DNA from: Rhodobacteraceae bacterium CG17_big_fil_post_rev_8_21_14_2_50_63_15
Lineage (GTDB): Bacteria > Pseudomonadota > Alphaproteobacteria > Rhodobacterales > Rhodobacteraceae
Direction: 5' to 3'
Assembly: GCA_002783205.1 (NCBI GenBank)
Contig: PFEY01000017.1
Span: forward strand, 1-40,534
Length of the DNA stretch: 40,534 nt
Shown piece after piece: positions 1 through 40,534 of the stretch (position 1 is its first letter; each line of letters starts with the position of its first letter). The translations under genes were made by a program, and so were the position numbers. The notes under the pieces are model-generated. The model was not told the DNA's origin. It ran no database searches and worked only from the letters and a program-made list of their open reading frames with translations.

Positions 1-377
1 CGGGCGATCTCGGCCATGTCCGCAGGCGCCATCCCCATGTCTTCGGCCGTCCAGTAGCGGCCCTGAAGCATGGCGATCGCACGCCCCATGGCGCGCAAGA
101 GCGCAGGCGTCTTGTCGCGCGCGGGATCGCCGAGGATCACCGCCTTGCCACCGCCCAGAGGCAGACCCGCAGCGGCGTTCTTGTAGCTCATCCCCCGCGA
201 AAGGTTGAGCACATCCGCGATCGCGGCATCGTCGCCGTCATAGGGGCGCATCCTGAGCCCTCCTGCCGCGGGCCCGAGGCGGGTGGAATGCAGCGCGATG
301 AAGCCGCGCAATCCGCTCTCGCGGTCCTCGACGCGGTAGAGTTCCTCATGGGTGGGGCAGGCAAGTCGTGTGAGCAT
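1..377 (-). CDS. Leu/Glu/Phe/Val dehydrogenase family protein (C-terminus outside window)
   Basis: Partial gene: the ATG lies at 377 and the frame runs open off the left edge, giving about 125 N-terminal residues. The stretch [18 protein letters not shown] is the signature of the NAD-dependent amino-acid dehydrogenase family, including the glycine-rich segment and the substrate-binding lysine of GGGK. Length and wording are closest to leucine/valine dehydrogenases, which reversibly deaminate branched-chain amino acids to 2-oxo acids in the cytoplasm. A GAGGAG ribosome-binding site precedes the start. It is divergent from an Lrp-type regulator 120 bp away, a common pairing that suggests local control. 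The cofactor domain is not visible, so leucine, valine and phenylalanine specificity cannot be separated. Confidence 0.85.
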
Positions 378-496
378 GTTGGACTCCTCCTCGCCTGCAA
401 GATAGAGGCGGGCAGACGCGAAAAAACGGCAAACATCGGTGATCGGAGCGTGAAGATTGGGTGAAGTCTCCAGAAAACGGGGGTAAATTGGGGAAA

Positions 497-952
497 ATGG
501 ACAGAATCGACCGCCAGATCATCGCCGCCCTGCAACGTGACGGACGCCAGCGGCTGGCCGATCTCTCGGCGACGGTGGGGCTCTCGCCCACGCCGCTCGC
601 ACGGCGGATCGCGCGGCTTGAATCCACCGGCGTGATCACTGGCTATGCCGCGCGGGTGGATCAGGAGAAACTCGGCCTGCCGCTCAATGCCTTTGTCTTT
701 GTCGAGCTCGAACATCACACCCGTGAGGCGATCACCGCCCTCGAGACGCGGTTGAAACGGTTTGACGAGGTGATGGAATGTTACCTCATGACCGGCACCC
801 GCGATGTCCTGATCCGGGTGGTCGCCGCCGATCTCGCGGCGTTCGACAGGTTTCTCGAAGACGGGTTGATGCAGACGCCGGGGATCCGCGCCATGCGATC
901 AAGTTTTGCCCTGCGCACCATGATCCGTCGCGACGCGCTTCCCGAGAGGTGA
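497..952 (+). CDS. Lrp/AsnC family transcriptional regulator
   Basis: 151 residues, the usual Lrp size. The N-terminal AsnC helix-turn-helix runs from about residue 3 to 60 ([17 protein letters not shown], then [14 protein letters not shown]), followed by the C-terminal effector/oligomerisation domain with the typical [18 protein letters not shown] segment. The ATG at 497 is chosen because the protein then starts with the conserved 'DRIDRQII' helix; the frame extends upstream to 461 but gives only an unconserved tail. The likely role is amino-acid-responsive control of the divergent leucine-dehydrogenase-like gene. The ligand is unknown; a branched-chain amino acid is inferred from context. 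Confidence 0.9.
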
Positions 953-955
953 GGA

Positions 956-974
956 TGGGGGACGCTGTCCCCCA
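956..974. terminator. Hairpin between convergent lrp-type and alcohol dehydrogenase genes
   Basis: Perfect 8-bp stem TGGGGGAC / GTCCCCCA with a GCT loop, 4 bp after the regulator stop codon and before the opposing stop at 1014. It lacks a clear T-tract, so it may be a transcript-end stabiliser rather than a classical intrinsic terminator. It resembles the hairpin at 29601-29621 (shared CG-C/T-TG centre) and, like it, is followed by the conserved 21-bp element. Confidence 0.55.
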
Positions 975-983
975 AACCCCCTG

Positions 984-1004
984 GGATATTTCAGGCCAGA
1001 AGAA
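984..1004 (+). repeat. 3'-end element copy A (GGATATTT-N3-GCCAGAAGAA)
   Basis: GGATATTT, CAG, GCCAGAAGAA. It is identical at all 18 fixed positions to copies at 29644-29664 and 29789-29809. It lies 31 nt after the stop of the Lrp-type gene, downstream of its hairpin, and on the same strand as that gene. Confidence 0.75.
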
Positions 1005-1013
1005 AGCCAGCCG

Positions 1014-2159
1014 TCAGAGCGCCGCCTCGAAGAGCGCGGTCAGGTTTGCCTCGGTCAGAGTCACCGGATTGCCGCCGCAGCTTGGGTCGATGAGCGCATC
1101 GCGCACCAGATCGGGAATGGCCTCTGCGGTGACACCCAGAGCGCTCAGCCCGCGCGGAATGCTCATGCTGTCGTTGAATGCCTGCACGAAGGTGCAAAAG
1201 CCGTCAAAGCCGCCCTTGATCCCGAGATAGCCCGCCGCCCGGTCGAAGCGGTCGCGGATGGCTGCGGCGTTGAACGCCAGAACAGCGGGCATGCAGACCG
1301 CATTGGTGGTGCCGTGATGGCTGTTGAAATAGGCGCCGACCGGGTGGCTCATGGCATGGATCGCGCCCAGACCCTTCTGAAAGGCGGTGGCCCCCATCGC
1401 GGCGGCACTCATCATCTGGGCGCGCGCCTCGATGTCGGTGCCATCGGCATAGGCGCGCGGCAGATAGTCGATCACCAGCCGCATCCCCTCGAGCGCGATG
1501 CCCTGGGACATCGGGTGGTAATGGGGCGATGAGAACGCCTCGACGCAATGGGCGAAGGCGTCAAGCCCGGTGCCGGCGGTGATGAATTTCGGCATCCCGA
1601 CGGTCAGTTCGGGATCGCAGATCACGACCGTGGGCAGCACCTTGGGATGAAAGATGATCTTTTTCGCATGGGTTTCGGAATTGGTGATCACCGAGGCCCG
1701 CCCGACCTCCGATCCGGTCCCGGCGGTGGTGGGCACCGCGATGATCGGGGCGATCACAGAGGCATCGGCGCGGGTCCACCAATCGCCGATATCCTCGAAA
1801 TCCCACAGCGGGCGGGTCTGGCCGGCCATGAAGGCCACCATCTTGCCCAGATCGAGCCCGGAGCCGCCGCCAAAGGCGATCACCCCGTCATGCCCGCCCG
1901 CGCGGTAGGCGGCGACCCCGGCGGCAAGGTTCTTCTCGTTGGGGTTGGGATCGACCTCGGAGAACATCGCGCGGCCAAGGCTTGCGGCGTCGAGAATATC
2001 GAGCGCCCGCGCCGTCACCGGCAGGCTGGCAAGGCCCTTGTCGGTGACGAGCAGCGGGTGTCTGATCCCGGCCTGTGCGCAGGCGGCGGGCAGTTCGGAA
2101 ATCCGGCCGGTGCCGAATTTGATTGCGGTCGGATAGGACCAGTTGGCGGTCAGGGTCAT
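1014..2159 (-). CDS. Iron-containing alcohol dehydrogenase
   Basis: 381 residues, typical of group III metal-dependent alcohol dehydrogenases. The N-terminal NAD(P)-binding part carries GGGSGLDLGK (about residues 97-106). The C-terminal domain holds the four expected metal ligands: Asp200 and His204 in GLDAFAHCVE, His268, and His282 in HHGTTNA, with the same spacing as lactaldehyde reductase FucO. It would interconvert a primary alcohol and an aldehyde in the cytoplasm. The start at 2159 overlaps the aldehyde dehydrogenase stop (ATGA), which indicates translational coupling; the frame extends to 2264 but that part lies inside the neighbouring gene. As the last gene of the operon it is proposed to oxidise the hydroxyl of a gamma-glutamylated amino alcohol; the substrate is inferred. 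Confidence 0.92.
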   Translation of the reverse strand: MTLTANWSYPTAIKFGTGRISELPAACAQAGIRHPLLVTDKGLASLPVTARALDILDAASLGRAMFSEVDPNPNEKNLAAGVAAYRAGGHDGVIAFGGGSGLDLGKMVAFMAGQTRPLWDFEDIGDWWTRADASVIAPIIAVPTTAGTGSEVGRASVITNSETHAKKIIFHPKVLPTVVICDPELTVGMPKFITAGTGLDAFAHCVEAFSSPHYHPMSQGIALEGMRLVIDYLPRAYADGTDIEARAQMMSAAAMGATAFQKGLGAIHAMSHPVGAYFNSHHGTTNAVCMPAVLAFNAAAIRDRFDRAAGYLGIKGGFDGFCTFVQAFNDSMSIPRGLSALGVTAEAIPDLVRDALIDPSCGGNPVTLTEANLTALFEAAL

Positions 2160-3535
2160 TTCGTCACCTTCTTGAGATGGTAGGATTTGGGGCGGGTGAG
2201 GTTGTGATAGCCGATCACCGACAGGCCGCCGCCGCGCCCGGTGTTCTTGCAACCGGTCCAGCACAGGCCGGGATCGAGGTAATCGGCACGGTTGAGAAAG
2301 ACCGTGCCCGTCTCGATGCGGTCGCCCACCGCCTGCGCGCGGGCGACATCGGGGGTCCAGAGGCTGGCGGTCAGGCCGAATTCGCTGTCGTTCATCAGGG
2401 CAATCGCCTCGTCATCGGAGGCGACCGGCATGATGCCCACGACGGGGCCAAAGCTTTCGTCGCGCATGACGCGCATCTTGTGGCTGACATTGGTGAGGAT
2501 CTGCGGGCTGAGATAGGCCGCGCCGTCATCCTCGGGAAAGGTCGGGATATGGGCGGTCGCGCCCATCGCGAGCGCCTCGGCCACCTGGGCGCGCACTTCT
2601 GCGGCGAAGCGGATATTGGCCATCGGACCAAGCGTGGTTTCGGGATCGAACGGGTTGCCGAGTTTGTAGCCCTGCACCAGCGCCACGGATTTCGCGACAA
2701 AGGCATCGAACAGGCTCTGATGGACATAGATCCGCTCGATCCCGCAGCAGCACTGGCCGGAATTGAACATCGCCCCGTCGATCAGCGTTGCGACCGCCGC
2801 ATCGAGATCGGCATCCTCCATGACATAGCCCGGATCCTTGCCGCCCAGTTCCAGTCCAAGCCCGGTAAAGGTGCCCGCGGCCGCGCGTTCGATGGCACGC
2901 CCGGCCCCCACCGAGCCGGTGAAATTGATGAAATTGAACGCCCCCCCGGCGATCAGCGCCGATGTCGTGTCATGATCGAGAAAGACGTTCTGGAACACGT
3001 CCTGCGGCACGCCAGCGGCCTGAAACGCCCGCGCCATGCGTTCGCCCACCAGAAGCGTCTGGGTGGAATGTTTCAGCAGCACCGTGTTGCCCGCGATGAG
3101 CGCCGGGGCCACCGTGTTGATCGCCGTCATATAGGGGTAATTCCAGGGGGCCACGACAAGGATCACGCCTTGCGGAATGCGCTTTATGTAGCGTTTGAAG
3201 GTTGCGTCCTCGCCCACCGCGATATCGGCAAGCGCGCCTTCGGCAATTTCCGCCATATGGCTGGCGCGTTCGTCAAAGCCTCGGAACTCGCCACCATAGC
3301 GCACCGGGCGGCCCATCATATGTGCCAGTTCCGGCACGATCTCGTCATTCATCGCGCCGACAGCGGCGACACCGGCCATCACCAGGGCGATGCGTTCGGC
3401 CAGGGGGCGCGCGGCCCATGCCGCCTGTGCCGCGCGCGCGCGCGCGGCGACCGCTTGCGCTTCTGCCAGCGACAGAACCGCGCGTTCGGCATAGACCGAC
3501 CCATCGATCGGAGAGATACATTTCAACGTCTGCAT
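2156..3535 (-). CDS. NAD(P)-dependent aldehyde dehydrogenase
   Basis: 459 residues with the full aldehyde dehydrogenase fold: PWNYP (about 130-134) with the oxyanion Asn, FTGSVGAG for cofactor binding, LELGGKDP with the general base Glu229, and FNSGQCCCG with the catalytic cysteine near 263. It oxidises an aldehyde to an acid irreversibly in the cytoplasm. ATG 3535 is preferred over 3559 because AAGGAT sits about 7 nt upstream. It lies between the glutamine-synthetase-like gene and the alcohol dehydrogenase, so the likely reaction is the second oxidation of a masked amino alcohol, for example gamma-glutamyl-aminoacetaldehyde to gamma-glutamylglycine. The family is certain; the substrate is inferred. 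Confidence 0.93.
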   Translation of the reverse strand: MQTLKCISPIDGSVYAERAVLSLAEAQAVAARARAAQAAWAARPLAERIALVMAGVAAVGAMNDEIVPELAHMMGRPVRYGGEFRGFDERASHMAEIAEGALADIAVGEDATFKRYIKRIPQGVILVVAPWNYPYMTAINTVAPALIAGNTVLLKHSTQTLLVGERMARAFQAAGVPQDVFQNVFLDHDTTSALIAGGAFNFINFTGSVGAGRAIERAAAGTFTGLGLELGGKDPGYVMEDADLDAAVATLIDGAMFNSGQCCCGIERIYVHQSLFDAFVAKSVALVQGYKLGNPFDPETTLGPMANIRFAAEVRAQVAEALAMGATAHIPTFPEDDGAAYLSPQILTNVSHKMRVMRDESFGPVVGIMPVASDDEAIALMNDSEFGLTASLWTPDVARAQAVGDRIETGTVFLNRADYLDPGLCWTGCKNTGRGGGLSVIGYHNLTRPKSYHLKKVTK

Positions 3536-3611
3536 GACCACATCCTTGATCACGGGCACGGTGCCCGTCCTTTCATCGTTCCGGAAATACTCAAATCCGA
3601 CCGCGCGGCCC

Positions 3612-4973
3612 TCAGACCCGCTCGAATCCGCGCGCGATCTCGTAATCTGTGACCACGCGGTCGAAATCCTCGATCTCGATCTCGGCGGCGCGGGCGTAAT
3701 GGTCGATCACGCCGTCACCGAACGCCTCGCGCAGAAAGCCCGAGCCCTTGAACACCAGGTAGGCATCGCGCAGCGTCTGCGGGATGCGGCCGCTGTCGCC
3801 TGCATAGGCATCGCCCGTCGCGGGCGGGGCCAGCTCGAGCTTGTCCTTTATGCCCTTGATCCCGGCGGCCAGCATCGCGGCCATGGCGAGATAGGGGTTG
3901 AGGTCGGAGCCGCCGATGCGGCATTCGACGCGCACCGCCTTGGAGCCCGCGCCGCAGAGCCGGAACCCGGCGGTGCGGTTGTCGACCGACCAGATCGTGC
4001 GAGTGGGGGCGAAGGTGCCGCGCTGGAATCGCTTGTAGCTGTTGATATAGGGGGCCAGGAAATAGGTGTAATCGGGGGCGTATTTCAGCAGGCCCGCCAT
4101 GTAATGCCGCATCAGCGTGTTCATCCCGAGACCGTCCTCGGGATCGAAGAATGCCGGTTTGCCATCGCGCCAGAGCGATTGATGCACATGGCTCGAGGAG
4201 CCCACCCGTTTGTGGTGCCATTTTGGCAGAAAGCTTGCCGCGTGCCCCTGTTGCCACGCGATCTCCTTGATCGCGTGCTTGGCGATGGTGTGGTAATCGG
4301 CGGTATCGAGCGCGGGGGCGTAGCGGATGTTGAGCTCTTCCTGCCCGACCTCGGCCTCGCCCTTGGTGTTTTCCACCGGAATGCCCGCCGCATGAAGGTG
4401 ATTGCGGATCGGACGCATCACATGCTCTTCCTTGGTGGTCTGGAAGATGTTGTAATCCTCGTTATAGCCCGAGATCGGCGTCAGGTCGCGATAGCCCGAT
4501 TTGCGGATCTCGTCATAGCTCTTTTCGAACAGGAAAAACTCCAGTTCCGTCGCCATCATCGCGTCAAATCCCATCGCATCGAGCCGCGCCAGTTGCGATT
4601 TGAGCATGGTGCGGGGGTCATGCGGCACTGGCGCGTGGCTGCCGTGGTCGCGCACGTCGCAGAGCACCATCACCGTGCCGTCGAGCCAGGGCATCGGGCG
4701 CAGGGTCGAGAGATCCGGCGCCATCACATAATCGCCATAGCCGCGTGACCAGCTTGTCGCGGCGAACCCCTCGGGGGTGCTCATTTCGAGATCGGTGGCC
4801 AAGAGGTAGTTGCAGCAATGGGTTTCTTCCCAGGCGCTTGCGATGAAATGGCTTGCCTGAAAGCGTTTGCCCATCAGACGCCCCTGCATGTCGACAAGGC
4901 AGACCAGAACGGTATCCACCGTGCCGGCGGCGACGGCGGCCTTGAGGGCGTCAAAAGTCAGAGTGGCTGGCAT
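3612..4973 (-). CDS. Glutamine-synthetase-like gamma-glutamyl-amine/amide ligase
   Basis: 453 residues. Catalytic-domain motifs of the GS superfamily are clear: ATELEFFLF (metal and glutamate site), GEAEVGQEELNIRY, GSSSHVHQSLW and WSVDNRTAGFRLCG leading to RVECRIGGSDLNPYLAMAAMLAAG. The N-terminal beta-grasp domain starts at LVCLVDMQGRLMGKR. It looks like the PuuA/IpuC/GlnA4 branch, whose members ligate glutamate to amines (putrescine, isopropylamine, ethanolamine) using ATP, rather than housekeeping GlnA: the adenylylation-site region is not recognisable and the operon is catabolic. The gene follows dctP after a 65-bp gap carrying a strong hairpin. A gamma-glutamylmethylamide synthetase is an alternative, but the companion alcohol dehydrogenase favours an amino alcohol. 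Confidence 0.85.
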   Translation of the reverse strand: MPATLTFDALKAAVAAGTVDTVLVCLVDMQGRLMGKRFQASHFIASAWEETHCCNYLLATDLEMSTPEGFAATSWSRGYGDYVMAPDLSTLRPMPWLDGTVMVLCDVRDHGSHAPVPHDPRTMLKSQLARLDAMGFDAMMATELEFFLFEKSYDEIRKSGYRDLTPISGYNEDYNIFQTTKEEHVMRPIRNHLHAAGIPVENTKGEAEVGQEELNIRYAPALDTADYHTIAKHAIKEIAWQQGHAASFLPKWHHKRVGSSSHVHQSLWRDGKPAFFDPEDGLGMNTLMRHYMAGLLKYAPDYTYFLAPYINSYKRFQRGTFAPTRTIWSVDNRTAGFRLCGAGSKAVRVECRIGGSDLNPYLAMAAMLAAGIKGIKDKLELAPPATGDAYAGDSGRIPQTLRDAYLVFKGSGFLREAFGDGVIDHYARAAEIEIEDFDRVVTDYEIARGFERV

Positions 4974-4999
4974 GTCTCAATTCCTGTCGGAGGCAACGT

Positions 5000-5028
5000 C
5001 CCGGCGCGCAGGTCTGCCGCGCGCCGGG
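5000..5028 (-). terminator. GC-rich intercistronic hairpin after dctP
   Basis: Perfect 10-bp stem CCCGGCGCGC / GCGCGCCGGG with a 9-nt loop (GGCAGACCT on the minus strand), 10 bp past the dctP stop and before the ligase gene. There is no T-tract. Similar hairpins downstream of solute-binding-protein cistrons are known to attenuate downstream genes or protect the upstream mRNA; that role is inferred here. It shares GCGGCAGAC with the hairpin after ugpB. Confidence 0.6.
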
Positions 5029-5038
5029 GCCGATTGGG

Positions 5039-6073
5039 TTAACTGTAACGATAAGGCCGTCCGGCCTTGGCCATGTCGGCATTGTATTTCTTGAAGATCT
5101 CGACGACCTTGGCCTTGGTCGGGCTTTCGGCCGCGATCTCGTCCCAGAATTTCAGAGCGGCATCCTCGACCGTCTGCCATTCGGCATCGGGGATCGTTGT
5201 CAGCTGCATCTTGGTGCCGTCGACGCGCAAGCTTGCCTCGCCACCCCAATACCAATGCTGGCGGTAGTAATGCGACTGATCGCAGCAGACCCGGACGAGG
5301 GTCTGAAGGTCTTCGGGCACTTCGTTCCAGCGGTCCATGTTGGCGAAGAAATGCCCGATCCAGGCGCCCGAGATGTTGTTGGTCAGGAAGTAGTTGGTCA
5401 CGTCCGCCCAGCCCACCGTGTAATCCTCGGTGATGCCCGACCAGGCGATGCCATCAAGCTCTCCGGTCTGGACCGCAACCTCGATGTCTTCCCAGGGCAG
5501 CGTAACCGGCACCACGCCGAACTGGGTCAGGAACCGGCCGGCGGTGGGGAAGGTAAAGACCCGTTTGCCTTCCAGATCCTTGAGGCTGTTGATCGGCTCC
5601 TTGGTGGCGAAATGGCAGGGATCCCAAGAGCCCGCGCTGATGTGTTTCACGCCGACCTTGGAATATTCCTCGTCCCAGATCTCATTCAGGCCATACTGGT
5701 TGAAGAGCACCGGCACATCGAGGCTGTAGCGGCTGGCGAAGGGGAAATAGCCGCCGAACACCGTCACCTCGGTGGGGCTTGCCATGCTGTCATCGTCGGA
5801 CTGCACGGCGTCGATCGTGCCGCGCTGCATGGCGCGGAACAATTCGCCGGTGGGCACCAGCTGATCGGCGAAGAACAGTTCGATCTGCATCCGGTCGCCG
5901 GCGATCTTGTTGAACATGTCCACGGCGGGCTTGATCACATGCTCGGCCAGAGCTGGCCCGGCATAGGTCTGCATCCGCCATTTGATCGTGGATTGCGCCA
6001 GCGCCGGGGTGGCCAAGGGTGCGGCGAGCGCGCCCGCCCCGGCAGCGGTCAGAAACTTGCGTCTTGTGGTCAT
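5039..6073 (-). CDS. dctP: TRAP transporter solute-binding protein (DctP-type, Tat-exported)
   Basis: 344 residues. The N-terminus MTTRRKFLTAAGAGALAAP is a twin-arginine signal with likely cleavage after ALA near residue 26. The mature part begins TIKWRMQTYAGPALAEHV, typical of periplasmic DctP proteins, and contains the family's central KRVFTFPTAGRFLTQFGVVPVTLP-type region (about residues 168-192), where an arginine in this family normally binds a substrate carboxylate; here the aligned region reads FPTAGRFL. A GGAGAG ribosome-binding site precedes the ATG. It works with DctQ/DctM encoded just upstream to bind and import a small polar solute, powered by the ion gradient. Aromatic-rich C-terminal residues (HYYRQHWYWGG) hint at binding of a cationic or amphipathic ligand, which is speculative. 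Confidence 0.92.
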   Translation of the reverse strand: MTTRRKFLTAAGAGALAAPLATPALAQSTIKWRMQTYAGPALAEHVIKPAVDMFNKIAGDRMQIELFFADQLVPTGELFRAMQRGTIDAVQSDDDSMASPTEVTVFGGYFPFASRYSLDVPVLFNQYGLNEIWDEEYSKVGVKHISAGSWDPCHFATKEPINSLKDLEGKRVFTFPTAGRFLTQFGVVPVTLPWEDIEVAVQTGELDGIAWSGITEDYTVGWADVTNYFLTNNISGAWIGHFFANMDRWNEVPEDLQTLVRVCCDQSHYYRQHWYWGGEASLRVDGTKMQLTTIPDAEWQTVEDAALKFWDEIAAESPTKAKVVEIFKKYNADMAKAGRPYRYS

Positions 6074-6134
6074 CGTGTTCTCTCCTTGTTTGCGATATCC
6101 GGCCCCTGGACGGGGCTCTTTTTGGGGTTATCCG

Positions 6135-7457
6135 TTATTTTCCATAAACGTAGTTCGGCAGCCAGAGCGCGATCTCCGGGAAAATCATGACCAATGCGAG
6201 GGCCAATGCCATCACGCCCACGAACGGCACGATCGAGCGGTAGATGTCGCGCAGGCCGATCTCGGGCGGGGCCATGGCCCGCATGAGAAACAGGTTATAC
6301 CCAAAGGGCGGCGTCATATAGGCAATTTGCGTGGTGATCGTATAGAGCACGCCATACCAGATCAGATCGAATCCCAGGGCGCCCACCAGCGGCACATAGA
6401 GCGGCGCCACGATGACCAGCATCGCGGTATCATCGAGAAAGGTGCCCATCACGATGAAGGAGAGCTGCATCAGGATCAGGATGGTCCAGGGCCCCAGATG
6501 CAACTGATCGGTAAAGAGAGACTCGATCGCCTTGACCGCACCCAGCCCGTCGAACACCGCACCAAAGCCAAGGGCGGCCAGAATGATCCACATGAACATG
6601 CACGAAATCGCCAGCGTGTTCCGCACACTTGTCTCGAACACCAGTTTGGTCATCCGCCCCTTGAGCACCGCTGCGGCAAAGGCGGCCATGGCACCGATGG
6701 CCGAACTTTCGACGAGGCTGGTCCAACCCTTGACGAAAGGGATCATCATCGTGGCGAAGATCACCAGCGGCAGCAATCCCGCCCGCAGCAGGCGCAGCTT
6801 TTCGATGATCGGAACGTTGCGCTCGTCCTCCGGCAACACCGGACCAAGTTCCGGCTGAATCCGGCAGCGGACATAGATGTAGATCACGAACATTGTGGCC
6901 ATCATCAGCCCCGGCAGCACGCCCGCCAGCCATAACTGCCCGACGGGTTGCCGCGCGATCATCGCATAGAGCACCAGCACCACCGAGGGCGGCACGAGGA
7001 TGCCGAGGGACGATCCGGCCTGAATGACGCCCGTCACCATGATCTTGTCATAGCCGCGCCGCAGCAGTTCCGGCAGCGCGATGGTGGCCCCGATCGCCAT
7101 GCCGGCCACGCTGAGGCCGTTCATCGCCGAGATCAGCACCATGAGGCCGATGGTGCCGATCGCGAGGCCGCCCTGCACCGGCCCCATCCAGACATGGAAC
7201 ATCTTGTAGAGGTCATCGGCGATCTTCGATTCCGACAGAACGTAGCCCATGAAGATGAACATCGGCAGCGTCAGCAGCGGATACCATTTCATCAGTTTCA
7301 TCGCACTGGCAAAGGGCACGTCCACCCCGCCCACGCCCCACAACAGCAAAGCCGCCGCCGCGCCGACAAATCCGATGGCGCCAAAGACTCGCTGGCCGGT
7401 CATGAGCATGAGCATCATGGTGGAGAACATCAGCAGGGCGATCATGTCATAGGACAT
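6135..7457 (-). CDS. dctM: TRAP transporter large permease (DctM)
   Basis: 440 residues, highly hydrophobic, with about 12 membrane helices in two halves. It begins MSYDMIALLMFSTMMLMLMTGQRVFGAIG and carries the family's MNGLSVAGMAIGATIALPELLRRGY and PPSVVLVLYAMIA segments. It forms the translocation channel of a tripartite ATP-independent periplasmic transporter in the inner membrane. The ATG overlaps the dctQ stop by one base (TGATG), so the two permease genes are coupled. A 61-bp gap separates it from dctP. The frame extends upstream to 7949 but that part is the shadow of dctQ. Confidence 0.93.
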   Translation of the reverse strand: MSYDMIALLMFSTMMLMLMTGQRVFGAIGFVGAAAALLLWGVGGVDVPFASAMKLMKWYPLLTLPMFIFMGYVLSESKIADDLYKMFHVWMGPVQGGLAIGTIGLMVLISAMNGLSVAGMAIGATIALPELLRRGYDKIMVTGVIQAGSSLGILVPPSVVLVLYAMIARQPVGQLWLAGVLPGLMMATMFVIYIYVRCRIQPELGPVLPEDERNVPIIEKLRLLRAGLLPLVIFATMMIPFVKGWTSLVESSAIGAMAAFAAAVLKGRMTKLVFETSVRNTLAISCMFMWIILAALGFGAVFDGLGAVKAIESLFTDQLHLGPWTILILMQLSFIVMGTFLDDTAMLVIVAPLYVPLVGALGFDLIWYGVLYTITTQIAYMTPPFGYNLFLMRAMAPPEIGLRDIYRSIVPFVGVMALALALVMIFPEIALWLPNYVYGK

Positions 7458-8053
7458 CAGAGCGCCTCTCCCTTGATCCGGCCGATATCGCGGAGAAGCT
7501 CCGCCAGCGTCTGCAACAGCATCAGGAACACGCCCAGACAGAGAATCGTCTTGACCGGCCAGATCAGGGGGCGCCACGCGGTCGAGGAGCGCTCCATGAA
7601 GCCGAGCATTTCTCCTGCTGCCGTCGGACCCTCGGTGATCAGCGTCCTGATGATCTGTCCGAACCAGTGGAACGGCTCTGTCCCGAAATAGCCCAGAGAA
7701 TAGGCGGTGGAACCCACCGCGCCATAAAGCAGGACGCCAAGATAAAACATCAGGAACAGCACGCTGAAGGCATCGACCCAGGCCTTGGTGCGATCCGTCC
7801 AGCCGCCGTAAAAGAGGTCCATCCGCACATTGCTGCCCAGCTGGATGGAATAGGGACCGCCGAGCACGTAATAGGCGACCATCACGAATTGCGCGGTCTC
7901 CAGCGTCCAGAGCGCGGGGGTGAACAGGGTCTTGGAGATCGACGACCACAAGAGCACGCCGATGAGCACGAAGATAAGATACATCGTCAGCCGCCCGATG
8001 AAACGGTTCATCGCGTCGATGGCGCGGATATAGGCAAGGATGGGCTTAGGCAT
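7457..8053 (-). CDS. dctQ: TRAP transporter small permease (DctQ)
   Basis: 198 residues with four hydrophobic segments, starting around residues 18-38 (LTMYLIFVLIGVLLWSSISK). The TRAP small-subunit pattern is present, including YVLGGPYSIQLGSNVRMDLFYGGW. It stabilises DctM and docks the binding protein. It overlaps the amidohydrolase gene upstream by 8 bp and dctM by 1 bp, so the whole block is one transcript. Slightly longer than average DctQ, as in TRAP systems for polar metabolites; the substrate cannot be read from this subunit. Confidence 0.9.
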   Translation of the reverse strand: MPKPILAYIRAIDAMNRFIGRLTMYLIFVLIGVLLWSSISKTLFTPALWTLETAQFVMVAYYVLGGPYSIQLGSNVRMDLFYGGWTDRTKAWVDAFSVLFLMFYLGVLLYGAVGSTAYSLGYFGTEPFHWFGQIIRTLITEGPTAAGEMLGFMERSSTAWRPLIWPVKTILCLGVFLMLLQTLAELLRDIGRIKGEAL

Positions 8054-8837
8054 GGGTGCCGCCGCCGGTCGTCTGTTCGAGGGCGTCGAGTGCCGGACGC
8101 AGCAGCGTCAGCACCTCCTCGGCCAGGTGCGCCTCTGCTGAGGCGCCGTGCAAAAGATCGTTGCGGATCTCGATCATCACATTGGGCAGGCCCTGCGCGA
8201 GGCCGTGGATCTTGAGGGAATGGGTCACTCCGTCCTCGGGACCGTAGGGATCATTGCGGCGGATCACGCGATGCGGGAGCCGGTGGGCTTCGGCCAGCAT
8301 CGCATCCGCGAGCCGCGTGTCGCTGTCATGCAGGATGCCGATCTCGCAGCTCCGGGCCGTGCCGAACCAGACCGGGGTGAAACTGTGGATCGTGATCAGC
8401 GCGGTGGCCCGACCGGCCGCCTTGCGGGCCGCGATCACCTGGCCGACGGCGGCGCAGAAGGGCGCATAGACCGCCGCCGCCCGCGCGGCGCGTTCCGCAG
8501 CGCTCAGGCCATGATTGCCAGGCACCTCGATCACCTCGGTGCGCTCGGGCATGGCGCTTGCCGCGTCTGGTGGGCGGTTGCAGTCATAGACGAGGCGCGA
8601 GAGCCTTGCCGCCACCAGCGGCGCGTGCAGGGCGCGCGCCAGATGCAACGCGACAGCCCGCGCGCCGGGATCCCAGGCGGCATGGCTCTGGCGGGCAGAG
8701 GCGCTCAGCCCAAGGCCATGATAGCGCGCGGGGATGTGATGGGACGCATGTTCGCACAAGATCAGCGCCGACCCTTCGACCGGTGCGCCGATCACCTCGA
8801 CAACGTCAGGCTCATCTGTGTCCTGATGATGTGGCAT
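8046..8837 (-). CDS. N-formylglutamate amidohydrolase family protein
   Basis: 263 residues from ATG 8837, which has GAAAGGGGGG a few bases upstream; an upstream GTG at 8873 lacks such a site. Family marks: LCEHASHHIP near residue 27-36 (metal-binding), SRLVYDCNRPP, ITIHSFTPVWFG and VMIEIRNDLL near the C-terminus. Known members (HutG type) are zinc hydrolases that cleave N-formylglutamate to formate and glutamate. There are no histidine-degradation genes here; instead it heads an operon with a transporter, a gamma-glutamyl ligase and two dehydrogenases. I infer that it may hydrolyse a gamma-glutamyl amide, the step otherwise done by PuuD-type amidases, which are missing from the operon. Plain deformylation remains possible. 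Confidence 0.88.
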   Translation of the reverse strand: MPHHQDTDEPDVVEVIGAPVEGSALILCEHASHHIPARYHGLGLSASARQSHAAWDPGARAVALHLARALHAPLVAARLSRLVYDCNRPPDAASAMPERTEVIEVPGNHGLSAAERAARAAAVYAPFCAAVGQVIAARKAAGRATALITIHSFTPVWFGTARSCEIGILHDSDTRLADAMLAEAHRLPHRVIRRNDPYGPEDGVTHSLKIHGLAQGLPNVMIEIRNDLLHGASAEAHLAEEVLTLLRPALDALEQTTGGGTHA

Positions 8838-8863
8838 GCGCCCCCCTTTCGGCGTTTGGAAAA

Positions 8864-8892
8864 ATCTTTTCACATGACAAAAATTGTGTCAA
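8864..8892 (-). promoter_or_regulatory. Candidate promoter of the amidohydrolase-TRAP-ligase operon
   Basis: On the minus strand a perfect TTGACA -35 box (8892-8887) is followed after 17 bp by AAAGAT (8869-8864), 27 bp before the chosen start. The -35 box overlaps the right arm of the palindrome at 8875-8891, as expected for a repressed promoter. The -10 match is moderate. Confidence 0.45.
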
Positions 8893-8898
8893 TATAAT
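8869..8898 (+). promoter_or_regulatory. Candidate promoter of the RpiR-type regulator gene
   Basis: TTCACA (8869-8874), 18-bp spacer, then a perfect TATAAT (8893-8898), about 80 bp upstream of the GTG start. The 17-bp palindrome fills the spacer almost exactly, which would allow autoregulation. Confidence 0.4.
8875..8891. promoter_or_regulatory. 17-bp palindrome, candidate RpiR operator
   Basis: TGACA-N7-TGTCA (TGACAAAAATTGTGTCA), an imperfect palindrome that also matches at central positions. It lies in the divergent region between the catabolic operon and the RpiR-type gene and overlaps both candidate promoters. Confidence 0.5.
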
Positions 8899-8977
8899 TT
8901 CAGTCACATTCCCGGATCGGTCGGGAGAGTGCCGCACGCCCGCCCAGAAAGACAGCCGCTGCACCAGGATCCACGAT

Positions 8978-9844
8978 GTGAGCAAACCCCCGACCACCGT
9001 GCGCGAGGTGATCCGCTCGCGATACAGCAGCCTCACCCAAGCCGAGCGCAAGTTCGCGCAGGCGCTCCTCGACAGCTATCCGGCGGCGGGGCTGGCCTCG
9101 ATCACGATCGTGGCGGCGAATGCGGGCGTCTCGACGCCCACCGTGGCGCGGATGGTGCAGAAACTGGGTTTCAAGGGCTATCCGCAGTTTCATCAGGCGC
9201 TGCTCCGCGAGCTGGAGGCCAAGGTCTCCGGCCCCACACAACGCCGCGCCAATTGGGCGTCAGAGGCGCCGGCCACCCATTCGCTCAACCGATTTGCCAA
9301 GGCGGTGACGCAGAATATCGAACAGACCTTCGCCAATATCGACAGTGCGCGGTTTGACGCGGCCGCGCGCCTTTTGGCCGATACCGAGGGGCGGCTCTAT
9401 CTGGTCGGCGGACGCATCACGCGGGCGCTGGCGGATTACGCCTTTACTCATTTCCAAGCGGTGCGCGAACGGGTCACGCATATGAGCGCGTCCTCGGCCA
9501 CTTGGCCGCATTACCTGCTCGACATGGTGGAGGGGGACACTCTTTTGATGTTCGACATTCGCCGTTACGAGACCAGTCTCATGGGTCTGGCCGAGATCGC
9601 CACGGCGCGCGGCGTGCGGGTGGTTCTCATCACGGATCAATGGATGAGCCCGATTGCCGATCTGGCGACGCATAGTTTCAACTGCTGGGTCGAGATCCCC
9701 TCGGCCTGGGATTCCAATGTCTCGACGCTGATGCTGCTCGAGGCGCTGATCGCGGCGGTGCAGGAAGAACGCTGGCCCGCGCCGCGCGACCGTTACGAGC
9801 GGCTGGACGAACTGTTCAATGCGGCACGGCTGTTTCAGAGATAA
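8978..9844 (+). CDS. MurR/RpiR family transcriptional regulator
   Basis: 288 residues from a GTG start (AGGAT 7-11 nt upstream); the frame is open far upstream but the conserved region begins just after this GTG. The N-terminal HTH_6 domain (about 5-80) contains LTQAERKFAQALLDSYPAAG and AANAGVSTPTVARMVQKLGF. The SIS-like C-terminal domain (about 125-255) contains LYLVGGRITRALADYAFTHF and LLMFDIRRYETSLMGLAEIA. Canonical SIS sugar-phosphate binders have Ser/Thr-rich loops (GxGxS and SxSGxT); here they read GGRIT and DIRRYE, so the ligand is probably not a sugar phosphate. Divergent from the catabolic operon, which it most likely controls. Its 3' end overlaps bhcR by 29 bp. Confidence 0.9.
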   Translation: MSKPPTTVREVIRSRYSSLTQAERKFAQALLDSYPAAGLASITIVAANAGVSTPTVARMVQKLGFKGYPQFHQALLRELEAKVSGPTQRRANWASEAPATHSLNRFAKAVTQNIEQTFANIDSARFDAAARLLADTEGRLYLVGGRITRALADYAFTHFQAVRERVTHMSASSATWPHYLLDMVEGDTLLMFDIRRYETSLMGLAEIATARGVRVVLITDQWMSPIADLATHSFNCWVEIPSAWDSNVSTLMLLEALIAAVQEERWPAPRDRYERLDELFNAARLFQR

Positions 9845-10676
9845 CGTGCCCGCCGCCAAGGGTGCCGTGCTGCCCGGCGATCAGATGGGTGATCTGAGCG
9901 GCGGCCTGCGCCACGGCAGAGCCTAAATCCGCGATCTGCGCATCCGGGAACCGGCTGCTGGGACCGGAGATCGACACGCCGGCGCAGGGCTCTCCGCGGT
10001 CGTTGAAGATCGCTGCGCCGATGCAGGACATGCCGTCATACCGCTCGTTGCGGTCAAACGACCAGCCGCGCGCGCGGGTGTCGGCGAGATCGTCAAAGAG
10101 CGCGCGGGGCGTGACGTGGGTGTGATCGGTAAAGCCCTTGAGGCCCGCCCCCTTGAGCAAGGCGATCAGCCGGTCCTCGGGCAGGGCCGCGAGGATCGCC
10201 TTGCCAGTGCCGGAAGCATGCATCGGCGTGCGCGAACCGGGTGGAAAGAAGGCGCGGATCGGATTGCCGGTCTCAACCTGACCGATAAAGACCACCTCTG
10301 CCCCGTCCGGCACCGCGAGATTGGCGGTCTCTCCCGTCCGTTCCATCAGCCGTCGCATGACCGGGCGGCCGGCATCGGCCAGATTGGTGCGTTTGAGATA
10401 GGCCACACCGGTGCGATAGGCCTCGATCCCGATCGTCCAGTCCTGACGCTCCTCGTCAAAGCGGACAAAATCGCGGTTCTGGAGGGTGGTCAGGATGCGG
10501 TGCGTGGTGGCGGTGGGAATCCCAAGGCTGAGCGACAGATCGCTGAGATTGATCCCTTCCTGACGGGCGACGGCGGTCAGCACGCCGAGGGCGCGGTCGA
10601 GCGCCTGCATGGTTCCGGCGCTGCTGTCGTTGAATTGCGACTTGGGGCGGCCGCGCGGCCGTTTGAGTTGCGTCAC
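9816..10676 (-). CDS. bhcR: IclR family regulator of the beta-hydroxyaspartate cycle (BhcR)
   Basis: 286 residues from GTG 10676, with AGAGGGA upstream. A basic, AT-hook-like N-terminus (RPRGRPKS) is followed by an IclR winged helix (about 20-80; LSDLSLSLGIPTATTHRILTTL) and the effector domain (about 90-265), with HASGTGKAILAALPEDRL and ERYDGMSCIGAAIFNDRGEP typical of the family. In Paracoccus denitrificans the IclR protein next to bhcABCD (BhcR) controls the cycle in response to glyoxylate; identical gene order supports the same name here. The start choice is uncertain because the frame extends to 10766 through an AT-rich non-conserved leader. Confidence 0.88.
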   Translation of the reverse strand: MTQLKRPRGRPKSQFNDSSAGTMQALDRALGVLTAVARQEGINLSDLSLSLGIPTATTHRILTTLQNRDFVRFDEERQDWTIGIEAYRTGVAYLKRTNLADAGRPVMRRLMERTGETANLAVPDGAEVVFIGQVETGNPIRAFFPPGSRTPMHASGTGKAILAALPEDRLIALLKGAGLKGFTDHTHVTPRALFDDLADTRARGWSFDRNERYDGMSCIGAAIFNDRGEPCAGVSISGPSSRFPDAQIADLGSAVAQAAAQITHLIAGQHGTLGGGHVISETAVPH

Positions 10677-10796
10677 GGCGACGATTCCCTCTTGATGGCT
10701 GCTTTTAATAAATAAAAAATATTTCCATAATGTCAATTGCGCGCAGTTTGAAAAATAAAAAGACAAATGAAAACAGAATATTGAATATTATTTTCA

Positions 10797-10816
10797 TGAA
10801 ATGGAAAAACATTTCA
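10797..10816. promoter_or_regulatory. Palindrome in the bhcR-bhcA intergenic region, candidate BhcR operator
   Basis: TGAAATG-N6-CATTTCA, 7-bp perfect arms, overlapping a second 10-bp palindrome TTTCATGAAA at 10792-10801. It lies in a 203-bp AT-rich divergent region (10677-10879), 63 bp upstream of bhcA. IclR regulators bind palindromes of about this size. Several AT-rich stretches around it could supply -10 boxes, but I could not single out a promoter. Confidence 0.45.
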
Positions 10817-10879
10817 AGAAAATTGCAATGGGGATCGGATTGCGGCATGGTCCGGCTGCATCAGAGGAGGATGACCGCC

Positions 10880-12073
10880 ATGTCAGACCAGAACCCGCTT
10901 TTCATTCCGGGCCCGACCAATATTCCCGACCGGCTGCGCCGCGCCATGCAGGTGCAGACGCAGGATCACCGCTCGCCGGCCTTCGTCAACACGCTGACGC
11001 CGGTTCTGGAGGGATGCAAGACCGTGTTCGGCACCGCAGCGGGCCGGATCATCACCTTTCCCGCCTCTGGCACCGGCGGCTGGGAGGCGGCGATCAGCAA
11101 CACGCTCAGCCCCGGCGACAAGGTTGTGGTGGCGCGTTACGGCATGTTCAGCCATCGCTGGATCGACATGTGCCAGCGGCATGGGCTGGACGTTCAGATC
11201 ATCGAATGCCCCTGGGGTAGCGGCGCGCCCGCTGACCGTTTCGAGGAGGCGCTGACCGCTGACAAGGACCATGTTATCAAGGCTGTTCTCGTGACGCATA
11301 ACGAGACCGCCACCGGGGTGCGCTCGGACATCGCCGCGGTTCGCCGCGCGATGACCACCGCCAAACACCCCGCGCTCCTGATGGTCGATTGTGTCAGTTC
11401 GCTCGCGTCGATGCCCTTCGAGATGGATGCATGGGGCGTCGATATCGCCGTGTCTGGCTCGCAAAAGGGCTTCATGCTCAACACCGGGATGGCCATTCTG
11501 GCGGTCAGTGCCAAGGCGCTGGCGATGATGGAAACCGCAAAACTGCCGCGCACCTTCTTTGATTTCAGTGACATGATGGGCGCCAATGCCAAGGGCGGGT
11601 TCCCCTATACCCCGCCGCTGCAACTGATCTACGGCATGGCCGAGAGCCTGAACATGCTGTTCGAGGAAGGGTTGGACAATGTCTATGCCCGTCACACGCG
11701 AATCGCGGAGGGTGTGCGTCGTGCCGTTGCCGCCTGGGGGTTGAAGCTGGTGGCGCAATCGCCGGATCTCTACTCCGACACGGTGAGCGCGGTCTTGGTG
11801 CCCGAGGGATTTGACAGCAACCGGCTGACCGACCGTGTCTTTCACACCTATGGCATGAGTTTTGGCATCGGGCTTGGTGAAATGAACGGTCGTGCCTTTC
11901 GCATCGGCCATCTTGGCAGCCTGACCGAGGCGATGATGCTGGCGGGTCTGGCGACGCTCGAAATGGCGATGGCCGATCTGAATTACCCCGTTAAACTGGG
12001 CTTTGGCGTGATCGCGGCGCAGGAATACTATCGCGCCACCGCCAAGTCCGTTCTGGCCGAAAAAGCCGCATAA
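10880..12073 (+). CDS. bhcA: Aspartate-glyoxylate aminotransferase (BhcA)
   Basis: 397 residues of the class V aminotransferase fold (fold type I PLP). The N-terminus PLFIPGPTNIPDRLRRAM is typical of the alanine/serine-glyoxylate aminotransferase group; Asp170 (LLMVDCVSS) and the PLP lysine Lys196 (SGSQKGF) are present. In the beta-hydroxyaspartate cycle BhcA moves the amino group of aspartate to glyoxylate, giving oxaloacetate and glycine. ATG 10880 is chosen because AGGAGG lies 9 nt upstream; the ATG at 10871 directly abuts that site. First gene of bhcABCD; a serine-glyoxylate aminotransferase call would be the generic alternative, but the neighbours fix the role. Confidence 0.93.
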   Translation: MSDQNPLFIPGPTNIPDRLRRAMQVQTQDHRSPAFVNTLTPVLEGCKTVFGTAAGRIITFPASGTGGWEAAISNTLSPGDKVVVARYGMFSHRWIDMCQRHGLDVQIIECPWGSGAPADRFEEALTADKDHVIKAVLVTHNETATGVRSDIAAVRRAMTTAKHPALLMVDCVSSLASMPFEMDAWGVDIAVSGSQKGFMLNTGMAILAVSAKALAMMETAKLPRTFFDFSDMMGANAKGGFPYTPPLQLIYGMAESLNMLFEEGLDNVYARHTRIAEGVRRAVAAWGLKLVAQSPDLYSDTVSAVLVPEGFDSNRLTDRVFHTYGMSFGIGLGEMNGRAFRIGHLGSLTEAMMLAGLATLEMAMADLNYPVKLGFGVIAAQEYYRATAKSVLAEKAA

Positions 12074-12084
12074 AAGGAAGCAAC

Positions 12085-13053
12085 ATGCTGGATCAACGTA
12101 GCGCAAGCGATCTGACGATCGACGACATGCGCGCCGCACATGAGCGCATCAAACCCTATATCCACCGCACGCCGGTGCTGACCTCGAGCTATCTCGATGA
12201 CCTGACCGGGGCGGAGCTGTTCTTCAAATGCGAGAATTTCCAGAAGGCCGGCGCGTTCAAGGTGCGTGGGGCTTCGAATGCCGTGTTTGGACTGAGTGAC
12301 GAGATGGCCAAGAAGGGTGTTGCGACACATTCGAGCGGCAATCACGCCTTGAGCCTCAGCTATGCCGCCGGGCGGCGCGGAATTCCGTGCAACGTGGTCA
12401 TGCCGCGCACCGCGCCGCAGGCCAAAAAGGACGCGGTGCGCGGCTATGGCGGGATCATCACCGAATGCGAGCCGTCAACCAGCAGCCGCGAAGAGGTTTT
12501 TGCCCGCATCGAGGCCGAGACGGGTGCCAATTTCGTGCATCCCTACAATGACTTGCGCGTCATCGCCGGGCAGGCCACCTGTTCGGCGGAACTGATCGAA
12601 CAGGTGGACGGTCTGAATGCCGTGATCGCCCCCATCGGCGGCGGCGGCATGGTATCGGGCACGTGTCTCACGCTGTCGAACCTCGCACCTCATGTCAAAA
12701 TCTACGCGGCAGAACCGGAACAGGCCGATGATGCCTATCGCAGCTTCAAGGCCGGGCATATCATCGCCGACGACGCGCCCGATACCGTGGCCGATGGTCT
12801 CAAGGTGCCGCTCAAGGAAAACACCTGGCATTTCGTAAGCCACAATGTGACCGACATCCTGACCGCCAGCGAAGAGGAAATCATCGAGGCGATGAAGCTC
12901 ACCTGGAAGCGGATGAAGATCGTGATCGAGGCCAGTTGCGCCGTGCCGCTGGCCACCATCCTGAAAAACCCCGAGGTGTTCGCCGGCAAGCGCGTCGGCG
13001 TCATCATCACGGGTGGCAATGTCGATCTCGACACGCTTCCATGGATCAAATGA
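12085..13053 (+). CDS. bhcB: Erythro-beta-hydroxyaspartate dehydratase (BhcB)
   Basis: 322 residues of fold type II PLP enzymes, the serine racemase/threonine dehydratase group. The PLP lysine is Lys59 in KAGAFKVRGASNA; the phosphate-binding loop is IGGGGMVSG (about 182-190). Metal-dependent hydroxyaspartate dehydratases share this short single-domain layout without a regulatory ACT domain. BhcB removes water from beta-hydroxyaspartate to give iminosuccinate. It starts 11 bp after bhcA with AAGGAAG upstream. Followed by a 68-bp gap carrying a strong hairpin before bhcC. Confidence 0.92.
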   Translation: MLDQRSASDLTIDDMRAAHERIKPYIHRTPVLTSSYLDDLTGAELFFKCENFQKAGAFKVRGASNAVFGLSDEMAKKGVATHSSGNHALSLSYAAGRRGIPCNVVMPRTAPQAKKDAVRGYGGIITECEPSTSSREEVFARIEAETGANFVHPYNDLRVIAGQATCSAELIEQVDGLNAVIAPIGGGGMVSGTCLTLSNLAPHVKIYAAEPEQADDAYRSFKAGHIIADDAPDTVADGLKVPLKENTWHFVSHNVTDILTASEEEIIEAMKLTWKRMKIVIEASCAVPLATILKNPEVFAGKRVGVIITGGNVDLDTLPWIK

Positions 13054-13065
13054 CCAATTCCATGG

Positions 13066-13086
13066 GGCGCGCGATCCTCGCGCGCC
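13066..13086 (+). terminator. Intercistronic hairpin between bhcB and bhcC
   Basis: Perfect 9-bp stem GGCGCGCGA / TCGCGCGCC with a TCC loop, 12 bp after the bhcB stop. There is no T-tract and the operon continues, so it is more likely an mRNA processing or stability element than a full terminator. Confidence 0.5.
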
Positions 13087-13121
13087 GTAACTGAACAACC
13101 CGCATCCTGGGAGGAACTCCG

Positions 13122-14285
13122 ATGAAAGACACGATCAATCTCGACGCCTTTGAGGTCGGCTATGACATTCCCGCCCTGCCGGGCATGGCCGAGGCCGACA
13201 TCCAGACCCCCTGCCTCATCCTCGATCTCGACGCGCTGGAGCGCAACATCAGGAAGATGGGAGATTGGGCCTGCGCGCATGGCGTGCGTCACCGCGTCCA
13301 CGGCAAGATGCACAAGTCCGTCGATGTGGCCAAGCTGCAAGAAAGCCTCGGCGGCGCCTGCGGCGTGTGCTGCCAGAAGGTCAGCGAGGCAGAGGTCTTT
13401 GCCCGGGGCGGCATCAAGGATGTGCTGGTCTCGAACCAGGTCCGCGATCCCGCCAAGATCGACCGTCTGGCGCGGATGCCGAAACTCGGCGCGCGCACGA
13501 TCTGCTGTGTTGACGATCTGGCCAATGTGGCGGATCTCTCGGCGGCGGCACAAAAGCATGGCACGCAGATCGAGTGTCTGGTGGAAATCGACTGTGGTGC
13601 CGGGCGCTGCGGGGTGACGACGACGCCTGCCGTTGTGGAAATTGCCAAAGCCATCGACGCCGCGCCGGGCCTCAAGTTCTCAGGTATCCAGGCCTATCAG
13701 GGCGCGATGCAGCACATGGACAAATACGAGGACCGCAAGGCCAAGATCGACCTCGCGGTGGCACAGGTCAAGGATGCCGTTGATACGCTCAAGGCCGAAG
13801 GGCTGGCATGTGACATCGTTGGCGGTGGCGGCACTGGCAGCTACTATTTCGAGGGCAACTCGGGCGTCTATAACGAGCTTCAGTGCGGCTCTTATGCCTT
13901 CATGGATGCCGATTACGGGCGCATTCTCGACCAGGACGGCAAGCGGATTGACCAGGGCGAATGGGAAAACGCGCTCTTCATCCTGACGTCGGTGATGAGC
14001 CACGCCAAGGCCGACAAGGCCATCGTTGATGCCGGCCTCAAGGCGCAGTCGGTCGACTCTGGCCTGCCGGTTGTCTTTGGCCGCACCGATGTGAAATATG
14101 TGAAATGCTCCGACGAGCATGGCGTGATCGAGGATCTGCAAGGCGTGCTCAAGGTCAACGAGAAGTTGCGCCTCGTGCCGGGCCACTGCGATCCGACCTG
14201 CAACGTGCATGACTGGTATGTCGGTGTGCGGAACGGCAAGGTCGAATCCGTGTGGCCGGTCTCGGCGCGCGGCCGGGCCTATTAA
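13122..14285 (+). CDS. bhcC: Beta-hydroxyaspartate aldolase (BhcC)
   Basis: 387 residues, D-threonine aldolase/alanine racemase-like fold type III PLP enzyme. The Schiff-base lysine is expected at Lys62 in RVHGKMHKS, matching the R-H-x-K-x-HK pattern of D-threonine aldolases. The divalent-metal site near the C-terminus is visible as PGHCDPTCNVHDW. BhcC condenses glycine with glyoxylate to (2R,3S)-beta-hydroxyaspartate, the carbon-carbon bond-forming step of the cycle. GGGAGGAA precedes the ATG. Third gene of the operon; the bhcD start lies only 8 bp downstream. Confidence 0.93.
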   Translation: MKDTINLDAFEVGYDIPALPGMAEADIQTPCLILDLDALERNIRKMGDWACAHGVRHRVHGKMHKSVDVAKLQESLGGACGVCCQKVSEAEVFARGGIKDVLVSNQVRDPAKIDRLARMPKLGARTICCVDDLANVADLSAAAQKHGTQIECLVEIDCGAGRCGVTTTPAVVEIAKAIDAAPGLKFSGIQAYQGAMQHMDKYEDRKAKIDLAVAQVKDAVDTLKAEGLACDIVGGGGTGSYYFEGNSGVYNELQCGSYAFMDADYGRILDQDGKRIDQGEWENALFILTSVMSHAKADKAIVDAGLKAQSVDSGLPVVFGRTDVKYVKCSDEHGVIEDLQGVLKVNEKLRLVPGHCDPTCNVHDWYVGVRNGKVESVWPVSARGRAY

Positions 14286-14293
14286 GGGCTGGA

Positions 14294-15298
14294 ATGATGG
14301 AGACCCACAAGGACGTGTCCGCCGATGGTTTCGTGATCGTTGGCGAGGAAATCTGTGAGAGGATCATCAGCCGGGCAGATGCCTTTGGCGCGGTCGAAGC
14401 GGTGTTTGCCGCCATGGCGCGGGGCGATGCCTATAACTTTCCGGTGGTCCGCGAGGCAATCGGCCATGCCGATGCGCTTTATGGCTTCAAGGGCGGGTTT
14501 GATCGCTCTGGCCTCTCGCTCGGGGTCAAGGCCGGGGGCTACTGGCCGGGCAACATGGCCCGTGGGCTGACCAACCATCAGTCCACCGTGTTTCTCTTTG
14601 ATCCCGATAGCGGGCGTCTCTCGGCGCTGGTGGGCGGTAATTACCTGACTGCCATCCGCACGGCGGCCTCCTCCTCGGTCTCCATCGCGCATCTGGCGCG
14701 CAAGGATGCGCGCGTTCTGGGCATGGTCGGCGCGGGCCACCAATCCACCTTTCAGTTGCGCGCCGCCGTCGAGCAGCGTGCCTTTGACAAGGTTGTGGCG
14801 TGGAACCCGCATCCCGACATGCTGCCGCGTCTGGGGGCGGTTGTCGGGGAGCTGGGGCTGGAATTCGAGGCAGTTACTCAGCAAGAGCTGGGCGCGCAGG
14901 CGGATGTGGTCATCACGATCACAAGCGCCTTTGAGCCGCTGATGATGGCCGACTGGATCAAGCCCGGCACGCATATCGCCTGCATGGGCACCGACACCAA
15001 GGGCAAGCAAGAGGTCGATCCGGCGCTCTTTGCCCGCGCGACCGTCTTTGCCGATGAGATTGCACAGTCGATTACCATCGGTGAGGCACAGCACGCCGTG
15101 GCGCAGGGCCTGATTTCCGAGGGCGACATCACCGCCATCGGGGCGGTCATCAATGGCAGCCACGCAGGGCGCACATCGGCACAAGAGATCACCCTCTTTG
15201 ATGGAACCGGCGTGGGGCTTCAGGATCTTGCCGTGGCCTCTGTGGCGGCAAAACTGGCACGTGAGCAAGGGCTGGTTACACCCGTCGTCCTCGGCTGA
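14294..15298 (+). CDS. bhcD: Iminosuccinate reductase (BhcD)
   Basis: 334 residues of the ornithine cyclodeaminase/mu-crystallin family: KAGGYWPGN and NYLTAIRTAA for substrate binding, and a Rossmann segment VLGMVGAGHQS (about 150-160). BhcD reduces iminosuccinate with NADH to L-aspartate, which regenerates the amino donor for BhcA and closes the cycle. ATG 14294 is chosen (AAGG 6 nt upstream); ATG 14297 is an immediate alternative, and the frame extends back to 14252 inside bhcC. By sequence alone it could be annotated as ornithine cyclodeaminase or alanine dehydrogenase; context decides. Confidence 0.92.
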   Translation: MMETHKDVSADGFVIVGEEICERIISRADAFGAVEAVFAAMARGDAYNFPVVREAIGHADALYGFKGGFDRSGLSLGVKAGGYWPGNMARGLTNHQSTVFLFDPDSGRLSALVGGNYLTAIRTAASSSVSIAHLARKDARVLGMVGAGHQSTFQLRAAVEQRAFDKVVAWNPHPDMLPRLGAVVGELGLEFEAVTQQELGAQADVVITITSAFEPLMMADWIKPGTHIACMGTDTKGKQEVDPALFARATVFADEIAQSITIGEAQHAVAQGLISEGDITAIGAVINGSHAGRTSAQEITLFDGTGVGLQDLAVASVAAKLAREQGLVTPVVLG

Positions 15299-15328
15299 GG
15301 ACCATTATGACAGTTTGGTGATTTTTGC

Positions 15329-15356
15329 GCAGGCGACCGCTGATGCGGTTGCCTGT
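15329..15356 (+). terminator. Hairpin between bhcD and ugpB, probable terminator
   Basis: A 12-bp stem with two wobble pairs (GCAGGCGACCGC / GCGGTTGCCTGT) and a TGAT loop, 30 bp after bhcD. It is followed by TCGCGCTTTAAG rather than a T-run. It marks the likely border between the bhc and ugp transcription units; the remaining 79 bp before ugpB would hold the ugp promoter, which I could not identify. Confidence 0.5.
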
Positions 15357-15435
15357 TCGCGCTTTAAGTGTAGCGTATGCCCGCAGGAAGGCGACAGTCG
15401 GCAATGACTGGCTGCGATTCACAGGGAGAAGTTAC

Positions 15436-16749
15436 ATGCGAAATCTTGCTTTCGGCGCGTTGCTCGCCGCCACCACGGCCGTTGCGCCGCTCACCGCCGT
15501 CGCACAGACTGAAATCCAGTTCTGGCACGCCTTTACAGGCCGTCTGGCCGAACTGCTCGATGCTCAGGTTGCCGCCTTCAATGCGGGTCAGAGCGATTAC
15601 AAGGTCACAGCCACCCCCAAGGGCAATTATTCCGAGGCGCTCAACGCCGGGATCGCTGCCTTTCGCGCGGGTGAGCAGCCGCAGATCCTTCAGGTCTTTG
15701 AGGTGGGCACCGCCACGATGATGGGGGCCAAGGGCGCGATCAAGCCGGTCTATGAGGTGATGGAGCAATCGGGGCTGCCGTTCGATCCAAAAGCCTATCT
15801 GGCAGCCGTCACCGGCTATTACACGACCGCCGAAGGGCAGATGCTCTCGCTGCCCTACAATTCCTCGACGCAGGTTCTCTATGTCAATCGCGATGCGCTG
15901 ACAGGCGCTGGCATCGACCCCGACACCGATCTGAGCACATGGCAGAATGTCGATGCGGTGCTGGGCCAGCTCAAGGAGGCGGGTCATGCCTGCCCCTATA
16001 CCACCTCGTGGCAGAGCTGGGTGCATCTCGAGAGCTTCTCGGCCTACCACAATGTGCCCTTTGCCACGCAGGCCAACGGCTTTGGCGGGCTGGACGCGGA
16101 ACTTGTCTTCAACGGGCCGCTTCAGGTGCAGCACATCGCCAAGCTGGGTGAATGGGCGCGGGACGGCAAATTCATCTATGCCGGTCGCCGCAACGAAGCG
16201 GGCGCCAATTTCCGCGCGGGCACCTGCGCCCTCTTCACCGAAAGCTCGGCCGGCTATGCCGGCGTCAAGGCCGAAGCGCAGTTTGATTTCCAGATCCGAC
16301 CGCTGCCTTATTGGGACGGTGTCGAGGGCGCGCCGCAGAACACCATCATCGGCGGGGCCTCGCTCTGGGTGATGGCGGGGCATGATGCGGAGGAGTACAA
16401 GGGTGTCGCGGCCTTCATGAACTTTCTCTCTTCGCCCGAGGTGCAGGCGCAATGGCACCAGGATACCGGCTATCTGCCGATCACCTATGCGGCGGGCGAG
16501 GTGACGCGCGCCGCCGGTTTCTACGAGGCCAATCCCGGCACCGATATTGCCGTGATCCAGATGACCACCAAGGAACCGACCGAGAATTCCAAGGGTCTGC
16601 GTCTTGGCTCCTTTGATCAGATCCGTGCCATCATCGACGAGGAACTCGAGGCGGTCTGGTCCGGAGACAAGGACGCGCAGGCGGCGCTGGATTCCGCGGT
16701 GGCGCGGGGCAATCAGCTGTTGCGCCGGTTCGAGCAAGCCAGCAACTGA
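15436..16749 (+). CDS. ugpB: sn-Glycerol-3-phosphate/glycerophosphodiester-binding protein UgpB
   Basis: 437 residues. Sec signal peptide at 1-23 (MRNLAFGALLAATTAVAPL, cleavage after AVA). The mature protein follows E. coli UgpB closely along its length: EIQFWHAF, GNYSEALNAGIAAFRAGEQP, QVFEVGTATMM, TSWQSWVHLESFSA with both ligand-stacking tryptophans, IIGGASLWVM and RGNQLLRRFE. It captures glycerol-3-phosphate or diesters such as glycerophosphocholine in the periplasm. AGGGAGAA lies 6 nt upstream of the ATG; the frame reaches back to 15325 without homology. First gene of ugpBAEC. No ugpQ phosphodiesterase is present in the window. Confidence 0.94.
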   Translation: MRNLAFGALLAATTAVAPLTAVAQTEIQFWHAFTGRLAELLDAQVAAFNAGQSDYKVTATPKGNYSEALNAGIAAFRAGEQPQILQVFEVGTATMMGAKGAIKPVYEVMEQSGLPFDPKAYLAAVTGYYTTAEGQMLSLPYNSSTQVLYVNRDALTGAGIDPDTDLSTWQNVDAVLGQLKEAGHACPYTTSWQSWVHLESFSAYHNVPFATQANGFGGLDAELVFNGPLQVQHIAKLGEWARDGKFIYAGRRNEAGANFRAGTCALFTESSAGYAGVKAEAQFDFQIRPLPYWDGVEGAPQNTIIGGASLWVMAGHDAEEYKGVAAFMNFLSSPEVQAQWHQDTGYLPITYAAGEVTRAAGFYEANPGTDIAVIQMTTKEPTENSKGLRLGSFDQIRAIIDEELEAVWSGDKDAQAALDSAVARGNQLLRRFEQASN

Positions 16750-16761
16750 TCTGAGGCACGA

Positions 16762-16786
16762 GGGCCGGGCGGCAGACGCCCGGTCC
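16762..16786 (+). terminator. GC-rich intercistronic hairpin after ugpB
   Basis: Stem of 10 bp including one wobble (core CCGGGCG / CGCCCGG) with loop GCAGA, 12 bp after the ugpB stop and 17 bp before ugpA. It is placed as expected for differential expression of an abundant binding protein over its permeases. It shares GCGGCAGAC with the hairpin after dctP. Confidence 0.6.
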
Positions 16787-16803
16787 CGCCGCCGTGAAAC
16801 CGG

Positions 16804-17685
16804 ATGGAAAAACGTGTCACCTTCAGGGGTTGGTTCCTGCCGCTCTGCCTGATCGCGCCGCAGATCGTGATCTCTGCGGTGTTCTTCTTTTTCCCGGCCG
16901 GTCAGGCGGTGTGGCAGTCGTTATTCATTCCCGACCCGTTCGGCCTGTCATCGCAATTTGTCGGACTGGGCAACTTCAAGTATCTGTTGGGCGATCCCTA
17001 TTATCGTGCCTCGTTTGTCACTACGGCGATCTTTTCCACGCTGGTGACGCTGGCGTCGATGATTCCGGCGCTGTTTCTGGCGGTGCTGGCCGACCGGCTG
17101 GTGAAATCGGCAGGGGTCTATCGAACGTTGCTGATCTGGCCCTACGCGGTGGCCCCGGCGGTGGCGGGGGTTCTGTGGATGTTCATGTTCAACACGCGAG
17201 TGGGCGTGGTGGCGTGGTATCTGGGGCAATTGGGCTATGACTGGAACCATGTGCTTGATGGGACAGAGGCGATGGGGCTGGTCGTCGTGGCGTCAAGTTG
17301 GGGGCGGATCAGTTACAACTTCCTGTTTTTCTTTGCCGCGCTTCAGGCTGTGCCCCGCTCGATCATCGAGGCCGCCGCGATCGACGGCGCACGTTTCTGG
17401 CGACGGTTCTTTACCATCGTGTTGCCGCTTCTGTCGCCGACAACGTTCTTTCTTCTGGTCGTGAACATCGTCTATGCCTTTTTCGAGACCTTCGGGGTCA
17501 TTCACACGATCACCGCCGGGGGGCCGCAACAGGCCACCACGATCCTTGTCTACAAGGTGTTCTCGGACGGGTTCGTGGGGCAGGATCTGGGATCGTCCGC
17601 GGCGCAGTCGGTCATTCTGCTGGGGGTGGTCGGCCTGCTGACGGTGCTGCAATTCAAGTATATCGAGAAGCGGGTGCATTACTGA
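16804..17685 (+). CDS. ugpA: Glycerol-3-phosphate ABC transporter permease UgpA
   Basis: 293 residues with six hydrophobic helices, starting around residues 11-33 ([19 protein letters not shown]). The cytoplasmic EAA loop that contacts the ATPase is clear: [24 protein letters not shown]. It is the inner-membrane partner of UgpE. The stop overlaps the ugpE start by one base (TGATG). Gene order and the true UgpB upstream support the assignment over a generic sugar permease. Confidence 0.92.
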
Positions 17686-18542
17686 TGGCCACCGAGATCA
17701 CGGGCATGGTGCAGCGACGCGGCGCGGGCCTCTGGCTCACGCATCTGGCGATGATTGCAGGCGTTCTGGTGATCTTCTTTCCGATCTGGCTGGCCTTTGT
17801 CGCCTCGACCGTGACGCAGCCGGAAATCGTGCGTCCGCCGATGCCGCTCTGGCCGGGGGATCAACTGATCGAGAACTATACCGCCGCACTCTTTTCGGGC
17901 GTCAACGTGCCGGTGCTGACCATGCTGGGCAATTCGCTGGTCATGGCGGTGGGGATCGCGGTGGGCAAGATCGTCATCTCGCTTACCTCGGCCTTTGCCA
18001 TTGTCTATTTCCGATTTCCGGGGCGCAATCTCTTTTTCTGGCTGATTTTTCTCACGCTGATGTTGCCCGTGGAGGTGCGGATCGTGCCAACCTACGAGGT
18101 GATCGCCGGTTTCGGGATGCTCAACAGCTATTCGGGCCTGATCTTTCCGCTGATCGCATCGGCCACGGCGACATTTCTCTTTCGCCAGTTCTATCTGACC
18201 GTGCCCGACGAGTTGGCCGAGGCGGCGCGGGTCGATGGCGCGCGCCCGATGCGGTTTTTCTGGGACATCCTCTTGCCGATGAGCCGCACGAACATCGCCG
18301 CACTCTTTGTGATCCTGTTCATTTACGGCTGGAATCAGTTTCTCTGGCCGCTCCTGATTACGACGGACCCGTCGATGAACACCATCGTGATGGGCATCAA
18401 GCAGATGTTCCCCTCTGGCGATGACTTGGCGAATTGGCCGGTCATCATGGCGACCTCGATCCTGGCGATGATTCCGCCGGTGGTGGTGGTGGTCTCGATG
18501 CAGAAACTCTTTATCCGCGGTCTGGTGGACAGCGAGAAATAG
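17685..18542 (+). CDS. ugpE: Glycerol-3-phosphate ABC transporter permease UgpE
   Basis: 285 residues with six predicted helices, the first at about 17-38. The EAA loop reads [23 protein letters not shown], and the C-terminus [10 protein letters not shown] is characteristic of UgpE-like MalG-type permeases. The start at 17685 is fixed by the TGATG junction with ugpA, although the frame is open back to 17298. Five base pairs separate its stop from ugpC. Confidence 0.92.
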
Positions 18543-18547
18543 GTAAC

Positions 18548-19597
18548 ATGGCAACCGTAGAACTGGACGATATCCACAAACGCTTTGGCGCCGAAGAGGT
18601 GATCAAGGGCGTGAGCCTGACGGTGGCAGACGGCGAATTCATCGTCATCGTCGGCCCTTCGGGTTGTGGCAAATCCACGCTTTTGCGCATGGTGGCGGGG
18701 CTGGAGACGATCACGTCGGGTGAACTGCGTATCAATGGCCTGCGCGCCAATGAGAAGGAACCGATGGATCGCGACATCGCCATGGTGTTTCAGAATTACG
18801 CGCTCTACCCTCATATGAGCGTGGCGCAGAACATGGGCTATGGTCTGAAGATCGCGGGACTGCCCAGGGACGCGATTGCCGCCAAGGTGGCTGAGGCGGC
18901 CAAACTCTTGCAACTGAAAGACCTTCTCGATCGCAAACCCCGGCAATTGTCGGGCGGTCAACGTCAGCGCGTCGCCATGGGCCGCGCCATCGTCCGCGAT
19001 CCGGCGGTGTTCCTGTTTGACGAGCCGCTCTCCAACCTCGATGCCAAGCTGCGCGTTCAGATGCGGCTGGAGATTCGCCAATTGCAGGCTGATCTTGGAA
19101 CGACCGCGCTCTACGTGACGCATGATCAGGTCGAGGCGATGACGATGGCAGACCGGATGATCGTGATGAATGCGGGGCGCGCGGAACAGATCGGCACGCC
19201 GCTCGATGTCTATGAGCGGCCGTCAACTCTGTTTGCTGCGCAATTCATTGGCAGTCCTGCGATGAATGTGCTGCCCGCCGAGGGCGGCGCGGACGGGTTG
19301 CGCGTGGCGGAGATGGTGTTGCCCAACCCGGCCGCCATCACCGGTCCCGTCATGGTCGGGCTGCGTCCCGAGCATCTCTACCCTGATCCGGAGGGCCCGA
19401 TTGGCCTGCGGGTGCGTCTGGCCGAACCCTTGGGGGCCAACACGCTGTTGCACGGCACGCTCGCGTCTGGTGAAGCCTTTACCGCGAGCCTCGCCGGGGT
19501 GCATGGCATAGGCCAGGGTGGCACCATGCTGCGGCTGTCGGTCGCGCCCGAGAACATCCATCTCTTTGACGCGGCCAGCGGTCGGCGTCTTGGTTAG
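18548..19597 (+). CDS. ugpC: ABC transporter ATP-binding protein UgpC
   Basis: 349 residues, MalK/UgpC-type ATPase: Walker [10 protein letters not shown] (about residues 37-45), Q-loop [11 protein letters not shown], signature [14 protein letters not shown], Walker [14 protein letters not shown]-loop [11 protein letters not shown], and a C-terminal TOBE regulatory region (about 235-345). It energises import through UgpAE. The ATG at 18548 follows AGGTAAC. Its stop overlaps the stop of the convergent mrpG by 4 bp, leaving no room for a separate terminator. Confidence 0.94.
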
Positions 19598-19980
19598 CTG
19601 GCCCTTTGGGCCTCTTCAATACGCTGACGTTCGGCGTCGCTTTCATAGCTGGCCCAGGGGCGATCGGTCCCGGTGGACGGCAGATCGCCGGGTTTGTGGC
19701 TGAGATGCAGATGGGTCTTGGCGATGAAATGCCCGGTGATCGGCGCGGTCAGGAACAGGAACAGCGTGATCATCAGTTCGTGATACGAAAACTGCCCCGC
19801 GATGAAATAGAAATACAGCATCGAGGCAATCAGCGCGCCGCCCACGCCAAGCGTCGTCGCCTTGGTGGGAGCGTGCAGCCGCATCATCGGATCCGGCAGC
19901 TTGATCATCCCGAAAGAGCCGACAAGGCCGAAAATGCCGCTGATGACAAGGCAGGCCGAAACAAGAATTTCGACGATCAT
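19594..19980 (-). CDS. mrpG: Mrp Na+/H+ antiporter subunit G
   Basis: 128 residues with three hydrophobic helices. [31 protein letters not shown] is the MnhG/PhaG signature, followed by a longer charged C-terminal tail than usual (about 35 residues). It is the last gene of the mrp operon; its stop overlaps the ugpC stop. It is part of the hetero-oligomeric cation/proton antiporter in the inner membrane. Confidence 0.93.
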
Positions 19981-19991
19981 GTGTTGTCCCC

Positions 19992-20261
19992 CTATTCGAT
20001 GATGTTGCCGCGCAGCAGAAAGCGCGTGTAGGACACGGTCGAGATAAAGCCCGTCATGGCCATGATCATCGAAACCTCGAAATAGATCGTCGTTCCCTCG
20101 TAGATGCCGAACAGCGACAGGATCGCGATGGCGTTTATCACCATGGTATCGAGTGCCAGAATCCGGTCCCCGATGCTGGGTGCGCTGATGACCCGGTAGA
20201 TATTCAGCAAGAGGCCGAGGCCAAAGCAGGCAAAGGCAAAGATGAGCGCTGCGCCAATCAT
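19992..20261 (-). CDS. mrpF: Mrp Na+/H+ antiporter subunit F
   Basis: 89 residues with three helices. RVISAPSIGDRILALDTMVINAIAILSL is the MnhF/PhaF hallmark with the conserved Asp of the second helix. The start overlaps the mrpE stop by 4 bp, and mrpG begins 11 bp downstream. Confidence 0.93.
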   Translation of the reverse strand: MIGAALIFAFACFGLGLLLNIYRVISAPSIGDRILALDTMVINAIAILSLFGIYEGTTIYFEVSMIMAMTGFISTVSYTRFLLRGNIIE

Positions 20262-20749
20262 TCGAAAATCTCCTTCAGCCGTCGTTCGTAGCGCGCCTTG
20301 ATCTCGTCGCGCACCGCGTCCGGATCGGGGGCATCAAGGCAATGGACCAGCAGGCTTTGCCCATCGGCGGAAAGATCGCTCGAGATTGTGCCCGGGGTCA
20401 TGGTGATGGTCCCTGCAAGCATGGTGATCGCCTCGGGGGTGTTCAGGTCGAGCGGGATTCTGACCCAGGCAGGATGGGTGTCTGCGTTGGACTTGAACAG
20501 GATGATGTAGGCGACTTGCACATTGGCCACGCAGATGTCCCACAGCACCAGCGCCACGTATTCGATGATGCGGGGCAGGTTGCGCAGGCTTGGACGGTTG
20601 GGCCAGTAGGGCGAGGTGATCACCGGAATGATCAGGCCAAGGATGGTCCCGAGCGCGAGGTTTCCAAGGGTGAGCTTGTTGACCAGCATCTGCCAGACCA
20701 CGATCAGGCTCAGGGTCAGAAACGGATGGGGCAGGATCTTTCGCAGCAT
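20258..20749 (-). CDS. mrpE: Mrp Na+/H+ antiporter subunit E
   Basis: 163 residues. Two or three N-terminal helices (about 10-70) precede a cytoplasmic domain with TPEAITMLAGTITMTPGTISSDLS, the strongly conserved MnhE segment, and a charged tail. It starts 12 bp after mrpD and overlaps mrpF by 4 bp. It is needed for assembly and activity of the Mrp complex in characterised systems. Confidence 0.93.
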   Translation of the reverse strand: MLRKILPHPFLTLSLIVVWQMLVNKLTLGNLALGTILGLIIPVITSPYWPNRPSLRNLPRIIEYVALVLWDICVANVQVAYIILFKSNADTHPAWVRIPLDLNTPEAITMLAGTITMTPGTISSDLSADGQSLLVHCLDAPDPDAVRDEIKARYERRLKEIFE

Positions 20750-20761
20750 GTTTGATCTTCC

Positions 20762-22291
20762 TCAGCGCTGCCCCAGCACGGCAGTGATGTAGTCGTTGGG
20801 ATCGTGCAGTTGACCGGCCGTGGCATAGACATAGCCCATCACGGGGCCGGCGAATACTGCCAGGGCCACAATGCCCGCCAGCAGCGCAAAGCAGGCCACC
20901 ATGGACAGGGCAGAGTGCGAGGATGGTTCGGCCCTTGGATCGGCTTCGGTTGGCGTCGGGTTGGGGGCCTCTGTTTTCCAGAAGATCACGCTACCTGCCT
21001 GCACAAGGCCCAGAACCGCCACGAGGGAGGTGGTGAGGATCACCGTCCAGATCAGCCAGACCTGCGGCATCTCGCGCACCGCGTCGAGCACCAGCAGCTT
21101 GCCGATGAAACCTGACAGCGGCGGCAGGCCTGCGGTGGCGATTGCCGTTGCAAAGAAGAGCGCGGTGATCATGCCGTGCTGCGGCATCTGCGGTCCGGGC
21201 CGCAGCGCGCCCGCGATTTCGCCGCGCCGTTCCCGCACCAGATCGACCACGAGAAACAGGAGCGCGCCCGCCAGTGTCGAATGGATCATGTAGTAGATCG
21301 TCGCCGAAGTGGTGGCCGGGGTAAAGCCCGACATCGCGATCATCACCGTGCCCATCGAGCCGATGGCGGCAAAGGCGGCGAGCCGCCCGAGGCGTTTCGC
21401 CCCGAGGATTCCGATCATCCCCACCGCAAGGGTCAGCAGCGCGCCATAGAGCAGGAGCTGATCGATCAGGTCGGCCGTCGCCCCGAGATCAGGGCCAAAG
21501 ACCAGCGTGTAGAACCGCAGGACCGCATAGGCCCCCACCTTGGTCATGACGGCAAAGAGCGCGGCCACCGGGGCCGGGGCCTCGGCATAGGTCTCGGGTA
21601 GCCAGAAATGCAGCGGCAAAAGCGCGGCCTTGATGGCAAAGACCAGAAAGAGCAGCATCGCCCCGACGCGCAGGAGAGCACTGTCCTCGATCTGGATTTC
21701 GGCGGCGCGCAGGGCGAGGTCCGCCATGTTGAGTGTGCCCGTCACCGCATAAAGCGTGCCGAGGGCAAAGAGAAAGAGCGTCGAGCCGAGAAGGTTGTAG
21801 ATCACATATTGCACGCCCGCCTTGAACCTGCGTCGGCCCCCGGCATGGATCATCAGCCCGTAAGAGGCGATCAGCAGAACCTCGAAGAACACAAAGAGGT
21901 TGAACGCATCGCCGGTCAGGAAGGCGCCAAAGATCCCCATCAGCTGAAACTGGAACAGGGCGTGAAAATTCCGGCCGCGCTGATCCCAGCCCGTGCCGAT
22001 GGCGTAGAGCAGGACAACAAGGGCCAGCGCCGCCGTCAGCGCCACCATCAGGGCCGACAGCCGATCCAGCACCAGAACGATGCCAAAGGGCGCGGGCCAG
22101 TTGCCCAGTTCGTAGATCTCGATCGCGCCGGTCGCTGCCTGTGCCATCAGGGCCAGCGTGATTGCCAGAACGATACTTGTGCCCGCGACCGAAAACACGC
22201 GCTGCAACGTCGGGCGATAGCGCATCGAGAGGGTCAGGAGCGCGGCCAGAACCGCGGGCAGGACGACTGGGGCAATGATCCAGTGACTCAT
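20762..22291 (-). CDS. mrpD: Mrp Na+/H+ antiporter subunit D
   Basis: 509 residues with about 14 membrane helices, homologous to the NuoN/NuoM proton-pumping subunits of complex I. The proton-translocating core is visible in FAIKAALLPLHFWLPETYAEAPAPVAALFAVMTKVG (about residues 210-245), including the key lysines and the conserved Pro-rich loop. The ATG at 22291 lies 2 bp after mrpC; the frame extends to 22693 as a shadow of mrpC. Confidence 0.94.
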   Translation of the reverse strand: MSHWIIAPVVLPAVLAALLTLSMRYRPTLQRVFSVAGTSIVLAITLALMAQAATGAIEIYELGNWPAPFGIVLVLDRLSALMVALTAALALVVLLYAIGTGWDQRGRNFHALFQFQLMGIFGAFLTGDAFNLFVFFEVLLIASYGLMIHAGGRRRFKAGVQYVIYNLLGSTLFLFALGTLYAVTGTLNMADLALRAAEIQIEDSALLRVGAMLLFLVFAIKAALLPLHFWLPETYAEAPAPVAALFAVMTKVGAYAVLRFYTLVFGPDLGATADLIDQLLLYGALLTLAVGMIGILGAKRLGRLAAFAAIGSMGTVMIAMSGFTPATTSATIYYMIHSTLAGALLFLVVDLVRERRGEIAGALRPGPQMPQHGMITALFFATAIATAGLPPLSGFIGKLLVLDAVREMPQVWLIWTVILTTSLVAVLGLVQAGSVIFWKTEAPNPTPTEADPRAEPSSHSALSMVACFALLAGIVALAVFAGPVMGYVYATAGQLHDPNDYITAVLGQR

Positions 22292-22293
22292 GC

Positions 22294-22647
22294 TCACTTC
22301 TCCTGCTCGGGCGGTGTCTCGGGACCGATATTGACGCTGTCGCTGCGCGACGACAGGTAAGAGCCGAGCGCGAGGATGACCACCACGGCGGTCATCCCGA
22401 AGGAGATCACGATGGCTGTGAGCACCAGGGCCTGCGGCAACGGATCGGTATAGCCCGTCGCCGTGTCCGTGAGCACCGGAGGCATGTTGACGACCAGCCG
22501 TCCGGTGCCGAAGAGAAACAGATTGACCGCGTAGCTGAGCAGCGAGATGCCAAGGATCACTGGAAATGTGCGGAGCCGCAGCGTCAGATAGAGACCGCCT
22601 GACGTCAGCAATCCGATGGCACTGGCAAAGAGCAGTTCCATGGTCAT
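22294..22647 (-). CDS. mrpC: Mrp Na+/H+ antiporter subunit C
   Basis: 117 residues with three helices, a NuoK homologue. RTFPVILGISLLSYAVNLFLFGTG is the MnhC signature. ATG 22647 overlaps the mrpAB stop (ATGA); ATG 22641 has a better spacing from the AAGGAG site and is an equal alternative. A polar C-terminal tail (about 20 residues) follows the last helix. Confidence 0.93.
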   Translation of the reverse strand: MTMELLFASAIGLLTSGGLYLTLRLRTFPVILGISLLSYAVNLFLFGTGRLVVNMPPVLTDTATGYTDPLPQALVLTAIVISFGMTAVVVILALGSYLSSRSDSVNIGPETPPEQEK

Positions 22648-25523
22648 TTGCTCCTTGCCCCCAGATCGTCGGGCGTGGCCCGCTCGAGATCAATATCCAT
22701 CGGGGAGATGTTGACTGTCTCGCCCGTGCGTCTTGCCATGTTGGACAGGCTGTTGAGCGCGAGCATCACCGCCCCCAGCACGGTCAGGAACACACCGGTG
22801 TCAAAGGCCATCGCGGTGGCCCATTCGAATTCCTCGATCGGTGGCAGATGGATGTAGCCATAGGCCGAGGTCAGGAACGGGCGACCCGCAAGCCAGGCCC
22901 CGATCCCTGTGATGCTGGCCACCAGAACCCCCAGCCCGATGGTCGAGTGATAGGTCACGCGCTGGCGCGCCTCGGCCCAGGCAAAGCCCGAGGCCATGTA
23001 CTGCATGAGAAACGCGATTGCCACGATCAGTCCGGCGATGAAGCCGCCGCCGGGCTCGTTATGCCCGCGCAGAAAGATATAGGCCCCGACCATCAGCGCC
23101 ATCGGCATCATGACCCGGGTCGCCACCACCATCATCAGCGGGTGACGGTCGCCCGCTTCGGCAGAGAGGTTCCGATCCCAGTTGCTCAGCCAGCGCCCGC
23201 CCGGTCCCTTGAGCACGGTTTCGCTCAGGGCAAAGATCACCAGCGCTGCAATCCCCAGAACGATGATCTCGCCAAAGGTATCAAAGCCCCGGAAATCCAC
23301 GAGGATCACGTTGACGACGTTGTGGCCGCCGCCCCCCTTGTAGGAATTGGCGAGGTGATAGGTGGAAATGCTCTCGAAGGCGAAATCGCGGATCAGGATG
23401 GCATAGGTCAGTCCGGCAACGGCCAGCCCGCCTGTGATCGCGATCACGCCATCGCGCAGGCGGCGGGCGGGGCTGCTTTCTTGCGGCGTTTCGCGCGGCA
23501 GAAAGTTCAGCGCCAGAAGGAGCAGGATGATCGTTACAACCTCGACCGAGATCTGCGTCAGCGCAAGGTCCGGGGCCGAGAAATAGACAAATCCCATCGA
23601 CACCATGAGGCCGATGATCCCAATCAGCACCAGCGCCACGAAGCGGTTGCGGTGAAACGCGACGAGGCTCACCGTGGCCAGCACCAGAAGCAGCCAGCCG
23701 ATCGCGGGCAGCACCGCCACCGGGAGCATTTCGCGCGTCGGCGCGTTCAGACCGCCGCCCGACCAGGCCATCCAGCCCGCGACCAGCGTGAACACCGCAA
23801 AGACCGCCGCGTTGCGCGTCAGTGCGCCGTTATGGACGGCATCGGTCAGTGCGTTGCTTGCGCGTGTCGCTGTCCGAGCGAGCGCATCGAACATCACCTT
23901 GGCCTCCGGGCGTGGCGTGGCCAGCCAGAGCCGCATCAACGGTCCATGCAGGGCCAGCAGGGCGGCGCCGCCCAGCACGGCTATGAGCGACAGCACGAGG
24001 GCCAAGGTCAGCCCGTGCCAGATCTTGAGGTGAAAGTCGGGCAGACCGCCGCCGGTCACGGCGCCGGCCGTGACCTTGACCAGCGGTTCGACCAGAAACG
24101 GCGCCACGCCGATGCCGATGACCAGAACCACCAGAAAGGCAGGGGCCGCCCACATGCCGAAACCCGGATCATGCGGATGAGACGGGTAATCGTCTCGCAC
24201 AGGTCCAAGAAAGACATGGACGATATAGCGGAATGAATAGGCGACCGAAAAGAGAGTGCCCAGTGTGGCGAGCACCGGGACCAGCCAGGGATTGCCCCGC
24301 CAGACCGTGTGCGTCACCTCTTCCAGCATCATTTCCTTGGACAGGAACCCGTTGAGCGGGATGATGCCCGCCATCGACAGCGCCGCGACGGTGGCAATCC
24401 CGAAGGTGATCGGCATGAGGTGCCGCAATCCCCCCAGCCGCTTGATGTCGCGGGTGTGGGTCTCGTGGTCGATGATGCCTGCGGTCATGAACAGCGCCGC
24501 CTTGAAGGTCGCATGATTGATGATGTGAAACACCGCCGCCACCGCCGCCATCTTGGTTCCAAATCCCAAAAGCATGGTGATCAGACCCAGATGGCTGACC
24601 GTGGAAAAGGCCAGCAGCGCCTTGAGGTCGTCCTTGAAGATCGCGATCTTGGCGCCGAGGATCATCGTCACGAGGCCGGTCGTGGCCACGATGTAGAACC
24701 ATTCCGGCGTGCCCGAGAGCACCGGCCAGAGCCGCGCCATCAGAAAGAGCCCCGCCTTGACCATTGTCGCCGAATGCAGATAGGCCGAAACCGGCGTCGG
24801 CGCTGCCATCGCATGGGGCAGCCAGAAATGGAACGGGAACTGCGCCGACTTGGTGAAGCACCCGGTGAGGATCAGCAGCAGCGCAGGCAGATAGAGCGGG
24901 CTGGCCTGAATGGCCTCCTTTTGCGTCAGGATCACGCTCAGATCATAGCTGCCCGCGATATTGCCGAGGATCAACATGCCCCCGATCAGGGCAAGTCCGC
25001 CCAGACCCGTGACCGTCAGTGCCATGCGCGCACCTTGACGGCCCTCAGGCAGGTGATTCCAGTAGCCGATGAGCAGGAAGGACGAGAGCGAGGTCAATTC
25101 CCAGAACACCAGCAGGAGCAGGATGTTGTCCGACAGCACGATGCCCACCATCGCGCCCTGGAAGAGCAGGAGATAGGTGAAGAACTGCCCCATCGGATCC
25201 TCGCGCGAAAGATAGAAGCGCGCGTAGAGAATGATCAGCAGACCGATGCCGAGGATCAGCCCGGCTAAGAGCAGGCCCAGTCCATCCAGCCTGAAATTGA
25301 CGTTGAGACCCAGATCCGGCAACCAGTCGAGGTGAAACAGCAGAACCTCGCCACGCATCACCGCAGGCGCGCAGATCAACAGAAGGATGAGCGCCAGGAT
25401 CGTGGGGGCGGCGGTGAACGCGGTGCAGGTGTTGCGTCCCGCCTGAATCATCAGCCCTGGAAGAAGCGCACCGAGAAAGGGCAGCGCCGCGATGATCGGC
25501 AAAAATCCAGCGGCAGTGTCCAT
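22644..25523 (-). CDS. mrpA: Mrp Na+/H+ antiporter, fused subunits A and B
   Basis: 959 residues. The MrpA part (NuoL-like, about 1-790) carries TKSAQFPFHFWLPHAMAAPTPVSAYLHSATMVKAG with the proton-path lysines, and the DUF4040 stretch FSAPDLALTQISVEVVTIILL. The C-terminal 140 residues are a complete MrpB domain with the MnhB marks MVGAYIFLRGHNEPGGGFIAGL. This A-B fusion is the usual PhaAB arrangement in alphaproteobacteria. The complex exports Na+ (or K+) in exchange for protons, for pH and salt tolerance. ATG 25523 is chosen because it begins the first hydrophobic helix; the frame reaches 25577. Confidence 0.94.
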   Translation of the reverse strand: MDTAAGFLPIIAALPFLGALLPGLMIQAGRNTCTAFTAAPTILALILLLICAPAVMRGEVLLFHLDWLPDLGLNVNFRLDGLGLLLAGLILGIGLLIILYARFYLSREDPMGQFFTYLLLFQGAMVGIVLSDNILLLLVFWELTSLSSFLLIGYWNHLPEGRQGARMALTVTGLGGLALIGGMLILGNIAGSYDLSVILTQKEAIQASPLYLPALLLILTGCFTKSAQFPFHFWLPHAMAAPTPVSAYLHSATMVKAGLFLMARLWPVLSGTPEWFYIVATTGLVTMILGAKIAIFKDDLKALLAFSTVSHLGLITMLLGFGTKMAAVAAVFHIINHATFKAALFMTAGIIDHETHTRDIKRLGGLRHLMPITFGIATVAALSMAGIIPLNGFLSKEMMLEEVTHTVWRGNPWLVPVLATLGTLFSVAYSFRYIVHVFLGPVRDDYPSHPHDPGFGMWAAPAFLVVLVIGIGVAPFLVEPLVKVTAGAVTGGGLPDFHLKIWHGLTLALVLSLIAVLGGAALLALHGPLMRLWLATPRPEAKVMFDALARTATRASNALTDAVHNGALTRNAAVFAVFTLVAGWMAWSGGGLNAPTREMLPVAVLPAIGWLLLVLATVSLVAFHRNRFVALVLIGIIGLMVSMGFVYFSAPDLALTQISVEVVTIILLLLALNFLPRETPQESSPARRLRDGVIAITGGLAVAGLTYAILIRDFAFESISTYHLANSYKGGGGHNVVNVILVDFRGFDTFGEIIVLGIAALVIFALSETVLKGPGGRWLSNWDRNLSAEAGDRHPLMMVVATRVMMPMALMVGAYIFLRGHNEPGGGFIAGLIVAIAFLMQYMASGFAWAEARQRVTYHSTIGLGVLVASITGIGAWLAGRPFLTSAYGYIHLPPIEEFEWATAMAFDTGVFLTVLGAVMLALNSLSNMARRTGETVNISPMDIDLERATPDDLGARSK

Positions 25524-25595
25524 GCCCGTCTCATCCCCCGTTTTTTTACCTGACTGCCTGCCTCGGTTTCTTGCCACGCACCGGACGCAATGTCA

Positions 25596-25612
25596 GATCA
25601 TTTCATTTGATC
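25596..25612. promoter_or_regulatory. Palindrome upstream of mrpA
   Basis: GATCA-N7-TGATC, 17 bp, placed just downstream of the candidate mrp -10 box, where a bound regulator would block transcription. No regulator gene is adjacent. Confidence 0.35.
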
Positions 25613-25618
25613 GGTGGT

Positions 25619-25646
25619 ACTATACGAAGGCCTAGTCCCGCCACAA
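25619..25646 (-). promoter_or_regulatory. Candidate promoter of the mrp operon
   Basis: Minus strand: TTGTGG (25646-25641), 16-bp spacer, TATAGT (25624-25619), about 96 bp upstream of the mrpA start. The remaining sequence of the 25524-25711 gap shows no gene. Confidence 0.4.
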
Positions 25647-25711
25647 CCCGATTCCGAACGGACGCCCGCGTGTTCTGTCCTGAAACCGTCTGAGCCTGGG
25701 GCGGGGCGGTG

Positions 25712-26017
25712 TCATTGCAGGTCGATGCTCTGGCGCAGCGCGCCGCTTGCACGATCAAAGATCAGGATGCGGTTGTCCTCAGTCACCACGGCATACCAGT
25801 CCGGCCCGATGGTAAAAGCGGTCGCTCTCGCGCCGTTTGGCAAGGCGATGCTGTCCGGCAGGGCGGACGGTGTGGCCGCGTCATTGCCCCAGAAACGGGT
25901 GACAAGCAGGCTGACGATCACTAGAAGGCCGACAATCATGGTGGCGGTGAGCACCGTCACCAGCCGCGCCAGAAATTTAAGTGTCGCCGGACTGACCGGC
26001 GAGGGAGTGTCATTCAT
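25712..26017 (-). CDS. Small single-pass membrane protein, DUF6476-like
   Basis: 101 residues. A short polar N-terminus is followed by one long hydrophobic helix (about 15-40, LVTVLTATMIVGLLVIVSLLVTRF) and a periplasmic-type domain with FTIGPDWYAVVTEDNRILIFDRASGALRQSI, resembling one blade of a beta-propeller. Proteins of this layout are common and uncharacterised in Rhodobacteraceae; I believe this is the DUF6476 family, but that is recall, not a search. Its ATG overlaps the ATG of the divergent pseudouridine synthase by two bases. The ORF frame extends to 26368, antisense to that gene. Confidence 0.65.
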   Translation of the reverse strand: MNDTPSPVSPATLKFLARLVTVLTATMIVGLLVIVSLLVTRFWGNDAATPSALPDSIALPNGARATAFTIGPDWYAVVTEDNRILIFDRASGALRQSIDLQ

Positions 26018-27062
26018 GGGGCCTGGCCCGCTCGTGTTCCGGATCGGGGATGATCCGCCGCCCCGCCTTGATAAGGCGCTTTCACGCGATGTGCCAGAGC
26101 CGGCGGCGCTGTCACGCACACGCCTTGCACGGCTTCTGGCGGAGGGTGCGGTCCGGGTGAATGGCGCGGTGCAGCGCGACGCCAAGGCCCGGGTCGCCGC
26201 TGGAGATCTGGTCGAGATCGTGGTGCCGGAGGCGCGTGAAAGCCATATGGCGCCCGAGGCGATCCCGCTCGCTGTGGTCCATGAGGATGACGATCTGATC
26301 GTCATCGACAAGCCCGCCGGCATGGTGGTGCACCCCGCGCCGGGCAGTCCGGAGGGCACGCTGGTCAATGCGCTGCTGCATCATTGCGGGGCGGGACTTT
26401 CGGGGGTGGGCGGTGCCAAACGGCCCGGCATCGTGCACCGCATCGACAAGGACACCAGCGGCCTTCTTGTCGTGGCCAAGACGGATGCCGCCCATCAGGG
26501 GCTGGCCGCGCAGTTTGCGGCGCATCGTGTCGAGCGACAGTATGTAGCGGTGATGCATGGTGTGCCTGAAGCCAGCGATCCGCGGCTGTGCGGTCTGCGC
26601 GGCGTCGGCTTCGAGCAGGGCAATGTCTTGCGAATTGCCACTCATCTGGCGCGACACCGGACCGATCGACAGCGGCAGGCGGTGGTCCATGACGGTGGCC
26701 GCCATGCGGTGACGCGGCTGCGGGTGGCAGAGACCTTTGGCATTCCACCGGTGGCGGCGCTGGTCGAGTGCTGGCTGGAGACCGGGCGCACCCATCAGAT
26801 CCGGGTGCATCTGGCCTATGTGGGGCATGGGTTGATCGGCGATCCGGTCTATGGCGGGCACCGCAAGCTGTCCGAAAAGGCGCTGCCTGAGGGTGCCGCC
26901 GTGGCGGTGCGCGATTTTCCGCGCCAGGCGCTTCATGCCGCCGTGCTGGGCTTCCTGCATCCGGTAAGTGGTCGTGCGCTGCGCTTTGAGGCGCCCCTGC
27001 CAGAGGATATGGCCGCCCTGATCGCCGCGCTGCGCGGCCGACCGGTCGGCATGGGGTTGTGA
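26016..27062 (+). CDS. rluD: RluA-family 23S rRNA pseudouridine synthase (RluD-like)
   Basis: 348 residues. An N-terminal S4 RNA-binding domain (about 14-75; RLDKALSRDVPE, then SRTRLARLLAEGAVRVNG) is followed by the catalytic domain with IDKPAGMVVHPAPG and HRIDKDTSGLLVVAK, which holds the catalytic aspartate, and the C-terminal GRTHQIRVHLAYVGHGLIGDPVYG. RluD modifies helix 69 of 23S rRNA. The S4 domain and length favour RluD over RluA or RluC, but specificity is not certain. ATG 26016 has GGAG 9-12 nt upstream. The start overlaps that of the divergent membrane protein. Confidence 0.88.
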   Translation: MGPGPLVFRIGDDPPPRLDKALSRDVPEPAALSRTRLARLLAEGAVRVNGAVQRDAKARVAAGDLVEIVVPEARESHMAPEAIPLAVVHEDDDLIVIDKPAGMVVHPAPGSPEGTLVNALLHHCGAGLSGVGGAKRPGIVHRIDKDTSGLLVVAKTDAAHQGLAAQFAAHRVERQYVAVMHGVPEASDPRLCGLRGVGFEQGNVLRIATHLARHRTDRQRQAVVHDGGRHAVTRLRVAETFGIPPVAALVECWLETGRTHQIRVHLAYVGHGLIGDPVYGGHRKLSEKALPEGAAVAVRDFPRQALHAAVLGFLHPVSGRALRFEAPLPEDMAALIAALRGRPVGMGL

Positions 27063-27135
27063 GGGACGGTCACATTTGGCGGCAGAGCGACGGAAAGATC
27101 ATACATAAACGTTATAGGGACATGATCCATGTTAT

Positions 27136-27165
27136 CTTGAAAGGTCAGGGCGCGTGGCATAAATG
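27136..27165 (+). promoter_or_regulatory. Candidate sigma-32/sigma-70 promoter of rpoH
   Basis: CTTGAAA at 27136-27142, then CATAAA at 27158-27163, which approximates the alphaproteobacterial RpoH pattern CTTG-N18-CYTATN. The same bases read as a sigma-70 promoter: TTGAAA, 17 bp, TAAATG. It lies about 37-66 bp before the GTG start. An ACATG-ATC-CATGT inverted repeat lies just upstream at 27120-27132. Confidence 0.45.
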
Positions 27166-27201
27166 TATGTTAACGATATAAACATCTAGAGGGATGACAG
27201 C

Positions 27202-28098
27202 GTGGGAAACTACAAGAATCTGCCAGTGCCCACACCGGAGGGCGGCCTCAACCGATACATGCAGGAGATCCGCAAGTTTCCGCTTCTGGAGCCGGAAGAG
27301 GAATATATGCTGGCCAAGCGGTGGGTCGAAAAGCAGGACACCGAAGCAGCGCACAAGATGGTCACCAGCCACCTGCGTCTTGCGGCGAAAATGGCCATGG
27401 GCTATCGCGGCTATGGCCTGCCGCAGGCCGAGGTGATTTCCGAGGCCAATGTCGGTCTGATGCAGGCGGTCAAGCGGTTCGACCCCGAAAGGGGCTTTCG
27501 CCTCGCGACCTATGCGATGTGGTGGATCCGCGCCAGCATTCAGGAATACATCCTGCGCAGCTGGAGCCTTGTGAAACTGGGCACAACGAGCGCCCAGAAG
27601 AAACTGTTCTTCAACCTGCGCAAGGCCAAGTCCAAGATGGGCGCGCTGGAAGAAGGCGATCTGCACCCCGACGTCGTCAAGAAGATCGCGCACGATCTGA
27701 GCGTCACCGAGACCGAGGTGATCAGCATGAACCGGCGGATGGCCGGTGCGGATGCCTCGCTCAACGCCACGGTGGGGGCCGAAGGCGAAGGATCGATGCA
27801 ATGGCAGGACTGGCTCGAGGATGAGGATGCCGATCAGGCCGGCGATTACGAACAGCGCGACGAACTCGAGGCGCGGCGCGAATTGCTGGTGCAGGCGATG
27901 GATGTGCTCAACGAGCGCGAACGCGACATCCTGACTCAGAGACGGCTCAGCGATGAGGCGATCACGCTCGAGGATCTGAGCGCGGCCTATGACGTGAGCC
28001 GCGAGAGGATCCGCCAGATCGAGGTGCGCGCCTTTGAAAAGCTGCAAAAGCGGATGCGCACCCTGGCGCAGGAAAAAGGTATGCTGGAAAGGACCTGA
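27202..28098 (+). CDS. rpoH: RNA polymerase heat-shock sigma factor RpoH
   Basis: 298 residues. Region 2 includes LRLAAKMAMGYRGYGLPQAEVISEANVGLMQAVKRFDPERG and the promoter-melting stretch FRLATYAMWWIRASIQEY. The RpoH box QKKLFFNLR (residues 132-140) is diagnostic for sigma-32. The region 4 helix-turn-helix near 250-280 reads TLEDLSAAYDVSRERIRQIE. Starts with GTG after GAGGGATG. It directs transcription of chaperone and protease genes. Alphaproteobacteria often carry two rpoH genes; whether this is RpoH I or II cannot be told from the window. Confidence 0.95.
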   Translation: MGNYKNLPVPTPEGGLNRYMQEIRKFPLLEPEEEYMLAKRWVEKQDTEAAHKMVTSHLRLAAKMAMGYRGYGLPQAEVISEANVGLMQAVKRFDPERGFRLATYAMWWIRASIQEYILRSWSLVKLGTTSAQKKLFFNLRKAKSKMGALEEGDLHPDVVKKIAHDLSVTETEVISMNRRMAGADASLNATVGAEGEGSMQWQDWLEDEDADQAGDYEQRDELEARRELLVQAMDVLNERERDILTQRRLSDEAITLEDLSAAYDVSRERIRQIEVRAFEKLQKRMRTLAQEKGMLERT

Positions 28099-28169
28099 GT
28101 GCTTGGCGCGACGGGTCATAGCGGCTATCTCTCTGGCGGGTTCGAAGATATCTGGGAGAGAGGTCCGCA

Positions 28170-29279
28170 ATGGCCGCGCATGGGCAAGATAGGACGAACA
28201 GGGGCCTCGCTGGCACATCCTTGCGTCTCCTTTGCCTGGCTGCGATCCTGCTGGTGACAGCCTGTGCGCCACGCGTCACGGCGATGCGCGCGGCGCCCGA
28301 TCCGGCGGCGACGATCCAGCCGGTCTTCGTGGCGACCGGACGCGACCTGGACCAGACCGGGCCGATCTTCGGCCTGGAACGGCGACGCGGAGTGAGTTTT
28401 TTTCGCGCCGATGTCTCGATCCCGCCCACCCATGAGACCGGTCAGATCGAATGGCCCGAGGGCGCGCCGGATGCGGCGACCGATTTCGTGGTGACGGGCA
28501 CGGAAGTCTTTGCCGGGGTTGACGGGATGATGAAGGACATGCGCCGCGATGGTGCTGGGACCGAGACGCTGGTCTATGTGCACGGCTACAACAACACGCT
28601 GTCCGAAGCGATGTACCGGCTGGCGCAGATCCAGACGGATTTCGATATCGATATGCCGGGGGTCTTGTTCTCCTGGCCTTCAGCTGGGGACGCGCGCGGC
28701 TATATCTATGACCGCGATTCGGTGCTCTACGCTCGTGACGATCTCGAAAACCTGGTCAGACGGCTGACGGCACGACCCGGCGACAGGGTGTTTCTGCTGG
28801 CGCATTCGATGGGCGCGCAGCTGACCATGGAGGCGCTCCGCCAGATCGCGCTGGGCGGCAACCGCAGTCTGCTGCGCCAGATCAGCGGCGTGGTGCTGAT
28901 GTCCCCCGATATCGATCCCGATGTGTTCCGGCGTCAGGCCGAGGCGATCGGAACACTCCCGCAGCCGTTTCTGATCTTCATCACCAAGGCGGACCGCGCG
29001 CTGACCCTGTCCGGCCTCATTACCGGGCGCAAACCGCGACTGGGAGTGATCGATGCGGTCGAGGAAGTGCAGCGACCGGACGTCACGGTCATCGACTTCA
29101 CGGCGCTGTCCGATGGCGAGGGGTTCAATCATTTCACGCCGGTCACGTCGTCGGCGGCGATCAATGTGCTCAACGGCATCCTTGGGCAGGCGTCGAGAAT
29201 GGGGCGTGGTTTTCTGCGAGACATGACGCTTACGCTTCCGTCGACGGAGGCGACGATGCCCCGAAAGGTGTTGAATTGA
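28170..29279 (+). CDS. Alpha/beta hydrolase lipoprotein (DUF900 family)
   Basis: 369 residues. A lipoprotein signal ends at Cys32 (ILLVTAC lipobox), so the protein is probably anchored in the outer membrane facing the periplasm. The catalytic domain begins with TLVYVHGYNNTLSEAMYRLAQI and PGVLFSWPSAGDARGY, typical of the DUF900 esterase-like family, and has the nucleophile elbow LLAHSMGAQL. A histidine in FNHFTPVTS near the C-terminus probably completes the triad. GAGAGAGG precedes the ATG. Substrate unknown. It follows rpoH by 71 bp, possibly in the same transcript. Confidence 0.82.
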   Translation: MAAHGQDRTNRGLAGTSLRLLCLAAILLVTACAPRVTAMRAAPDPAATIQPVFVATGRDLDQTGPIFGLERRRGVSFFRADVSIPPTHETGQIEWPEGAPDAATDFVVTGTEVFAGVDGMMKDMRRDGAGTETLVYVHGYNNTLSEAMYRLAQIQTDFDIDMPGVLFSWPSAGDARGYIYDRDSVLYARDDLENLVRRLTARPGDRVFLLAHSMGAQLTMEALRQIALGGNRSLLRQISGVVLMSPDIDPDVFRRQAEAIGTLPQPFLIFITKADRALTLSGLITGRKPRLGVIDAVEEVQRPDVTVIDFTALSDGEGFNHFTPVTSSAAINVLNGILGQASRMGRGFLRDMTLTLPSTEATMPRKVLN

Positions 29280-29330
29280 CCGGCGCCGTGCCACCATTCT
29301 ATTCTGATCCAAGGATCACAGGAGGACGGC

Positions 29331-29600
29331 ATGGCGGGCGGATGGGCGCGTGACGGCGCGGTAAACGAACAGATCGAGGCATCAATTGCTGACGAACTGG
29401 CGCGACTCAAGGCACGAAGAGTGCCGCAGGGCGAAAGCCTGACCCATTGCTCTGACTGCGATGAACGAATCCCTGAGGCCCGTCGGCAGGCCCTGCCCGG
29501 TGTCAAGCTGTGCATCGACTGCCAGAAGGAGCGAGACGGCGCCTTTCAGCCGCGCGGCGGAATCAACCGGCGCGGATCCAAGGACAGTCAGTTGAAATAG
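29331..29600 (+). CDS. DksA/TraR-type C4 zinc-finger protein
   Basis: 89 residues. Two CxxC pairs form a C4 zinc finger (HCSDCDERIPEARRQA, then LCIDCQ), the DksA/TraR signature. The coiled coil of full DksA is missing; only a short helix (about 10-30) precedes the finger, as in YbiI-type short relatives. Full DksA acts in the RNA polymerase secondary channel; whether this short form does so is unknown. AGGAGGACGGC precedes the ATG. A strong hairpin begins at the base after the stop codon. Confidence 0.85.
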   Translation: MAGGWARDGAVNEQIEASIADELARLKARRVPQGESLTHCSDCDERIPEARRQALPGVKLCIDCQKERDGAFQPRGGINRRGSKDSQLK

Positions 29601-29621
29601 AAGAGGGGCGTTGCCCCTCTT
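29601..29621 (+). terminator. Hairpin after the DksA-type gene
   Basis: Perfect 9-bp stem AAGAGGGGC / GCCCCTCTT with a GTT loop, starting at the base after the stop codon. The lower stem gives TCTT but no long T-run follows. Confidence 0.65.
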
Positions 29622-29643
29622 GGCCTGTGGCCAATTCACCCCA

Positions 29644-29664
29644 GGATATTTTCGGCCAGAAGAA
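29644..29664 (+). repeat. 3'-end element copy B (GGATATTT-N3-GCCAGAAGAA)
   Basis: GGATATTT, TCG, GCCAGAAGAA. It lies 43 nt after the stop of the DksA-type gene, on the same strand and beyond its hairpin. Confidence 0.75.
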
Positions 29665-29788
29665 GCAACGGTTCTTTAACCCGGATGCGTCATGCTGTCC
29701 GGGCGGTACAGGCGGGGACGCCGATGACCGCGCCAGGAGAAGCACTTGGGTGTTTCGCAAACGGGGAGGTCTTCGGGCCTTCCCGTGT

Positions 29789-29809
29789 TTCTTCTGGCGT
29801 CAAATATCC
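29789..29809 (-). repeat. 3'-end element copy C (GGATATTT-N3-GCCAGAAGAA)
   Basis: Minus strand: GGATATTT, GAC, GCCAGAAGAA. It lies 44 nt beyond the pepF stop, on the pepF strand and beyond its hairpin. Confidence 0.75.
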
Positions 29810-29833
29810 CCGCCGGAGGCTCCTGCCCTCGTC

Positions 29834-29851
29834 TTCCGCCGAGCGGCGGGA
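29834..29851 (-). terminator. Hairpin after pepF
   Basis: A 7-bp stem (TTCCGCC with GGCGGGA, one G-T pair) and a 4-nt loop directly past the pepF stop codon. No T-tract follows. Confidence 0.45.
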
Positions 29852-29853
29852 AA

Positions 29854-31674
29854 TCAGTCCTCCATCGCCTCCAACTCGTCGATCAGCCCCGAGATCATCG
29901 ACAGGCCCTTGTCCCAGAAGGCAGGGTCGGAGGCATCGAGGCCGAAGGGGGCGAGCAGATCCTTGTGGTGCTTGGAGCCGCCTGCCTTGAGCATCTCGAA
30001 ATACTTGTCCTGAAAGCCCTCGGGGTTTTCCTCGTAGACTGCATAGAGCGCGTTCACGAGTCCGTCGCCGAAGGCATAGGCATAAACGTAGAAGGGCGAA
30101 TGGACGAAATGCGGGATATAGGCCCAGAAAGTCTCGTATCCCTCCATGAAGTCGAAGGCGGGCCCGAGGGAGTCGGCTTGTACCGACATCCAGAGGGCGT
30201 TGATGTCCTCGGGGGTGAGTTCGCCCGCGCGGCGTGCGGCGTGCAGTTTGCATTCGAAATCGTAGAACGCGATCTGGCGGACCACGGTGTTGATCATGTC
30301 CTCGACCTTGCCGGCGAGCAGGACCTTGCGTTCGGTCTGCGTCCTGGCCCCCTCCAGCATCCGGCGAAAGGTGAGCATCTCGCCAAAGACGCTGGCGGTT
30401 TCGGCAAGCGTGAGCGGGGTCGAGGCCAGCAATTCGCCCTGGGCGGCGGCGAGGCGCTGGTGCACGCCGTGCCCGAGTTCATGCGCCAGCGTCATCACGT
30501 CGCGCGGTTTGCCGAGATAGTTGAGCATTACATAGGGGTGGACATCGGTGACGGTGGGATGGGCAAAGGCGCCGGGCGCCTTGCCAGGCTTCACGCCCGC
30601 GTCGATCCAGCCCCGCTCGAAGAAGGGCTGCGCCAGATCGGCCATGCGCGCGTCAAAAGCGGCATAGGCGCCCATCACCGTCTCGCGCGCCGCTTCCCAG
30701 TCGACGATGCGGGGGTCCTCCATCGGCAGGGGCGCGTTGCGGTCCCAGATCTGCATCCGCTCAAGGCCGAGCCACTTGCGTTTCAATTCGTAGTAGCGGT
30801 GGGAGAGTTTCGGATAGGCCGCCACGACCGCATTGCGCAGCGCTTCGACCACCTCGGGTTCGACATCGTTGGAGAGGTGGCGCGCCGTCTGGGCTGTCGG
30901 CATCTTGCGCCAGCGGTCGATGACCTCCTTTTCCTTGGCGGTGGTATTGTGGACGCGGGCGAAGATGCGGATATTCTCGCCAAAGACCCTTGCCAGTTCA
31001 TGCGCTGCCGCCTCGCGCTGGCTGCGGTCGGGATCGGTGAGCAGGTTGAGCGTGCTCTCTATGCTCATCGCCTCGCCCGCCACGGTGAATTCGAGCCCGG
31101 CGATGGTTTCGTCAAAGAGGCGTTCCCAGGCGTCGCCGACCACGCCGAGATCGTGCAGGAATCGTTCAAGCTCGTCGGAGAGTTGATAGGGCTTCATCGC
31201 GCGGATGCGGTCGAGCACCGGCTTGTAGCGGGCGAGATCGCTGTCTTGCGCATACATCGCCGTCAGCGCCGCCTCGTCGAGCCGGTTCAGTTCAAGCGAG
31301 AAGAACACCAGTGGCGTGGTGAAATTGGTGACTTTTTCCTGACAGTCGGACATGAACTTCGCCCGCCCGCCGTCGATCGTGAGCTGATAGTAGCGCAGCC
31401 CGGCAAAGGACATGATGCGGCCTGCAATCGTGCTGATCTTCTCGTCGCGCCGCAGGCACTCAACCAGCCCGGCGGCATCGAGGCTGGCCAGTTTTCCCTC
31501 GTAATCGGTGGCGAAACTGGTGCAGGCGGTCTCCAGCCAGGCGAGATCGCGTTTGAGTTCCGGCGCGTCTTCGCCGCTGTAGAGGTCGCTCAGATCCCAG
31601 TCCGGCAGCTTGCCCAGATCCTTGTTGCCTGATGGTGCATTGGCGTCGTGGACGGGGAACGGCAGGTTGAGCAT
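29854..31674 (-). CDS. pepF: Oligoendopeptidase F (M3B zinc metallopeptidase)
   Basis: 606 residues, the normal length for PepF. The zinc motif HELGH lies near residue 398 in TLAHELGHGVHQRLA, with the third ligand glutamate expected in LAETASVFGEMLTF about 28 residues on. The N-terminal part (DLSDLYSGEDAPELKRDLAW) is typical of the family's helical cap. Cytoplasmic cleavage of oligopeptides of about 7-17 residues. The start at 31674 has GAGGTG upstream; the frame is open back to 32022 but that part is antisense to the next gene. Confidence 0.93.
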   Translation of the reverse strand: MLNLPFPVHDANAPSGNKDLGKLPDWDLSDLYSGEDAPELKRDLAWLETACTSFATDYEGKLASLDAAGLVECLRRDEKISTIAGRIMSFAGLRYYQLTIDGGRAKFMSDCQEKVTNFTTPLVFFSLELNRLDEAALTAMYAQDSDLARYKPVLDRIRAMKPYQLSDELERFLHDLGVVGDAWERLFDETIAGLEFTVAGEAMSIESTLNLLTDPDRSQREAAAHELARVFGENIRIFARVHNTTAKEKEVIDRWRKMPTAQTARHLSNDVEPEVVEALRNAVVAAYPKLSHRYYELKRKWLGLERMQIWDRNAPLPMEDPRIVDWEAARETVMGAYAAFDARMADLAQPFFERGWIDAGVKPGKAPGAFAHPTVTDVHPYVMLNYLGKPRDVMTLAHELGHGVHQRLAAAQGELLASTPLTLAETASVFGEMLTFRRMLEGARTQTERKVLLAGKVEDMINTVVRQIAFYDFECKLHAARRAGELTPEDINALWMSVQADSLGPAFDFMEGYETFWAYIPHFVHSPFYVYAYAFGDGLVNALYAVYEENPEGFQDKYFEMLKAGGSKHHKDLLAPFGLDASDPAFWDKGLSMISGLIDELEAMED

Positions 31675-31801
31675 TGTGGCACCTCGGGTTGTGGATTTGC
31701 CCAGACATAGGCTGGAGGGGCGCGGGCCACAAGGGTCGGAGCGCTTGCCATTTCCGTGGCGCTGGCTAGGGTGGGCAAGTTGTTCGGGGAGGTTATCGGC
31801 G

Positions 31802-32632
31802 ATGCGATTTGTGAGATATGGTGCCGCTGGCGCGGAGCGGCCGGGCGTTCTCGATGCCGCCGGGCGGCTGCGTGATCTGGCGGGCATCCTGCCCGATCTG
31901 GCGGGGGCGGTGCTGGGCGATCTGCCGCGCCCTGATCCCGAGAGCCTGCCGCTGGTCGACGGCGCGCCGCGGCTGGGGCCGCCGGTGGCGCAGGTCGGCA
32001 AGCTGATCTGCATCGGGCTCAACTATTCCGATCATGCCGCCGAAGTCGGGGTCGCGCCGCCAAAGGAACCGGTGGTGTTTCTCAAGGCGACTTCGGCGAT
32101 CACCGGCCCGCATGATCCGGTCAGTTTGCCGCGCGGCGCGCAGAAGGGCGATTGGGAGGTGGAACTGGGCGTGGTGATCGGGCGGCGCGCCAAATATGTC
32201 AGCCCGGCGCAGGCGCTCGATCATGTCGCGGGCTACATGATCGTCAATGACGTGTCGGAGCGCGCCTTTCAGCTGGAGCGGTCGGGGCAATGGACCAAGG
32301 GCAAGAGCTGTGACAGCTTCGCGCCGATGGGGCCCTGGCTGGTGACGCCGGACGAGTTGGGCGATGTGCAGGCGCTTGACCTGACGCTCGATCTCAATGG
32401 CGCTCGGATGCAGAGCGGCAATACGCGGCGGATGATCTTTGCCGTGGCCGAGATCGTCGCCTATCTCAGCACACTGATGACGCTCGAGCCGGGGGACGTG
32501 ATCGCTACCGGCACGCCGCCGGGTGTCGGCATGGGGCGCAAGCCGCCGCGCTATCTGGTCGAGGGGGATGAGATGGTGTTGCGGATCAGCGGGCTTGGGG
32601 AACAGCGCTCGGTGGTGGTGCGGGACGCTTGA
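31802..32632 (+). CDS. Fumarylacetoacetate hydrolase (FAH) family protein
   Basis: 276 residues. A short N-terminal lid domain (MRFVRYGAAGAERPGVLD) precedes the FAH core from about 65: GKLICIGLNYSDHAAEVG, metal ligands in DWEVELGVVIGRRA (two glutamates) and IVNDVSER (aspartate), and the closing GDVIATGTPPGVGMG. Members hydrolyse or decarboxylate 2,4-dioxo acids; this size class includes 2,4-diketo-3-deoxy-sugar-acid hydrolases and 2-hydroxyhepta-2,4-diene-1,7-dioate isomerases. No pathway partners are nearby, so the substrate is open. GGGGAGG lies 9 nt before the ATG. Its 3' end overlaps the convergent lipase gene by 47 bp. Confidence 0.88.
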   Translation: MRFVRYGAAGAERPGVLDAAGRLRDLAGILPDLAGAVLGDLPRPDPESLPLVDGAPRLGPPVAQVGKLICIGLNYSDHAAEVGVAPPKEPVVFLKATSAITGPHDPVSLPRGAQKGDWEVELGVVIGRRAKYVSPAQALDHVAGYMIVNDVSERAFQLERSGQWTKGKSCDSFAPMGPWLVTPDELGDVQALDLTLDLNGARMQSGNTRRMIFAVAEIVAYLSTLMTLEPGDVIATGTPPGVGMGRKPPRYLVEGDEMVLRISGLGEQRSVVVRDA

Positions 32633-33575
32633 CCGCCGCCTGTGCGGACTGGCCAAAGAAGGCGCAGAGCATCCTGAAAAGGCGGGCGCGCGTTTCGGGC
32701 GTGTCCATCAGCGTCTCATGCCGCCCGCCCTCTACGATTTCCAGATGACCGCTGGGCCAATGTGCCATGCGGTCTCGCACGCGCGGCACATCGACAATCT
32801 GCTCATCGCTGCCAAGAATGGTCAGGCAGGGCAGGCTGGGAGAAGGGCGACACGAGAGGTCTAGAGTTTCCCTGAGGGCTTCGTAGAGCCAGCGCAGGCT
32901 GGGGCCGCCGAGGCCCAGTTCGGGATGGGCGGTCAACTGCCGCGCCATGTAGTCATACATCTCGCGGTCATTGGTCAGCTTGTTGGTCGCAAAGGGCTCG
33001 GCCAGAACGTAATGCTCCGCGGTGGTGCCGGGGGTGTAGAGATGGCTCATGCCCAATTGTCGGCTACCCCAGGACATCGACCACGCGATGGGGCGCAGGG
33101 CCTGGGCCATCTGGATGCCCCACATTGGACTGGAAAAGGCGCAGCTCTGCACATCGAGCCCCTGCATCACCGCGCGCAGCCCGATCCCGCCCCCCATCGA
33201 ATGCGCCAGCAGGTGCCAGGGACGCGGCAGGTCGAGGCGCCGCGCCGCATCCGCCATTGTTGTGACGTCGATCTGGTAATCTCTGAAATGATGGACATGG
33301 CCGGACATCGGATCGCCCGTCATGCGGTCCGAGAGGCCCTGGCCGCGCCAATCGATGACCAGGGTCGCATAGCCGCAGGCGGCAAGATTCCCCGCCGCGC
33401 GACCATATTTTTCGATGTATTCGGTGCGACCGGGAAACAGCAGCACGGTGCCGTTCGGCCCTTCGCGGTTCCAAGCGCCAAGTCGCAGACGCACGCCATC
33501 GGCGGAGGTCAGCCACCAAGCCGCACCGCCCTCGGGCCCTTGGGCCACATCGTCAAAGAACGGCGCCGCGTGCAT
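32586..33575 (-). CDS. Alpha/beta hydrolase, PldB-like lysophospholipase/monoacylglycerol lipase
   Basis: 329 residues. LLFPGRTEYIEKYGRAAGNLAACGY and VIDWRGQGLSDR mark the PldB/serine-aminopeptidase S33 group. The catalytic Ser lies in LLAHSMGGGIGLRA, the Asp probably in ILGSDEQIVD, and the His in VEGGRHETLMD. No signal peptide, so cytoplasmic or membrane-associated. The ATG overlaps the SCP2 gene stop by one base (TGATG), so the two are co-translated, which suggests a joint role with lipid substrates. The C-terminal about 20 residues are Pro/Ala-rich and unconserved, encoded in the part that overlaps the FAH-family gene. Confidence 0.87.
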   Translation of the reverse strand: MHAAPFFDDVAQGPEGGAAWWLTSADGVRLRLGAWNREGPNGTVLLFPGRTEYIEKYGRAAGNLAACGYATLVIDWRGQGLSDRMTGDPMSGHVHHFRDYQIDVTTMADAARRLDLPRPWHLLAHSMGGGIGLRAVMQGLDVQSCAFSSPMWGIQMAQALRPIAWSMSWGSRQLGMSHLYTPGTTAEHYVLAEPFATNKLTNDREMYDYMARQLTAHPELGLGGPSLRWLYEALRETLDLSCRPSPSLPCLTILGSDEQIVDVPRVRDRMAHWPSGHLEIVEGGRHETLMDTPETRARLFRMLCAFFGQSAQAAVKRPAPPPSAVPQAR

Positions 33576-33865
33576 CAGGCCAGAACGCTGCCCAGCTTTA
33601 TCGCTAGGCCCATGTCGCCATCGACGCTGAGGCGGCCCGACATGAAGGCAGCGGTGGCATCGAGATCGCCCCTCAGGATCGATTCGAAGGTTTCGGCATC
33701 GGCGCTGAGTGTCACGTCGGCCTCGTCGTCGGCGGCGCGCGCGCCGTCCCGGTCGATCACGATCGCCCCTTCCTCCGCGATCACGAATTTCGCGATGCCG
33801 TCAAAGCCGTCGCTGCCCATCTTGTCATTGAGGGCCTTCACGGCGGCTGAAATCACGTCGCTCAT
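33575..33865 (-). CDS. SCP2 sterol/lipid-binding domain protein
   Basis: 96 residues, a complete single SCP2 domain: DGIAKFVIAEEGAIVIDRDG, ADVTLSADAETFESILRGDLD and AAFMSGRLSVDGDMGLAIKL. Such small proteins bind hydrophobic ligands (fatty acids, acyl-CoA) in a beta-sheet pocket. It is coupled by a TGATG overlap to the lipase-like gene, so it may present or sequester acyl chains for it; this is inferred. Confidence 0.9.
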   Translation of the reverse strand: MSDVISAAVKALNDKMGSDGFDGIAKFVIAEEGAIVIDRDGARAADDEADVTLSADAETFESILRGDLDATAAFMSGRLSVDGDMGLAIKLGSVLA

Positions 33866-33936
33866 CTGCGCTTCCTTTCACAATTACGATGGCGGGGCTT
33901 TGCTTCCCGACATTCTGCGTTACACTCCTTTGCGTT

Positions 33937-34500
33937 ATGGGTGCAGCAGGTCTCAATCTCAACCGTATCGTCGCGGCAGTTCTGGCGATAGTGATGTTTT
34001 CATTACCCGTTGCGGCCGCTGACGCGGCGCGGCTCGATGATCTCTTTGCGCAGTTGTCTGAGGCCGATCCTGCGCAGGCGCGGCGGGTCGCCGCCGATAT
34101 CGAACTCGAACTCGCGAAATCCGGGTCGCCGGCGATGGATCTGCTGCTGCGGCGCGGTGAAGATGCCCTTGAGGCGGGCGATGTCGGCATGGCGATCGAA
34201 CATCTGAGCGCGCTCATCGACCATGCGCCGGGCTTCGCCGAAGCCTGGCATCTGCGCTCGGTCGGGTATTTCCAACAGGGGCGCTATGGCTTGGCGCTGG
34301 CCGATATCGAGCGGGCGCTGGCGCTGGAACCGCGCCATTACAATGCGATATACGGTCTCGGCGTGCTGCTTGAAGAGACAGGTCAGACAGACCTTGCAAA
34401 GGCCGCCTTTTTGCGCGCCCTGACTATACATCCTCATCATGAGGAAGTAACCAGCGCGCTGGAACGGGTCGAACGCGCCTTGGGCGGCAAGGATCTCTGA
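33937..34500 (+). CDS. Tetratricopeptide-repeat protein, exported
   Basis: 187 residues from ATG 33937, which gives a clean signal peptide (LNRIVAAVLAIVMFSLPVAAADA); ATG 33889 would add 16 residues ahead of it. Neither start has a strong ribosome-binding site. Three or so TPR units follow (about 60-175), for example AEAWHLRSVGYFQQGRYGLALADIERALALEP and YNAIYGLGVLLEETGQTDLAKAAFLRALTIHP. It is probably a periplasmic protein-protein interaction module; partner unknown. It precedes the helicase gene by 21 bp and may share its transcript. Confidence 0.8.
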   Translation: MGAAGLNLNRIVAAVLAIVMFSLPVAAADAARLDDLFAQLSEADPAQARRVAADIELELAKSGSPAMDLLLRRGEDALEAGDVGMAIEHLSALIDHAPGFAEAWHLRSVGYFQQGRYGLALADIERALALEPRHYNAIYGLGVLLEETGQTDLAKAAFLRALTIHPHHEEVTSALERVERALGGKDL

Positions 34501-34521
34501 ACACGACAGGAAAGATCACGG

Positions 34522-37332
34522 ATGTCTGATCAGTCAAGAACCCTCGCGGTTCTGGGCCCGACCAATACCGGCAAGACGCACTATGCGATCGAGCGAATGC
34601 TGGGATATCGCACCGGGATTATCGGCCTGCCGCTGCGTCTGCTGGCGCGCGAGGTCTATGACAAGATCGTCGCGGTGCGCGGTCCCTCGGTGGTGGCGCT
34701 GGTCACGGGCGAGGAGCGGATTGTCCCGGAACGTGCGCAATACTGGGTTTGCACCGTCGAGGCGATGCCCGAGGGGATGGGCGCGGATTTCGTGGCGGTG
34801 GACGAGATCCAGCTTTGCGCCGACCCGGAGCGCGGGCATGTCTTCACCGACCGTCTGCTCAGGATGCGGGGCCTGCGCGAGACGCAGTTTCTGGGCAGTC
34901 ATACGATGCGCGGTGTGATCGCGACGCTGGTGCCGGGGGTAGAGTTTCTGAGCCGTGCGCGGATGTCAAAGCTGAGTTACATCGGGCCGAAGAAGATCGC
35001 CAAGATGCCCCCCCGCAGCGCCATTGTCGGCTTCTCGGTCGAAAACGTCTATGCGATCGCCGAATTGCTGCGCCGTCAGAAAGGTGGCGCGGCGGTGGTG
35101 ATGGGGGCGCTCAGCCCGCGCACCCGCAATGCTCAGGTCGATCTCTACCAGAACGGCGATGTCGATTATCTGGTGGCGACGGATGCTATCGGCATGGGGC
35201 TGAACCTTGATATCAATCACGTGGCGTTCTCGTCGCTGACCAAGTTCGACGGGCGCAGGATGCGGCACTTGCAACCCAACGAGTTGGGTCAGATCGCAGG
35301 CCGCGCCGGGCGGGGGATGAGCGATGGCACGTTTGGCATCACCGGCGAGGCCCCCGATCTGGAGCCCGATCTGGCGGAGGCGATCATGGAGCATCGCTTT
35401 GCCCCGATCCGCAAGCTGGAATGGCGCAACGCGCAACTGTCCTTCGGCTCGACCGGCGCGCTGATCGCCACGCTCGAGTCGCGGCCCGAGCAGGACGTGC
35501 TGGTGCGGGCGCGGGAGGCCGACGACCTCATGGCGCTCAGGACGCTGGCAGACCTGCCCGATGTGGCGCGCCGCGCTACGGATGCGCGCGCGGTGCGGCT
35601 CTTGTGGGATGTCTGCCGGATTCCCGATTTCCGTGGCATCAGTGCCGCCGAACATGCAAGTCTCCTTGAGAAGATCTACTGTGATCTGGTGGAGTTGGGC
35701 CGCGTCCCCGACGACTGGCTGGCCGGGCAGGTCCGACGCATCGACCGCACCGATGGCGACATCGACACGCTGTCCAGGCGTCTGGCCCATATCCGGACCT
35801 GGACCTATGTGGCGCAGCGAAAAGGCTGGGTGGATGACGAAAACCATTGGCGGGGCGCGACGCGCGCGGTAGAAGATCGCCTGTCGGACGCGTTGCATGG
35901 GGCGCTGACCCAGAGATTTGTGGACCGGCGCACATCCGTGCTCTTGCGCCGGCTCAAGCAGAAGGAGGCCATGGTGGCCGAGGTAAACGACACAGGTGAC
36001 GTGACCGTCGAGGGTGAATTCATCGGACGGCTCTCGGGATTCCGGTTTGTTCAGGACAAGGCGACGGCGGGCACCGAGGCGCGCACCTTGCAGCAGGCGA
36101 GTTTGCAGGCGCTTGCGCCGCATTTCCATCTCAAGGCAGATCGATTTTACAACGCCCCTGATACCGAGATCGACTTTACCGAACAGGGCGGGCTGTTGTG
36201 GGGCAAGGAGGCGGTGGGCAAGCTCACGGTCGGGGCGGATGCGCTCAAGCCGCAGGTGGTGGCATTTGTCGATGACGAAGCGGGCCCGGATGTGGCCGCC
36301 AAGGTGCAGCGCCGGTTGCAGCATTTCATCGACCGCAAGATCGCGACGCTGTTTGAGCCGCTCCTGAACATTCAGCGCGACGAGGCGCTTGGCGGTCTGG
36401 CACGCGGTTTTGGTTTTCGCCTGGTCGAAGGGTTTGGCATCCTGCCGCGAAGCGAGATCGCCGACGCGGTCAAGGCTCTCGATCAGGACGCGCGCGGCGC
36501 GTTGCGCAAGCATGGCATCCGCTTCGGACAGTTCACGGTGTTTCTGCCGCTCTTGCTGAAACCCGCCCCGACCCGTCTGCGGCTGGTGCTCTGGTCGCTG
36601 ATGAGCGGGCTGGAGGAGTTTCCCGAGGCGCCGCCGCCGGGGATGGTAACAGTTCCCGGCAACGAACATGCCCCCAAGGGCTATTTCACCATGGCGGGCT
36701 ATCGCGCTGCCGGTGAGCGGGCGATTCGGATCGACATGCTGGAGCGCCTCGCAGACATGCTGCGCAGCGAGGACACGCGCGCCGGGTTCGAGGCCAAGCC
36801 GGACATGCTGTCGATCACCGGCATGACCCTTGAACAATTTGCGGGGCTGATGCAGGGCCTGGGCTACAAGGCCGAGCGGGGCGAACGCGAAAAGGTCAAG
36901 CCGGTGGATCAGGCTGTTGCTGCGGCGCCCGATGTCGGGGTATCTGGTCACGATGAGGGCGAGATGCCGACGGCGGCAGAGGCCGAGATTGTCGCCGAAC
37001 AGCCTGAAAACCCCGCCGAGGAGTCGACCCCCGCAGAGATGCCCGACATGGCCGCCCGCGAGATCGAGGTGTTCTATACCTTCACCTGGGCGCCGCGGCC
37101 AAATCGTGCCCGCAATGAGCATCCGAGCCAAGGCGCGCGCAAGGATCAGGATAAATCCGGCAAGTTCGCCAGGACCGCGAAGCCGAGGAGCAAGCCGAAC
37201 AAGGGCAAGCCGCGCGAGACGCAGGAGGAGCCGAAGGCCAAGGCCTTCAGTGCGCGGCCCGAGAGGAAGGACCGGATTGATCCCGACAATCCCTTTGCTG
37301 CCGCCCTTATGGGGTTGAGAATCAAGAGCTGA
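34522..37332 (+). CDS. SUV3-like DEAD/DExH RNA helicase
   Basis: 936 residues. The N-terminal helicase core has Walker A GPTNTGKT (12-19), DEIQ (94-97), and motif VI QIAGRAGRG, with IGMGLNLDI and SSLTKFDGR in the C-terminal RecA domain. This motif set belongs to the SUV3 group, the mitochondrial degradosome helicase whose bacterial relatives are found in alphaproteobacteria. A central accessory part (about 330-760) is followed by an acidic stretch and then a strongly basic, low-complexity tail (about 855-925) likely to be disordered and to bind RNA. AGGAAAG precedes the ATG. It lies directly upstream of the S4 protein gene (2-bp gap). Confidence 0.9.
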   Translation: MSDQSRTLAVLGPTNTGKTHYAIERMLGYRTGIIGLPLRLLAREVYDKIVAVRGPSVVALVTGEERIVPERAQYWVCTVEAMPEGMGADFVAVDEIQLCADPERGHVFTDRLLRMRGLRETQFLGSHTMRGVIATLVPGVEFLSRARMSKLSYIGPKKIAKMPPRSAIVGFSVENVYAIAELLRRQKGGAAVVMGALSPRTRNAQVDLYQNGDVDYLVATDAIGMGLNLDINHVAFSSLTKFDGRRMRHLQPNELGQIAGRAGRGMSDGTFGITGEAPDLEPDLAEAIMEHRFAPIRKLEWRNAQLSFGSTGALIATLESRPEQDVLVRAREADDLMALRTLADLPDVARRATDARAVRLLWDVCRIPDFRGISAAEHASLLEKIYCDLVELGRVPDDWLAGQVRRIDRTDGDIDTLSRRLAHIRTWTYVAQRKGWVDDENHWRGATRAVEDRLSDALHGALTQRFVDRRTSVLLRRLKQKEAMVAEVNDTGDVTVEGEFIGRLSGFRFVQDKATAGTEARTLQQASLQALAPHFHLKADRFYNAPDTEIDFTEQGGLLWGKEAVGKLTVGADALKPQVVAFVDDEAGPDVAAKVQRRLQHFIDRKIATLFEPLLNIQRDEALGGLARGFGFRLVEGFGILPRSEIADAVKALDQDARGALRKHGIRFGQFTVFLPLLLKPAPTRLRLVLWSLMSGLEEFPEAPPPGMVTVPGNEHAPKGYFTMAGYRAAGERAIRIDMLERLADMLRSEDTRAGFEAKPDMLSITGMTLEQFAGLMQGLGYKAERGEREKVKPVDQAVAAAPDVGVSGHDEGEMPTAAEAEIVAEQPENPAEESTPAEMPDMAAREIEVFYTFTWAPRPNRARNEHPSQGARKDQDKSGKFARTAKPRSKPNKGKPRETQEEPKAKAFSARPERKDRIDPDNPFAAALMGLRIKS

Positions 37333-37334
37333 TC

Positions 37335-37715
37335 TTGACCGCTCCCGACGCCAGGATCCGGCTCGACAAATGGCTCTGGCAGGTGCGGTTTTTCAAGACC
37401 CGCTCGCTGGCTTCAAGGGAGGTGGCGGCGGGGCATGTGCGGTTGAACGGCGTGCGCACGGTCAAACCGGCACAAAGGGTCAGTGTGAATGACATTCTGA
37501 CCTTGGTGCAAGACTCGCAGGTGCGGGTAGTGCGGATCGTGGGTCTGGGCACGCGGCGCGGTCCGGCCGACGAGGCGCAGGCGCTCTATGACGATCTCAC
37601 CATCCTGACGCCGCAGGACAATATTCCTGCGGCGCCGAAATATGAGGGAAAAGGGCGCCCGACCAAGCGCGACCGCCGCAAACTCGATCTCGATGGGCCG
37701 GGGACGCTTGAATGA
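37335..37715 (+). CDS. hslR: S4-domain RNA-binding protein (Hsp15/HslR family)
   Basis: 126 residues starting at TTG 37335, 2 bp after the helicase stop. The S4 domain occupies residues 8-70 (RIRLDKWLWQVRFFKTRSLA, then GHVRLNGVRTVKPAQRVSVND). The C-terminus is basic (GKGRPTKRDRRKLD). E. coli Hsp15 rescues stalled 50S-peptidyl-tRNA complexes after heat shock; the alphaproteobacterial relatives are less studied. Coupling to an RNA helicase gene points to RNA metabolism. Confidence 0.85.
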   Translation: MTAPDARIRLDKWLWQVRFFKTRSLASREVAAGHVRLNGVRTVKPAQRVSVNDILTLVQDSQVRVVRIVGLGTRRGPADEAQALYDDLTILTPQDNIPAAPKYEGKGRPTKRDRRKLDLDGPGTLE

Positions 37716-37767
37716 TCCGCATCACTGATCTAGGTGGTGATCAAAATGGAACGCGAAAGAGACGGCC

Positions 37768-38106
37768 ATGACCTACATTGTCAACGACAATTGCATCGCC
37801 TGCAAGTATACCGATTGTGTCGAGGTGTGCCCGGTAGATTGTTTCTACGAGGGAGAAAACATGCTGGTCATTCATCCCGATGAATGCATCGATTGCGGTG
37901 TGTGCGAACCGGAATGTCCCGCTGATGCCATCCGACCCGATACCGAGCCGGATATGGAAAAATGGGTCGAGTTCAACCGCAAGTATTCCGAGATGTGGCC
38001 GGTGATCATCACCAAGAAAGACCCGCTGCCCGAGGCCGAGGAGCGTGATGGCGAGACCGGCAAGCTGGAGAAGTATTTTTCCGAGGCGCCCGGCGAGGGC
38101 GGCTGA
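37768..38106 (+). CDS. fdxA: 7Fe ferredoxin FdxA ([3Fe-4S][4Fe-4S])
   Basis: 112 residues. Cysteines at 9, 17, 21, 25, 40, 43, 46 and 50, plus Cys12, match the Azotobacter FdI pattern: 9, 17 and 50 for the 3Fe cluster and 21, 40, 43, 46 for the 4Fe cluster. The C-terminal extension with [18 protein letters not shown] is diagnostic for FdxA. It is a cytoplasmic electron carrier, often redox-responsive. The fdxA-carD order after the helicase is a conserved alphaproteobacterial neighbourhood. A weak inverted repeat ATCAC...GTGAT lies upstream at 37721-37741. Confidence 0.95.
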
Positions 38107-38425
38107 TACGGCCAGAGAACAAAACCGATTCGTTCAGTTTTTATTGGCACGTGGCCCCTGGATTGCACCGCATCGCAAATCTGTGAACGATTTTGGCTGT
38201 TTGTTTCAATTGCAGTTCAATGAGTATTCAAACAGCGGCCTTTCCTGATGCCAATTTTTGTGATATAGTTTTGTTACAAAAGATGAAAAAAGCTGCACCT
38301 CCTTCACCCTGCGAATCCGCTCGGTAGAGAGATTTTGCGCAAGATAATACAGATACCGTGGACCAAATGGCCCCTGGCTGCTGTTTTTGTGTGTGCAAGC
38401 TGTAAGCCCTGCGAGGAAGACCTGA
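38107..38425. other. 319-bp AT-rich leader region of carD
   Basis: No gene is recognisable. Seen here: an extended -10-like TGATATAGT with a 13-bp palindrome (38261-38281), an anti-Shine-Dalgarno-like CACCTCCTTC (38296-38305), and a 10-bp direct repeat TGGCCCCTGG at 38152-38161 and 38368-38377. It is markedly richer in A+T than the flanking genes. Confidence 0.6.
38261..38281 (+). promoter_or_regulatory. Candidate carD promoter with palindrome
   Basis: TGATATAGT (extended -10, TATAGT at 38264-38269) runs into the perfect palindrome TTTTGT-T-ACAAAA at 38269-38281. No good -35 box. Transcription from here would give a 5' leader of about 150 nt. Confidence 0.35.
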
Positions 38426-38935
38426 ATGTCAAAGTCGAAAAAGACCGAGTTTCACCCCGACGATTACGTTGTCTACCCGGCCCATGGGGTTGGCCAGATC
38501 ATTTCGATCGAGGAACAGGAAGTGGCCGGCCTCACGCTGGAGCTTTTCGTCATTTCCTTCGAGAAAGACAAGATGACGCTGCGGGTGCCAACCAACAAGG
38601 CAACCGAGATCGGGATGCGCAGCTTGTCCAGCCCTGATGTCGTCACCAAGGCGATGAGCACGCTGAAGGGCAAGGCCAAGGTCAAGCGCGCGATGTGGTC
38701 GCGTCGGGCCCAGGAATACGAGCAAAAGATCAATTCCGGCGATCTGATCGCGATTGCTGAGGTTGTGCGCGACCTGCACCGCAGCGACGATCAGCGCGAG
38801 CAGAGCTATTCCGAGCGGCAGCTCTACGAGGCGGCGCTGGAGCGTTTGACCCGCGAAGTGGCCGCAGTGAGCGGTGGCGACGAGGTGCTGGCCGCGCGTC
38901 AGGTCGATGACGTGCTGGTGTCGCGCGCTGCGTGA
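38426..38935 (+). CDS. carD: CarD family transcriptional regulator
   Basis: 169 residues. The N-terminal RNA-polymerase-interacting (RID, Tudor-like) domain (about 8-65) reads FHPDDYVVYPAHGVGQIISIEEQEVAGLTLELF; the helical C-terminal DNA-binding domain (about 75-155) contains KVKRAMWSRRAQEYEQKINSGD. CarD binds the polymerase beta subunit and stabilises the open complex; in Rhodobacter it is needed at many promoters that lack the -7 T. GAGGAAGA precedes the ATG. It ends before a strong intrinsic terminator. Confidence 0.95.
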   Translation: MSKSKKTEFHPDDYVVYPAHGVGQIISIEEQEVAGLTLELFVISFEKDKMTLRVPTNKATEIGMRSLSSPDVVTKAMSTLKGKAKVKRAMWSRRAQEYEQKINSGDLIAIAEVVRDLHRSDDQREQSYSERQLYEAALERLTREVAAVSGGDEVLAARQVDDVLVSRAA

Positions 38936-38958
38936 TTGCGACTGAGCAACAGGACAGG

Positions 38959-38985
38959 GGCCGCGCCGCAGGGCGCGGCCTTTTT
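38959..38985 (+). terminator. Rho-independent terminator of carD
   Basis: Perfect 9-bp stem GGCCGCGCC / GGCGCGGCC with a GCAG loop followed by TTTTT, 23 bp after the carD stop. The best intrinsic terminator in the window. Confidence 0.92.
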
Positions 38986-38992
38986 GGCTCGA

Positions 38993-39751
38993 TCACGTCA
39001 GCAGGCTGAGCAGGATCGCGATGTCGGCGAGTTGTTGCGTGGCCCCGAGGATGTCGCCGGTCTGGCCGCCGATCCGCGCCCGGGCGATCAGGGCGAGCGC
39101 CAAGGTTGTCAGGCCGGCACAGAGCGTCGCGATGATGACTCCATGACCGAGAAGCAGGAAAGCGAAGCTGACGGCGATCCCCAGTCCAAGGGCTGCCGTG
39201 GGCCATGGCGCGGCGCCCGTGCTGTGGGACAGGCCAGAGCTGCGGGCAGGCGGCACGGCTGCCATGACCAGCGCCATCATCGCGCGCGACAGCATGGCGC
39301 TGGCAATGAGCGCCGAGGTCGCGGTGGCGGGGCTGACCTGATAGAGCATCCAGAGCGCTGACCAGCGCGCCGCGAGCGAGAGGCAGATCGCGATCACGCC
39401 ATAGCTGCCGACCGCGCTGTCCTTCATGATCTCGAGCCGCCGTTCCGCTGTCCAGCCGCCCCAGAGCCCATCGGCGCTATCGGCCAATCCATCCTCGTGC
39501 AACGCGCCGCTGATCACGATCATGAGGCTCAGCGCGATCAGAGCGGTGATGGGTGGGGGCAGGCCGAGCCAAAGCGCCAACAGACCGCCAAGGGCGGCCA
39601 GCCCGCCGATCATCATTCCCGCCAGCGGATAGGCCCAGGCTGCCCGCGCGCCCCGGCTGGTGTCACGCAGCGGCACCGGCAGACGGCTGAGCAGGCCAAG
39701 GGCCAGTAGCGGATCCCGAAGGCGGATCAGGGCAGTGTCGGTTTTGGCCAT
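38993..39751 (-). CDS. cobS: Adenosylcobinamide-GDP ribazoletransferase (cobalamin synthase)
   Basis: 252 residues, polytopic membrane protein. The signature [18 protein letters not shown] (about residues 85-103) carries the acidic metal-binding residues; [10 protein letters not shown] follows. It joins alpha-ribazole to adenosylcobinamide-GDP in the last assembly step of cobalamin synthesis. ATG 39751 is chosen as the start of the conserved part; the frame extends to 39817. Divergent from cobT, which supplies alpha-ribazole phosphate. The 77-bp gap is too short for a cobalamin riboswitch. Confidence 0.93.
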
Positions 39752-39828
39752 GCAAGGCCCTTTTTTCAGCTGTGGTGGTGGCTGTCCTGCGATACAGAAG
39801 CGGGACAAGACATGCAATGAGGCCGGTC

Positions 39829-40534
39829 ATGCGCGCGGACTTTACTTCCCTTGCCCAGTTTGAAGCGGTGTTGTCAGCCTTGCCTGCGCCCGATGAGGCG
39901 ACGGTGCAGGCCGCGCGCGAGCGCAATGCGATGCTGACCAAACCGCCCGGGGCGTTGGGGAGGCTGGAGGATCTCGCGCTGTGGTACTGCGGCTGGCGCG
40001 GCCATGCGCGCGCCCGGATATCGGCCCCCCAGGTGATCGTCTTTGCGGGCAATCATGGAGTGGTCAAACAGGGAGTTTCGGCGTTTCCTCCCGAAGTCAC
40101 GGCGCAGATGGTGGCCAATTTCGCGGCCGGTGGCGCGGCGGTCAATCAGCTGGCCGCGGTGGTCGGCGCGCGGATGGATGTGCACGCGATTGATCTCGAC
40201 CGGCCCACCGGCGACATCAGCCGCGGACCGGCAATGTCCGAGGCCGAAGTGGTCGCGGCCTTGCGGCTGGGCTGGGAGGCGGTGGATCCGTCCAGCGATC
40301 TGCTGGTGGTTGGCGAGATGGGGATCGGCAACACGACGAGTGCGGCGGCGATTGCACTGGCGCTTCATGGCGGCGATGCCGCAGTCTGGACCGGGCGCGG
40401 CACGGGGCTGACGGATGCGGCACTGTCACACAAGGCGCAGGTCGTCGCACGGTCGGTCGAAGTCAATGCTGCAAGCGGCGCAGATGGGCTGGAGGTGCTG
40501 CGACGGCTGGGAGGGCGGGAATTGGCGGCGATGG
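39829..40534 (+). CDS. cobT: Nicotinate-nucleotide-dimethylbenzimidazole phosphoribosyltransferase (C-terminus outside window)
   Basis: Partial gene, open to the right edge, about 235 residues visible. Marks of Cob[48 protein letters not shown] and [20 protein letters not shown], which hold the phosphate- and base-binding loops. It makes alpha-ribazole 5'-phosphate for the lower ligand of B12. ATG 39829 has GAGG 6 nt upstream; ATG 39817 in the same frame is an alternative. Missing the last third, including the catalytic glutamate. Confidence 0.92.

Follow-up and report, generated by a model that had tools for sequence, protein, structure and literature searches.

In the Puu pathway of E. coli, the amine of putrescine is masked with glutamate before oxidation and hydrolysis take place. 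An operon dedicated to ethanolamine, eto, has been described in Phaeobacter sp. MED193 (MED193_10021-10056), and consists of genes for an RpiR regulator, a γ-glutamylglycine amidohydrolase, the transporter proteins EtoV, EtoW and EtoX, an ethanolamine γ-glutamylase, an aldehyde dehydrogenase and an alcohol dehydrogenase (PMC10132767). EtoX of this strain binds ethanolamine with a Kd of 7.9 ± 1.9 µM and did not bind four analogues, and five of the eight operon proteins are listed among those raised on phosphorylethanolamine in a proteomics experiment; the text of that paper accessible to us reports the binding measurement and describes no assay of the four enzymes (PMC10132767). Expression of etoX was detected across ocean sites and depths (PMC10132767). 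In S. coelicolor, GlnA4 was shown to be a γ-glutamylethanolamide synthetase, and its model has a Phe at the flap position (PMC6529630). The structure of Csal_0678 binds ethanolamine and is devoid of the usual Arg (PMC4646407).

Gene content and predicted pathway

The window, which is the whole stretch of 40,534 nucleotides analysed here (Rhodobacteraceae contig PFEY01000017.1), carries one more member of this published operon type, and nothing we found contradicts such a reading. According to its open reading frames and a domain search, seven genes are open on the minus strand between 1014 and 8837, just as the initial annotation had described them, with families as it named them. They are transcribed in the order GGAH, EtoV, EtoW, EtoX, ETAGA, GAADDH and GETADH, and the gene of an RpiR-family regulator starts divergently at 8978. 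What that annotation missed is that the operon had already been described and that the RpiR gene is part of the unit.

The first gene (8046..8837, minus strand) codes for a protein of 263 aa belonging to the N-formylglutamate amidohydrolase family (PF05013, FGase, 139.7 bits), the putative γ-glutamylglycine amidohydrolase GGAH, whose position is the same as in the MED193 operon (PMC10132767) and whose sole solved relative found was 2odf (Atu2144, E 4.2e-82). It was first labelled simply an amidohydrolase; that it is a hydrolase stands, and the family can be refined, with glycine and glutamate as the expected products. The importer genes follow on the same strand: EtoV, the TRAP small permease (DctQ, 198 aa, 7457..8053; PF04290, 50.0 bits), in the same order as in MED193; EtoW, the large permease (DctM, 6135..7457; PF06808, 213.9 bits); and EtoX, the predicted solute-binding protein for ethanolamine (DctP, 344 aa, 5039..6073). 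Three enzymes complete the minus-strand set, namely ETAGA, a GS-like ligase and predicted ethanolamine γ-glutamylase (453 aa, 3612..4973; PF00120, Gln-synt_C, 318.4 bits), GAADDH, a predicted γ-glutamylacetaldehyde-amide dehydrogenase of the ALDH family (459 aa, 2156..3535; PF00171, Aldedh, 369.5 bits) with a GQCC motif at residue 260, and GETADH, a predicted γ-glutamylethanolamide dehydrogenase of the iron ADH family (381 aa, 1014..2159; PF00465 and PF25137). The genes are tightly packed: GGAH and EtoV overlap by 8 bases and GAADDH and GETADH by 4, the stop codon of EtoV has one base in common with the start codon of EtoW (ATG at 7457), and the remaining gaps measure 61, 65 and 76 bases. The regulator (288 aa, 8978..9844, plus strand) contains HTH_6 and SIS domains, and with it all eight members of the eto operon are present in the published order.

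We consider it very probable that this is an eto operon, responsible for RpiR-controlled uptake of ethanolamine and its catabolism by γ-glutamylation. As predicted from the enzyme families, EtoX would capture periplasmic ethanolamine and EtoVW would import it; ETAGA would attach it to the γ-carboxyl group of glutamate in an ATP-dependent reaction; GETADH would convert the alcohol to the aldehyde, and GAADDH the aldehyde to γ-glutamylglycine. Finally, GGAH would split γ-glutamylglycine into glycine and glutamate, so that glutamate would be recycled. Ethanolamine binding by EtoX and induction on phosphorylethanolamine come from experiments on relatives. The initial proposal of γ-glutamylation of an amino alcohol, ethanolamine being one of those that would fit, agrees well with the MED193 operon of the same make-up and with the EtoX binding and proteomics data obtained there (PMC10132767). 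A route of this type has also been put forward for other bacteria: the same chemistry is given for S. coelicolor GlnA4, and the C. salexigens route is termed predicted or proposed (PMC6529630, PMC9397018).

We also considered the Eut ethanolamine ammonia-lyase route. The earlier remark that ammonia-lyase and shell genes are missing holds across the whole draft genome, where neither EutB nor BMC (microcompartment shell) gave any match and the E. coli controls were positive, although at 94.5% completeness of the draft this absence is not proof.

The ligase and the solute-binding protein

ETAGA is strongly similar to PDB 5dm3 (E 8.8e-241), and among the titled matches listed its most identical relatives are Roseovarius records (88-89%). 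Its Gln-synt_C domain, one of eight such matches in the draft genome, and its hits to the models of GlnA (TIGR00653, 233.5 bits) and γ-glutamylputrescine synthetase (NF045547, 195.6 bits) could suggest a glutamine synthetase or γ-glutamylpolyamine synthetase, and hence an operon for ammonium or polyamines. We regard this as extremely unlikely: both scores fall far under the respective cut-offs of 429.15 and 650, which places ETAGA outside the GlnA and Puu families, and it is under the cut-off of the GS III model as well. Residues of glutamine synthetase are also lost. The flap Glu is replaced by Phe (Phe321 in ETAGA) in 80/80 full-length ligases, that is the window's and 79 relatives (L035 was left out as incomplete), and the FDGSS motif with the ammonium-site Asp, present in the genome's own GlnA, was not found in the window's ETAGA. 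Furthermore, among solved structures the importer's binding protein is closest to 4uab. The residue pattern fits synthesis of γ-glutamylethanolamide by ETAGA.

EtoX matches 4uab with an E value of 2.5e-195 over residues 26-343. We take 4uab to be Csal_0678, and both 4uab and 5dm3 are presumably entries from Chromohalobacter salexigens. On that assumption EtoX is close to an ethanolamine-binding protein, and it is likewise devoid of the carboxylate-binding Arg: its residue 173 is a Phe, at the position that this Arg occupies in the TRAP proteins 4yzz and 4yic. This kinship bears on a second alternative, in which the chemistry is the same and the operon acts mainly on a different small amino alcohol, for example 3-aminopropanol or alaninol. 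These enzyme families could accept further amino alcohols whose hydroxyl is primary, and none of the NCBIfam models reaches its cut-off for the iron ADH (0/14) or, among the 25 listed of 44, for the ALDH. Nevertheless, the closeness of EtoX to ethanolamine-binding Csal_0678 and the binding of ethanolamine by its MED193 counterpart (PMC10132767) make this improbable. 1-Amino-2-propanol and other secondary alcohols could yield no aldehyde for the ALDH, and propanolamine, which the initial annotation had listed next to ethanolamine, is the less likely substrate. Ethanolamine remains our preferred substrate.

The EtoX sequences fall into two deeply divided types. Of 70 full-length sequences, taken from 69 loci plus the window, 50 belong to type A, like that of the window, and 20 to type B. 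Members of A share at least 73.6% identity and members of B at least 77.1%, whereas identity between the types is 60.6-69.7%. The types are set apart by 35 alignment columns, including F173Y and W194Y, and it is a Tyr that type B has in the Arg column of the 4yzz/4yic alignment, which corresponds to Phe173 of type A. When typed by identity to the window's EtoX, 68/87 EtoX-bearing genomes of the family sample are A and 19/87 are B, against 23/49 and 26/49 in the genus sample.

Related operons have exchanged the two types. In quick trees built under a simple model from 58 complete operons including the window (12/70 were left out because a partner gene was missing or incomplete), it changes once on the EtoX tree, five times on the EtoW tree and nine times on the ligase tree. 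A single type B clade is rejected by the ligase data (p-AU 2.8e-32) as well as by those for EtoW (p-AU 4.3e-05). Shuffled type labels need 11-17 changes, so EtoX type partly follows descent. Exchange of EtoX alone was rejected as an explanation. The clearest pair, L012/L011, shares 86-89% nucleotide identity across RpiR, GGAH and the three enzyme genes that follow EtoX; this drops to 71% for EtoX, and also to 77% for EtoV and 81% for EtoW, which thus diverge beyond the flanks. In L045/L053, RpiR and GGAH diverge even more, indicating that the exchanged block there is larger than the transporter.

Regulation and distribution

To look for regulatory elements, we used 69 RpiR-GGAH intergenic regions, the window's included. 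The window contains a candidate −35 element of the eto promoter, TTGACA (8887..8892, minus strand), which is found in 64/69 regions, and a candidate RpiR operator, TGAAAAGATTTTTCCA (8857..8872, minus strand), which overlaps the expected −10. The latter corresponds to a near-palindrome, TGGAAA-NN-TTTTTCCA, present with at most three mismatches in 41/69 regions, compared with a mean of 0.15 and a maximum of 1 in 20 mononucleotide shuffles; this test is not an independent one, as the motif was derived from the regions it is counted in, and these come from related loci. Of 38 regions with both elements, 34 have the palindrome 20-21 bases past the TTGACA start and four do not. Another inverted repeat, TGACA-N5..9-TGTCA, was dropped as a possible operator, being present in only 1/69 regions.

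The near-palindrome tracks the type of regulator: it occurs in 40/42 regions where RpiR shares at least 60% identity with that of the window and in 1/27 of those below 60%, a pairing that played no part in finding the motif. Several of the ten regions shown with RpiR below 60% have another dyad in the same place, for example TGTAGTGAT-NN-TTACA. This co-variation of operator and regulator supports RpiR as the probable cognate regulator of the eto operon.

In a family sample of 149 genomes, one per genus, EtoX (E <= 1e-60) was found in 87 and ETAGA (E <= 1e-150) in 92. These counts fit with ethanolamine from membrane lipids being a widespread marine nutrient. Both proteins are encoded in 81 genomes, within 8 kb of each other in 68/81, which is a lower bound because the assemblies are fragmented, and 61/87 EtoX-bearing genomes have an RpiR gene (E <= 1e-40) no more than 6 kb away from EtoX. 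We then scanned public genomes with the ligase and kept the best 80 of at least 539 relatives. In 56/80 of these loci the full set of eight genes, with RpiR, has the same order and strand, so the seven-gene arrangement is not due to chance. In the remaining 24 one or more genes are absent, and many of them are short contigs, although there are also loci of 21 kb where a gene is missing: L026 is without GAADDH, L042 and L046 are without GETADH, and L057 is without RpiR and GGAH. EtoX is matched in 69/80 loci and in 11 no match was found.

Phosphatase-bearing versions of the enzyme set were found elsewhere, as in loci L040 and L048, where the additional enzyme is of the IMPase family. They are a candidate for intact headgroup uptake, a point left open in the Discussion of PMC10132767 as available to us.

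The β-hydroxyaspartate cycle neighbours and known counterparts

Beyond the regulator gene lie bhcR (9816-10766, minus strand), which at 354 bits is just above the NCBIfam cut-off of 350, and bhcABCD (10730-15298, plus strand), all four above their cut-offs; ugp genes come after bhcABCD, up to 19597. The β-hydroxyaspartate cycle consumes glycine, which is also the expected product of the operon, and this adjacency is therefore suggestive. An extension compatible with the eto reading is that the operon is wired to the adjoining cycle, where ethanolamine would serve as carbon and glycine would join glyoxylate on the way to oxaloacetate.

Part of the evidence is in favour of this extension. Among the best 80 loci, with flanks of at most 10 kb, eto and bhc adjoin in L009-L012 and in L082, where the bhc genes are more divergent (BhcR 47%, BhcA 59%). 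Among the genomes of its own genus that have both, they are about 8 kb apart in 5/36 and within 30 kb in 6/36, this genome included, and their co-occurrence in the genus sample (36/49 versus 3/11, p 0.011) is significant when relatedness is not controlled for. Against it, a general eto-bhc linkage fails in the family sample, where the two lie within 30 kb in only 2/50 genomes with both, again including this one, and where co-occurrence is not significant (50/87 versus 29/62, p 0.24). In addition, GCV_T domains were matched 17 times in the genome, and glycine cleavage is thus also possible. In the literature accessible to our search we found no published link between the eto operon and bhc genes. 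On balance we hold the extension to be rather unlikely. A broader proposal would view the eto importer as a module open to swapping: A and B EtoX, which have different residues at the selectivity position (Phe173 or Tyr) and around it, would have been exchanged repeatedly owing to a different ligand range or affinity. The operon of this lineage would moreover be coupled to the neighbouring cycle, so that ethanolamine from phospholipids would end up as cell carbon. Taken as a whole, this proposal appears unlikely.

The RpiR-linked operator, the two EtoX types, the bhc adjacency and the phosphatase-bearing enzyme sets go beyond what the accessible text of the published accounts contains. Of these additions, those that could matter are the pairing of regulator and operator, the division of EtoX into two types and the sets with a phosphatase.

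Glutamate masking, oxidation and hydrolysis are common to this operon and to Puu of E. coli, but an iron ADH and an FGase-family hydrolase stand here instead of the PuuB oxidase and the PuuD hydrolase. The GlnA4 pathway of S. coelicolor (SCO1611-1615) shares the proposed chemistry, a member of the formylglutamate amidohydrolase family and the flap Phe; it belongs to another phylum and has the regulator EpuRI, and the text available to us names no TRAP importer (PMC6529630). From C. salexigens, whose proposed ethanolamine γ-glutamylation (Csal_0678 region) is known to us through citing papers, come both the TRAP relative 4uab and the GS-like relative 5dm3. The MED193 eto operon matches in its eight genes, their order and their families, and its RpiR gene is at the GGAH end as here; compared with that operon, as known from its published gene list, the one in the window adjoins bhc and then ugp genes.

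Genes around the eto operon and EtoX types

In the window, the bhcR-bhcABCD genes of the β-hydroxyaspartate cycle (9816-15298) adjoin the eto operon and are followed by ugp genes (15325-19597). Mrp-type Na+/H+ antiporter subunits, with Proton_antipo_M, MnhB, MbhD, and MbhE domains, are encoded on the reverse strand at 20762-25577. The TRAP solute-binding protein EtoX (5039-6073) and its relatives (loci L009-L088) fall into two deeply split types, which move between related operons.

Variation in ligase copies and operon content

Within the family sample (149 genomes, one per genus), one genome carries two copies of the GS-like ligase ETAGA, at C4:5869 (77% identity to that of the window) and C78:7224 (73%); an EtoX match adjoins only the latter. 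Among the 80 best ligase loci, L037 and L055 have the order RpiR-GGAH-ETAGA-GAADDH-GETADH, with no TRAP genes between. Upstream in L055, a histidine kinase gene is paired with one for a sigma-54 regulator. At the threshold used, no match was detected in the eto-like operons of four 21 kb loci for GETADH (L042, L046), GAADDH (L026), or both RpiR and GGAH (L057).

Phosphatase-bearing loci lacking TRAP genes

Five of the 80 loci (the best of at least 539 ligase relatives) combine eto enzymes with an IMPase-family phosphatase gene and lack the TRAP genes. The phosphatase gene immediately precedes the amidohydrolase gene GGAH in L040 (3770-14000) and L080, and lies one gene further out, ahead of GGAH, in L048 (6756-13980), L067, and L068, where an Na/Pi symporter-family gene stands between. 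The nearest model for the phosphatases tested is HisN, with scores under its cut-off. L040 also contains a DeoR regulator and a 2-aminoethylphosphonate-like ABC importer, the latter scoring under equivalog cut-offs. Speculatively, phosphatase-bearing loci could import intact phosphoethanolamine and then dephosphorylate it in the cytosol. A limited literature search found only the study of the Phaeobacter sp. MED193 eto operon (PMC10132767), whose Discussion leaves open the uptake of intact phosphoethanolamine.
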